From Blastomussa wellsi (taxonomy: Eukaryota; Cnidaria; Anthozoa; Scleractinia; Plerogyridae): DNA of 64,000 bases. Where the stretch lies: the NCBI GenBank assembly GCA_947652115.1, contig OX393563.1, positions 26,329,294 through 26,393,293 on the forward strand. Reading direction: 5' to 3'. This document shows, in pieces, positions 1 to 64,000 of this stretch. A program made the position numbers and the translations under genes. The stretch's first letter is position 1, and every line of letters starts with the position of its first letter. Below the pieces are notes generated by a model. That model did no database searches, was not told where the DNA came from, and saw nothing but the letters and a program-made list of their open reading frames with translations.

Positions 1-1028
1 ATAGTCGAAGCGATATCTCTTGAACCTCTTTCAACCTCGAAGTACAAAATTACACCTAACTGTCGGTTCGAAAAAACGAAAAAAACACTTCCCCTTGAGA
101 CCAAATTTCGACGCCATGTCGAAACGCGGTTCTCAACATTTTGGTGTGTCTTTTTACCGGATGTGCCGCCGGAGATTTCAAACACGCTAGCTAAGTTGCC
201 GAGAACATTTTGTTTAGTCTTCACATTCAATTTGAGCTGACTTCAATCATGGTTCGTTAATGAGCCAAATTAAACTTAACAGAGTTTGCATCAAGATCGG
301 GTCTTATAATTTAACTCTTGTTGGCGTTTAGGTAAACTGGAATTCTTTACAGTGGTGTTTCTCGTTATAGCATTTTTTAGGTTATAATTTGGCATTTCCG
401 ACATTCGAGCTATAGTATTTTAGTCAAAAGCAACATGGGAAATTTTAATGAATATAATAACCTATAAACGTTAATTCTCTCAAGAACCCTTTAAAAGAAA
501 ACTGACAAAACGGGTTTTTGCCAATTTTGAAAAACACACTGTACATAGTTAACTTGGTTATTAACCCGAGGGCTCGCAATTCTATCCCAGAAAACAAGTT
601 TTGTGATTTAAGTGTCGTTCACTTTCAATGTGGTTTCTATTTCATATAACTCTAATATAAAATACTGATTAGATTCGCGGGGATTTGAGTATTTCAATTA
701 CCCTTAAACGCACGGTAAGAGCTTTAACAAATAATATATCATCCGCTGCGTTGCGCTCAATGAACTACCATCAGCTACTGATCATGAAAAACAAGACAAT
801 TCACAATCCCGATGACAGTAGGGCAAAAGGCAAATTTATAGTACCTCAGAATCCAGATGCTTGATCCAATGCGTTCAGCTAGTTTGTACAGGAAGAGTAA
901 TTGAAGAAAACCGACTTCAAGGTCACATTATCAACAAAAGGCCGCAATATTGTAAGCAATTAAAGATAAAGAGACAACATTATTAATGTCAAGCATCTAG
1001 CTCGGTTACGAAAGTTAACATAATTCAA

Positions 1029-2438
1029 AATTCATCGCGACACCATTACATTCCTATTCTTCTTTTCTATGGTTTAATCTCTTTCATATTTTTATATTTT
1101 TCCATTTGATGACCCTATGCGCAGCAGGAAGCCTTCCAACCGATGTATTCATTTCCTGACTTTGGCTCTCCGTTAGCTTCGGATAAGAATAATGGCATAA
1201 TGGCAAATCTCAATGTCTACCGTGCACGCGGAATTCAATTTGCGGTATGACTGTGTTTACGTAAGGCCGACACTTTCATAAGGAATTCCTGATAAGAATG
1301 AACACAGTCAATTTCTTTCTTGGCTTTTAACAAGTCAGGTCATTGACAGTGCATATGTACACTTGTTTGTGTAATTAATGTTTACTTTATTAATTGTAGG
1401 CTCAATCATCTCAGGGTAAGGATAATTATCAAACTGACTGGATGTGGCACATTGAGCTACATTGACTGGGAGGGAGAATGGGCCCGACGTACTTTTTGGG
1501 GTTAAAAATTTACCCGCTCAGTATTTTTTTTTTTTTTTTTGGGGGGGGGGGGGGGGTCAATAGATCTGTCACGTATTTTTTTTAGGTCTTAAAGTGCTAC
1601 TACGATGAAATTTTCGATGTCCATTTTTTTACCTTTTCGTTAATAGTACGAATTTTGAGGTATCTTGCCAAATTTCAGTCCATTACAAACATTAGAAGTT
1701 GTCTTTTTTGTACTTTTATTTCCGAGAATTTACGGCAGCCATTAATTCTCCTTGTTCCAAGGCTTGGTTGAGAATTTGAGAAAATGACGTCATTTTCTCA
1801 AAATACCTCGCGGGTTGAAATTATAATAACAATTAGTACAGAAAATCGCACGAAGAAGAGCAAAAGCTTTGGACGTTTTCTGTACTTATTGTTATTATAA
1901 TTTCAACCTGTGAGGTATTTTGAGAAAATGACATCATTTTCTCAAATTCTCAACCAAGTCTTGGAACAAGGAGAATTGATGGCGGCTGTAAACCCTCTGA
2001 AATAAAAGTCTAAAAAACATGACTTCTAAAGTTTGTAACGGGTTGAAATTTGGCAAGATATCTAGGACATTTGTATTGTGCATGAAAATATAAAAATATA
2101 AATATCAAGAATTTGATCATAGTAGCACTTTAAAAATACGCGTATTTTTGGGGGTCACATCGTTGTGGCGATTGGTAGATCAGAAAAATATTCATTCAAA
2201 TTTACAGTAACGTGCAAAATCCTGCATTAGAGACTGTTTTATTGAATAAATCCGTATTGTGGTATTCAAGTCTTGTATTTTTTTGGGCAGGAAATTTTGA
2301 TGCCAGGTATTTTTTTGGGTCTAAATTTTAGGTTTGCACAATGAAGCTCCTTCGGACTTCCCCCCATGTATAATGCGAGTACCCCCCGGGATCGAAGCCA
2401 CATCTTCATTTGCTTATCTTGTTGTTTTACTGTTATTC
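1029..2438. other. Insertion block replacing the A/B unit junction
   Basis: This segment is absent from the C/D junction. It replaces the last ~330 bp of copy A and the first ~170 bp of copy B. It contains a T-run followed by a G-run (about 1527-1557) and a large foldback (1589-2133). No coding sequence was recognised. Confidence 0.7.
1589..2133. mobile_element. TTAA-flanked foldback element (MITE-like), ~545 bp
   Basis: The two halves are long inverted repeats. The left arm starts TTAA-AGTGCTACTA and the right arm ends TAGTAGCACT-TTAA. Most of 1650-1850 pairs with 1870-2080, around a short non-paired centre near 1855. TTAA at both ends suggests a TTAA-targeting (Kolobok or piggyBac-like) non-autonomous element. 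Related ends occur at 52832, 53814 and 56895. Confidence 0.75.
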
Positions 2439-5163
2439 AGATTTCAAACACGCTAGCTAAGTTGCCGAGAACATTTTGTTTAGTCTTCACATTCAATTTG
2501 AGCTGACTTCAATCATGGTTCGTTAATGAGCCAAATTAAACTTAACAGAGTTTGCATCAAGATCGGGTCTTATAATTTAACTCTTGTTGGCGTTTAGGTA
2601 AACTGGAATTCTTTACAGTGGTGTTTCTCGTTAGGGCATTTTTTAGGTTATAATTTGGCATTTCCGACATTCGAGCTATAGTATTTTAGTCAAAAGCAAC
2701 ATGGGAAATTTTAATGAATATAATAACCTATAAACGTTAATTCTCTCAAGAACGCTTTAAAAGAAAACTGACAAAACGGGTTTTTGCCAATTTTGAAAAA
2801 CACACTGTACATAGTTAACTTGGTTATTAACCCGAGGGCTCGCAATTCTATCCCAGAAAACAAGTTTTGTGATTTAAGTGTCGTTCACTTTCAATGTGGT
2901 TTCTATTTCATATAACTCTAATATAAAATACTGATTAGATTCGCGGGGATTTGAGTATTTCAATTACCCTTAAACGCACGGTAAGAGCTTTAACAAATAA
3001 TATATCATCCGCTGCGTTGCGCTCAATGAAGTACCATCAGCTACTGATCATGAAAAACAAGACAATTCACAATCCCGATGACAGTAGGGCAAAAGGCAAA
3101 ATTATAGTACCTCAGAATCCAGATGCTTGATGCAATGCTTTCAGCTAGTTTGTACAGGAAGAGTAATTGAAGAAAACCGACTTCAAGGTCACATTATCAA
3201 CAAAAAGGCCGCAATATTGTAAGCAATTAAAGATAAAGAGACAGCATTATTAATGTCAAGCATCTAGCTCGGTTACGAAAGTTAACATAATTGAAAGTGA
3301 ATAATAATCATGAATTCTTCAATTTAATATATTCCATCTCAGATATAAGAAAGGTCGATCAACATGCAAACCGCAATTCTATTAAACTTTCTCGGTTTCT
3401 CTTTCCGTGTGCTTTGGGACTTTGTCAAATGTTCGTCCCATTTTTTGGTATTTTTCTGCAAAAGGAGGTTTGTAGAAATTCTTTGTGCCATATTAATTAA
3501 CATCCGTTGTCTGTTTGTTGTCTGTTTATCTGTTTGTAAGTGAAATTATCCGCCATCACACATCACGTAGCTCTCAGTTACCTTGCTTCAAAATTGCACT
3601 AAATCTGTCCCTTTCATCGAAATCTTTCCTAAATAGTCGAAGCAATATCTCTGGAACCTCTTTCAACCTCGAAGTACAAAATTACACCTAACTGTCGGTT
3701 CGAAAAAACGAAAAAAACACTTCCCCTTGAGACCAAATTTCGACGCCATGTCGAAACGCGGTTCTCAACATTTTGGTGTGTCTTTTTACCGGATGTGCCG
3801 CCGGAGATTTCAAACACGCTAGCTAAGTTGCCGAGAACATTTTGTTTAGTCTTCACATTCAATTTGAGCTGACTTCAATCATGGTTCGTTAATGAGCCAA
3901 ATTAAACTTAACAGAGTTTGCATCAAGATCGGGTCTTATAATTTAACTCTTGTTGGCGTTTAGGTAAACTGGAATTCTTTACAGTGGTGTTTCTCGTTAT
4001 GGCATTTTTTAGGTTATAATTTGGCATTTCCGACATTCGAGCTATAGTATTTTAGTCAAAAGCAACATGGGAAATTTTAATGAATATAATAACCTATAAA
4101 CGTTAATTCTCTCAAGAACCCTTTAAAAGAAAACTGACAAAACGGGTTTTTGCCAATTTTGAAAAACACACTGTACATAGTTAACTTGGTTATTAACCCG
4201 AGGGCTCGCAATTCTATCCCAGAAAACAAGTTTTGTGATTTAAGTGTCGTTCACTTTCAATGTGGTTTCTATTTCATATAACTCTAATATAAAATACTGA
4301 TTAGATTCGCGGGGATTTGAGTATTTCAATTACCCTTAAACGCACGGTAAGAGCTTTAACAAATAATATATCATCCGCTGCGTTGCGCTCAATGAACTAC
4401 CATCAGCTACTGATCATGAAAAACAAGACAATTCACAATCCCGATGACAGTAGGGCAAAAGGCAAAATTATAGTACCTCAGAATCCAGATGCTTGATACA
4501 ATGCGTTCAGCTAGTTTGTACAGGAAGAGTAATTGAAGAAAACCGACTTCAAGGTCACATTATCAACAAAAGGCCGCAATATTGTAAGCAATTAAAGATA
4601 AAGAGACAGCATTATTAATGTCAAGCATCTAGCTCGGTTACGAAAGTTAACATAATTCAAGTGAATAATAATCATGAATTCTTCAATTTAATATATTCCA
4701 TCTCAGATATAAAAAAGGTCGATCAACATGCAAACCGCAATTCTATTCAACTTTCTCGGTTTCTCTTTCCGTGTGCTTTGGGACTTTGTCAAATGTTCGT
4801 CCCATTTTTTGGTATTTTTCTGCAAAAGGAGGTTTGTAGAAATTCTTTGTGCCATATTAATTAACATCCGTTGTCTGTTTGTTGTCTGTTTATCTGTTTG
4901 TAAGTGAAATTATCCGCCATCACACATCACGTAGCTCTCAGTTACCTTGCTTCAAAATTGCACTAAATCTGTCCCTTTCATCGAAATCTTTCCTAAATAG
5001 TCGAAGCAATATCTCTGGAACCTTTTTCAACCTCGAAGTACAAAATTACACCTAACTGTCGGTTCGAAAAAACGAAAAAAACACTTCCCCTTGAGACCAA
5101 ATTTCGACGCCATGTCGAAACGAGGTTCTCAACATTTTGGTGTGTCTTTTTACCGGATGTGCC

Positions 5164-5502
5164 GAATAACCCACCCCCCCCCCCCCCACCCCCACCCCCA
5201 TTGGGTGTTGACAAGGCATGGCTATTTATGGCCGCCATGTTGCGCGACTCCGTCGCCGTCGCCGTCGTCGTGCGTATGCGCCCACGAGCATTACCGCTAG
5301 CCATGATAACCATGAAAAAATCAACTCATGGGTTTCGTTTTCGTTCCCATATGAGTATGGGGCTCCGCCTTTTCTATCGTCGTAAGAGTTCGTTACACAA
5401 CATCCGAAGATGACCTCCGGTCGATCGATGTAATAATTTTTGAGAGGGACTGGGGAAAATCCATCCCAGCATGCAATACTTTATAGCGTGCAAAAATCCA
5501 AG
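5164..5502 (+). promoter_or_regulatory. Probable KHDC4 promoter and 5' UTR region
   Basis: A C-rich tract (about 5171-5202) is followed by a CpG-rich stretch with CGTCGCCGT runs (5248-5275) and a GCCGCCATGTT motif near 5230. The KHDC4 start codon at 5503 sits inside AAGATGGCGGC, which matches the YY1 consensus found at many animal TATA-less start sites. No TATA box was identified. The transcription start itself cannot be seen. Confidence 0.45.
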
Positions 5503-8500
5503 ATGGCGGCGTTTCGGCGGTGAGTGTTATTACTCTCTTTTAGCTTTCATTCTGTGCTCGACACAAGATGAAACGAGTATCTTTACGAGAAAATCAGGCA
5601 TTAATAACGTTAATTAGCTTTGAATCTTTTCTCTGTCGCGCGATAGTAAGCTAACATGAAAATGGAACAAAATTGTTTGTTCATGCCATGCCCAGGACAG
5701 CGTCAGAAAAAAAGAACAATCTTATGCGCTTTTTGTGTGTCCTTCTGCTCAGTTGAAACCAGCCTTAGCACTTTGCATGTAATTTAAACATACGCTTTGC
5801 TTGATTTGTTACGAGTCAGTTGCTTTTACAATAATTCTACCAAAGGCAAATCCGTATGGAATAGTTTCATACGCTGTAATTCGTTTGGACAATAATTCAA
5901 TTGTTTTATTTTGTTTTAAATATTGGTTCCAGCTGTTAGATGTTGTTTAATTGGCTTTGTAAAATGTGGTCTGGTATATGGCCCTTTGCTTGTTGTCCCA
6001 TTCGCAATCAATTATTACAATTCAGTGTTCAGGGGTGGGGCAGTGGTGAAAGTGCTTGTCCCTCGCCAATGCAGGGTCCAAAATTGCGACTCACTAGTTG
6101 CCAGTGTGACTGGAAATTTGTGTATTGGCGGCCAGAATTTCATAGCTAGTCGACAGCAGGTGACTAACTTTTAGCCTTATGCCAGTGTTTTTAATGAGTG
6201 CCCAAGGAATTAAATTGAGAAGTTCAGTGTTTGATTTCATCACGAAACTTACTCCTTGTCTTTTCAAAGTTTTCAATTTCCATAGAAAGTATTTAAGATA
6301 AAAAGTAAAGGTGAGATACAGTGTATCTTCTGTTAGATCGACATTTAGCGGCTGCCATGTTTTCAGCAGTTTCGTCTAACAGCCAAACTATAGCTACCAT
6401 GTGTGCATTGCAAAAACGTGACTTCTGTGCTTTCCCTTCCCCAGTTAGTGTTCAATGAATGAGCAACATGGCCGCTTGTTCGCACATGGCTTCTTGAAGG
6501 CTTCATACTGGTCATTCTTCAAACTAAACACAATGTTAAGTTTATCTTGGCAGCTAACAAACCACAACAAGAATTTATTACAAATTTGTAAGAGAACAGC
6601 CTGTATTTTTTGTATTTTTGCGCTGTGAGGCAGAAATTTTACCAACCACTTTTTGGCGACCAGATTTTTTCATTTGACAACTGAAAAAATGTCCAGTCGC
6701 CGCTTGGCGCCTACATAAAAAGTTAATTTCAGACCCTGCAAATGTGGCCCAGGTTCCCATCCCAGACCCAACGTCATACAGTACCGCTCGAAGATAAGCA
6801 AATTTTGTTGCAGAAAGAAGCGCTTCGCGGCCCAGACATTCCGGCAATGAGTGTTATCCCATTCTCAATTTAACAAACAGCGAGCGAATGAATTCGACTG
6901 GGTTCTTTTTTTTAAAAAAAATTGTTTAGTTGCCTGGTTTTATTTTTTCCAGATACCTATCTCAGAACATACATGTATTGTTTGATTCTCTATCAGTCAC
7001 AACAGTAAGCAGACACCGGCGAAAAGCAAGGCGACGTAAACAAAAGCGTGACCTTGCTATAACTTACAATATGCAAATTCGTATGGTTTTCAATTAAGGA
7101 TCAAAGCCGTCCTTTGATTCGTTTAACAAAAGCACACAAAACAACGCAAGTTAGAGGTGACAAAATGAATAACAAAGGCCAAACGCGTTGAAAATAAACG
7201 CACTGTCAAACGCGTTGGTAAAGATTCCCAAACGCGTTGAGAACGCGAAGCCAACGCGTGGAGAACGCGTTGAGTGGTTCGCTTATCTTCGAGCGGTACT
7301 GTATGTGGGTTGAGTTTGTTGTTGGTTCTCGTTCTTGGTCCAAAGGTTTTTCTCCTTGTTCTCTAATTTCTTCCCTCCATTTAAAAGCCAGCACTCTAAA
7401 TTCCAATTCAGTCTCGAGGCACGTACAGTGTCTGCACATCCTGAGAAGCTCCTGTGGGTAAACAAAGTGCATTTACCGTGTTCACAAGTTAAATTTTTTT
7501 TACAGTACCCCTGAAATGTAGTCAACACCAGACTTCTCTCTCAATGAAACTGGTTTATTTGAGGATTTAGCAAATGGGCACCATTAGAGAAAAACATGTA
7601 CCAGTAATTGTAATAACGTACATTATCATGTAGAATACGAAAAATGAAAAGCACGTTTTTCATAATTTTTTTTACCCTGAATTGGCCATTTTACATCAAA
7701 ATTGAAAGGGTTACATTTGTGTTAACATAGGTCAAAACGTAGTACAAAACTTTGTTCACCTTTACTAAATTAACTCAGGGATAATTGAGAAAACGATGTT
7801 TTATTTGCTGATCAAAATCTCACCTCTCCCAAAGTACAGGGCCTTGCATCTCAAGGTTCGCATCACCAAATTTTAGTCCCATTTGAAATTTTGTTCTCTA
7901 TCGCTTAAAGGGCTTGTATAAAAAATATTGAGCTTATTTATCCATTGGCGTCCTTAAAACGGGAGGTCGTATTTTGTTTTTCCGCCCTGTCGTATGCACA
8001 CTGTTTTGAAAGTTAAAGCAATTCTCCCTAACTTATGTTGACCATGAGGTTTGCAGAGTTAACTTTTAGCAAGCGTTATCATTTTCATATTGCACATTTT
8101 AGTCCAAGGAAAAGCAAGTGGGATGTACCATCCACTGGTAGCGATGACAACGCCGCCAATAGCAACAATATGTCAGCTACTGATGCAGCAAAAGAAAGAG
8201 CTGCAAAGTTGAATGCCATGTTGGCAGCTCAAGGAAAGCTTGCGAAAGGCAACCCACCTCCGTCAGTGGTATGACTAATTCCTAATTATGTTATTTGCAT
8301 GGATGTAACTATCGGTAGTCCATTTGCTAGGATAATATTGTAGACCATAATGAATGAATGCCTACTACAGTATATGAAGCATGTTCCAAGCATTCTGTGA
8401 GTTGGGGAGTACAGTAGAGCAAAAAACTGGATTAGTCTGAAGTATAGCCATCAGGGTTAAAAATAAGTTTTCGGAGCACTTGCCCTCTGGGCGAGCTACC

Positions 8501-11500
8501 TTCAAGCTGCAATTGCCCAGATTATTTTTCACTTGCCCAGTCTCCTGTATACACAATAAAAACATTTTTATTAAGCAATTACTGTAGTTCTTCAACCTCT
8601 CCCAGGATTATACTGTCATATACTTACAGTAAGTTTTTGTCCCTTTTTGAACTGTCTTTGTTTGAGCCAGTCTGAAAAATTTATAAGGTGTCGAGTAGCC
8701 TTTTAAACTGTTTGTGTGTCTAGTTTGAACTTCTTTACATTGCATTTTTGATGCATCTCAAGACATATTCCTCGGACATCTCAGGCTCTTTTTAATTCAT
8801 TTAACAATTACATTATGAGCTTGAGATTTCTATCGCGTGAGGGCATAGCCCGAGTCAACTATCACGCATAGAAATCGAGAGCGAATAAGCTAATTGTTTT
8901 AGTATAAATCTACTAGTCGTTCAAAACTTCAAAACAAGACAGATTCACGTTTTTTTTAACAATGATAAAAACAGGTCACGCCACACGAGGATAATTGACA
9001 ATTAACCGCACTGCTACGCTACTTATTGTCTATCACAGAATAGATAGTGGTAACATAGTCAATCAAAGAATGGCATTTGTGATAGAACGCTAGTAGATTT
9101 ATACTAAAAACTGATATTATCCCATCATCATCTGAATCTGCCACATTGCCAAAAAGAACGTCTGCATAGGAGGTTAACGAATCCTGTAGTTACCAATTAT
9201 TACAAAGCAGAAATCATTTTTGTATGTTAAACTTTATGATCCAGGACTCTGTGATTCAGCGGTTGGGTGAGATTTTAAAATGGTGGAAAGTAGAAAGTTA
9301 CACTTATTTTAAATAATATATTCTGGATGTGAAAATTAGGGTGCATTTATTAAACAGATTAATCGAAGATGACTTGGATCACGATGCATCAAAGAAACCA
9401 ACGAATCCTTTGTAAAGAGTGGATTCTTCAGTTCCTTTGATACATGATGAGCCGAGTGATCTTGGATTAATCTGTTTAGTAAAAAAAATGCAAAATCTGT
9501 TTTCGGATTTAAGAATTCAATCTTGGACTCTTTTAAATAAACGTACCCTTATATTCACCAAACTGGGCAAGTGATTCATGATTTATGCTCACCTGGTGGT
9601 TTTGACACTCGCCTGGATGAGCAGACGAGCGCTACTTCACAACCCTGTGGGAGGGGTCAGGAATGGTCCCTCAAAATTTTGCCGTGCTCACAAAATTAGG
9701 CTTGAGCTTGAAATGCTTGCGAAGTTTAGTCAGTACTTGTTTGCTTGTGCTCACTTACATGTATTTTTACAAGTGCTCGATACTCTGCAGGTAGCGGAGG
9801 TTCTTTTTTGCAAAATTCTCATAGCTTGTAAGGTTAATTTTTTGATACTCATGTTTGCAACAACACACGCATCACCTGTATACAATGAAATTTAAGCTTC
9901 AAGTTCTCTTTTACAGTGTAGGTTCTGTTTAGCTGAATGTGCTGTATGTTATTTTGTTTTATTTTTAGGGCCACCCATCACCTGCGGCAAAAGTCACAGC
10001 TCCTCTACCAGTAGCCTTTAACGATGGAAACAAGAATATTATCCAAGATCTTTTGACTGCTGAAGTGGAGATCAATGATTCTCCTTCTCGGTATGTCATA
10101 AAAATAATGAGTATTGCAGAAAATGTCCATACCTTACCATAGAGGGTCATTAGAAATTTCAATGGGGAGGGGTGTTATTGTGGATAATAAAGGCTGAGAC
10201 AAGCAAGGCGACAGTCGCGACTTGTAACAGCAACTGTGACCTGTGGAATTTTGTGAAGACCTTTATTGCTGTGACAGAATTTTATCACACAAATGCTAAC
10301 CTTTTTACAGATGCTGGACCTTTGTGGCAAGAATTACTTTCATTAGATTGTATGTCATGTTCTTATCACCCAGTATCCGCTGAAAAGCAACAACAAGAGA
10401 GGCTTGCAAAAGACGCTGGTTGGCATGTCCCTTTGAAGGGAAACAATTACCTTTTAGAGGAAGCTGTATCTCTACATTAAAGCTACATTAATATGGAATA
10501 TTAAAGACTTGTAGTAGCCATGTTACATGTGTACAGTGTAGAGCAGTTTTCAATTAAGTATTGTAAAAACCAAAACCAATGAAAGTAATTGCTCTAACAA
10601 ATCACTCTACTGTACAAATGTATATGAAATATTCAAAACATGAAGCGAGTAACTGTAGCCAGTGCAAAGTGCTGGAAAACAATGCACAAGCAAGTCACAA
10701 TTGGTTTTGGTTCAACTTCTGATTGGATGAGAAAATGGCAACACTTAGTTTTCTTGGCCAAGTCACCTTTAGCTTGGTTGGTCATACTGAGAAGTTCAAT
10801 GGTTTTGGCTTTGTGGCACTCAGTTGAAAACTATTCTATGCTAAACTATTTAGTGTATATGTCATAAATGAAGGTCATTTTTTTTTGTTTTGGCAGCACT
10901 CTCCTTTGCCGTGGTACAACACAAGATGAGGTAGATAATTATATGCCTTTATTCCTCTTTTTATCTTTCTTGTACTGCAGTAAAACAATTGGTGATAATG
11001 AGCCAGGATTATACTGGCATGGAATTGAAGATTTGACTTGACTGCTGACACATCTTCCTTCCTTTCATGTTTATTTCAGATCAATCGTTACAGTGGAGCT
11101 GCAGTGTCTACCAGAGGAAAATTCATGTCTGAACAAGAAAAGAGAGAAGCTGAAGGAACAGGGTAAATTGATCATTATTTTACTTGATACATGTAGCTGT
11201 TCGGTCCCCAGAGAAACAATGATCAATAACAGTTTTTTTATAACAGTTTATTACTGTTTCTGTGCTGCCAATGGAGTAGAAAAGATTTATCAGCAACTGC
11301 ATTTACATTTACATTTTACATTTACATACGTTACACCCGTAGGTCGGTAAAATCGTTAGATATCACACAACCTTAAAAATAAAAACAAACAAGTAAATAA
11401 ATAAAATAAATAAATGAATTAAGTATAGATATATTAATATATAAAATGATCTCATAAAAGTTAAACATAGAAAACTATATAGACTATATATAACTATTAT

Positions 11501-14500
11501 TTAAGAAAAGCTGATAACCTATATTTAAAAGTTTCTAGGGAGGTTGATGAAACAATGGCCCAGGGAAGGCGGTTCCAGTCCGCTATACTGTAGTTTTTGG
11601 GAATAATGAAAATTTAAAAACGTCTTTATTTGCATACAGCACAGTATTTTTCTTGAAGTTTGAATTTTTTGTTTGACACCATCAAAAAGTCATGTCAGAC
11701 AGATCTGGCACATTTGTACTTCTGTTTGTCTGTTTGGTTGTTTACCAGTTGTATATTATATATATTTACAGAAGTGTTTCAACATTATCATGTTGATTAA
11801 TTATTATTTGTTTGTATTTGTCACTGTTTCAGAGTAAAACCATTGTATCTCTGCATTCAGGGACTCACTCAGGAGAAAGTTGATTGTAAGCTAATTACAA
11901 GTAATGACATGCACCGTAATACTGTTAAAGATGATTTCCAGTCTGTACTGCGCAATCTCCACCTGCAATGTTTTTGGGAGTCTTACACAAAGTAATTTTT
12001 ACTTGCCAAAATGAAAATTACAGGAAATACTTACTTTTCTCTTCATTTACAATTATCCAGTGAAATCGCATGGAATATTTAATAATTATATGCTGCAAAA
12101 TTGCACAGAATATCACCAGATACTTAACCAAAGAGGCCGTAGAACAAGTTCGCTGAAATCAGGCGATATTGAGCAGGATAATAATTTTTTTTTTTAAATT
12201 AAACTAATTGTCAACGAAGAGTATTTTACAGCTAGAAAAGTTGCTGTTGCTTTGCAAGACTTCCATCTAATTATCGTTACCTGCGAACAAGGGGCCAGGC
12301 CACTTCCAAACAAAATTGCACCCACAGTATGGCTGTTAGATGAAACCGCTGAAAACATGGCAGCCACTAGATGTCAATTGAAGTGTGTGGATTACAATGG
12401 TTGTGAAAGTCATCTACAGCGTCTGCTGTAACTTGAATCTTTATTTACTTTTTATTTTAATTACTTTCTATGGAGATTAAAAGCTTTGACAAGACAAGGG
12501 GTAAGTTTCTTGCTGAAATCAAGCACAAAGTTTTTTTTTATTTAATTCCTCGGGCCTCGTTCAAAACACTGACACAATGCTAAGTGGTCACAAACACTGG
12601 TCGTAAACACTCAATTTTCAGTCGCAGTGGCGACCAGCCGGTCGCAATTTCGGACCCTGGTGAATACTATTTAAACAAATCCCGAGACTGCACAGTTCTT
12701 GTAACGGACTGGAAATCAACTTTAATGGATGATGACTTAGAACACAACAATGTACATGTACAGTAATGTTCTGTAAGTTATTAATTAATATTACTTTATA
12801 ATAAAGTCACACTTGGGACAAGTGGCCCACATTGATACCAGAGCTTATTGTGGTTTCTTTGTTAATAGCATAATAATTTTATAAAACCAACAAGAATATT
12901 GCCACTCCCTTTGGATGTGATGCTTGTCCAACACCATGTTACATGTATACTTCAACATGTGGCCAGGTTTCACAAACAACAAAAGTGACTTGACTACATG
13001 TGGAACAGATCATCATGACTTCAACTGGCACTTGAACCTGGGCGACTACATGTATATCTGGCATCCAGTCTGCTAACTATTTCATGCACATGTTGGCCAT
13101 CCTGTAGTTAGTTAGTTTAAATAATTATTCATACTTTTCCAGTGGCAGTGAAACGTATCAGCGAGATAATGGCTGGTGGCGACGTGAATGCCAATCCACC
13201 AAATCAGCCTCAGAGAATACCTGTTTCTTCACCCATGACCACGCCTTCTTTTAATCAGCCTCTTGCGATATTTGATAGACAGCCATTGCCACCAGGGGTG
13301 AGTGCAAGAAATAAATACTCATAATTGTGCAGGGTGATCTATGAAATTCAAAACCTGGCTTGCCTTTCGGATAAGCAGTAATTTCATCTTACTAACCCAA
13401 ATCTCTATGGAGCTTGCCCGAAAAATATTATTGTTTTGATTGAGTTTACTCACTTGCTTCACTTTCTCTCGTGAGCTGTCTTTAGTTTGACATCAGAAAA
13501 CAAAACAACAACAACCGACATTGCTTCACGCATGTCCACTTCTTGCTTGCCTGTAGCAACCTGCGATGTGAAGGTGCTAGGCCTACTGGTTGTGCCACTA
13601 GTGCTGGGTTATCGGACAGCCTTTATGTTCCACCCTGTAATGATAATGACAATTATTGAAACAGTTACTTTTCATTGTTCTGTGATCTGAGTTATATCGT
13701 TCCTTTTATTCCTTTTATTTCTTTTATTTTCTAATAATTATTTTAACAAATTGGACATGCCCACAGGTAGCTAGCTAATCTAGGTGGGTCATGTCTTAAC
13801 TAAAAAGAAAAAGGTAAGTATAGAAGTTAACAGAAATCAGGAAATTAACCAGAGAGAGTACGTATACAAGTTTATAGAAATCAAAAATCTGGAAGTTAAC
13901 TAAAAAGAGTAGGTATAGAAACAAAAATACAACAATATTACAATTAAGACTATACTTGTTATTCTGAAAATGCATAAAAACCTTAAGAAAATTTGACCTT
14001 TTGAATAACGTTTCGTATGTCAAGATAGGAGTCTTCAGAAGACAGAATATTGAAAAGTACTCTTTTAATTTTTCTTTTAAAGTCATGTTTAGAAAGATTC
14101 CTTAATGTGAGAGGCATCTCGTTCCAAATTTTTGTTCCAATTCTAGAAAACGAGTTCAGTTGAATAGAGAGCCTAGAGCTTTGTGTGTAAAAGTTGTGCG
14201 AAGCAGAGGATCGGGTATTATAGGGGTGAATATTAGATATGTCTTGAAACAGGTCTCGAATATTTCTAGGTGCATTTCTGTGTCTAATATCAAACATCAG
14301 GTTAGCTGTAAGTTCATAATAAGAAAATTGTAGCGGTAAAATACCGGCATCGGAAAATAGAGGAATTGCATGCTGATTGCGGTCAGAAAAATAAATAAAA
14401 CGTAGAGCTCGTTTTTGCAGCTTGAGAAGCTTATCAAGATATGATTTACACGCCTGGCCCCAAACGATCAGTCCATAGGTCAAATAAGGCGCAACAAGAG

Positions 14501-17500
14501 ATCTATAGATATTTATAAGAGTGTGTTTTGGAACAAAATGCCGTAGTTTAGATATTAGACCTATGGTTCGACTAATTTTAATTGCTATATGATCAATATG
14601 ATGTTTCCAAGTTAAATGACTATCGATTAGTATCCCAAGATATTTTATAAATTCCTTACATTCTAACGCTACATTTTTATTCTGCTCGTTATCAAAGATC
14701 ATAATTTTGGGTCGATAGGTAAATTTTCTTTGAGCAGGAGAAAATATGACGAAGTTTGATTTTTTTATATTCAGGGTCAATTTATTTGCCGTTAACCAAT
14801 CATACAATTTGCAGAGCTCCTGGTTTACAATTAACTCCAATGACCTAAGATTTTTGTCAGCATATAGGATATTCGTGTCGTCAGCAAACAAAAAAAACTT
14901 AAGCTTTTCAGAGCATTCTTGAATATCGTTAATATAGATTAGGAAAAGTAGTGGGCCTAAGACGGAGCCTTGCGGTACTCCATAAGTAATATCATTTCGA
15001 GCAGATATATATGAATCAATTTGAGTTGTTTGAGTTCGGCCTTGTAGATAAGAAGAAAACCATTTATTGATGACACCACGGAAACCATAGTGATCTAACT
15101 TGTGTAATAGAATTTTATGATCTACCGTGTCAAAAGCTTTCTTTAGGTCAATAAAAACTCCACACGAAAATAGGCGTTTGTCCATGTTTGTCTGTATGGT
15201 GCTCACAATATCCAGGATTGCATGCTGAGTTGAAAGTGTTTTACGGAAGCCATATTGAGATGGGGAAAGCATATTATGTTGTGCAATAAAAGATTCCATT
15301 CTCTTGAAAATCAATTTTTCAAAGATTCTGTTAAAATTAGATAGCAGAGAGATTGGCCTGTAATTACTAGGATCAGTATCATCATCTGTTTTAAAAACAG
15401 GAATGATCTTTGCCATCTTTAGCTTATTCGGGTATACTCCGGTCGAAATAGATAGATTTAAGATTTCTGCAAGAGTATTGCTGATAACATTCGACGAGCA
15501 CTTCAAAATCTGCGTTGGACATGAATATAAGCCATGAGATTTGTTGTTCGGTATGCGAGAAATTTCTAGTTTCACTTCAGATGGGGTTACTAAATTGAAA
15601 GCAAACGACGTATCAGGAGAATTAGATCTGTTAAGAAAATCAAAATAGTTGCGCTGAACGGATGGTAACTTATTTGCTAGTTTAGGCCCTACCGAAGCAA
15701 AATGTTTATTGAGAATATTAGCAATTCTATTGGGGTTGCTTGAAATTGAATTATTGTCATCAGGATCTTGAATAGAACTAATAGGCTTGGAATTGTTTGA
15801 TTTACGTGCGAGGATACTATTTATTCCTTCCCACGTTTTTTTCATATTTGTCAAATTATCATTAAAGAATTTGGTATAATATTGCTGTTTACTTATGCGT
15901 GTTAACGTACAAATTTTATTTCTATACATTTTATATTTAGCTCTATCACCCGACACATAAAGCTTATTTTTGACTCTAATCGATTTTCGCAAGCCTTTAG
16001 TGATCCATGGTTTGGAGAACTGTTTTGCTTTGCGATTAGAAATTGTTTTCATCGGTGCATGCTTGTTCACAAGTTTGTTAAATTTGTTGTAAAAGGAGGA
16101 AAATATGCTGTTAACGTCATTCGATTCATTTGCAAAGAGAGCACTCCAGTCCACATTAGAAAGATCAGCATTTAATCTGTCACTAGAAAAACGTGAAAAG
16201 TCTCGCATTTTAGATTTCTTAACCCGAGTTTTTGCCTTCATAGATTTTAAAATGCAAAATTGCGAAAAATGATCACTTAGGTCAGTGATTAAGTTTCCAC
16301 AGGCGATCACTTTATCAGGATTATTAATAAAGATATTGTCAATAAGGGTGGCAGAGGTAGGGCGGACACGTGTTGGTTTGTCAATTGCAGGAGTGAGATA
16401 ACAACTTTGAAGGGACGATAAAAAGTCATGACTATGATTGGATGACTCGCACTTTAGAAGATCAATGTTGAAATCACCCATAATTACTATGTCTTTTCCG
16501 GAAGACGTAAATTTTTCAATACACTCGTCGAAATACAATTGAAAGCGTTCAGGTGAGTTATGCTGTCTATACAAAATTCCACAGATAACATTTTTCCTAT
16601 TCTCAAAGGTTATCTCAGCCCACAATGCTTGAAAAGCTTCATTAGAGATCTTTTCTAAAATGCGATAGTTTAGCGACTCATCAATGAACAATCCTACGCC
16701 CCCTGAGGACAGAGGCGTTGGAACGTATTCAAATGAATATCCCGGTATTTTTGCAGTACACATTTCTGAATTAGCATTAGTAATTTTTGTTTCTGATACT
16801 CCGATAATATTGAAATGAAAATTTAATTCGTGTAAAATATGAGTTTGAAGATTTTCAAGATTACGATTTAAACTAACAACGTTGTTGTGAAAAACAGAAA
16901 AACTTGTGTCAGTTTCAACTTTGGTTTTCATTTGCCTAAAACTATGGGGTGAATAATACCGACTGGGAATTCTAATAAAGGATTGATTATCAGGGTTCAA
17001 ATTACAGTCTAGAACTGTATTAAGGGTAAATAAATCTAGGTCATATAAACAAGTGAGCTTGTCCAAGTCTCGTTTAGTTTTACAAACGGTCGATAGCGAG
17101 TTATTAAATTGGCCATGGATTTGAATTAAGTTTCCTGTATAGTTGAAAAACGGTAGTTCCTTTAAAGTCAATTTGGCAGATTTCTCTGCTACAGCTTTAG
17201 TTCCTTTCATAATAATATTCAATATAAATAACTAAAATAGAAGAATATCAAAGACAAATCCCACTTAGCTGGCAGAGTCCATTTGATCTGATCGGGGCTC
17301 ACGCTCTCTTAGTTTGGATAAATCGCCAAGTGACTCCAGACGAATCGCCGTTGATGTATCTGTTTTGCGAAGAAAGATTGCAACCCCTTTCGACCAGCAC
17401 CACTTGTAACTGTGCATGTTTTGGTGACCCTTGGCAGCATATAATAGTTCTTGTAATCTTGGCGTAAGGTGACTGTAAATCCTGATTTGGTTAATCTCCA

Positions 17501-20500
17501 CAGTAGGAGAGAATCCCAAGGCCTCTGGAGTTAATTGAGAGGTGTTGCGTCTCGAAGCCAGTACTTTGTCCCGAGCCATTCTTCTTGTAAATTTACAGAC
17601 AATCGCGTTAGGTTGTCTTCGGCGGCCATTATCTATCGCTGCATTACGTTGTGGAACCCTATGCGCAATGTCAATATCATAAACAGAGATATCATTTCCA
17701 AGGGCAGAAAATAGCTTTAGACAAAGGTTGGCCGTATCTTCTGCTGATTCATTCTCGTTAACTAATGGAACACCTACAATCTTTAAGTTGTACTGGTAAC
17801 TGTAATGAAGCATGTCATCAATGGCTTTATCGATCCTGTCAACATTTTTTCCTAGTAAGTCCAACCTCAAAGAGAATTTGCCAAGATCTTCTTCTATACT
17901 GGTCTTAGATTGTACCAGGGTATCGTAGCTGTCACTAAGAAATTGTACATCCTGCGTATCTGGTGGAATTACAGTTGCTGTGCAGCTATCTCTTTGTTCC
18001 GCCATCTTGCTTTTGATAGATTCGAACTCCTTCTTTAACTCTTCTAGTTGCCTCTTCACTTGCTCGTTTTCGTTGCGTAGAGCTTTCACTTTATCCTTGT
18101 CTCCCATTTCTTAATTTGTTAAGTTGTTACAATAAACAAATATCGTTGCGACAAAAACTAGATTTTGCCGGAGCGCTCGCTGAAGCGTCCGACCACCACC
18201 GAGTTACTGATAAATAGTAATGTTTTTATTTTATGTGCCCATGCCATTGTACAACATTATTTTTTCAGTAGATTAGATTGAAATTCGGTCCAAAAAAGAG
18301 TGTGTGTGCATCACACGTGTTGTCATTGCATGACAGTAAATTTTAATTTCATGTTGTTTCTTGATAATGTCACCAGTTACAAGTGACATGCTGAAATCAA
18401 TATTGTCTGCTAGTTTGGAACATGTACATTGTACCGGAACTTTTGTAATGTGCTTTTCGTTTCCTGTGTTAATTATAATTGTTTAAATTTCAGATGCATT
18501 ATGTTCAAGACAAAGTGTTTGTTGGTCTGGATAATACTTTGCCAGAATTTAATCTTAAGGAGAAGCTACAAGGACCAGCGGTACGTTCAGAAAAGGACAA
18601 GATGTACACATGTACAGAAATGATTGAGAATGTATATCATAGTTGCATAGAGCGAATTTCAAATGAGTGTTGTAAAACCAAAACCAACTTTAACCATTCA
18701 CAAAGGACAGAAATAATCCAGTGATCCAATCAAGACTCAATTGTGGTGCTGGTTTACATGTAGTTCTGATTGGTTGAAAAAGTGGTGCGAGATTTTTAAA
18801 CCAATCACTGAGTGTAGTAATGCAAACGGTTTAAACCAACGCAATTTACTAATTACTGTCAACACTTATTGAAAATTGCTCTGACTATTAACTACATGTA
18901 TAGTGATGGAGACAAAATTCCTGTCATTGCAGCTTATAATGAAAATAAAAAAAAGATAAATGTATGTTGTACAGTGCATACATGTAGATGAAAATGGTAT
19001 TCAGGTTAAATCATCCTGTTTACAATTTTGGTTAATCTGATTCAGCCTGTAGATAATATTGTTTTTTGGATTACCTTTTAATGAGTTCAACTGAATTTGT
19101 GTCACTGCAAATTTAAAGTGTTATCTCAAGTTGAAGTGATTAATTTAGGCTGGAAATCAAAGTGATGTACATAACACGAATCAACAAGATATTCAAGTGT
19201 AGCTAATGTTGTTTCTGTTGTTGAAAGAGGAAAAACCAACTCAAAAGTGCTACTGAGCAACATAACATGGTGGTGTAATTGTAGCCAGCACTCTTAGCAC
19301 TGAGCTACATGTAGCTTCTCAAGCACAAAATTATTTTATTCACTTCATATTCTTGTGTCTGTGCAATACGTTTTCAAGCAATGCCGTGATCAGACTTGAA
19401 TTGCCTATAATGGTGGATATTACACTGTGTACAGTGTACAGTGTATATTCAATTACATGTAATCAGAACATTATTTAAAATGGAAACTATTATACAGTAT
19501 GAACTGTTAGTAACACACTTGTTTATATTCCAGGGATCATATTTTCAGCATATCACCATGCAAACAGGAGCCAAGGTGAGAAAAAACTAACAGCTTCAAT
19601 TCCAGTACAGGACAATATTGAATATTTTTTAAGCTAGACTTACATGTAAGTACATTTTGGTCTAACTTGCCTCAAAATATTTTGACACTATGGTTTCTGA
19701 TTCCATGGCATCCACTGCCTGTACATGTAATTCACATTGAGGATTTGAATTGTGTCTCTTTTTTAGATTCAGCTTCGTGGTAGAGGATCTGGTTTTATTG
19801 AACCTACGTCTGGTAAAGAAGCTTTTGAAGCACTTTACATTTACGTCAGGTAATGAAAAATTAATGTCATGTATTTTGTAAGGATGTCCACTTAGACCAC
19901 AGGCGGCCCATACGTTGTATGTGATTTATGTGACATTATGTAAGAGAATATATGGGAAAAGTTCGAAAATTGCCCTAAATTCTGCATGTGGAAAAGAATG
20001 CAAATAAAAATGACTTACCTTGTGTTTTCATTACGTTATTTTGATGTCTCTGTGGTCCTGGAGTCGATTTAAAGACATTTAGGCGAGTTTACCTTCTGAG
20101 GTTTTGCCTATGAGTAATGCGAAGCGGAAGGCTGGCAACTTAGTCCACCAACGGTCCACACTCGAAGCTCCATAAATCCCATGAAAATGGCCTAATCTCG
20201 CCAAAACTGCCTCACGGAAGCCGTTGATAAGTTTTCTTCCTATAGGCTTTGCCTCGGGTTTCAAGGTTTATCCTAACCTTTCGAAAAACACTACTTTTCA
20301 GACTCAAGATTTCAAATTCTGCTTTCATTTGAACCGCATTCAGCTGTCTTGGCCGTCAAATTCAAACTGCCAGCTTAGCGACCGCGCCATTGTGACAAAA
20401 TCAATCTCCACACTGGAGAGGCACAGGACAATTTTGATCATGCAAATTATACCGTGTTATGGCCGCTGGGGAAGTTTCACCGGAAACGACAGGAAATTAT

Positions 20501-23500
20501 GAAACACTGTACGCAGGGAATACGTGGTTCATAATTGCCCGCATGCAAACAATCAAGGTAGGTCACTGAGTTAATTTTTGAAATAAAAATAAATGTTTTT
20601 TATGCCTTTCATTTACGGTTTAATCGATTTTAGTTGTAGCGCGTGCATGTTTAATGGCAATTTGGATTCCACGCTAACGCGATCTATGAAAGAGTGTGCG
20701 CAGCTGAAAACCCTTCCGAGCCTCCTTTAAAGACCATTTCCAGTCCGTACTGCACAGTCTTGGTATTTATAACTTGCGGTACCTAGGTACATTTCTGTTT
20801 TGAATTCGTTGACACTTCACCCTTCGGTAACTGCGTACATGAAGTTTTTGAGTCCACCATTACGGTTTGTTTTGTTTGGGAGTTCGCAATGAGCTGAAAC
20901 ACCGGTCTGGAATATCGTTGAGGTTTGTCTACTCATTATTATTGGTTTTGCAAGGATATCAGATGTTATATATCAGAACATTTTTACCCATAATTTTTAT
21001 TTTGGCTTGTTTACATTTCATCATGTGAGACTTAAACATTGCAGGCGGAGATTGCGGAGTATGGACTGGAAATGGCTTTTAATTAAGTGGACCTACTTAG
21101 TTCTTCACCTTTATGAGCTAAAAATCTCAGTGGAAGTATTAATACTTGTAATAAAATAAAATAAATACTGTGCGGTTATTCTCACCCTCTCAGTCACAGT
21201 AAAGTTGATGGCTTAGCAGCAGCAAAGAAGCTAGTAGAAAATCTTATACAAACGGTGAGTTGTGTATGAATTTTGACTGAAATTATAGTGAAACCTGGAA
21301 AACTGTGAAGGCCTATTTAAAATGATTTCTTTAATGTTTGTTTGACCAGGAAGCAGATTCACGATAAGCCGCAAAGGCCAAAGCATAAATTTACAGACAG
21401 ACTGGCATGTACATGTATGAAGTTTAATTGGAGTTTTCAGACGGGTGGGGGTCCATGGGGGAGGAGTAATGGATAATTTATGAAACTACAGTACACATTT
21501 CAGAAAAAAATATTTTAGCTGTCCATAGTTTGCAGTGCTTTTAATAAGACCCGTTACCCGCCAGAGCTCCGGCGGGTACTCTCTCCCAAATCGCCAGCTG
21601 TTTGACCTGCATTATTAAACGTGCAATGAACAAATAAATAGAAACAAGCAATTCACCTCAATTTAATTTGTGTTAGAAAACTAATAAAAATGTTAAAAAC
21701 AGAATAATTGTTTGATTTATACTCTCCCTTGTGATTTTATTGCTGAATACGCTGCAACTTAGTGGTGCCCGATTTAGTTTGCTTCGTTGTAAACATCTTC
21801 ATCACTGACGGTCACACTCCAACATACTTCACATAACGCGAAGTATGGATTTCTGTTTTTTGTAAAAGAAAGAAAAATACACACAGTCTACGGACAATAA
21901 AAATCACAATTTTGAACGAATTTGACCCACGAACCTGTTCAGTATCCTTAATATTTTGCGTCAAATCAATGGAAATCGCGTTTCTGAGCTTTCTCATTTC
22001 AATTTTTTTTCTGGTGGGGCATGGCCCCAGACCCCCCCAGATCAAAAGGGGCAGAAGTCCCCTTTTAATTTCTCCGGCGGGTGCTACCATTACATACATG
22101 TAGCTACCTACTTGAAATCTTACTGAAAGCACTGGTAGTTTTATGGGTTTCTCTTTAAGGTCATTCCCCTGAAATAGAACTGACAATAGATTTTCGTTCA
22201 AACTTTGCCCATTTGTTGTTCATCGTAAGGGAATTTAAATTTTGTAATGAAAAAGAGGGGTTCCCATATTCGTTTAGGAGCAGGAGCACCTTGAAAATAC
22301 CCCATGTTTCGTTAAAATATCAGCTTCAGAAATGTTTTCATTTGACTAGCTCATGCCACGTCTTATGGGAGAAGAAAAAAATAAGGAGAAAGCAAAACAA
22401 GGAAAAAAACTATGGATATACTGTATCGCCTTCAAGGAACAATTTAATATATCTTTCATTATGAAAGCACGCATTTCCAGTCGACCTTGATTCAACTTGT
22501 TACTAGTATGCAGTGATCTCGAGGCCACAATATCTGTTCAATAAGTTCACGTTTCCGTTGATTATTTATTTTTCTGCGATGGGAATTTGTTTATATTCCT
22601 GTTATAGGAAGAAAGTGATTGCTAGTCTCAGAAAAAGGGTAAAAAAATATAGGTCACCATACTCGTTTACGAAAAAACAACAATTTATCTCCTTCACGAG
22701 CAAAGCCGTAAATAAAACGCCGCAGTTTTCTTTAGGTGCGCGCGCTGATGACGCAGTAAATCGTGCGCAGTAAGGATGCACAATGCAATACAGGGGAATG
22801 ACACTGAGCTGTTATTTGACTCTAAATTGCATGTACAGTGTAGATGTACTCCAAACTAATGAAGCTCCTTGAAGGTCCTAGAGACCATGTACATAGGTGC
22901 TTGTATACCAACTGAAATTGGACTGCAAGTTGCAACTCAGCTTTTGCTCTACACTGCACCTTCAATAACATTATACATTTTTGACTGTTGACAATCGTTG
23001 TAGGAATTTTGTTGAGCACACATAATAATTATTACAGCTTCAACTGTCAGTAGGTACGTGTAGATATCTAAAGTCCATAGTTTCTTTATATTTTCTCGTA
23101 AATGTTAAGTGGTCCAATATTTTTTTAGGTCCATACAGAATACAAAGCATTTGAGCAAACAAGGAGGACACATTATGGATATTCACCGTACATGAATGGT
23201 TAGTGTATTGGTTAGTTTATTTTGCCCCTCTGTAAACGAAAGAGTGCTGACCAGTTGATAAACGGCAAATGGGTATGTCCAGGGTGTTAGACGACCAAGT
23301 TTGTCTATCGTGGACGTGGGAACGTAACTTAACTGTTGGAGTACCACTGCTCTTGCAGAAACTGTCATCTTTTATAAGAACATTATTAAATTTTGGCAAT
23401 GAAATATCACCTGTGCATGTTGTTAAAGACGTAGGTTAATCATTAACTATTTTGTTTTAAACTACTCGCTACAGCAGCGTTTTCAATAAAATTGGAAGTA

Positions 23501-26500
23501 GGCAGCCGGTTTGAGTAGAGTAACCGCCTGTTTTTAAAGAATCTTTCTTTAAATTTAGTAAAAAAGTAGCCAACCTTTCTTGTCAAAGTTGAGTGAAGTA
23601 GCCGATGCTTTTCGTCGGCCATTGGTGCGTATTGAAAGCACTGCTACAGTTCATTTTTTTTAGACTGTCACAAACTGCCAAAGGAGGGATAAGAAAGTAG
23701 ATGTTTGGCTTAGATTTCCCATTTGCTGATATTGCCCTCCAATATAAAACTGGTCAAGTTGAACACGTTCCACTGTACAAGACCTGGTGGTGCTTACTGC
23801 AAATTGACCACAATTATTAAAATATTTAATACACCAAACTTGTTGTAACTTTAATTTTTTGCTGCATAAACTAGTGGGTAGGGATGGATGTTTTGATTTC
23901 AGTTTGTTTACATTTGCTTGTTTCAGCAGTTGCCAACCCAGTCAATATGGTTCAACCACCTTTAGGATACCAGGTTGGTACTCAAATAAGTTTATCAACA
24001 GTGACCTTTTGTTAAATCATTTTTGCTAGATCAAATAATCATTAGTAAGACTGAAATATTTTAAAGTTCCAGTGAAGAAGTGAGTTTTGTGCTTAGCTGC
24101 CCTCTCCAATTTCTTTTTGCAGAGGGGCTGTATCTGCATGTATTGTAATTATGTGGGCCAATCTGTTGTAATAAATGGGCAATGTTTTCAGTGTCTATAT
24201 GTGTTGGGAAGAATTACTTTACCTACTAGAAGATGGGTATCCACGTTCTATAAGAAAATAATGCCTACTTGAGGTCTAGAAAAGCAGACTAGACCTCAAA
24301 AGGGCATTATTTTCTTATAGGGCATTGGGAAACCCATCCTGGTTTATAACATAGTTTAAAAAATCCTAAAAAAATCAATCAGGGGGGGGGGGGCCCCTCC
24401 TTGTTCGTATTCCTGGCACTACTGCTCAATAGCTTGTCCGCATTAATTATTTTTTTGTCTCCCCAGTTACTGGAACTTATTTCATTAATAGTTGTTTTAC
24501 TTACTTACTTACTTAATCCTCTTCGTGCTCGGTAGCACATAAGGCCGAAATAGTTGTTTTAGCAGCCACAATAAAGGAAATAAAAAGAGAACTTGATAAA
24601 ATTGTCGCCGCCATTTTTTTTTTTTTTTTTACAATGTAACATAAACTACATCCGGGGTACCAGGCCTCTATAGTTTTTGCCCATGTTCTATTAAAAATAA
24701 AGCCTGCTAAGATTCCATGACGAGCATATAGGGCTATATTCTAAATTACATTAAGGCAGACTAAACTTACAGTGTGACATGCCTTACTGTAGCCCCCAAC
24801 ACAATGTACATACATTGTGATCTAAACCCCTCTCTGTTACTTCTCACTTGCAGCCTCCAGCTTATAGATATCCTCGGCCACCCTTACCTGGCAATGGTTA
24901 TTCTCAGCCTACCCAGCCTCCACCGGCACCTGGATATCCATACAACCATCCTCCCCATGCAGTGCAACATCAGGTATACTTTCACTGATGCGAAATGCTA
25001 TTTACTAAAACTAACCACTACATGTGACATTTAATTGCCTACTGGTAGGAAAATGGGTAAAAGAGGGAAATTATAGGGTTGTTTGAGGTCTCTCCCTGAA
25101 ACATCAAGTGAATTCCTGAAGTGAGGATAAATTGTCCCAGAAGTAGCAAAAATGATAATGAGGGCATAATAAAACTACTAGGAAGGAAAAGCTCTGCTCT
25201 TTATCAGACTGGCTGGTTTCATCATCAGCCTTTGCTTTGAAGTGAATACTTGTAAGTTTTATCATGAAGGTATTTCCAAAGCAGCAATTTAAAATGATTT
25301 CATAGAACTTTGTACTCTTGTGAGAACTCATGGATAAAGTCAAATCCAATTTTCTTTGGGAGGCCAGCTTAAGAGCTGAAGTCTCCATAATGTCGTCTTT
25401 GCTACATATGAAAAATATCACCATGCTGTGAGATTTTTGTTGGTTACTAAATATTTTTGCCTTTATTGCCCAAATGTTCAGCAGAAATCGTCTTAATTTC
25501 TCTTTGTAGCCTCCTCCTCCTCCAGTGCGGCATGGTGTTCCACATCCTCTTCCACCTCGCTATGGCCCTGCTCCACCACCAGGTAAATTCAGAATACTGT
25601 TGTTGTTGCTGCTAATCCTAATCTTGAATTACCTGTAATTCCCTTAGTTTTTGACAATCACACCTTTCTTCACTCTCAGTATAATCATGATCTTTTATGT
25701 GCTGTCAAGTTGAACATGTAATGTTTTGGCAAGATGGTGTACGCAATGACGCGTTTAGACTACGAAAATAGTGAAAATAGTGCTGTCCTTTTTAACAAAT
25801 AAAGGCTTCCAGTAACTGCAAGCAACCAAATTGCAACTAACCACAAACAAACTAGCTATTGAACTATCCGCAAGAAAACTGTAATTTATTTTCAATAACA
25901 CTCGTCATTTTACATAAGCATTACTTTTAGAGGGTAAATTACACCATTTTTCATGTGCATTTAACAGTTTCAAAGTAACGAAAGCCAGGCATTATCTTCA
26001 GATACAATTGACACCAATCTCGCCAAATCCTTTCCCTGAGACTTGTGTTGCCGAAAAATATCTCTGTAAAACCTGCAAATGACCTTTCAGGCAACCAGAA
26101 ATATCGGAAATGTTTTCCTTTGAAATCGCTCGAACGCTGTAAAATGAGAGCGCATTTTGAAAGGATCATGTGTGAAGAGTGTCAAAATTTGAATTCCTTA
26201 ATGGTCAAAATTGGTTCAGTGTTTCTTTTTGGTCAGGAATAATCAGCAGCGTAGTTTCACGAGAGTCGCATTCTTCAGGATGATAACTTTTACTGACGAA
26301 AATAACAACTTCAACTTCAAGTGTCTGTGATCTAACTACTACATGTACAATAAAGAGGGTCCCATCAGTATTTGCAACAAACAGTGAAATAACAGTCACC
26401 CAAATTACAGCCAATACGTATAGGTATCTGCTTGATCTAATTAATTGATATTTATTTAGAATTAATTGATCTAATCAATTGATATTTATTTATATTAGGT

Positions 26501-29500
26501 AGTTATTTTTTTTTATGGTTTTGTTGATTTAGTTGCTGGCTATGGTAATCACCCCCCTTCTGTGGCTCAACCTGCTAGAGGTCCAGCACCATATCATGGC
26601 TTTCCCCCTGGCCCCCATCTCCAAGGTGCTCCTCCAGGTGGTCCATCCCCTCCTGGGCCTCATCCAGAAGCTCCTTTACAAGCTCCGCCTCCTGCTCCTC
26701 TCCAGGTGTGTTCCTATAGGTAGCATCTCAGTTCATTGTATGACACAAGTACATATAGAACGTGTCATTTGTTAAGGCTAACTGGAAGATAGGTCAGGCT
26801 GGCAACCATTTTGTACCTTTCCGTGCTCCATGTTTTGTGCTCTATATTATCTACCACTTGACAATAATTAGAGTGGTTTTCATTAGGTTTTGCTTTACTA
26901 CTCTTAGTAATTACTTTGGAAACCCACTTTATGTTCTGACCCTATCAAATGTAAAACGAAAACAATCCATTTTGGCTCCTTGACCCACGCACATGTTTTC
27001 TGCACCTTTTGCCATCAAAATGACACGAGCATGGGATAAAAAAAGCTGAGTCCCCGACAGGATACAAAACCATTACCTCCTAGATACCAGTCGGGTGCTC
27101 TAACCAGCTGAGCTATGAAAACTCTTGGTGTGCCAAGGCCATTTACTAGGCTTGTATAATTATTACACGCATCCTGTACACTGTTTCAGTTTCATCTGTT
27201 TTGTTTGAGCCCTTTGTGATTGGGTAGAGTGATAACTTAGGTTTTGGTGTTATGAATCTCGATAAAAATAACTGCTCCATAAGCAGTGCTCGCCTTCTGA
27301 CAAAGTGACTCAAATTAATTTCAATTTATGTTATATATTTTGTTGATAGTCTATGTGAAACTTGTCTAATTTGGACTAACCTAATCGCATTTCTCTTTGA
27401 CGTCCAGTATTTCATTTCATAGCATTATATTTTTTTGGGGGGAAATATATATTCTTAATATTAAGACGAAATACAACATATTACAATAACAAAAAAAATC
27501 CAGCTAACAGGTGATATATGTTACAGTTGCAATCTAGAATTACGGTTACAGCGGAACACGCCTTAGTGTGGCCACCCAACAAACTTTTTTCACAAGTTAT
27601 AATTAGCCAATCAGAGAGCGGGAATTTGTTTTAGCTGCCTCGCCTCCTTGCAATGTTCAACGCTGTTGTCGCAAAACCTGTTGCGCTTTTAATAAGGAGG
27701 CGGAACAACTCAAACAAATTCGCACTCTCTGATTGGCTGACTTGTCAAAAAAGTTTGTTGGGTGGCTACACTAAGGCACGTCGCGATGTAAAACTGTTAC
27801 AATAACATATTCAGTGGATACGAAACAATGCAGAAGTGTACATGTTGAAATGCAGAGGAAAATAAAAATACACGGAAGTAAAAAAAATGGCAAAAGAAGT
27901 AAAGGCATAGCATTATTATTTTAGAGCAGCGTATCACTCTTTCCATTTTGTGCAAATACCGGTAACCATAAGAATAAAGCAAGCATGCATGATTATGCGT
28001 GAACTCGTCAGATCCCGTCTTTTCTCTTTAGCCTCCTCCAGTGGAAAGTCAATATCAACCTGACGTTCCAAGCTTATCGCCATCAAGGTACATTTATTTA
28101 TGTTATTAGACAGTGGGTGCGGCTTTGTAGCTTTGGCCTCTTTATAGACTGAGGTAGACATACCATTTCAGAGAAACATACAACGACAAAAAACATAGAG
28201 AAGTTTGTATTTACCATGATTAGTACAAATTATGAGAGAATGCCATGAGTCCTTTAAAGGTTGGTGAAATGGTATTTTACTAATGAAAGAGTCGCTGATA
28301 TTTGTATTTTTAAGTTTAATTATTGAAGTGCCAACCCTTAAATGTTTGGCCAATACAAAGTAATTCTGCGTATAAGAACCATTTTGTTACATTCTCAGTT
28401 TTCTTATCTTGTCTGGTTATTGTAGTAGGTGATGTATAGTGGTACACCCATTAAAGTGCATTTGAAGCGAATTTGTTCTTCGCCGTTTTCAGTTCCCCTA
28501 CATGTATAGAAAACTACTGTAGGTAGAAAAATTACACTCAATAAAGATTTGAGCGGGTTTCAGGACTATAAAATGGGGTTTTTCTGGCGTAAAAGTGTCC
28601 GGAGCCTGGATCGAGTTTCTATTGTGAAATCCTTAATGTGACGTCACTTTGGTTGCAAAGGGCCGTTTGGGTAAGCGCTGAGTAGGAACCTCTCACGCGA
28701 AAACGTTCCGAATAACTAGCCGTCTCGAAACGAATAGCCGTTTGTTAACCGTTCGAACGCAATGGGATAAGGTTCTAACTCCTCAACGCCTAGTATTCTC
28801 ACTGTCCGCCTCATCTCTTGATCTGAGATACAACTAACGTGACGTCACGATCTGGTATTTTGACCGCGCAAATTGGCGGACGTTTTTGGAGCAAAATGCG
28901 GTAACTTTCAAGGCTTACAAAATCGTCAATTTGTTCGCTTTCCTTCTCAAACTTTCAGATTCTTCCTTCAACATGTTAAACTTTAGAAATATACATTAAA
29001 AATATTTTATTTACAATACTGTGCCAGTTGAGGACACTAAGAAAGAAATATTGTAATTAAGGATAACTTTGTTAAAACTTTCCCAGCTGGCATGGGGGCT
29101 GATCAGTTGCCTATTTACAAAGTGCAGAGGAGTTGAATTCTGGACCACTGAAAACATATCTTGTGGCAGGGAAGAGGATTTGAACCTGGGACCTCCAGGT
29201 TATAAATCTCGGGACCAAACCGCCAGACGATGCCACCTCCTTGAGTATCCTTAAGTCATTAAGTCTGGACTTAGAAAGCTATGCGGGAGTTGATTGTTTT
29301 GCCAAGAATAAGACAGGGATCAATGTGCAATAGAGAACACATCGTTAGGGCACTGTCCTTCCCAATTGTTGCTTGTATTCAAGGTCAGTCCTTTCTTTCT
29401 CTGTTGCAGTTACCAAGAGCGGTCACAAGGAGGATCAACACAGTCTCAGGAACCACCAAAGAGAAAGTTCACAGAAAAGGTACCATCGCCTGACTAGTGC

Positions 29501-32500
29501 ATGTGTGAACCAACCTCAAAAGTTCTTGGTAGTTGTAGTGAGGTATTCGTGTACGGTTGCCACCCACAAACACAATTGTCTTGTGCAGCTCGCATAAAAC
29601 TGGGTCTTGCATGTACATAATTATACTAATGCTGTGCAAAAATATTCCAATTTTACTACATCTACAGCATTTTGTTAGGGCTGGTTTCACTATCGCATAA
29701 GCATAACGACGTAACCATAAGTCTTGTGTTGTCTTATGTCGTGGTGAATCCTGCTGAAAACAACGTGAGAAAACAAATGTGTTTGTTCTTCAAATGCTCG
29801 TGCTTAAGTCGTTATGCTTGTGCTTGTGTACTAGTGAAGACCAGCCTTAAAGAGCAATTTCTACGGGTCTTCGGTGTAGTCTTTAATACATGTGCAGTAT
29901 CTGGCTCGGGTGCTCTGACATGTATGAGAATTTGAGTATCAGTGTAATCCATGCCGTGCCAAAAATAAATGGTCCTCAAATCATACGGTCGCCAATGCAA
30001 CTAAAGTTTCCTCCGTGGCGACTGAAAGTTCAGGTTCAGTCGCCATAATGGCGACTACATTTCTTTGTATTGAAGAAGCATAATGGCCCTTTTCTCAGAC
30101 ATTGTGTCCCTTCAAAAAATTGTATTGAAAGATATTTGCTTCTTAAGCATTCAAACTAAGAAAAGAAGTCATTTCGTATTTTTGCTTTGCTTCGAAAGTT
30201 TCTCTCACATCGTAAAACTTGGAATTTTAAAATCGCCCTATGATGCTTTGCAAACCTTATAATACGTCATGTATTCCTATGAATTGTGTCTCTTGTAATG
30301 CAATCTAGCGACAAAAAATTTGAACTTGGCGACCATTTCTTTGCCATTTAATCGCAAATGGCGACTAAAGGATTTTTTTGTGAGTCATTCCAGCATCGTC
30401 ACATTCTTTTAAACTAAATAGCTATGTATACAACTTCACACTCACTGCACGCTTGTTTTAACCTTGACAAACTCCCATAGCTCAGCCGGCAGAGCATTGG
30501 ACTTCACGTCCAAAGGTGGTGGGTTCAATCCCCACTGGGGGTTAAATAGCAATACTGAATGCAATTTTATCAGTAAAAAATAAATAAATAACGATATTTA
30601 GAGAGGGAAGTTACATCAGCCTCATCTGGTTTTCGTGCGGGTCCTCTATCCAGGTGGAATTGGAATTTAGAAATGTTGGTTTTTTAGGAGGGAGGAAAAC
30701 CGGAGAGTCGGAGAAAAACCCTTAGAGCGAGGAGAGAACCAACAACAAACTCAACCCCCATAATGGAACCGGGCCGGAATCAAACCCGGACCACATTGGT
30801 GGGAGACGAGCACTCTCACCAGTGCGCCACCCTCACTCCCCAGTAATATTAAAACAAAAGTGAATTTGTACCCCAACTCAGGCTCTTCAAGTTCTTGCTT
30901 CACCCGTCTTTGTAATCGAAATTTGTAGTCACTACGGTCCCACAAAACTGGTCCTGTGTGCTTTCGTCTACCCTTAACGGTGGAGTTAGAAGGGATCATT
31001 TTACACTGACAACCTTTATCCCTTCAAACTGCATTCTGTAAATCATTTTGAAGACCTTGTGTAGTCTCTTTTCCAGGTGCTAACAACATGTTTTTCTTTT
31101 CTTCTTCCCTATAACCTGATAATGTTTGTTCAAACACAAATTTAGATTCCATTCAAAGCCTCTTCCAGCCAGGACCGTTCAGCAAGTGACTCCAGACATC
31201 AGGTGCTCTGGGCTTCTTCTTGTTATCCCGCTTACTCTGACAGTCATATTACTTAAGTCGGCTTTGTCAATTGTTTACGTGCGTGTAGGTCGTAAAGACG
31301 AGCTTTGGTCCCTTTATGCTTGGAACTGTTTTAGGTGCAAGCTGGGTGAGAAGCGGCATTCCCCTTACTGCTTAAACTCAGGCCTGTACCTGGGAATTGA
31401 TGTTGGGAAATCTTGCTATGAAAAAGTTGCTTCGATGGCTTTGCGTCTTACTAGAGGGATAGTAGGAATACGAGTCGCTCTTTGTGAAGATCTTTCTTTT
31501 TTGGCCAGATCTAACGGTCCGTGTTCGTGCCCTGACCAGGGAGTTGTTTCCTTGGTGGTTCCCTCCACCCAGGGGTATAAATGAGTACCGACCAATTGTT
31601 GGGGCAACCTGTCAGAATACTGGAGAGTAACATCCCATCCAGGGGGCGTAGAAATACTCCCAGCCGTTGAAGCTACATAAACCCGAGTTAGACACCGGAA
31701 GCTCTGAGTCAACTGGGATTTACGTACTGTGGTGCAAGTTAAAGTGCATTGTCTCGCAATTGAGGGTTTCCTGTTTTACTGATGCGAATTTTAATCCCTT
31801 TTAGCAGCCAACCGTCACGACTGGCATTTGCTAACATATCTGTTCTTTCTTTCCTCTGCCTGCTGATTGATGACTTTCTTCTAGGACTCCTCCATCTTAA
31901 ATCTAGGTGACGCTGCATTCGTTGAGGGTCAGAAAGAACCGGCCAAGGTGATGCCCCCTCCTCCAGGCCCACCGCAAGTTATGAAAACCAGACCGAAAGA
32001 GCGCGAATTCACAGCTCCGCTGCCCCCGAAAAATACCCCGCCTGCCGCAGTGGCCACTTCCCGCAACAGAGTAGCAACAGGTAAGGTCCCTGGTGTGTTT
32101 TCCCTGCCCCTAAATTAAAGACATTAAAGCGATTTAAAGGGGAAGTGAAGGCAAGAGTCATTATTTGTGAAACACATCCTTTAGAAAACCTAACATAGGT
32201 AAAGTTTAGTTTGGGTAGAAATTTATTCCAGTTTCTTCATTTTGGCGAGAAAATTAGGTTTGAAGTTGAGGTTTACCCGCTTTTTGGGCCTTTGCATTGC
32301 GGGCTCAAAATGTATGTGAGTGGCATGCTGTGACGTATGATATGGGGAACACTGAGAATTATTCGAGCATCCAGCAGCACAACAGTTCTTTGAAACATTA
32401 TTGTACATCGACAGAACTACAAGAATTTTTTTTGCCAAGGAACCGTGCCACAAATTTGCGCCAAATGTAGATATAAGAAAAAAAAAAGGCCAGCAAAATG

Positions 32501-33337
32501 TGAAAATACCCACTTGAAACAAGTGAAAGAAAATTTTGGCAAATAAGAAAAGACGATACACATCGACGATATTAAAATGGATTGTGAGTTGGTTTCTTGA
32601 AAATTAGTTAGGCTTAATAGTTTTCGATGTTAATCTTTTGACATCTTGGATGATGCATATACTGTACCAAAGTTTTTAGTAGTTTTTGCTTTCTTTTGTT
32701 TGCTTGTTTCTAAATTACCTAGCACGCGTATCGATATATCTAGGCCGGAGACTTTTTTTGGTTGGATTGCTTGTACACTATGTTTGTTGGTATCTCGTGA
32801 AAACGGAACAATAAATAGTAGAATATTCTATCTTGGGCAGGGATACCGGAAGAATTAATGAGGGGAGGGGAGGGGAGGTGGTTGGTGCTTATTTAGTAAG
32901 AACAACAATAATTAACGATGTTATACGCCGTTTTACATTATAAGCTGCCTTACTAATTTGATGTTTGTTCTTGTTTCATGTGAACCCCTGTGGACTCTGT
33001 GGTGCTGGTAACTTAACTACCTCTTTTTACCTTTATTTGTTCTGTTCCGTTTGTCTTTTCCTGTTGTGTTGTGGTGTGCGTTTCTTGTTTTGTATCAGGC
33101 AAGCGAGAAGGTGCACCATTTGCACAACCCGCGGCTGTTACAAAGAAGACGAAAAGAGAAGAAAGCGTAGCAGTGAAATCATCTGCCATAGCCTCACTAG
33201 CGGCGTACGGCGAAGGGGACTCGTCAGATGAAGAAGAAAGCCTTCCGCCTGATGATAAACAAGACAGGATGCAGAACAAAGACAATCGCGGAGGTCGACA
33301 CGGGGCGGCAAGGCTGCCATTTTGGGCCGTGAGATAA
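5503..33337 (+). CDS. KHDC4: KH domain-containing protein 4 (KHDC4/BLOM7-like), 21 exons
   Basis: Predicted RNA-binding splicing factor; its vertebrate relatives associate with the Prp19/SNEV complex in the nucleus. Coding exons: 5503-5519, 8103-8268, 9969-10090, 10897-10930, 11080-11162, 11833-11885, 13143-13297, 18494-18580, 19534-19575, 19767-19849, 21194-21254, 23129-23198, 23927-23973, 24854-24973, 25510-25582, 26533-26705, 28032-28087, 29410-29479, 31146-31202, 31885-32080, 33099-33337. All junctions are GT-AG, phases agree, and the total is 2004 nt (667 aa). The order is: SKWD motif near the N-terminus; first KH-like region at about residues 90-175 ([18 protein letters not shown]); second KH region at about 211-300 ([25 protein letters not shown]); proline-rich stretch at about 325-500; PPKRKFTEK; acidic DSSDEEES; C-terminal LPFWAVR. 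The domain order matches vertebrate KHDC4, which is slightly shorter from memory. Intron 7 hosts an antisense LINE. No clear AATAAA was found just after the stop. Confidence 0.95.
6732..7456 (+). mobile_element. tRNA-type SINE copy, split by a MITE
   Basis: The left part (6732-6778) resembles the B-box end of a tRNA-like SINE head. The right part (7302-7456) starts tgtgggttgagtttgttg and ends with ctctaaattccaattc. Both are found contiguous, in reverse orientation, in the copy at 30640-30842. The interruption is exactly at a TA dinucleotide (6777-6778 and 7302-7303). It lies within KHDC4 intron 1. Confidence 0.75.
6779..7301. mobile_element. TA-flanked MITE (Tc1/mariner-type) inserted in a SINE
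   Basis: Terminal inverted repeats begin CAGTACCGCTCGAAGATAAG at 6779 and end with the reverse complement at 7301. TA flanks both sides, and the SINE reads through once the element is removed. The length is about 523 bp with no transposase. The right third carries several near-identical ACGCGTTG words (7185-7272). Confidence 0.8.
8895..9111. mobile_element. Small foldback element
   Basis: GTTTTAGTATAAATCTACTAG near 8895 is mirrored by CTAGTAGATTTATACTAAAA ending near 9111. There is no coding content. It is intronic in KHDC4. Confidence 0.5.
9345..9490. repeat. Imperfect palindrome, ~145 bp
   Basis: TTAAACAGATTAATC at the left pairs with GATTAATCTGTTTAGTA at the right. The arms stay complementary through a GATGCATCAAAG / CTTTGATACATGATG pairing toward the centre. 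It is probably a MITE remnant in KHDC4 intron 2. Confidence 0.5.
12050..12275. repeat. Dispersed repeat family X, copy 1
   Basis: It contains the words gaaatcgca, gctgaaatcaggcgatat, gagcaggataat, attgtcaa.gaag, acagctagaaaagttg and gcaagacttc. The same words occur in the same order near 49350-49512, 54535-54720 and 54785-54995. No coding content or known class was recognised. Confidence 0.6.
12825..13085 (+). repeat. Degenerate SINE-like repeat
   Basis: The words ccagagcttatt, ggatgtgatgcttgtcc and the following gttac match in order those at 55600-55680 (ccagagcttattt, ggatgggatgctagtcc, gttac). Divergence is high. It is intronic in KHDC4. Confidence 0.35.
13983..17210 (-). CDS. Non-LTR retrotransposon ORF2: endonuclease plus reverse transcriptase
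   Basis: Intact frame of about 1075 residues, taking the first ATG at 17210 (the frame is open a few codons further upstream). The N-terminal third carries an APE-type endonuclease: motifs [26 protein letters not shown] and the terminal SDHFSQF. The reverse transcriptase follows with [42 protein letters not shown] and the catalytic FADD (about 14878-14889). The C-terminal part has the [10 protein letters not shown] and [14 protein letters not shown] blocks typical of CR1/Jockey-group elements. It should nick target DNA and prime reverse transcription of its own RNA. I cannot separate CR1 from related clades by eye. Confidence 0.93.
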   Translation of the reverse strand: MKGTKAVAEKSAKLTLKELPFFNYTGNLIQIHGQFNNSLSTVCKTKRDLDKLTCLYDLDLFTLNTVLDCNLNPDNQSFIRIPSRYYSPHSFRQMKTKVETDTSFSVFHNNVVSLNRNLENLQTHILHELNFHFNIIGVSETKITNANSEMCTAKIPGYSFEYVPTPLSSGGVGLFIDESLNYRILEKISNEAFQALWAEITFENRKNVICGILYRQHNSPERFQLYFDECIEKFTSSGKDIVIMGDFNIDLLKCESSNHSHDFLSSLQSCYLTPAIDKPTRVRPTSATLIDNIFINNPDKVIACGNLITDLSDHFSQFCILKSMKAKTRVKKSKMRDFSRFSSDRLNADLSNVDWSALFANESNDVNSIFSSFYNKFNKLVNKHAPMKTISNRKAKQFSKPWITKGLRKSIRVKNKLYVSGDRAKYKMYRNKICTLTRISKQQYYTKFFNDNLTNMKKTWEGINSILARKSNNSKPISSIQDPDDNNSISSNPNRIANILNKHFASVGPKLANKLPSVQRNYFDFLNRSNSPDTSFAFNLVTPSEVKLEISRIPNNKSHGLYSCPTQILKCSSNVISNTLAEILNLSISTGVYPNKLKMAKIIPVFKTDDDTDPSNYRPISLLSNFNRIFEKLIFKRMESFIAQHNMLSPSQYGFRKTLSTQHAILDIVSTIQTNMDKRLFSCGVFIDLKKAFDTVDHKILLHKLDHYGFRGVINKWFSSYLQGRTQTTQIDSYISARNDITYGVPQGSVLGPLLFLIYINDIQECSEKLKFFLFADDTNILYADKNLRSLELIVNQELCKLYDWLTANKLTLNIKKSNFVIFSPAQRKFTYRPKIMIFDNEQNKNVALECKEFIKYLGILIDSHLTWKHHIDHIAIKISRTIGLISKLRHFVPKHTLINIYRSLVAPYLTYGLIVWGQACKSYLDKLLKLQKRALRFIYFSDRNQHAIPLFSDAGILPLQFSYYELTANLMFDIRHRNAPRNIRDLFQDISNIHPYNTRSSASHNFYTQSSRLSIQLNSFSRIGTKIWNEMPLTLRNLSKHDFKRKIKRVLFNILSSEDSYLDIRNVIQKVKFS
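17265..18107 (-). CDS. Non-LTR retrotransposon ORF1 protein
   Basis: Intact frame of 280 residues starting at ATG 18107. The first ~50 residues are strongly charged and heptad-like (coiled coil). A central block of the type NLKIVGVP...DIDIAHRVP...[11 protein letters not shown] matches the RRM/C-terminal-domain arrangement of L1-like ORF1 nucleic-acid chaperones. A basic tail follows. It presumably coats the element RNA and forms the RNP with ORF2 protein. It ends 54 nt before the ORF2 ATG. Confidence 0.85.
   Translation of the reverse strand: MGDKDKVKALRNENEQVKRQLEELKKEFESIKSKMAEQRDSCTATVIPPDTQDVQFLSDSYDTLVQSKTSIEEDLGKFSLRLDLLGKNVDRIDKAIDDMLHYSYQYNLKIVGVPLVNENESAEDTANLCLKLFSALGNDISVYDIDIAHRVPQRNAAIDNGRRRQPNAIVCKFTRRMARDKVLASRRNTSQLTPEALGFSPTVEINQIRIYSHLTPRLQELLYAAKGHQNMHSYKWCWSKGVAIFLRKTDTSTAIRLESLGDLSKLREREPRSDQMDSAS
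20727..21082. mobile_element. TTAA-flanked MITE, family Y copy 1
   Basis: The left end is TTAA-AGACCATTTCCAGTCCG; the right end is GGACTGGAAATGGC-TTTTAA. The interior is homologous to 52493-52835 (shared words tttgaattcgttga, tgaagtttttgag, gtttgggagtt and cgtctactc). There is no coding capacity. A possible diverged left end of the same family is at 11925 (ttaaagatgatttccagtct). It is intronic in KHDC4. Confidence 0.75.
22155..22805 (+). mobile_element. TTAA-flanked ~650-bp element, family Z copy 1
   Basis: It starts TTAA-GGTCATTCCCCTG and ends CAGGGGAATGAC near 22802. The whole body is homologous, in reverse orientation, to 35542-36204. Both copies keep an 86-codon open frame in the same place (22513-22773 here). 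It is intronic in KHDC4. The right-hand TTAA is not preserved. Confidence 0.8.
24232..24343. repeat. Short foldback hairpin
   Basis: GATGGGTATCC...TTCTATAAGAAAATAATGCC pairs with GGGCATTATTTTCTTATAG...GGAAACCCATC, and the tip TTGAGGTCTAG / CTAGACCTCAA is perfect. It is probably a MITE remnant. A G-run followed by cccctcc lies just downstream (24384-24400). Confidence 0.65.
26985..27130 (-). mobile_element. tRNA-headed SINE
   Basis: On the - strand, TAGCTCAGCTGGTTAGAGC (A box) is followed by a degenerate B-box region, then cggggactcagcttttttt and a tail ending catgctcgtgtcattttgatgg. This layout (tRNA head, unrelated tail) is that of a tRNA-derived SINE. It is intronic in KHDC4. Confidence 0.65.
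27544..27800. mobile_element. MITE with long inverted repeats, family W copy 1
   Basis: GCCTTAGTGTGGCCACCCAA...AGCCAATCAGAGAG at the left pairs with CTCTCTGATTGGCT...TTGGGTGGCTACACTAAGGC at the right. A second copy is at 48796-49045, inside the KLHL intron. There is no coding content. Confidence 0.75.
29150..29250 (-). repeat. tRNA-like SINE fragment
   Basis: On the - strand, ggaggtggcatcgtctggcg resembles an A box region and GGTTCAAATCC is a perfect B box, about 40 nt apart. No clean cloverleaf can be drawn. It lies just upstream of KHDC4 exon 18. Confidence 0.4.
30471..30542 (+). tRNA. tRNA-like gene with anticodon UCA, perfect cloverleaf
   Basis: All four arms pair completely: acceptor ACTCCCA/TGGGGGT (one G-U), D arm GCTC/GAGC, anticodon arm TTGGA/TCCAA with loop CTTCACG, T arm GTGGG/CCCAC with loop TTCAATC. 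The A box (TAGCTCAGCCGG) and B box (GGTTCAATCCC) are canonical, and TTTT follows about 22 nt downstream. The loop has T33 but C at position 37, where a purine is usual, and the anticodon UCA would read UGA. The length is 72 nt, so it is not a selenocysteine tRNA (about 90 nt). It may be a functional gene, a suppressor-like variant or a SINE head. It is intronic in KHDC4. Confidence 0.6.
30640..30842 (-). mobile_element. tRNA-headed SINE, near full length
   Basis: On the - strand the head has gagggtggcgcactggtgag (A box region) and a B-box-like GGTTTGATTCC. It is followed by a body, gggttgagtttgttgttggt...ggtttttctccga...ctctaaattccaattcc... (here as tttctaaattcc). The same body occurs at 7302-7456. 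It is intronic in KHDC4. Confidence 0.75.
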
Positions 33338-34387
33338 CTGCATGCGAGAATTGGGTTCGGGTTTAGGGTGTGGCGATGGGTGGGTGGGGGGGATAGAGCA
33401 AATAGTGGACACAGACTTCTTTGAACAGGATCTGCGAGTTCTGAGGTTCCCCCAAAAATGGCTTGAAAATAACATCTTTCTGACTTCCCATTATTCCCAA
33501 CAGTCTTTTAAATAATCTTGACCGCCACGTTAGCCGTCTCGCAAGTCTTCACCTCTTTCGTTGTCCTTTGCGGCACTGAACACACGAATCTATTCTCACC
33601 CCGACCTTTGCTGGACTTCTTTCATTCTGACCAAATGCACGTAAAACTTTACGAAGCTGACCTCTTGAGCAACGGAGGCCAACTTGTGACATAATCAAAT
33701 GCTTGTCGATGATAGGCCAATCCCCTTTTTTCGAAATATCAACATTTAGGCGGTACAACTTTGCTTCAAACAACAAGGTTAGAGGAATCGTTGAGTGTAA
33801 AAACAAAACCTTTAACTCAATTGCGATTTTCGCGTACGCCACGAAGAATGTAGGATTCTGAAATCCCTACGGCAGCCATAGCGCGCTCCGGGTGATCTTT
33901 GTATGGCTGGAGCAGTGCGCGCTACAGAATGCACAACCGTTAATCAAGGAGGCTCATGGGCTAAGTGGAAGACAACAACTGAAATTAATGAGTCATGCAT
34001 CGACCTCGAGTCGGGGAACTATGCAACATTGGCCTAATTCATGTTCGCATAAATTCACTTACGTCATACGCACCGCGGACTTTTTCTGCTATTTGATTTA
34101 TTTTTCCTTTCCCCGAGCACCGATTGTTCGAAAAACTAAACAATTAAGAGGGAAAAAGACAAAAAACAGAGGTGTGGGGAAAGGGTATCACCTAACTCCT
34201 CCCCACTGGGTGGAGAATCGCAGGTTTTTCGACTGGGATGGGCTGTCTGAGATGTAGCTTCTGAATTCAGTGGTAATACACACTGCTTCGGTTTATGACT
34301 GAAGGCTGCGGTAGGAGAATTTTCTTTGGGTAAAACTGTGTGTGTATGTTAACGATGATTATATTATTTTACAATGAACGCGAAGAA
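33338..34387. other. KHDC4 3' flank, no further gene seen
   Basis: This presumably includes the KHDC4 3' UTR. A G-rich patch (about 33350-33395) follows the stop codon. No protein domain, RNA gene or clear poly(A) signal was recognised; short open frames here look random. Confidence 0.4.
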
Positions 34388-35092
34388 CAATAGACCTTTT
34401 CGGCTAATGGTGTTTACATCCTTGGTGCTACCCAATAGACCTCTTTAGCTTCGTATGTAAATTGCCCATTTCAGATCATGTGATGCTCTCCAGAGAATTT
34501 GTCCTTTGTTTATCTGCAAATTTTTCATCCATTTTCACGTGGATTTTTTTAAATTTGAAAGTAATAATTCCCAAGGGTAACATCACGTGGTCTGAAATGG
34601 GACAACAAACAAACGAAGCTAAAGGGGTCTATTCAGATCATGCGATGATTCATTTGGGAGGTTACAACTGTTCTTTTCGTAGATACTCTCGTTTGACAAA
34701 TTGCAAAATATGCCTTTTCAGCTTCGTATGTAAATTGCTCATTGTGATGCTCTATTTTCCCTTTGTTTTTCTGTAAGTTATTCATTCATTTTTAGGTGGA
34801 TTGGATTTTTTTTCAATTTGAAAGACAATTCTCCAGGGTAACATCACGTGGTCTGAATTGAGACAGCAAACAAACGAAGCTAAAAAGGTCCACTAACCTT
34901 TTAGCCTCCTACGCAGGCGTTATTAGGGGATTGCGTTACTCTTGTCCCCACAAACGGCGGTAGTGGGGACAAGTGGTAACGCAACCCCCTAGTAACGCCT
35001 GCGTAGGAGGCTACGAACCTCCCAGATGAATCATCACATGATCTGAATTCGGAAGCAACAAGGATGTAAACACGTTGCCGAATTGGTCTATT
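34388..35092. mobile_element. Composite inverted-repeat element with a nested palindrome
   Basis: The left end AATAGACCTTTTCGGC...GTTTACATCCTTG pairs with the right end CAAGGATGTAAAC...GCCGAATTGGTCTATT. Internal cttcgtatgtaaattg and catcacgtggtctgaa blocks recur several times. A separate ~110-bp palindrome (34903-35012) sits inside. Confidence 0.65.
34903..35012. repeat. Near-perfect palindrome, related to 42310-42411
   Basis: AGCCTCCTACGCAGGCGTTA...TTACTCTTGTCCCCAC pairs with GTGGGGACAAGTGGTAA...TAACGCCTGCGTAGGAGGCT. A diverged copy is at 42310-42411, with a related arrangement ending GGGAGGCT. Confidence 0.75.
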
Positions 35093-35541
35093 GGCTATAC
35101 AATAATGAGGAAATCCACTTGAAATATATAAACGTGACATGAAGTGTTTTGTTGTACCTGTTTTGTTTGCCAAGCAGTAGCGACCAGTGCAAGACGTTTT
35201 GGCTCGTCACGCAATCCATCCCCAAGAGGAAAAATTGCGTGACCAGCCAAAAGGACGTCTGCGTACGGGGCTGTGGTAGCGGATACGTATCGAACATACT
35301 TCGCTATAGGCTGGCTAATGATTTCAATGTTGCATAGCGCTATCCGCTCTTTGGACAACAAGTTCTCGTTGTATCTGTGGGACGCTTAAAATTCAGCTTG
35401 ATAGCGACGCCTGGAGGACAGTCCTAGGCCTCACAACCAAGCTGAATTTTAATATAGCGAAAGGTTCCCTCCGGTAGGATACCTTCCACATAACCGGCCA
35501 CATTAACGTTTGATCGCAATTACAAGAGCCCCTGTTTCCAC

Positions 35542-36204
35542 TTAAGGTCATTCCCCTGTATTGCATTGCGCATCCTTACTGCGCACGACTTATTGCGTCA
35601 TTAGCGCGCGCACATGAAGAAAATGGCGGCGTTTTCTTTACGGCTTTGCTCGTGAAAGAGATGAATCGTCGTTTTCTCGTAAACGAGTGTGGCGACCTAT
35701 ATTTTTTTACTATTTTTCTGAGACTAGCAATCACCTTCTTCCTATAACAGGAATATAAACAAATTCCCATTGCAGAAAAATAAATAATCGACGGAAACGT
35801 GAACTTATTGAACAGATATTGTGGCCTCGAGATCACTGCATGCTAGTAACAAGTTGAATCAAGGTCGACTGGAAATGCGTGCTTTTATAATGAAACATAT
35901 ATTAAATTGTTCCTTGGAGGCGACACAGTATATCTATAGTTATATCCCTTGTTTTGCTTTCTCTCTATTTCTTTGTTCTTCCATAAGACGTGGCATGAGC
36001 TAGTCAAATAAAAACGTTTCTGAAGCCGATGTTTTAACGAATTATGGGGTATTTTCAAGGAGCTTCAAGGTGCTCCTGCTCCTAAACGAATATGGGGACC
36101 CATCTTTTTCATTTTAAAATTTAAATTCCCTTACGATGAACAACCAATAGGCAAAGTTTGAACGAAAATCTATTGTCAGTTCTATTTCGGGGGAATGACC
36201 TTAA
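35542..36204 (-). mobile_element. TTAA-flanked ~660-bp element, family Z copy 2
   Basis: It is bounded by TTAA-GGTCATTCCCC at 35542 and GGGGAATGACC-TTAA at 36204. It is the inverted counterpart of 22155-22805, and both TTAA duplications are intact here. The 86-codon frame (35836-35576, - strand) is conserved relative to copy 1. Confidence 0.85.
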
Positions 36205-36839
36205 CAGAACAGTTTAGTGGGAATTAATCCTGGAGCAACTCGGGCTCTCGCTGTTGAGGTCACGGAGATGCAGAAGGGGCCCTCTCCGGAAGCGGATTCT
36301 CCGCGCAAGAAAGTCTATCTCAAAGATGAAAAGGATGCTGAAACAATTGCAAAATGATATCAGATCAGAGCTCTGGCGGCGTTCAGAGCGGAACCCCATA
36401 ACTAACGAAATTGAAAAACAGGCCAAGTTTTTACATCTGGTATTGGACATCTGACAGCTGTCAAAGTATCCACTGAGGATTGTCACATGGCCATATTGCG
36501 GGTCCAGGTTTAGAGAAGTTGACTGCCAACCATAGTTTTTTCACTGGATCGCGGGAGACTTGCCAGCTGGCTAACTACCTGCTAGAGGAAGAGGGGAACT
36601 CTTGGGGGAGAGAAGAGGGTACGGGCACATATTCTTTATCTACTTTCGGCAGTATTAAAAAAACGGTAGACTGATCCCCAAGTCGAAGAAATTAAAACAG
36701 AAATGTACAATATATTTCGGTTTGAAAGACAAACCTCCCATGGGGCTTAAAGAAAATTAATGCAAAAAAATACAAAATGACCGTTACATGCAAGAGCTTT
36801 GAAATATAAAATAAGAAGCTATGATAGGTTAAAAAGAGT
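36205..36839. other. No recognisable gene; possible pseudogene debris
   Basis: Mixed low-similarity sequence with short basic open frames on + (36254-36454) but no recognised domain. 36690-36839 is AT-rich and may be the 3' flank of the Penelope-like remnant on -. Confidence 0.3.
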
Positions 36840-37817
36840 CTAATCTTGTTCATCGCGTCTATTAATATTAATACAAAGCGGTTCAAGTGTCATTGCCTTA
36901 TTTATGAGATGTGCCTCGTGTGCTTTTCTTGCGGAGTCATGGTTGTTGTGAATGAGTTCCAAGGGAGTTAAAAGAAGATGGTAAATGGAGTGGCCAGGTT
37001 GGTTAAAATGTACAGAAACAGGAGTGGGCTTGATAAGCTGATGGCGATTCTGGATGGAACGACGATGTTCGCCAAGCGTTCGTGTAGCTGGCGTTTTAAT
37101 AGTCTCTCCAATCACAGGCAGCCCAAGCTCACGTTGTGATCAGGATCATATTGCATAATAGCTGTCATGGCAAAAATATAAGAGTTTGTATGGGAATATT
37201 TTACAACACCTTTTAGCAAACCGAAATACTGCCAAGTCTTAAATAAAATTGCCTTACCTTACTTTCACTGTGCTTTCCTTCTTGTCTGAACGCTTATTTT
37301 GCCGTACAAAGTCTTATATCTTGTGATCCTAATCACAACGTGAGCTTGGGCTGCCTGTGCTCCAATGTACTGTTTTGTGCACTTCTTACATTCAATTAGA
37401 TTAATTAGATTTACAATTTAAATTATCATTTATACGTCGTTCTTCTTTAGTTGCAGAGAAAGTATATTTAGTTTGGCCTTCTTGTAAGAACGGGCAGGTG
37501 AGGCAGCGAGGGCGATTACGCTTAAAAATGCCAGGGGGTGGTTTAACTGTGCCGGATCCCTTATCTGCAGGTTTTATGACAAAATCCACGCGTTTCTGTA
37601 ATTTGTTGATTGCTTCACGTTCTTCTTTAGATAGATTATCACGAATTACTGCTGGCTGTGAAGACATGAGATGTTGTTGTATGGCGGTTATGAATGTGTC
37701 AAGGGCTGGTACTCTACCACAAGGCGGAGTCCAAGACCCTTTACACCTGAAAGGGTGGCTGTTAGCATCAGTTGCAGTACGTGGCACGTGAACGAATAGG
37801 CGTGATTCGTGAATCAT
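36840..37817 (-). pseudogene. Penelope-like element remnant: RT core deleted, GIY-YIG end broken
   Basis: Read on -, the frame beginning near 37817 contains the Penelope-type pre-RT block (DNLSKEEREAI, then IKPADKGSGTV). It then jumps directly to the block C-terminal to the RT (NRPRCLTCPF, SATKEERRI, LNCKSN), so the reverse transcriptase core is missing. Past a 247-bp MITE (37113-37359) the GIY-YIG endonuclease resumes (IGET, LGEHRRSI, FNQPGHS, ARKAHEAHLI) and stops at 36840. A frameshift is also present near 37385. It is a dead copy. Confidence 0.75.
37113..37359. mobile_element. 247-bp MITE inserted in the Penelope GIY-YIG region
   Basis: The terminal inverted repeats CACAGGCAGCCCAAGCTCAC / GTGAGCTTGGGCTGCCTGTG extend imperfectly to ~40 bp. 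The element is flanked by a perfect 7-bp direct repeat, CTCCAAT (37106-37112 and 37360-37366). There is no coding capacity. Confidence 0.85.
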
Positions 37818-38160
37818 CTTGTTTTGCTTTACTTATTTTGTGATTCTTTGAGTGTTCTAGTAAAATTACGTCTTTGTTTCAAGCTCTTTGGTTGGGTTTT
37901 GAACAGATGAAGCTTCTGTCAGTTGTCTCGTCGCGTGCACGATCTTGCACATGACACGCAACGGTCTTCATGGAACGCTTAAATAAATTTCAGCAGTTTT
38001 ACGCTTTCCGAGTGTAACAACCTTGACAGGCATTTTTGCGTGTCTGAACGTGAAAACAGTTTGGGTAGTATTCGTGAAGCGTGAAATGGCAAATAGTTTT
38101 TACGTGATTCGATTTTGCACGGGGGAAAAGGGACCGTCTTACAATACAAAGTACAACTGA
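37790..38160. repeat. Dispersed repeat family V, copy 1
   Basis: It shares, in order and orientation, the words gtgattcgtgaatcatctt, gattctttgagtgttctag, aaaattacgt, ggttgggttttgaa and gtgaagcgtgaaa... with 58830-59200. No class was recognised and no protein motif was seen. Confidence 0.6.
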
Positions 38161-38939
38161 GTGTTGGTAGCCAAGCCCTAGAAATGGAAGCAGTGAGAGA
38201 ACCTACAACAGCCTTGTTTCGTAGAACAGGGCGTCCCCAGGGGAGAAATAGAGAATAGTCCTCCGTGCATTCAATTGGCGAAAGATTCAGCGGCTTCGCA
38301 CGACAGGTGGCTTGCAGAGATTTGCAGGAGCATACCTCGCTGCTTGGGGAGAGCCTGGGAGACTCGGCGTAGGACAAGGGCGAAGACGGCACGTGGATCC
38401 CACAGACAATCCCATTTTTTTATAAAGCCAGAAAATTGACTGGAGCAATGAGTGTGGCCCATGCGGAATACTGGACAGTTTCAACGCTCCCTGCCTGAGG
38501 TGAAGCCTCTTTCCAAGACCTGGCGCCAACGGAGGTTCGATCCGGACTCAGACCCAACCAACCCAGTGAGAGACAGAATAACCCCACATCGTTTCTACGG
38601 ATGGACTCATTCCCTCCCCCTTGAACAGTTTGGTTTTTATCTGCATGGAGGCGCAGTGTTAGCAGAGCTGCTTCCAGAGGAGGAGATTGGGGTACTCTCT
38701 GTATAGCTAACTGTACGGGAAGGCTCCGCCTGAGTGGAGAAAGTTTGAAGTTTCTATGAGATGATAGCTGATGAGGCCGAAGGCAGAATCAACTGTCAGC
38801 TGAAGTATATGAAATAATTCATATTTGAACTGCGGATGTAGATGGAAGTGATCATCGCAGTACTTAAATTGGAAATTCACTGCAATGATCACTCTTCACT
38901 TTCATCTGCATCATTTCACTCCTCACAGGAAAATGACAC
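38161..38939. other. No recognisable gene
   Basis: Several overlapping open frames exist on both strands, but none shows a known motif. An inverted pair of short words (gaagtgatcatcgcagt / cactgcaatgatcactctt) lies at about 38846-38895. The phrase attggaaattcactgc recurs at 40068. Confidence 0.3.
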
Positions 38940-39785
38940 ATAATCGTGATAAATCTGTTCCAAATTACTCCCTCGTACCGCGTGGAGAACGTTTAAGCTC
39001 AGTGAGTACTGTAAAAGACCTCGGCATTACAATCTCCCATGACCTCTCGTGGACTTTACACGTTGTTGAGGTGGTCAATAAGGCCAATAAAGTTCTTGGT
39101 CTAATCAAGCGAACAATCGGTTCTGTAAACAAAGAAATCTTTTCCACATTGTACAAGGCTCTCGTGAGACCAATCCTCGAGTACGCTTCCCCTGCATGGT
39201 GCCCTTACTTGGTTAAGAATATTGTTCTCTTAGAGAAAGTTCAGAGAAGAGCTTCTCGATTGGCCTTAGGTCAGCGAAGGGGAGAGATGTCATATGAAGA
39301 TCGCTGTAAACTGTTGCGTTGGTCGCAGTTGAGTGATAGAAGACTATATTTTTCTTTGATTGAATGCTATAAACTTGTATTCGGATTGAACAGTCTTTGT
39401 TTTCGTGATTTTTTTGAGTTCGCTTCAAAACGTACCAGGTCCAATCATAACTACAAACTACAAGTTAAATCGGCGAACAGAAATTGTTATAAATATTCAT
39501 TCTTTGTTAAAATTATTCGTGAATGGAATGACCTGCCTGCCAATGTTGTTGAAGTAGGAAATTTGAGATGTTTTAAATTAGCTCTTAAATCATATATGTG
39601 TATTTCGTAGGGTTTTTCTTTTTTTATCCATTTTAGAGTCTACTTATAGATATATATTTTTGATTTTTATTCTGGAAGTTTATTCACATAGGGTCAACCT
39701 CTTAAACTTCCTTTTTAGGGTATTACTTGTATTTATTTGTTTATAATACCTTAAATAAAGTATGTATCTATGTATGTATGTATTA
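38940..39785 (+). pseudogene. 5'-truncated non-LTR retrotransposon, RT C-terminal fragment
   Basis: The frame is open from about 38940 to the stop at 39610. It encodes the post-catalytic part of a Jockey/CR1-like reverse transcriptase: VKDLGITIS, DLSWTLHV, KANKVLGLIKR, LYKALVRPILEYASPAWCPY and a final EWNDLPANVV. The FADD catalytic region is absent. The 3' tail ends in a short (TATG)n microsatellite at 39760-39783, typical of these LINEs. The frame has no internal stop, so the truncation is probably recent. Confidence 0.85.
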
Positions 39786-39786
39786 A

Positions 39787-39904
39787 AATTCTAACATGGC
39801 GCCGAGGCTTAGGGGAATAAGAAAAAAGAAATTATTTATTCATCCCTAAGCCTCGATGCAAAATCGTTTGTTTTATTCCCCAAGCCTCGATGACATGTTA
39901 GAAT
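39787..39904. repeat. Foldback, ~118 bp
   Basis: ATTCTAACATG at the left is mirrored by CATGTTAGAAT at the right, and CGAGGCTTAGGGGAATAA is mirrored by TTATTCCCCAAGCCTCG. Confidence 0.65.
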
Positions 39905-39950
39905 ATCAATATATCGGAATTGGTCTATTGGCCTCGCTCCCAACGTGTGC

Positions 39951-40150
39951 CGCCGCATAGCTCAGTTGGTAGAGCATCGCACCGGTATCGCGGAGCTCAT
40001 GGGTTCGAATCACGTTGAAGCCCTGAATTTTTTCAGGATTCTTCTTTCCAATTGCTTAAATTGGAAATTCACTGCGATGATCATTCTTCAATTTCATCAC
40101 GGAGGCCATATCTGTGCCCCTCGGAAGGACACAAATATGGCGTCTCCACA
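39951..40150 (+). repeat. tRNA-headed SINE-like repeat
   Basis: The A box TAGCTCAGTTGG and B box GGTTCGAATC are well placed (39958-40013). The anticodon arm does not pair cleanly and the expected acceptor match is absent. The following gccctgaattttttcagg and gaaattcactgcgatgatcat look like a SINE body. Confidence 0.55.
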
Positions 40151-40326
40151 TTAAGGTGGATTTCCATTGCATGTCGCGTAATTTTTTACGTGCGTAAATA
40201 AAATTAGAGACGATGTATGGAAAACTTGCGTACACGTTTACGCAAGCCGTTCATACATTGTCTCTAAATTTTTTTACGCACGTAAACGCACGTAAAAAAA
40301 CACGCCACAGTGGAAATCCACCTTAA
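40151..40326. mobile_element. TTAA-flanked palindromic MITE, ~176 bp
   Basis: TTAAGGTGGATTTCCA at the left is exactly mirrored by TGGAAATCCACCTTAA at the right. The arms continue with ACGTGCGTAAA / TTTACGTGCG-type pairing and ATGTATG / CATACAT near the centre. Confidence 0.85.
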
Positions 40327-40517
40327 GCTTTGTAAATTTGCGTGGAACGTTTCGGAAAATAACTCGAGAACGAGACACCGCACAGGCCTGAGACTTGTCA
40401 AGCGCGCTTTTGGTTGTCTTCCCTCTCGTTTTTCTTGTTTCGATTTACTATGAACTAATATGAGAGACAGTATTAACCAAGGGAACGTTGGAAATTCCAG
40501 ACTTGGCTGTACCTGTT

Positions 40518-41020
40518 ACCGTATTTTCTCGATTAACCCCCCCGGGGTTAATTAAAAATCGGCAGTTTTGACCCGGCGTTTTCTCGAGGCTGGCGTTTAA
40601 TCGGGGTCCGGCGTTTATTGATGAAATGCAATTTTCTGTCATTTTTCCAGGTTGATTTATTATTACCGATCCTTGGAAACCTAAGGGCAGTTTGTCAGTG
40701 CTGGACGAGTTTTCCCTGGATTACCCGAAGTTACAGTATTATGGAACCGCACATGCGGGACGTGTACCGGCAGCAACTATCCCAGTTGTTACGCCGGTAT
40801 TTTTCCTTTGAACGTTTATTGAAATACTAAAACAGCACACTGTACTTGGTATGTCGTAACAGTGCCATTCAACCGGTCCTTGTGACCTCGACCCCGAATA
40901 AACGCCGGGACCCCGATCAAACGCCGGGGCCCCGATTAAACGCCCCCGGCGTTTATTCAAAAATCGGCACATTTGACCCGGCGTTTTTTCGAGGCCGGCG
41001 TTTAATCGAGAAAATACGGT
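40518..41020. mobile_element. Inverted-repeat element rich in GGCGTTTA units
   Basis: The termini ACCGTATTTTCTCGATTAA and TTAATCGAGAAAATACGGT are exact inverted repeats. Both sub-terminal regions contain several copies of the word (G)GCGTTTA(T/A) or its complement (40575-40620 and 40895-41010). The interior has no recognised gene. Confidence 0.75.
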
Positions 41021-41953
41021 ACTTTACGTTCTCAAGTGCTGTAGTTGTTTTGTTTATACAATTACGAATGCGCATTTTGTTCGAGTGGCCGTATTAACGG
41101 GGTAAATTATGCAGGATTATACAGGTTGGGATTTCAGAATGTGGTCGTTGGCTGTATTAACGGGGTTTATTTTGTTATAAGAAAATATATGGGCGTTTCG
41201 CCGGGACCAAAAAAGTTGACCATAATAACGAGGTGATAAGTTCCATTGTACATTCTGTTGGCAACTCGGATTTCACAGAGTGGGGTAGTAGGGGTTATAT
41301 ATATATATATATATTTTTTTTATCCAAAAAAATAAATATAAACTGCAGCAGTTTGAAGTTATCTTTTTATTGTGTATTGTTTCAATATTTTAAAAATATC
41401 CATACAAGCTCAATACTTATAGTTATAAAATAATGTTACCTGTAATAATAAATAAGCTTATAGAGTAGAATACATTTTTATAAGTTACGTAATACTTTTG
41501 AAAGAGCTTGTTCCTTTTCTTAGTGGGACACAGTACTGTATCTGTAAATATGCAATTCAATCTTGTATTTTTCCTACAATTTAATATACTGTCTAAGAAC
41601 CCATGTATTGCTTATAATTATGTTTAAAAATAATAATATAACAAAGGCAAAAGAAGAAGAAGAATAAAGTTACAACTTAGTGGACAAAACTGCTTTTGGA
41701 TAGTAATTTCAAGATCGCTTTCAGAGTTATAAAAGAAACGTAAGATACCTTTGACTTGGGATATTCAAAACTAAAATATCACAAATACAACATTTAAGGT
41801 CATGTTCATTAAACGCAATGAAACCCAAAAGGTTGTCAAGGCTACAATAACGCGTGATACACATGTCTACCATATGCAGGTATATTCATGTAAAATATAT
41901 AAATGCATTCAGTTCTAACAGGTTATTCAAGTATTTCAAGCATAATTTTTTGA

Positions 41954-42018
41954 CCTTTGAACTAGTCTGAAGTGTCAGACGTCTTCTCAACGTCTGACAC
42001 TTCAGACTACCTTTGAAC
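41954..42018. mobile_element. 47-bp perfect hairpin flanked by 9-bp direct repeats
   Basis: TAGTCTGAAGTGTCAGACGT (41963-41982) is the exact inverse of 41990-42009, with a 7-nt loop. The immediately flanking CCTTTGAAC occurs at 41954-41962 and again at 42010-42018. The structure is that of a minimal transposon insertion with a 9-bp target duplication. Confidence 0.7.
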
Positions 42019-42309
42019 TTGCACCAATTTACAACTTGCTGAAGTTTCGTTGTCATAACCTACAATACTAAAATAGAAATGTTTTTATTATAATACTCTT
42101 AGTATCATGGGGGCAGATGGCTTCTTATCAAAGATTATTTTATCTTTAACACAGTATTTGAGTACATTTATGCTCACGTAACCGAACTTTTATCCAAGTC
42201 AATTTGAAATATATACTAAACATGTTGCCTGCCTGCTACATTGCGACATGCAAGGTACACATTGTAGTGTGTCTTCTGAAAATGTAAAATTTACAAAAAG
42301 AAATCTCCG

Positions 42310-42411
42310 ACCTAGCATCACACGCGGGCATTATTTTGGGATTGTGTTACACTTTTCCCCACTAGGAAAGTGTAATGCAATCCCCTAATAACGCCAGCAT
42401 GGGAGGCTACT
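42310..42411. repeat. Palindrome related to 34903-35012
   Basis: GGGATTGTGTTACACTTTTC pairs with AAAGTGTAATGCAATCCC. The outer ends resemble the palindrome at 34903 (GCATGGGAGGCT versus GCGTAGGAGGCT). Confidence 0.55.
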
Positions 42412-42509
42412 TCCGACCTGGATGTAACTATAACCACCAACGGTTTATATTGCAAGACATCCATGATATTTCACTGTGACTGTGATATTTAAATATGGTA
42501 ATTAGATTG

Positions 42510-42524
42510 CAGGGCCGTACCTAG
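42510..42524 (+). repeat. Left terminal inverted repeat of the hAT element
   Basis: CAGGGCCGTACCTAG is an exact inverse of 46993-47007. The CAG start is typical of hAT ends. Confidence 0.9.
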
Positions 42525-42805
42525 CGGGGGGGCAGTTGCCCCCCCTAGGAAAATTAAATGTTGATTTTTTTAACGAAGTGTTTGTTTTTGATGGGATATT
42601 TCTTGTAGCCATATTGGTCCAAAATCTCAAAAAAAACCGGCTAATTGACTGACAAATATTCCTTCAATGTAAATTCCACATAGTTATTTTAGAAAATCTT
42701 TCGCAGCAAAAGCCAGAAAGAGTTTTCTTATGACAATAGCTTGGGCCGTGATATGAACAGGTGAAATGCGTTCAAGAGTAAACGAGTGGGATTGGGACCG
42801 AGCGA

Positions 42806-45800
42806 ATGTTGATGAACTACGCCGGGTCGAAGATGAAGAAAATAACAGACTTTTATACCAAGAAATCAGGTAAGTTTGTGGTTCTTTTGTAAAAAATGTT
42901 GTTTAAGTTAATTTTATAGCAATAATAACTAATTTCAACTGCCGATAGCATCGAAATACCGTGCAATTAATACAAATCGTTTTTCCATCCCGCCGCCATG
43001 TTGAAAACTGGCTGGCAAGAAACTCGTGTCTTTAATAAACTTTCGTATATAATTTAAAACATTTCGCAGATTCAGCCCAATCAAGGCCTGAAGAATCTCC
43101 TTCTGCGAGTGATCATAATGGAGGTAGTAATGAAGGTAAGCAGAAAAAATTGTCATTGGACGGAGACAGAGACAATACTTATTTATTAGACCTTCACTAT
43201 GTGAACTGTCATTTAAATTATAAACACAGAAAGAAGCTGTGCTCCTCCTAGCAAGGCAGCAAAAGTCAGCAACGATCAGGCTGTAGCGCCCAGGATCGAA
43301 GGTAAATTTTTTATCTTAATTTTATTTATCTGAAAAGCAAACTTTTTAATTATCGACCAGTACTGAGAAAGAGTATTTAAACCGACGTTGTAAGAAGTCT
43401 AGTGAATTCCAAACAAACTGACTAGTATTAATGTCGTTCTAATGATTGAAGAAGCTAAGTTGCATAATCTAGTATTTGTAATGGTTACTAAGTAATTAAT
43501 TTCCTTTTACATAAGTATAAAAATAAGTGTTTCCCTTTTAGGTGGAATAATGATAGAAGGAAACCCCTTGCCCTTTGAAGTTCTGATGGAAATTTTTAAA
43601 TGGTTTTCAACAGAGGAACGACTTCAGCAACTGGCGCCAGTGTGCAAACTCTTTTATCAAGCCGTCCATATACCAAAATTTTGGAAGATAGTTGACACTA
43701 ATTCAGAATTCACACTTTCTTCTTTTCATTCTGTTTTTGGGCATGCTGAACATATAACACATCTCGGTTTTCGTTATTCTCAACGACAATTAGGGAGAAA
43801 TCTTATACAAAATGCTCTGAATAATTGTGTCAACCTTGTCCACTTAGACCTGGCGTACAACAGGTCAATTTTCACTTTGCATTTTATACAAAGCATGCCA
43901 TTTTTAAGACACCTTGACATAACAAGCTGCCAAAATGTGAAGGAAAGTAGTTTAACACTATCCCTTAAAAACAAGAGAGGACTGCAGGTTTTAAAAATGG
44001 CAAATTGTTTTCAGATAGAAGGAAATTCACTCGTTTCCTTAATAAGGGGTCTGCCTGACGTAAGGAACGTAGTTGCCAATTGGTGTGGCTCAATAACAGT
44101 AGAACAAGCCCGCGATGTTTTGCAGCAGTGCAAACTGCTGGCGTTTTCATTTTCACCATGCTGGGGGCCTCCAAACTTGTGGGAAGAATTTGTACAAGAT
44201 TTTAAACATATAGAGTTTGGTGAGGATCTGTTAGATCACGTCAAACGAGTAAACCTGCCGGGATTTTTGTATGATGACGAAATAGAATAAATTGAGAATG
44301 ATTTGTAATAGGTTCTATGAAAAATGGTGTAGTAAGTAGAAGTAAGAAAGTGTTAATAAAAAAGACAAATATATATGACAGCTCTTGTTTTTAATAAAAG
44401 GTCAGTCGCTGCTCGCGTTGATTGTTATTTTTATTAATTTAAAAATTGCAGCTGAAGCAAGTCCATGTGTTAGAGATCCCTATGATCCAGTGAATTATAC
44501 CGGGAAAACTTTATCAGACGACCAGAAGCTTGAGCTTCTTACCGTAAAGTTTAATTTTCCGCACGGATTCAAGTTCCCGACAACAGCCGGAAGGCGTTTC
44601 CAACTGTCATGGATGGAGAAGCGGCCATGGCTGCGTTACAGCATTAGAAATGACACAGCTCACTGTATCTATTGTATATGTTTTTCCAACAATACTGGTC
44701 CAAATGAATCGCCATTTATCTCAAAAGGCTTCCAAAACTGGAAGAAAGCAGACGATGTGCGCTTTGACGGCCATGCCCGCAGTGAAGAACACCGAATTTC
44801 AGAGGAAAAGATGACTAACTTCCTAAAGACACGCCGTCCAGGCAATGACATCAGTGCAAGACTACAAAAACAGTTAGCCGAGCAACAACTTCGTACAATG
44901 AAAGGTGTCCTGTCTATTATTGATGTAATAATTGCATTGGGACAGAGGGGCATTCCATTAAGAGGCAATTGGGATACCTCTAAAGGAGAGGAAGATGGAA
45001 ATTTCTCCTTCTTTGTTGACTGGAAATCCAAATATGATCCAGAACTCAAGGACCATTTGGATCACGCTTCTGGTAATGCTAAGTACACGTCTCCGAAGAT
45101 TCAGAACGAAATAATTAATTTTTGCGACAGATTGATTAGAAACCGTGTCCGAGCATCAATACCAAAGTATTGGAGTGTAATGGCCGATGAAACACAAGAT
45201 TGTTCTACATCTGAACAACTCAGTATATGTGTGCGATATCTCAGCAGTGAAAATGAAGTCTGTGAAGAATTCATTGGATTCGTAAAGCTTCAAGAAATGG
45301 ATGCCCAGACCATTGCAGATACCTTGTTACACGCACTACAAGAATGGGGCTTTAATATGTCCGGCCTGGTTGGCCAAGGATATGATGGAGCAAGCGTCAT
45401 GAGTTCAAGTAGGAATGGGGTGCAAGCTAAAGTTGCAGAGCAGTACCCCAATGCTACGTACGTTCACTGCAGGTCCCACGTTTTGAACCTTGCAATCTCG
45501 AGTGGTTGCAAAGCTGTGCGATCCATTCAGAATCTATTTGATAATGTCAGCAAACTTACGTGGTTTCTAAGTGGCAGCGCCAAAAGGAAAGAAATATTTC
45601 TTAAGACTGCCGCGGCCACCGATGACAGTGAACTGTTGAGCGCTCTAGTCGCAAGTGCTGGTGAAGACGAAAAAGATGAATTTGCCAAAACATTAGAAGA
45701 AGGAAGCAAGCGACAGACTGTACCGAGATTCTGTGCTACTCGTTGGAGTGCAAAGGTTACTACCCTCTCTGCTCTTCTCGCTAAATATGGCTCTGTACTT

Positions 45801-46685
45801 CTTGCTCTGGATGAAATTTCGTCATCAAGCAGTGGCGATGCTAAACGTGATGCTTCAGCTTATTCACGTATTCTCCAAGACTCTGAATTCATAGTCGCTT
45901 TGACGGTTTCTCAGTTTGTTCTGTCATTTTTGGCCCAAGTTACAAAGTCTCTACAAGCTAAGAGCTGTAACCTTGGCGATGCATACCAAAGTGTAACTCT
46001 CGCGAAAGAATGTATTAAATCAGCAAGAGGAGATGAATCCTGGTAGAAGTTGTGGAGACGAATCAGCCAGGTAGCTGACTCTATCAACGTCACCCTGGTA
46101 AAGCCTCGTACAACGACTGTTCAGCGTCATCGAGCAAACGCCGGACACAACGATCAGCCATCGGATTACTACAGGATTAATGTGTTCTATCCATTTATAG
46201 ATCACGTTGTCGGTGAACTTGAAACGAGATTTTCAATCCAGCACGAAGGCCTGATTGCCGCTCAAAACCTACTCCCTTTGTACTTGTCCAAGTTAACTGA
46301 CAGGCATATCGAGAAGATCAAGGACTACTTCAGCAAGCATCTAGATTTCTCGGAGAAGTCTAATTTTGACGCAGAGCTGGCAAGGTGGAAGATGAAACAC
46401 GCGATGGAGCCAGAGTCAGAACAAGAGGGTGCAATGCCTGATTGCAGTCCGCAAGAATTTCCCGCCATTCACAAGGTGCTGTCGATCTTTTTAACCACGC
46501 CTGTCGGAAGCGTTAGTTGCGAACGCTCCTTCTCAGCCCTACGCCGACTGAAGCTATGGACTCGGTCATCAATGACAGAAGATCGATTAAGTGGCCTTGC
46601 TATGCTGTTAATTCATCGCGGAACGGATTTCATTCCCACTCCAACAGAGATCTATGACATGAAGTCAAACTGGAGAGGAATCTAA
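42806..46685 (+). pseudogene. hAT transposase with TTF-type zinc finger, four exons, one in-frame TAG
   Basis: Exons 42806-42869, 43070-43135, 43230-43301 and 44452-46685 join in phase (each intron in phase 1), giving 811 codons plus stop. The N-terminus reads MKKITDFYTKKS at residues 10-21, a start seen in many TTF-finger hAT proteins. Residues ~95-160 form a TTF-type finger region (FQLSWMEKRPWLRYS, then CIYC). The RNase-H-like core has D313 (VMADETQD) and D379 (GYDGASVM), a CATRWSAK block, and the C-terminal dimerisation region VSCERSFSALRRLK with a candidate catalytic E758. A TAG at 46044-46046 (codon 599) interrupts an otherwise open frame that continues in the same register to 46685. No frameshift was seen. 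It would cut and paste the element if the stop were absent or read through. Confidence 0.85.
43542..44290 (+). CDS. F-box/LRR protein exon inside the hAT element (alternative terminal exon)
   Basis: The exon acceptor (ccctttTAG at 43541) is in phase 1, like the transposase exon, so leader exons 42806-42869, 43070-43135 and 43230-43301 can join in frame to it; an internal ATG at 43550 could also start it. From that ATG it encodes 246 residues. An F-box at about residues 6-45 (LPFEVLMEIFKWF, LAPVCKLFYQAV, PKFWKIVD) is followed by cysteine-type leucine-rich repeats (LVHLDLAYN, LRHLDITSCQNV, LQVLKMANCFQI, VVANWCGSIT). The frame is fully open and ends at TAA 44288-44290, overlapping AATAAA; further AATAAA signals are at 44355 and 44393. 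F-box/LRR proteins select substrates for Skp1-Cul1 ubiquitin ligases. It lies within both TIRs, on the transposase strand, so I read it as element cargo. Confidence 0.82.
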
Positions 46686-46992
46686 GAACAGCCTGTAGAG
46701 GCAGCGTTTGTATTCTGATACTGAAACCTGCAATTCTAGCTTAGTTCCTTCAAGCCAATCTTTGTTCAAACAAACGAATGCTTTTTTTGAAACTAAACAA
46801 GGTGTTGATGCCATAATAAATCATTACAATTTAAAACAAAAAGCATCAGTGTGTGTTTTTTCTTTAAAGGTCTCAGAGGCAACCCTCTGTGTGTTTGTCG
46901 GGGGGGGGGGGGGGGGGCAAAAACTCCAACTTTAGACCCCGTTTGTATACGGGAGATGATTGTGTGGAGCTTGCCCCCCCAGATGAAAAATC

Positions 46993-47007
46993 CTAGGTAC
47001 GGCCCTG
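46993..47007 (-). repeat. Right terminal inverted repeat of the hAT element
   Basis: CTAGGTACGGCCCTG is the exact inverse of the left end at 42510-42524. Confidence 0.9.
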
Positions 47008-47751
47008 GATTGCATGCCTTTTTTTGGTTAAATAATAAAAAAATTATTTAGTACTCTTCAACAAACTTTGCACAAGAATACCAAAAGTCAGTTTCTCTGA
47101 AGAGCCAAGAAAAAAGTAGCTCTTGATAACGAAATATACATGTAAGTTAATATAATTTAAACATGAAACTTTTCTGTTAGTCAGCTTTATAAACATCATG
47201 TAGAGACAACAATCCTAACCATACACATTATTTATAAATACTGGTACATGCTGTTCAGATGAAAGGATTTTTGTATTTTTACATGTTTTGCACAGCAAAT
47301 TCCAATACTTACTGGTACATGTATTAAACCCATTTACTGTTTTGCTAAATTAACATGAACCCTTTTTCTCTGGATTCAAAGAACTATGATCAACAAGCCA
47401 CCATAAATACCTGTACGCTTTGGTTACTGATATTTTTCCATGCTGTCAGAAATTTCAAATCTGAGAATGGGTTAGGACACTCCAAACATTCGCAGATAAC
47501 AAAATCGTAGCTTACTTCATGCCCTGTAAGGAACGTACATCTACATGTACGCTGCTATTGCACAGAAGAATGTAAAGATCTGCCCTGCAAATATTGAAAT
47601 CATTACTGTACAACAGCAACAATTTGATTTACATGTCCTTTCAGTAAAAAGGAACATCTTTAAAATATATGTTAATAAAATTAACAATGCTGGACAACGA
47701 TAACAGAAATGACACCATATCAATCGCTATGTAATCACATTGGCCGTTTTC
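47008..47751. other. Intergenic stretch, nothing recognised
   Basis: AT-rich sequence without motif-bearing frames. Several TACATGTA-like words occur (47297-47330, 47540-47555). Confidence 0.35.
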
Positions 47752-48024
47752 ACACTAGAGACGAACAAATCGTCTGGACGGACAAATCATCTGAGATGGA
47801 CAAGTTGTCTTAGTGTGAAAAGGGGACGAACAAATTTTTAGACAAACAAATCGTCTGAATTTGCCGTCTCTTTGTCTGTCTATGAAGACGATTTTTAGAA
47901 GAGGATTTGTTCATTGAGACGAACAAGCCGACTAAAGTACGACCTAAATTCACATCAAATGAACAAAGATGAACAAATCGTCTGCCCTCCAGACGATTTG
48001 TTCATCTCTAGTGTGAAAACAGCC
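47752..48024. mobile_element. Foldback MITE, ~273 bp
   Basis: GGCCGTTTTCACACTAGAGA...GAACAAATCGTCTGG at the left is mirrored by CCAGACGATTTGTTC...CTAGTGTGAAAACAGCC at the right. Internal acgaacaaatcgtct words are repeated. Confidence 0.8.
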
Positions 48025-48269
48025 ATTATTATGACTGGTCCAAGCAATAGATTAAAATAAAAATTTTGTTGGTTGTTGTGGAGGACCAGACAAACTGTTC
48101 CTGAAGAACTCTGAGAAAAACTTTCAGAGCAAGGACAAGATGAATTTCTGTGCTCACAGCCTTTTCATTGTCAGTGATACTTTTCTTACTATTAAAATTA
48201 ATCTACAGGGACTTTGTATAGTTACAACGTACTGTCACATTACACTGTATCATTTACTACTGAAAATAC

Positions 48270-50802
48270 TTACAGAATCCGCAAAGCAACACACCCAAAG
48301 TTGCATCTTGTATTCACAGCACCAACTACAATCCACTTGTTCTTGTCCCTGTCATAATATTCAATGCTGTTTGTCACACGGCCCCCTACAACATAAATTG
48401 TGTCATTCACAACTGCCACTCCCAGGCAGCGGCGTCCAGCATTCATTGCTGCAACAGCCTGACTCCACTTATCTGCATCTGGATCATACATCTCAACACT
48501 GTTGCTACAAGACTCTCTATTATCAGATCCTCCAATAGCATAAAGTTTGTCGTTAAGGACGGCCACACCAAGACTCCAGCGTGCTGTGCTCATTGATGAA
48601 ATGGCCTCCCACTGGTTAGCATGGGGGTCATACCTCTCTGCAGTGTTCAGTGGAGCCCAGAGATGGTCTAAGCCTCCCACAGCATATATCTTGCCTTTCA
48701 CCACAGCAACACCTAAAGGAGAACAATACTGTAACACTCATGAGGTGTAATTTGATGCCCTGTTATCACTGTTACCCTGGTTAAGGTCTGGTTATTGTTA
48801 CAGCATGCCGTGCCTTAGTGTGGCCACCCAACAAACTTTTTTGACAAGTTAGCTAATCAGAGAGCACAATGTTGTTTGAGTTGTCCCATCTCCTTGTTGA
48901 AAGAGCAACAGGTTTTGTGACAACAGCTTTGAACATTGCAAGGAGGTGGGACAGCTCAAACAAATTTGAGCTCTCTGATTGACTAATTATAACTGGTCAA
49001 TAAAGTTTGTTGGCTGACCACAGTAAGGTACGTCTCGCGGTAATGGGCTTAAAACACATCACCATGTCTTTCTCCTGGTGTGTTCCTCATAATTACCACA
49101 AAGCCATTTCAGACTCAAATGGCTTCAAGTGTTCAAGCATGCACTGTATAATCCCCTCTAAGCCATTTCAGGCCCAAAATACAGAATAATGACATCAGTC
49201 TTGAAAGAAGTGCACACTTTGTGGAAATCCCCATGGCCAAGAGCCCATTCAGTAGGAACATGTATATGCATATTTATCTACCTGTAATGTACTACATATT
49301 CAGACAGTGATGATGGCAAACGATAGCGAGAAGGATGATGATGACACTTGGCCGACGAGGCCATAGGACAAGTTGGCTAAAATCGGATGATATTTTGCAA
49401 GATTGAGCAGGACAATTGTTTAATTTTATTCATCAAATTGTCAATGAGGCACATTTTACAGCTAGAAAAGTTGCCATTATGCGGCGCTTTGCGAGACTTC
49501 AGTGGAATTGTCGTACAGATCGCTTCATGGCCATATATGGACAACAAGACAATTTGTTGAATAATAACAGTAATTACCTGGATAGTAGCGAGCATACATC
49601 ATGGATGGTAAAGACCTCCATGTCATGGTTTCTGTATCAAACTGCTTAGCACACATACTGCTGTGGCCTCCAACGGCATAGATATATCCCTCATACTCGC
49701 ACACACCAGCCCACTTACACTGGACATCAGGACCTGTTGCGACCTGAATCCAGGAATTGGCGATGGGGTCATACTTGCCAACTTTGTAACGACTCACAGT
49801 GTACAATTCATCACCAACAGCAACCACACGAATGTAATCCTCTCTGGACACATGTGCCACAGACATACCAGCTACAACTGTCCATTCCAAGGTATCCACA
49901 TTAAAGCACTGTACACTGCTTATCTTTTGCCCATTGGACCAACCACCTATGACGAAAATCTCTTCTGACGCCATTCGAGGTCTGACACGGAAATTATCAA
50001 GGGCTGACGTTGACTTGTTTTCCAAAGCGGTCTGATAGCTGATAGCTTCACGAATAAGCTCTTTGCACATCCTGTACTCATTCGCGAGCCTCTGAATGGA
50101 TGAGTTACCATGCAAATATTGCAGATTCATAAGAGGGAATCTCACAAACTGCATGATTTCCGGAACATAAGTCTTTCTAACGTCCATATCATGAGAAATC
50201 CACTGCCATACGGCTTCAAACACCATCTCCTCGGACTGAACTTTCAGTGAATCATCCATAACCAATTCTTTCAACTGTTTATAAGGCATTTTCTTAAATT
50301 CCTCTTCCTTGAAGACGTTTGCGAAATGCCACAGAGCAAAACGATTCGCATGTTGACTTAAATCCTCGAGGCAAAAGAGATCAGCCACGAACTGTAGGCC
50401 AATACAGTTCGAAGGAGTCATGTTTCGCCGAAGAAACGTCTCGCAGTGATCGACCAAACTTGTCAACCGCAAAAGAACGCAAATCCGCAGTATTTCTTCA
50501 ACGTTATAAACATTGAGCTCGAGTTCTGTTGTGTAAAAATAATCGACTATCAGTTGTACGGCGTTGGCATCCACCTCTTTAAGGTGAATCTTTTGTTCGC
50601 TAGCCTCAGAAAAGCCGGACAGAAACATGGCTCTAAAGTAAGGACTACACGCCGCCAAAATGGCTCGGTGAGCGGAAATCTCGCGGTCGTTGACAACGAG
50701 TATGACATCGGACAACTCTTTTCGTCGTCTCATGCTGTCCAAAACTTCTAAAATATCTCTGGGGAGAGACTCTTCGATGACCAGAGTTGATGTAGAATCC
50801 AT
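48270..50802 (-). CDS. Kelch-like protein (BTB-BACK-Kelch), two coding exons
   Basis: Exon 1 (50802-49578) and exon 2 (48712-48270) join through a GT-AG intron in phase 1: 1668 nt, 555 residues. The BTB domain lies at about residues 28-135 (SDVILVV, AHRAILAACSPYFRAMF), BACK at about 140-245 (NCIGLQFVADLF, EEMVFEAVWQW), and Kelch repeats from about 283 (EEIFVIGGW, YIYAVGGH, KIYAVGGL, KLYAIGGS, TIYVVGG). Proteins of this plan bind Cullin-3 through BTB/BACK and substrates through the propeller. The frame is also open upstream of the ATG at 50802, so a longer N-terminus is possible. It is head to head with WDR41. I cannot name the orthologue among KLHL members by eye. Confidence 0.92.
48796..49045. 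mobile_element. MITE, family W copy 2 (in the KLHL intron)
   Basis: GCCTTAGTGTGGCCACCCAA and TTGTTGGCTGACCACAGTAA ends with internal AGCTAATCAGAGAG / CTCTCTGATTGACT pairing. It is homologous to 27544-27800. Confidence 0.75.
49350..49512. repeat. Dispersed repeat family X, copy 2
   Basis: It carries the ordered words gccgacgaggcc, ggctaaaatcgg, gagcaggacaatt, aaattgtcaatga and acagctagaaaagttg shared with 12050-12275 and 54535-54995. Confidence 0.6.
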
Positions 50803-51152
50803 CGTGGCGTTGAATTTCTCATCGAATAGAACGAAAAGCTTCGCGAGACCCGCTTTGTCTTGCCTCTCGTTGTTGATACCGGAAGACAAAAGAAGACCGA
50901 GTGATGTTGAAAACAGAAAGGACTGGGCAAAGGAAATGAATTGATGAATTCAATGGACCTTCCTACTTGCTGTTTCCTCTACCTGTGGAGGGACAAATAT
51001 GCAGAATACGTAACTCCAAACTTCCATTTGGCAAAGAAAATGAGAACCGTTTCGATGTAGTGGGCTACTAGCCTCTCCCTACCCATCTCAGTGCTTTGGC
51101 TTTTACTTCTTCCCACTCCCTCTCGTAAAGTAACTCAGATGAGAAATTCAAC
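50803..51152. promoter_or_regulatory. Shared KLHL/WDR41 5' region
   Basis: This is the interval between the KLHL start (reading left) and an AACATGGCGGA motif at 51151 (YY1-like, reading right). The WDR41 exons start further right at 54345, so this interval is the likely divergent promoter. No TATA box was identified. Confidence 0.3.
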
Positions 51153-51173
51153 ATGGCGGATCTTGCAAGGAAA

Positions 51174-51557
51174 ACGTGCGGCTAAATACAGGAATCGATC
51201 CGGAGACTTAGAAATTTTTAAACTTTGATATTTTGGTCTAACAAAGAGAAAAAGACCAGGTGAATTTTAAAAGCATCGCGGTGTGGATTCGAACCCGAGT
51301 CGTTCAGATTACAAGCGCTTCGCAGTACCGCTACACCACCGAGGCCCAGCCAACCAAACCCTAAAATTTTAAAAATTTATAGTGCTATAGTAGGCTAACC
51401 GGAGGGGGGTGTACAATATTGGCTGAAATATATAAATAAACAACAGCAACAATGGACCCTAGCCCTAAAACAATAGAGCTGGGAAAGAGCTGGGAGCTAA
51501 CCATACTAGTTCCCGGTGCATTCGGAGGTCGGATCGATTCCTGTATTTAGCCGCAAG
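51174..51557. mobile_element. MITE with 25-bp inverted repeats and an internal tRNA-like unit
   Basis: The 25-bp arms 51177-51201 and 51531-51555 are exact inverses (word GCTAAATACAGGAATCGATC). The 10-mer TGCAAGGAAA occurs on both sides (51164-51173 and 51558-51567), suggesting a target duplication. Between the arms, on -, TGGTGTAGCGG (A box) and GGTTCGAATCC (B box) form a degenerate tRNA-like unit (about 51340-51268). Confidence 0.7.
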
Positions 51558-51960
51558 TGCAAGGAAAGTTGTTTCGATCAAATAACCTTCGACAGTATGC
51601 GTGACCAGTGATAGAGGCTCAATGAATAGAGCTCTGATTCGCAGACCGGATAGCAGGGGAAAGCAAAAGGTACTGCTGTTATGGGCGATCTGCTATATGA
51701 TCTGCAGATAAAAGGCCATTGGCGTATTTTGACGCGACATGTAAATTTAACCTGCATTCCTGTCAGTTGCATACTTGATCTGCTCCACAACGATTAGTTA
51801 TATTGACTTCCTTTCTTGACCTTTCTTGCTCTCGCATTTGTTCTGGTTCCTTGTGATACATACATTTTTTTTACTACAATTTGTATCAAAATACAGGGTC
51901 ATCGGAAGTGGGGTACTGGCGGGTTTTAACTTTCTGCTTGCCTTACATTTAATTGAATAG

Positions 51961-51995
<35 letters not shown>

Positions 51996-52492
51996 TAGGT
52001 GGGAAGTATAGCAGTATAATTTGGTTTTATCAACTGGGTGGATAATGTGAATTGACCACCGTAAAGAGATTCGAGAGAGAGTTTCGAGCGTTAGCCCTTC
52101 GTCGGAGCGAATCAAGGAATTATGGGTCGTGTGTTGTTTATATACAGAAAGAGCTGAGCCCAGCTAGCGCCCCTTCATTAGTGCCCCCTGCCTCCTTGCT
52201 TTATTTTTATAATGCAATTTGCAAAATGTTATGCAATTTTGTGAAATTTTTCGTGATTCTTCCCGGTACCCACCAGCTTGAGAATTCCCCTTCCCGTCCT
52301 CGCTTCCCATCCTTCCCATAGCCCTCCTGTCTCCTCCTCCCCTGCTACCCCTGTCCTCCCTCCTCCACTCGTGAGTGGTCTGAGGAGGGGTGGGATAGAG
52401 TGTGTTATGTCAGGGTTTGTGCAGGTCATGGAAAACCTGAAAAGTCATGGAATTTTAGAATTCATTTTCCAGGCCTTGAAAACCAATGGAAT
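51558..52492. other. Presumed WDR41 5' intron/upstream, nothing recognised
   Basis: No exon with a convincing reading frame and splice pair was found. Pyrimidine-rich tracts occur at 52270-52370. Confidence 0.3.
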
Positions 52493-52835
52493 TTAAAGAC
52501 CATTTCCAGTCCGTACTGCCCAGTCTCGGGATTTGTTTATGTTTTGAATTCGTTGATACGTTACAGTTAAGTAACTGGGTATATGAAGTTTTTGAGACTG
52601 CCATTACGGGTCGTTTTGTTTGGGAGTTTGCAGTGAGCTGAAATGTCGGTTTAGAATATTGTCGAAGTTCGTCTACTCTTTATTGTTGTTTTGCAAATAT
52701 ATCGGATGTTAATAATGACGAAAAAGGTAAGTTTTTACCCCTAATTTTCATTTTGGTTTGTTTGCATTTCGTCATGTGAGGCTTGATAAACATTGCAGGT
52801 GGAGATTGCGCAGTACGGACTGGAAATGGCCTTAA
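52493..52835. mobile_element. TTAA-flanked MITE, family Y copy 2
   Basis: TTAA-AGACCATTTCCAGTCCG at the left and CGGACTGGAAATGGCC-TTAA at the right; homologous along its length to 20727-21082. The right-hand TTAA is also the left-hand TTAA of the next element. Confidence 0.8.
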
Positions 52836-53642
52836 AGTGCCTATGAAATGAAAAACGAGCTATTAAAAAATAAGCTTATTTGAAAGGCCTTTAAAAGTGA
52901 AGAAAAATAGTGTTTTCCTTTTTGTGACAGCTCCTCTCATTCCAGGGATATTTAAAGATTTTCGAATTATGCAAATTAGCTACTGATGATGTCACAAGGT
53001 GTGATAGCATGCACGTAAAAATACAAAACTGCAACTAATGACGCAATGGAATTGAAACTTTGCAAGCACATTGCACTCTAAGAAATACACCTCTTGGTGT
53101 GCATTTTGATGTTGCTATGGCAACAATTTTGGTTCCAGTCTCTTTCCTCTTTAAATCAAATATTACTCGTTTGTGACTGCATATGGCAAATGATTGATCC
53201 GGTTTATAGCGTGCGCAATGCCTATATTGCACTAGCTCTCCTAATTATCCTTTAGGAAGTGGACGATGTTTGCTCAAGATGAAATACAGGAATGATTATT
53301 CCTGTATATTAGAGATCTGGAACCGGATGTGTTGCCATAGCAACACCAAAATATACACCATCTGATGTATTTCTTATGCTTAAACATGGTCGCCAAGTTT
53401 CAATTTCATTGCATCATTACTTGCAGAGATATGTTTTATTTTGTGTTTCTACACCCATATTATCACACCTTATGACATTATCAGTACCTAATTTGCATAA
53501 TACGAAAATCTTGAATATCTCTGGAACGGGAGGACATATCAAAAGAAGGAAAACGCCATTCTTCTTCATTTTTAAAGGCCTTTCAAATAAGCTTACAGCT
53601 TATATTTCAATAGCTCATTATTTCATTTTATAGGCACTTTAA
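52832..53642. mobile_element. TTAA-flanked foldback, ~810 bp
   Basis: TTAA-AGTGCCTATGAAATGAAA at the left and TTTCATTTTATAGGCACT-TTAA at the right. The arms remain complementary for roughly 200 bp or more (aaaggcctttaaaa, gggatattt, atgcaaatta and gatgatgtcac with their complements). There is no coding content. Confidence 0.85.
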
Positions 53643-53813
53643 GTGTGGGTCATGGAAAGTCATGGAAAATTATGTGTGTTAAAAAATTACAAAATACCAT
53701 AACCTTACTGTAATGTTTGACCATCAGGCAAACTAACTATGGGCAAACCTGCGATAATCTGACCACTTCCTATTAGTGAATAAGTTGGAACACAGTCACA
53801 CATTCATAAACCT

Positions 53814-54127
53814 TTAAAGTGCACCTACCCCCATTTTTTTCGCGTTAAAACTTTTGTTTCCCCTTTTTTTCCAATTGCTGACTTTTTATAGCATTCAAAA
53901 GTTACGAAAGACCGAGCATCATTTGTTGCATGACCGAGTCTGAAAGGATGTGGGTCTATTCCTGGGTTGACATCGCAAACTGATTTGCATCACATCAAGT
54001 CTTTGACGCCATCAAGTCTTAGACCCACGCCCCTTCTGACTCGGTCGTGCAACAAATGATACTCGGTTTGGTGCAAAGGTTTATTTTGGCGAAAAAATAT
54101 TTTGAGGTTGCATTAGGTGCACTTTAA
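53814..54127. mobile_element. TTAA-flanked foldback, ~314 bp
   Basis: TTAA-AGTGCACCTA at the left and TAGGTGCACT-TTAA at the right. The central arms GACCGAGTCTGAAAGG..GTGGGTCTA / TAGACCCACGCC..CTGACTCGGTC pair. Confidence 0.85.
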
Positions 54128-54344
54128 TAACCAAAAGGACAAGTTTTATTGATTTTCTCTTAGAATGCATTTAATTTAGTGTTTCTACTAAAACAATTAG
54201 ACTACTTGCCTTCTCTTCCTATGAATGATAGTTAACTCAGCTGCATCTCTTTGACCATTTTGCTCCTGGGGGAAGGGGCAAAAATAGTTTTTTTAAGTTC
54301 CCTCAAGCACCATCACTTATTGTGCCTTTGCTTGATGTCTCTAG

Positions 54345-57300
54345 AAGGACATGGTACCAGAAATAGAAGATGATCAACCCAGAAATCCATTCACAGAGTT
54401 GAGACTTCTCTCCTCGCATACAGACATTGTTCATCTATTAACCATTATTGATGGCAGAAGGTACCGGTACATATGTAACAGAGCACCCCATCTACTTGGT
54501 GGTTCATTATAATTCCTCGTAACAGCTATTTAACAATTATTATAATTATCCTGTGAAATCACGCCGAATATCGCCTGATGCTTAGCTAACAATGCCATAG
54601 GCCGAGTTCGCTAAAATCAGACAATATTCCACAAGATTGTGCAGGTCAATGTTTATTTTATTATTCACCAAATTGTCAATGCATCGCATTTGACAGCTAG
54701 AAATTATAAAGCTTTGTTACAAAAGTTATGCAAAGTGTTTTGCAAGAGTTTGGACAGATCATCTTTACTTAGGTATATTTAATAATTGTCCTGCGAAATC
54801 GCGTGGAATATCGCCTGATACTTAGCCGACAAGGCCGTTTGGTCGAGTTGGCTAAAATCAGGTGATATTCTGCATAATTGAGCAGGATAATTGTTTTATC
54901 ATTCAACAAATTGTCAATGAAGCGCCTTTAACAGCTAGAAAAGTGGTCGTTTTGCGGCACTTTACAAGACTTCAACTAAATTATCGTTACTTAATGTATA
55001 CTGCAGAATATCTGTCAGCTGCCAGTTGACGGATATTGAGGGCATAATGACCACATTTGAACAGTGTTACAATTATTTGTTGAATAATAACACACTTGTA
55101 CAGATGGCAGATAACAGGTTGATGCAGATATATAATGGTAATTGAACTAAGTGGAGTGCAATTTGATCTGAAATCATACGCGTGATTTCAAAATTGAACG
55201 AGCGCGTAGCGCAAGTTCGATTTGAAATCACAAGACTAGTATGATTTCGGACCCCCAAAATTGCACGACACGACATCTGAAATCTGATTTATCGTTCCTT
55301 TCTTCCTTGCTGGGAAAATGATGCGATTTAGAGACAAAAATAGTGCGATTCGTGAATAAATCGCACTCCTGAGAGGATGTAATAAAGACTGGAAACAGAT
55401 TTAACCTGAAAATCAATTTAACCTGCAGCATACAATTTTAAAAAAAGTATTATACATCAGAAAGAGGATGCAAGATCTTTTTTTAATTGCTCTATTTGAT
55501 AATATTAATATAGGTTGTTTTATCTTGCCAAATTGGAGCACAATCAACACCGAAACAGTTCTGTCTTTAATATAATTGTACTTTTTACGAGCCTAGTGGC
55601 CCATCAGGCCAGAGCTTATTTCTGTTTCCCCCTGGATGGGATGCTAGTCCATCGCAGGGTTACCTCCTAGCATTAAATTCACTGCTACCCATTTATACAC
55701 CTAGACGAAGAGAGTATTAAAGTGTCTTGTCCAAGAACACAACAGAGTGACCCCAGAGTGAGGCGGGGTTCAAATCCAGGCTGCTTGTTCCAGAATCCAG
55801 CACACTAATCTTTTAATAGGCCATTTCCGAATTCCCTTGAGCCTCTACTTCAAAGCGAGTCTATGTGCGAAAGTTTTGTGATGGTAATTAGTTTTGCTTT
55901 CCATATGAGTGAAAACTCATTTTCAGTACAAAGACTTTGCACTTAGACTCGCCTTGAAATAGAGGCACAAGCGAACACACTTCCCAACACAGACGGTGTT
56001 GGTGTCCAGTTATAAAGTTGTATTTATTAATTATCAATAATAATTAGGGCTAGAAATAACTTTGCATTGATCTTCTGACAGTTACTGTACATGTACTTTC
56101 TGTATCTTAATTAGTTTAGACTGTTGAGTTTTTGAGTAACAAAATGTTATTAAATTATAAATTAAGACATTTTAATCCCCAGGTTTGCATCAGCATCTGA
56201 TGATAATCTTGCAGTCATTTGGGATGCCAAGGTTTCAAACTTTTTTTTGTTTTTCTCTATAATTAGAAGATACAAACAGACACTGCTTGTATGGGCCCCC
56301 TGTGTTTTTTCTTACGAAAGTGCATGCTAGAAGACACTAGTGTGCAATATTTAGTCATCAATATAAACTCAGAACAAGCACTGCTTTCTCTCTGTTGTTA
56401 TTGATTTATAGAAAGTATAGACCAGGGAACTTGACAAAGCTGTGGAGAACATTTTAATGTGGCCCTTGGCCCTACAACATTTCTTATTAACGTCCCCCAC
56501 AAAAGGATTTTAACAAGACCCCACCCCCAACCCATCTGGAAATTCAGGAAATTTAGGTCTTTAAGAACCCTAACCCCCAGCTTCAGGATTTTTTAATCCC
56601 TTAAAGGAGAGCTGTACGTGTCCGTAAAATTTCACACAATTGAATTTGACACTTGATGAATTAATGCACCAATTTGTTTAATGGTCAAGAGTTTAGAGTC
56701 AACATTTTTTCAAGTGAACTTTTTCCCAAGTTTTGTCTTACAAAGGCAGTAGAGTATATTTCAATTTGTTTGGACGCATTGTAGATTTTTTGATACCCGG
56801 ACACAAACATTTATCACAAATGTACTCCCCACGTATCCACCTTGTGAAACCTACAGGCAATGTGCATATGATCTCAGGCTTGTAAAAAGCATTTAAAGTG
56901 CCCCTGAGACGAAATTGGTGGTCATTATTTTTTTAATTTTTCATGTACAGTGAGACTTTCTTAATCATCTTGCCAAATTTCAATGCATTCTGGACATCAA
57001 AGGCTCAAAAATACCTCACGGGTTGTAATTATAATAACAATAACTATTGAAAATCAAATGAAGATCAACAGAAACTGTTGATCACTGTTGCTGAACGAAG
57101 TTCTGACAGCGACATGGTAACCTTTTGAAATTGCGACACAATTCAGATGGGGACAGGAAGACCTCAAGCCCCTCCCCTGACAGGGCCTCTTTTGTAGCAG
57201 AGCCTCAACTGCTTTGACTTTTAATTTGTGTTACGTTGAATTCACAGACTGGAAAGCGCCTTTGTGTTCTAAGAGGTCACTTGCGGCCCATTAAATGCAT

Positions 57301-60300
57301 GCTTCTGTTGCACCAGAGACAGGAGTACCAGAATGAAGACATTGCCACCACTTTGCTGCTGACTGGCTCCTCAGACAGGACCATATTAGTATCCTTGTAT
57401 TTATTTATTGACAGTTCACGCGACAGAACTGGAAATTAACAACTGTTGGGAAGAGCTTATCCCAGTTTCTGTAGCAAGCAACAAGAAGTATTCTTCTCAT
57501 CCCGACCTGTAGGGCCCCTTTACAGTCTTTCCCGTAAACCCGTGAACACCAGAAAAAATTTCTGGAATGTTTATTGCGTAGTTACCAATCGCAGCAAAGT
57601 TCAGGACACGCAAACAAACCTCAAAACCACAAACTAATGACCGTTGCTGTTTGCGGTTAAGTTTTCTCAGACCTGATTGGCTTTTTCTTTGTAACACAAA
57701 AACATTCCATAAACATTTCTGTTGTTCACGGTTTTACGGGAAAGACTGCAAGTAAAGCAGATCATTTAATATGCTTGATTTTCCTTGACCCTCTGTGTTT
57801 GTGTGGTTTTCAAAAGGTTTGGGATGTGGATGATGGTCAATGTCTACACACAATCACAGAACACTGTGGCTCTGTTAAGGTCTGCACGCACTTTACAAGT
57901 GGCTTCACTTTGTTTTTCTTTTGGGCAACACTGCTCAACTTTGGGAATTTCCGCATCACCAGATGAACAGTTGTTATAAGCCACCTTAAATTTGTGACAA
58001 AATGAACAATTCATCTTTTTCATTTATTCGCTGAGCTGAACATGAACCATCTTTCACTTCTATCACAATCTTGACACTTTTGATATTGCTGAACCTAGCA
58101 GTATGCAGGATGCATGTCTCATGCGAACCAAGTAAATGGACGACACCAAGAGTTCTCCCATAACTTAGTTATGTAAGATTGAACATCTTATTCACCGTAT
58201 GTACATGTAGTTGCCAGTATTGATGATTGTGACAAGGATGCTTGGGCCATTCTGTCTGTCCTGATTTGTTCATAATGGAACAGAGGTTTTCCACTTGCTC
58301 AGGGTTGTCAAAATGAGCCGGCAACCGGCACATTTCACCAGCTATTCCAAATACTGCGCCGGCTTCTCCGAATGTTAGTAGGTCAGTTCTGAGCATGATA
58401 TTGGAGAAATGAAATGGAAATTGCCGCCTACTTTTTGGATTTAACCTGCTACTCAAAAACGTACTGACAACCCTGCTTGCTCTTGTTATGTTTTGAGTGT
58501 CCGCACTGTAATTAGTTGCCTGAAAGTTCACTTCAGACATTGGTGCCATGATATCCAGCCACAGATGGCTATACCACCTATCTACTGACTCCTTTTTGTT
58601 CGTAATGGAACAGGGGTTTTCCACTTGTTCTCATTTCCTGTTCCACATTGTGTGCAGTACCCTTTGCTTCACGTTATGTAAGCTGTCTTTGCTCCAACTC
58701 TCCCATTCTGGCCTGTAATTCCAGGTGTATGTATTATACACCGGTAAATACGGTATGTGTTTCAAGTTTCTCTCTTGCACTCAGTTTTCCATGGATTCCA
58801 CTTTTAATTTGTAGTGCCTTGACTTAAACGTGACCCATGAATGAATAGCTAAATTAGGTATGATTCGTGGATCATCTTGCTTTGCGTGAATTGACAATTT
58901 CGGATTCTTTGAGTATTCTAGTGAAATTACGTAGCGCTGTGGCTGGGTTTTGAAGAGACCAAGCTGAACTGTCAGATTTTTTTGTTGCGTGCATGATCTT
59001 GACATACATTAAAGTCAAATTTCAGGATTTTTACACCTTCCAAGTGCATCAGTCTAAACAGGAATCACATTGATTTTTGTGTGAAAACATGAAAACAATT
59101 GGTTATAAATTATTTCATGAAGAGTGAAAAGGCCAAATATTTTTATGTGATTCAATTTTGCAATGGGGTATAGGGAATCCTCTTGTTGGCCATATTGCAT
59201 GTATTTGGTGGCCTCAAAGTGCAGCAAATTGAGAGGTTTCAAAATGTTTATAAGGAGGTGTCAGCAGCTAGAGAAGAACATGGCTGTGTCATGTTGCAAC
59301 ATATAATCAAGTGAGTCAGACAGAAAAAAGTCGCCTGCATCAACTGGGATCACTGATTTGAATAAGAATAGCAGCTATTCAAGAACAAGGCAAACAACAA
59401 TAGCTGCTATTCTTAGTCAAATCAATGATCCGAGGTGATCCGGTCTGTCTTTTGTGCCTGCTTTCCCGTAACTGGGGGGAGCTCTTGTGGTTGCCAGCAT
59501 GTTTCAAAACCAACTCACTACTGACAGGCTGCAATCCAAACCCAAGCTCTTCGTTTTATCTCCACCTCTGCTGGTCCTGTAGTCACTGACTAAAACAAAT
59601 GAATATCATTATTGTTATTATTGCCATTTGTTTTATTTTGTTTCAAATTTGGCCCCTTTTGTTTGTGTTGTCACACAGTGCTTGGTTAATATGAAAGAGC
59701 ACAGGATTTTCTTCTCTGGTGGTCAGGACCTGTGTGTGTGGAATGAGAAAGGAGAGCTGCTTGACAAAATGGCAAGAAATAGTGAGCACTGTACGTTATT
59801 TCACAGTCAATTCTGAAACATTAATAGCTTTTTTAGTAAAAAAATACAGCTACTGCAAATAATGATATAATTATAGTAAATTTATTGTATAAACAGCAGT
59901 GAAATACCAGGTGAGTTTTCGCACAAAAATGTGATATCTTCAGACGTGAAGATAACATATCTTCACATGTGAAGATATCACCGTTGCTATGGTTATGCAA
60001 TAAATCACGCCTTTCCTGGCAAAAGCAAAAAGGTTTTGGGATTTCATTTGTGTTTATATAATCAATAGAATATTACACGGCCGCTTGGAGATACAAAATT
60101 TCTTTTCTTATGTTGAAACATATTTCACTTGTTCACTGCGCTCACTCGTGAAACATCTTCCAACATTCCAAGAGAAATTTCGTATGTCCACGTGACCATG
60201 TGATATCCTTTATGTAAGTAACAATTATCATTTGTTCGAAAATGTCAGTATTGTAATTAATCATTGTAAGTGGTATTTCTGTAAGCAGTCTGGTATAAGT

Positions 60301-62207
60301 GTTTTTGATATTTTTATTTCCAGTACTTTACTAGGCTGCCTTTACATGGGACTGGACCAGAATTGTTTCAAACTGAACTGAGCCAGAACAGTTTCTGTTT
60401 GGATGGAATTGTCTGGAACCAATCCATTGTTTTACATGCCAGGATCTTTCTAGAACCAGTCTGCTACGCATCCAAAGTTGGTCTAGTTTTGGATCTGTTC
60501 CAGACCATTTCCAGAACAGTCCCTTGTAAACAGAAGCCATTTCCAGTCCAATTTTCCTGTTAATCAGTATGAAATTAAATGATGTAATGTTTTAAACTCT
60601 TACTGAGCAGAAAAATTCGAAACCAATGTTTATAGTTTAAGCAATTTTTCAGTATCAATACATTTTAATTTCCAGCATCTTTAATTTCAGCTGATATCCA
60701 TTCTTTACTAGCAATAAAAAACGATAGAATAGTGGCTGCCTCCAATAAATCCTCACTTGGTAAGTTTGAGTTTGTTTTGAGCGGGAATTAACTACTAATC
60801 AGTTAACATTACGTATACTATGTACATTTCGCCACTAAAATATATTAAAAATTAAAGTTAAAAGATGTTAAAAAAAATGTCACATACTAAACGTTTTGGA
60901 TCATGATCAAAAACGCTTAGTGGCATTTTTTTAACATCTTTTAACCTTAATTTTTAATATTACATATACTGCATCCATCTTCTGAGCCTGAAATTATTTT
61001 AAATGTTTCTTTTTACAGTTGTATACTCTATTGTGAGGCCTGCGGATGATTCAGAAAATCTAAAAATAGTGGAGTTCAGGAAACTTTCACCACATAGGGA
61101 ATCAATTAGATGCCTAATCAGTGTGGCAGGTTCGTCTACTCCAGGTCGAATAAAAAATAAAGGTGGGAGAGCACACGTTTGCTGAAGCTGAAGTAATACT
61201 CTTGGGTACAAAAAATTTTTGAAGTCACCTGCCTCACCAAACTTCCCACATAAATTGGCATTCATAAATTTAACAAAGTGCTTGCTAAGCACTGACGAAA
61301 ATAATTGATTGTGTGCGAAAGTAACCCTGCAATACCAAGATTTAAATAATTTAAAATCAGCAACAGAAGACTTAAAACTGAATTTTACCTTGGTTTCATA
61401 AGTTCTAATGTGTGCTTTCATTTTGTTAAATTTGAGGCTGACAGACATCAGTTAGTAACTTTTATGAAGAAAACAATTTGAAACCACAGATTTTTGATTA
61501 ACTCGTACACCCGGCTCGAGATTTTTTGAAACAAAAGAAAAAACGCGTTTTCGGACATTTTGAGCATTTTCTAGTCAGTTTTAGGCTAAATCTGCTCCAA
61601 TCACTCCAAACAAGATTTGCATAGAAAATCATTATTTATTCACGGGGAAAGTAATACAAATGGTATATTGTAAAAAAATGGTCTCTTAAAAAGTGTCCCA
61701 ATCACTTCAATTTTGCCCTGCACCGATCTGGGCGTGGCCCAAGCTTTTCTTGACCACAAAAAGTGACCATGAAAACTTTAATTACGAATTAAAACTAGAC
61801 ATATTAAATATCTATTTTTATATTTCTTCGTGCGCAGCCCTAAACGAGACTCCCACGGCTAATTATAATGGTGTTGTGCCCAGAACACCCTAAGTGAGAC
61901 CAAAATCTGAAATTTACACCCCTACGCGAGACGACGAGCCTCCCCGCACCTTTCATATGCGAATCCCCCCTCCCCCCACGGAAGCAAATACATGAACATG
62001 TGGATCTTGAAATTGTGGCATAAAATTAGTACTTTATTTCATTTTACTCTAGACTTTATGTTCGCATCTGCATCATTGGACGGAGCCATCGTTCTTTGGA
62101 GCGCTCATAGCTTATCTTACACGCGTCAGTTCAACTATGTTAAGAACTATGAAGGAACAAATCACACTTACCCTGCTAGTGCTCAGCATGTGTTTACTGT
62201 AGACCAG
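54345..62207 (+). CDS. WDR41: WD repeat-containing protein 41 (WDR41), eight visible coding exons, partial
   Basis: WDR41 is the WD-repeat partner of C9orf72 and SMCR8 in a complex that acts at lysosomes and in autophagy. Visible coding exons: 54345-54460, 56183-56231, 57248-57388, 57817-57879, 59679-59790, 60691-60759, 61019-61129, 62053-62207. Phases agree (816 nt, 272 codons). Recognisable blocks in order: NPFTELRLLSSHTDIVHLL, FASASDDNLAVIWDAK, TGKRLCVLRGH, LTGSSDRTILVWDVDDG, FFSGGQDLCVWNEKGELL, LLAIKNDRIVAAS and MFASASLDGAIVLW, which correspond to the N-terminal half of vertebrate WDR41. The first exon was not identified. An ATG at 54351 could serve if no upstream exon exists. Exons for the C-terminal half must lie beyond 64000. 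The donor at 57389 (GTATCC) is weak but keeps the frame. Confidence 0.92.
54535..54995. repeat. Dispersed repeat family X, two adjacent copies
   Basis: Copies at about 54535-54720 and 54785-54995 share gaaatc.cg..gaatatcgcctgat, gctaaaatcag, aaattgtcaatg and acagctagaaa with 12050-12275 and 49350-49512. They sit in the WDR41 intron. Confidence 0.65.
55580..55830 (+). repeat. SINE-like repeat
   Basis: The ordered blocks ccagagcttattt, ctggatgggatgctagtcc, cgcagggttacc, cacttatacacct-like and ggggttcaaatcc form a composite repeat; a diverged relative lies at 12825-13085. The class was not assigned. Confidence 0.5.
56890..57110. repeat. Half of a TTAA/AGTGC-type foldback
   Basis: TTTAAAGTGCCCCTGAGACG begins it. 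The words cttgccaaatttcaatgcatt and aaaatacctcacgggttgtaattataataacaata match the left arm of 1589-2133. No right arm was found. Confidence 0.5.
57520..57751. mobile_element. MITE, ~232 bp
   Basis: TTACAGTCTTTCCCGTAAAC...GTGAACACCAGAAA at the left is mirrored by TTTCTGTTGTTCAC...GTTTTACGGGAAAGACTGCAA at the right. It is intronic in WDR41. Confidence 0.75.
58830..59200. repeat. Dispersed repeat family V, copy 2
   Basis: The words gattcgtggatcatctt, gattctttgagtattctag, gaaattacgta, ggctgggttttgaa and tttatgtgattcaattttgc match 37790-38160 in order. Confidence 0.6.
59322..59460. repeat. Palindromic repeat
   Basis: GATTTGAATAAGAATAGCAG pairs with CTGCTATTCTTAGTCAAATC, and flanking cagaaaaaag / cttttgtgcc-type words partly extend it. 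Confidence 0.55.
60342..60545. repeat. Inverted-repeat element
   Basis: ttacatgggactggaccagaa at the left and a counterpart of the form ccagaacagtcccttgtaaa at the right are approximately complementary. The word ccagaa(c/t) recurs inside. It is intronic in WDR41. Confidence 0.5.
60835..60965. repeat. Palindrome around GGATCATGATC
   Basis: ATATTAAAAATTAAAGTTAA..AAGATGTTAAAAAAA pairs with TTTTTTTAACATCTT..TTAACCTTAATTTTTAATAT; the centre is ggatcatgatc. Confidence 0.65.
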
Positions 62208-62388
62208 GTACGTCACTTGGATAAACCTGTTTCTGTAAAGTAACCAAGTATCTCATTTACGCAGCAAGTTACTATTTTGTTGGACGCAACATTGAAATAG
62301 GCCCCTACTTTCCAATGCTTTCCACAGACCAGAACTATATTTAACGCGCGTTGCGCCGAGTTGGCTATAACCATCTCATATCTCATAT

Positions 62389-63077
62389 CTAAATACATTT
62401 TTTCCCACACAACTGAGATAAAATCATCAACTTGCACCTTGTAGTGTTCAGTGAGTTGACATATAGAAAATATTTGCCTAAAATGATCAAATGGTTGAGG
62501 GCCAAACAATTACTCTGACAATGAATAATTCCGAACATGATGTCTAACTCTGTAAGACTCAAGTTTGTGTCACCTAGAGATAAATTATACCACTCTTGGA
62601 ATTTGCTCCAGAAAGAGGTTGCCTGTGAACAGTGCACAAACAAATGCCATATGGTATGACATTCAGAAGGACAACAGGGGCAGAAAGGGGAGGCAACTTT
62701 CTTCAGTTTATGTAACAAATTGTTTGTTGGTAATATTTGGTGAATGATAATATTTTATAGTGAAACATAACTAACTTTATTTCTTTTGTGACTTTGAAAG
62801 GCAGGAGATAAATTTTATTCAGGTTCATCCTTTTGACACCGCATGCCAAAATTTTTCTTTCCGAGGTGGGTGGAGGGAGATCTTCGAGCTCTAGCAGCAT
62901 ATCATATATTGTCTTGCATGACAGCGAGCTAATTGAAATGGAAGGCACCGCAGTGCCTTCGGAGCTGCTTTTAAGTATTTTCTTCCAACTTTGGGGAATT
63001 GAAGATAGAAGACTATAATATTGCAAAAAAATACAATTAACATTAAATTTCTGATGATAAAAGGTTTCGTAAAGCAC
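62389..63077 (-). pseudogene. L1/Tx1-like retrotransposon 3' fragment (RT C-terminus with zinc-binding domain)
   Basis: Two overlapping frames on - (63077-62703 and 62718-62389) together read as the end of a LINE ORF2: YSLLSSIPQSWK, LPFKVTKEIKLVMFHYKIL, then, after a frameshift near 62735, the block LLHKLKKVASPFCPCC..HTIWHLFVHC, NHLIILGKYFLYV. This is the zinc-binding region that follows many non-LTR reverse transcriptases. The 5' part is missing. It is probably in a WDR41 intron. Confidence 0.75.
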
Positions 63078-63179
63078 TTTAGAATAAATATAAGCGATAT
63101 AAAAATAGAACGACGTTTCGATGACTCCATGTCATCATTATCAAGTTCGAAGTACATGATAGAATTGATTGCATATATA

Positions 63180-64000
63180 GTAGTAGTAGCTTGAAAATAT
63201 GTAGGAAATTAAAAATATGAAGGGAATTAAAAAGGGTATTAAAATATTCAGTTGTTATGTAAAAAGTTTGACACGAATTGAATCCGATTGGGTGTTGAGT
63301 TTTGGTTTTATGTTCCTAATGAACAGCATCTCTCTCTCAACTTTGTTCTCACTCCAACATTTGCTAAGCTCGATGAAACAAAGTCCACCAAGTGGAAGAA
63401 GTCTTCATCGCAATTCGTTCAAAACGTCATCCTTGAAGAATTACGCTTGAAAGCAAACGAGAATGCCATCTTAAAGAAACAGATCATTGATGTCTATGAT
63501 GAAATCCGTCAGACCTGTTCTTCGTTTCGTTATTTATGTATCCTGAAAACTATTGTTGATCTTCGTAACAAGCAATATCACAACGTAATGAGAGATCGCG
63601 TTTCAAAAATTGCGCGGCTGATGCGTAGAGAGGTTGACGTTGATGAACATATCCAGAATATTTCATAATATGATATTTCCTTCTTCCAGAAGCTTGTTCT
63701 GTGCCGAGGCTTAAAGTTTGCAATTCCTCAGCTTCACATCTCCGCTATAGGTGTCCAAGCCAATTTTGAAAAAGCCTACTGGAAACTCGAACCAACACCA
63801 CCAAAGGCTCTGGTAAGATCCATCAACCAGCTAAAGAAACGAAGTGATATCGTTATCTCAAAACCTGACAAAGGGTCTGGTGTCGTCGTAATGGACAAAT
63901 CTGAGTATGTTCGTTTGCTATCCGAAACATCGATCAATGATGTAACAAAATTTTAGCCAGTTGAGTCTGAGAGACCAAGTAAAATAGGCAGACCGCCAAA
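63180..64000 (+). pseudogene. Penelope-like element, N-terminal part, running off the window
   Basis: One reading frame from about 63288 continues through stops at 63666-63668 (TAA) and 63954-63956 (TAG). It encodes the pre-RT region of a Penelope-like element: LVLCRGLKFAIPQ, NFEKAYWKLEP, then ISKPDKGSGVVVMDKSEY, and after the TAG a GRPPK block. The reverse transcriptase core would follow beyond 64000. The pre-RT signature is the same as in the - strand remnant at 37540-37817. It is probably dead because of the stops. Confidence 0.75.

Follow-up and report, generated by a model that had tools for sequence, protein, structure and literature searches.

Cut-and-paste transposons are usually thought to need a transposase only, the hijacking of ubiquitin ligases is familiar from viruses and bacteria, and the Ulp1 domain, which comes up below, is a SUMO-protease domain. 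To our knowledge, no group of hAT transposons has an F-box/LRR terminal exon as a family trait. Within the collection of papers that our literature search covered, we found nothing that describes a transposase gene with an F-box/LRR exon as an alternative, and only one hAT element with an F-box protein, transposon S2 of Pandoravirus celtis, which encodes pclt_cds_870 (PMC6418002). In the part of that report available to us, S2 is one of three large viral elements, the F-box protein is one of its seven proteins (transposase included), and no paralogue is present in S0 or S1. The element described here likewise has an F-box protein inside a hAT element, but it is compact (4.5 kb, one predicted gene and two terminal exons, and not a large element with several unrelated cargo genes), its F-box frame is open in eight of nine copies, and a second family exists. 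A sequence-only reading of this locus that preceded our analysis had known of no description of the pairing, which is nearly right, the Pandoravirus protein being the exception (PMC6418002, as far as the consulted part goes). Kaonashi elements, which are plant non-TIR Mutator-like elements, carry Ulp1-domain genes in several plants; in the excerpt of the paper that we could use, the product is a protease and not an E3 receptor, its gene is one of three coding genes, and there is no mention of exons in common with the transposase (PMC13317346). In the CACTA elements Spm and SmTRC1, alternative splicing yields several proteins per transposon gene, as we predict for the present element, but in contrast to it no ubiquitin-ligase domain is described in the available text (PMC1636069). 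By these partial accounts, transposon-borne Ulp1 domains (PMC13317346) and alternatively spliced transposons (PMC1636069) are already known kinds.

The window, by which we mean the whole stretch of 64,000 nucleotides of Blastomussa wellsi DNA that was analysed, contains at 42510..47007 a hAT-type element of ~4.5 kb with an F-box/LRR frame and a transposase, both on the plus strand (Table 1). The TIR sequence is CAGGGCCGTACCTAG, and the two ends are exactly complementary over 15 bp, which agrees with the short TIRs of hAT elements; short inverted repeats are insufficient as evidence alone, with 26 pairs in 5.5 kb. An 8-bp target-site duplication (TSD) is usual but not universal in hAT elements, and groups with 5-bp and 6-bp duplications exist. 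The window family has 5 bp (eight of nine copies) and not the usual 8 bp, and the element is filed as a hAT by its transposase, of the 5-bp type and not as a typical 8-bp hAT. We take 'hAT5' in Repbase to be the label for hATs with a DUF4371 transposase and 5-bp target duplications. Such elements share with ours the DUF4371 and Dimer_Tnp_hAT domains, the CAGGG...CCCTG ends and the 5-bp duplication, and the window element differs from them by its F-box/LRR terminal exon.

Table 1. Features of the element, in window coordinates
Feature	Position	Strand	Remarks
Left TSD copy, GATTG	42505..42509	.	5 bp; right copy identical
Left TIR, 15 bp	42510..42524	+	exact complement of right TIR (100%)
Predicted exon 1, MKKITDFYTKKS	42833..42869	+	common to both products; in-frame model; homologue in second family
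Predicted exon 2, shared	43070..43135	+	corresponding exon 2/exon 3 junction joined in P0047
Predicted exon 3, shared	43230..43301	+	ends in phase 1; corresponding exon 3/F-box junction joined in P0047
F-box/LRR terminal exon with stop	43542..44290	+	full length and open in 8/9 copies; first ATG 43550
AATAAA, candidate polyadenylation signal of F-box transcript	44355..44360	+	in 8/9 copies; deleted in the ninth
Second AATAAA, past F-box stop and ahead of transposase acceptor	44393..44398	+	in 7/9 copies; deleted in two
Transposase terminal exon (DUF4371, Dimer_Tnp_hAT)	44452..46685	+	same phase as F-box exon; window copy broken by TAG 46044-46046
AATAAA past transposase stop	46815..46820	+	in 9/9 copies
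Right TIR, 15 bp	46993..47007	-	exact complement of left TIR
Right TSD copy, GATTG	47008..47012	.	same letters as left copy

In the F-box open frame (43496-44290, plus strand), Pfam matches of 29 bits were obtained for both F-box (PF00646, cut-off 20.5) and F-box-like (PF12937, cut-off 24.3), and all LRR profiles stayed under their cut-offs (LRR_4 17.1, LRR_6 15.9 and LRR_8 15.3 bits). The AF2 model of the frame has an F-box followed by an LRR solenoid, an F-box/LRR-like arrangement, and a Skp2-like fold is predicted for the product. The top structural matches of this predicted model, Skp2, FBXL2 and FBXL17, have the same layout, whereas the window protein is transposon-encoded, shorter than the matched chains and only 10-22% identical to them in the structural alignments. 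The transposase frame matches DUF4371 (78.7 bits, cut-off 32.1) and Dimer_Tnp_hAT, the C-terminal dimerisation domain of hAT transposases (35.5 bits, cut-off 21.4), and its 'TTF finger' region gives a sub-threshold match to zf-C17orf113 (16.6 bits, cut-off 29.5). An in-frame TAG (46044-46046), absent in all eight other copies, stops the window transposase, so this copy's transposase is not intact; the 768-aa frame is open in four of the nine copies. The sequence-only reading had described exact 15-bp TIRs, which hold and are flanked on both sides by GATTG, and an F-box plus LRR frame between them on the transposase strand, which is indeed open with its F-box above the cut-off; its LRR part agrees with the AF2 model and has profile matches below the cut-offs, and of its 'TTF-finger hAT transposase' the hAT domains stand while the finger stays below the threshold.

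For the copy searches we used the 368-Mb assembly (124 contigs, window included). At eight loci the F-box protein is matched over its full length at 99-100% with the frame open, and a ninth match is truncated; among the 81 of 135 transposase candidates that were scored, eight loci belong to the window's subfamily, and each adjoins an F-box copy of that set. The nine copies that have coding sequence are one and the same element, which makes the pairing more than a chance one. Eight of the nine have perfect 5-bp TSDs (GATTG, TCTTG, GACAC, TATTC, ACTAA, ATTAC, CCGTC and GTATC), and that of L021 is imperfect; because the duplications differ from one another, the insertions were independent and the F-box moved with the element each time. 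Two copies, L016 and L022, have large internal deletions, and L016 lost part of the transposase and kept the F-box. A search with the 5' exon region returned 12 copies at 98-100%, namely the nine and three short derivatives in which the right end remains, the F-box is gone and little or nothing of the transposase is left. The F-box lies inside the TIRs of a mobile element, and its pairing with the transposase is real and mobile.

We ran a profile built from seven transposon F-boxes over six-frame translations of loci that included 30 transposase loci (of 81 matches). Beyond the window family, it matched loci of a DUF7869-type element, two host FBXL frames and three loci of a second hAT family (L037/L057, L038 and L054). 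A fourth copy of that family, L053, has its F-box cut by the locus end, and the remainder was found with its F-box in later searches. The four copies carry their own F-box/LRR exon at a position equivalent to that in the window family. The homologue check proposed in the sequence-only reading asked whether copies of the F-box keep one location next to one transposase within one pair of TIRs; it came out positive in the window family (open in eight of nine copies), and the second family has the same layout. Over 770 aligned columns the second-family transposase shares 29% identity with that of the window. The ends of this family are CAGGGGCGGATCCAG, unlike the window family's TIRs; of its four copies, one has a perfect TSD (GACAA), another has a TSD that is off by one base, and two were covered at one end only. 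An F-box census in which 150 of 153 candidates were scored produced 112 matches at E <= 0.01. Merging the 81 listed transposase matches (of 135 candidates) gave 75 hAT loci, and 12 of these have an F-box within 10 kb, against 0.46 expected, all upstream and on the same strand, the two matches lying 446-1538 bases apart; at the remaining 63 loci that distance contains no F-box. Similarity between the F-boxes of the two hAT families is slight (18-23 bits), too little to demonstrate a common origin of the F-box exon. The DNA of the 5' exon region is 73-75% identical between the families, whereas no DNA alignment was obtained for the F-box exon or for the portion of the transposase exon that was compared. 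One of the 63 hAT loci without a nearby F-box is L034, whose transposase is 38% identical to the second family's (the window's is 29%); no F-box was found in the ~3.9 kb ahead of its frame. This mosaic fits an exchange of 5' or 3' cassettes between families, with loss of the F-box in some lineages as the alternative.

In both families, exons 1-3 are predicted to continue in frame into one of two terminal exons, that of the F-box or that of the transposase. We infer this splice pattern from the single phase of all four acceptors, from conserved splice and poly-A signals, and from a database protein in which two of the predicted junctions are joined. In the window, the F-box and transposase acceptors both fit the phase 1 in which exon 3 ends; the second family repeats the layout, with MKKITDFYVKKS, exons 2 and 3, and then ALPDEV (F-box) or DVATK (transposase), all in one phase. 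No Met precedes the F-box in that family's F-box exon, so translation of this exon has to start upstream. The splice signals are identical in every window-family copy that retains the stretch (7 to 9 of 9), including the exon 1 donor CAG/GTAAGT and the F-box acceptor (9/9 each), and both hAT families have an AATAAA between the F-box stop and the transposase acceptor. The database protein, P0047 (source 'lgn', 10 contigs), runs unbroken through exon 2, exon 3 and the F-box exon, and its junctions are those predicted for the second hAT family. P0047 begins with residues that look like the end of intron 1 (cf. frame 43039-43251), so it gives no support for the joining of exon 1. We take P0047 as transcript-like support from a relative, a processed genomic copy being the alternative. 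The sequence-only reading had not described shared upstream exons with alternative terminal exons.

The predicted N-terminal tail MKKITDFY, encoded by exon 1, is PIP-box-like: with the PIP-box pattern Qxx[I/L/M]xxF[F/Y] (PMC5371812), the I, F and Y positions fit and M stands at the Q position. Since the Q is absent, we rejected the motif as a strict PIP-box and use the term PIP-box-like only. The transposases of pogo and Tigger, of Lemi1 and, putatively, of Ac carry the same short kind of clamp-binding-like motif in the part of the literature source consulted, and the window motif differs from them in its missing Q and in its predicted presence on the F-box protein as well as on the transposase (PMC5371812).

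The reading that we favour, with a probability of about 0.58, is a transposon with two products, of which the second would act as a substrate receptor of an SCF ligase and remove a host protein that limits transposition. One gene would have its three short 5' exons spliced either to the F-box/LRR exon or to the transposase exon. From what is known of the protein family, the F-box would bind Skp1/Cul1 and the LRR would pick the substrate, making the product a receptor of the host SCF ubiquitin ligase, and the shared MKKITDFY tail may bind PCNA and bring both proteins to replication forks. The PCNA step is among the weakest, as is the choice of target, a putative host factor that we favour over the transposase. 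The main rival is a self-limiting switch, in which the F-box product, bearing the transposase's predicted tail, targets or competes with the transposase, and the choice of exon sets activity. Shared exons with alternative terminal exons, as predicted here, are the layout expected of a switch, and Spm offers a precedent, in which alternative splicing yields several proteins and, in the available part of the paper, TNPA represses the unmethylated promoter (PMC1636069). The L016 copy, with part of its transposase lost and its F-box kept, fits either reading, and we consider the switch rather unlikely.

The receptor reading can also be weighed against the possibility that host F-box/LRR exons merely ride along without a role, their position reflecting the insertion tolerance of a long intron. 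Among the nine genomic copies, the F-box has eight nonsynonymous and three synonymous changes, near the neutral ratio of 71:24, and the transposase, with 15 nonsynonymous, five synonymous and one stop, looks neutral-like too; individual copies thus enjoy no protection once inserted, which is what one expects of a transposon. The dN/dS check suggested in the sequence-only reading as a sign of selected function therefore gave a neutral answer within the genome. This neutral-looking variation suits a passenger and speaks against the receptor reading, as do the 63 of 75 listed hAT loci, L034 among them, that lack an F-box within 10 kb. Against it, the same domain class occupies the same intron in the same phase in two hAT families despite their barely similar F-boxes, and a third transposon type also has an F-box (see below). 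Moreover, relatives at 48-53% identity (P0010, P0057 and P0062) have no stop, versus 6.8-7.4 in neutral runs, a test biased by a database that consists of predicted open frames, many of them fragments. Substitutions were more conservative than in all 400 neutral runs for three of five relatives (P0002, P0057 and P0062), and not beyond all 400 for P0001 and P0010. Signs of selection appear only between lineages and not within the genome, and we regard a passenger as improbable. An independent gene, with its own intronic promoter, a start at ATG 43550 and no shared tail, is very improbable: this ATG lies 8 bases into the F-box exon and P0001, P0005 and P0008 are called from MIEEN, but the second-family F-box exon has no Met ahead of its F-box, P0047 joins the F-box exon to exons 2 and 3, and the window acceptor is invariant among the copies.

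If the receptor reading is true, DNA transposons act on host protein stability, with an F-box exon in two distant hAT families and in a third type. The question of whether DNA transposons use effectors of their own to counter control by the host is directly testable here because the elements are compact and copies with open frames exist. A wider reading, which we hold only tentatively and consider doubtful, is that at least three DNA transposon families deploy their own SCF ligase: the F-box/LRR receptor, encoded beside the transposase from shared 5' exons or in a fused frame, would remove a host repair or silencing factor, the clamp-binding tail of the hATs would take both proteins to replication forks, and cassettes of F-box and 5' exons would be swapped among transposon families as counter-defence modules. 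The third type (DUF7869-like) carries an F-box that is related to the window's by sequence similarity. At three loci, F-boxes 28-29% identical to the window's lie just downstream of a transposase-like frame, whose DUF7869 match is slightly below the cut-off (25.7 bits versus 26). The window F-box scores 83 bits against P0019/P0021, relatives of the DUF7869 type, and 27-36 bits against the two host FBXL frames compared, and it is closer to the DUF7869 type than to these frames or to the second hAT family. Of the three F-box frames, that of L024 is open over its whole length, while a stop interrupts another and a frame change the third. One DUF7869-like copy has inverted ends of ~27 bases, beginning GAGGGGTTCAGAACC, perhaps with AATT on both flanks.

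More than one hAT locus has an exon with the PIP-box-like MKKITDFY in its 5' part: the window's element, L057 and L054 (both of the second hAT family, which has its own F-box/LRR exon), and L069 and L070, for each of which the stretch covered was 401 bases. In L057, we also noticed that the exon 2 region is duplicated in tandem and that exon 2 is in frame in both copies.

A third type of carrier, an element with a DUF7869-like transposase, has its F-box/LRR exon 3' of the transposase and was seen at three loci of the same assembly, G000 (L023, L024 and L025, on contigs C5, C9 and C1, respectively). Its inverted ends are ~27 bases, with the pair of ends seen in L025 only, and a possible splice donor shares bases with the transposase stop.

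Other coding frames and repeats are listed below. Upstream of the LINE-type frame lies a 281-aa frame with a Baculo_FP_2nd match. The KLHL-type frames adjoin the hAT transposon on the opposite strand; proteins of this type are a class of Cul3 adaptors.

Coordinates of the features (window positions unless L057 is named)
Feature	Position	Strand	Detail
MKKITDFY exon	42833-42869	+	predicted exon 1
Exon 2 region, L057	2091-2363, 2397-2662		tandem copies
LINE-type retroelement	13983-18110	-	1082-aa frame with endonuclease and reverse transcriptase
BTB-BACK-Kelch frames (KLHL-type)	48270-50949	-	
Direct repeats	1-5296		near-identical; at 173, 2439 and 3805, for example, lie three copies of 300 bases with 99-100% identity
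Inverted repeat	22155-22802, 35547-36204		~650 bases, two pieces, 92-95% complementary, ~13 kb between
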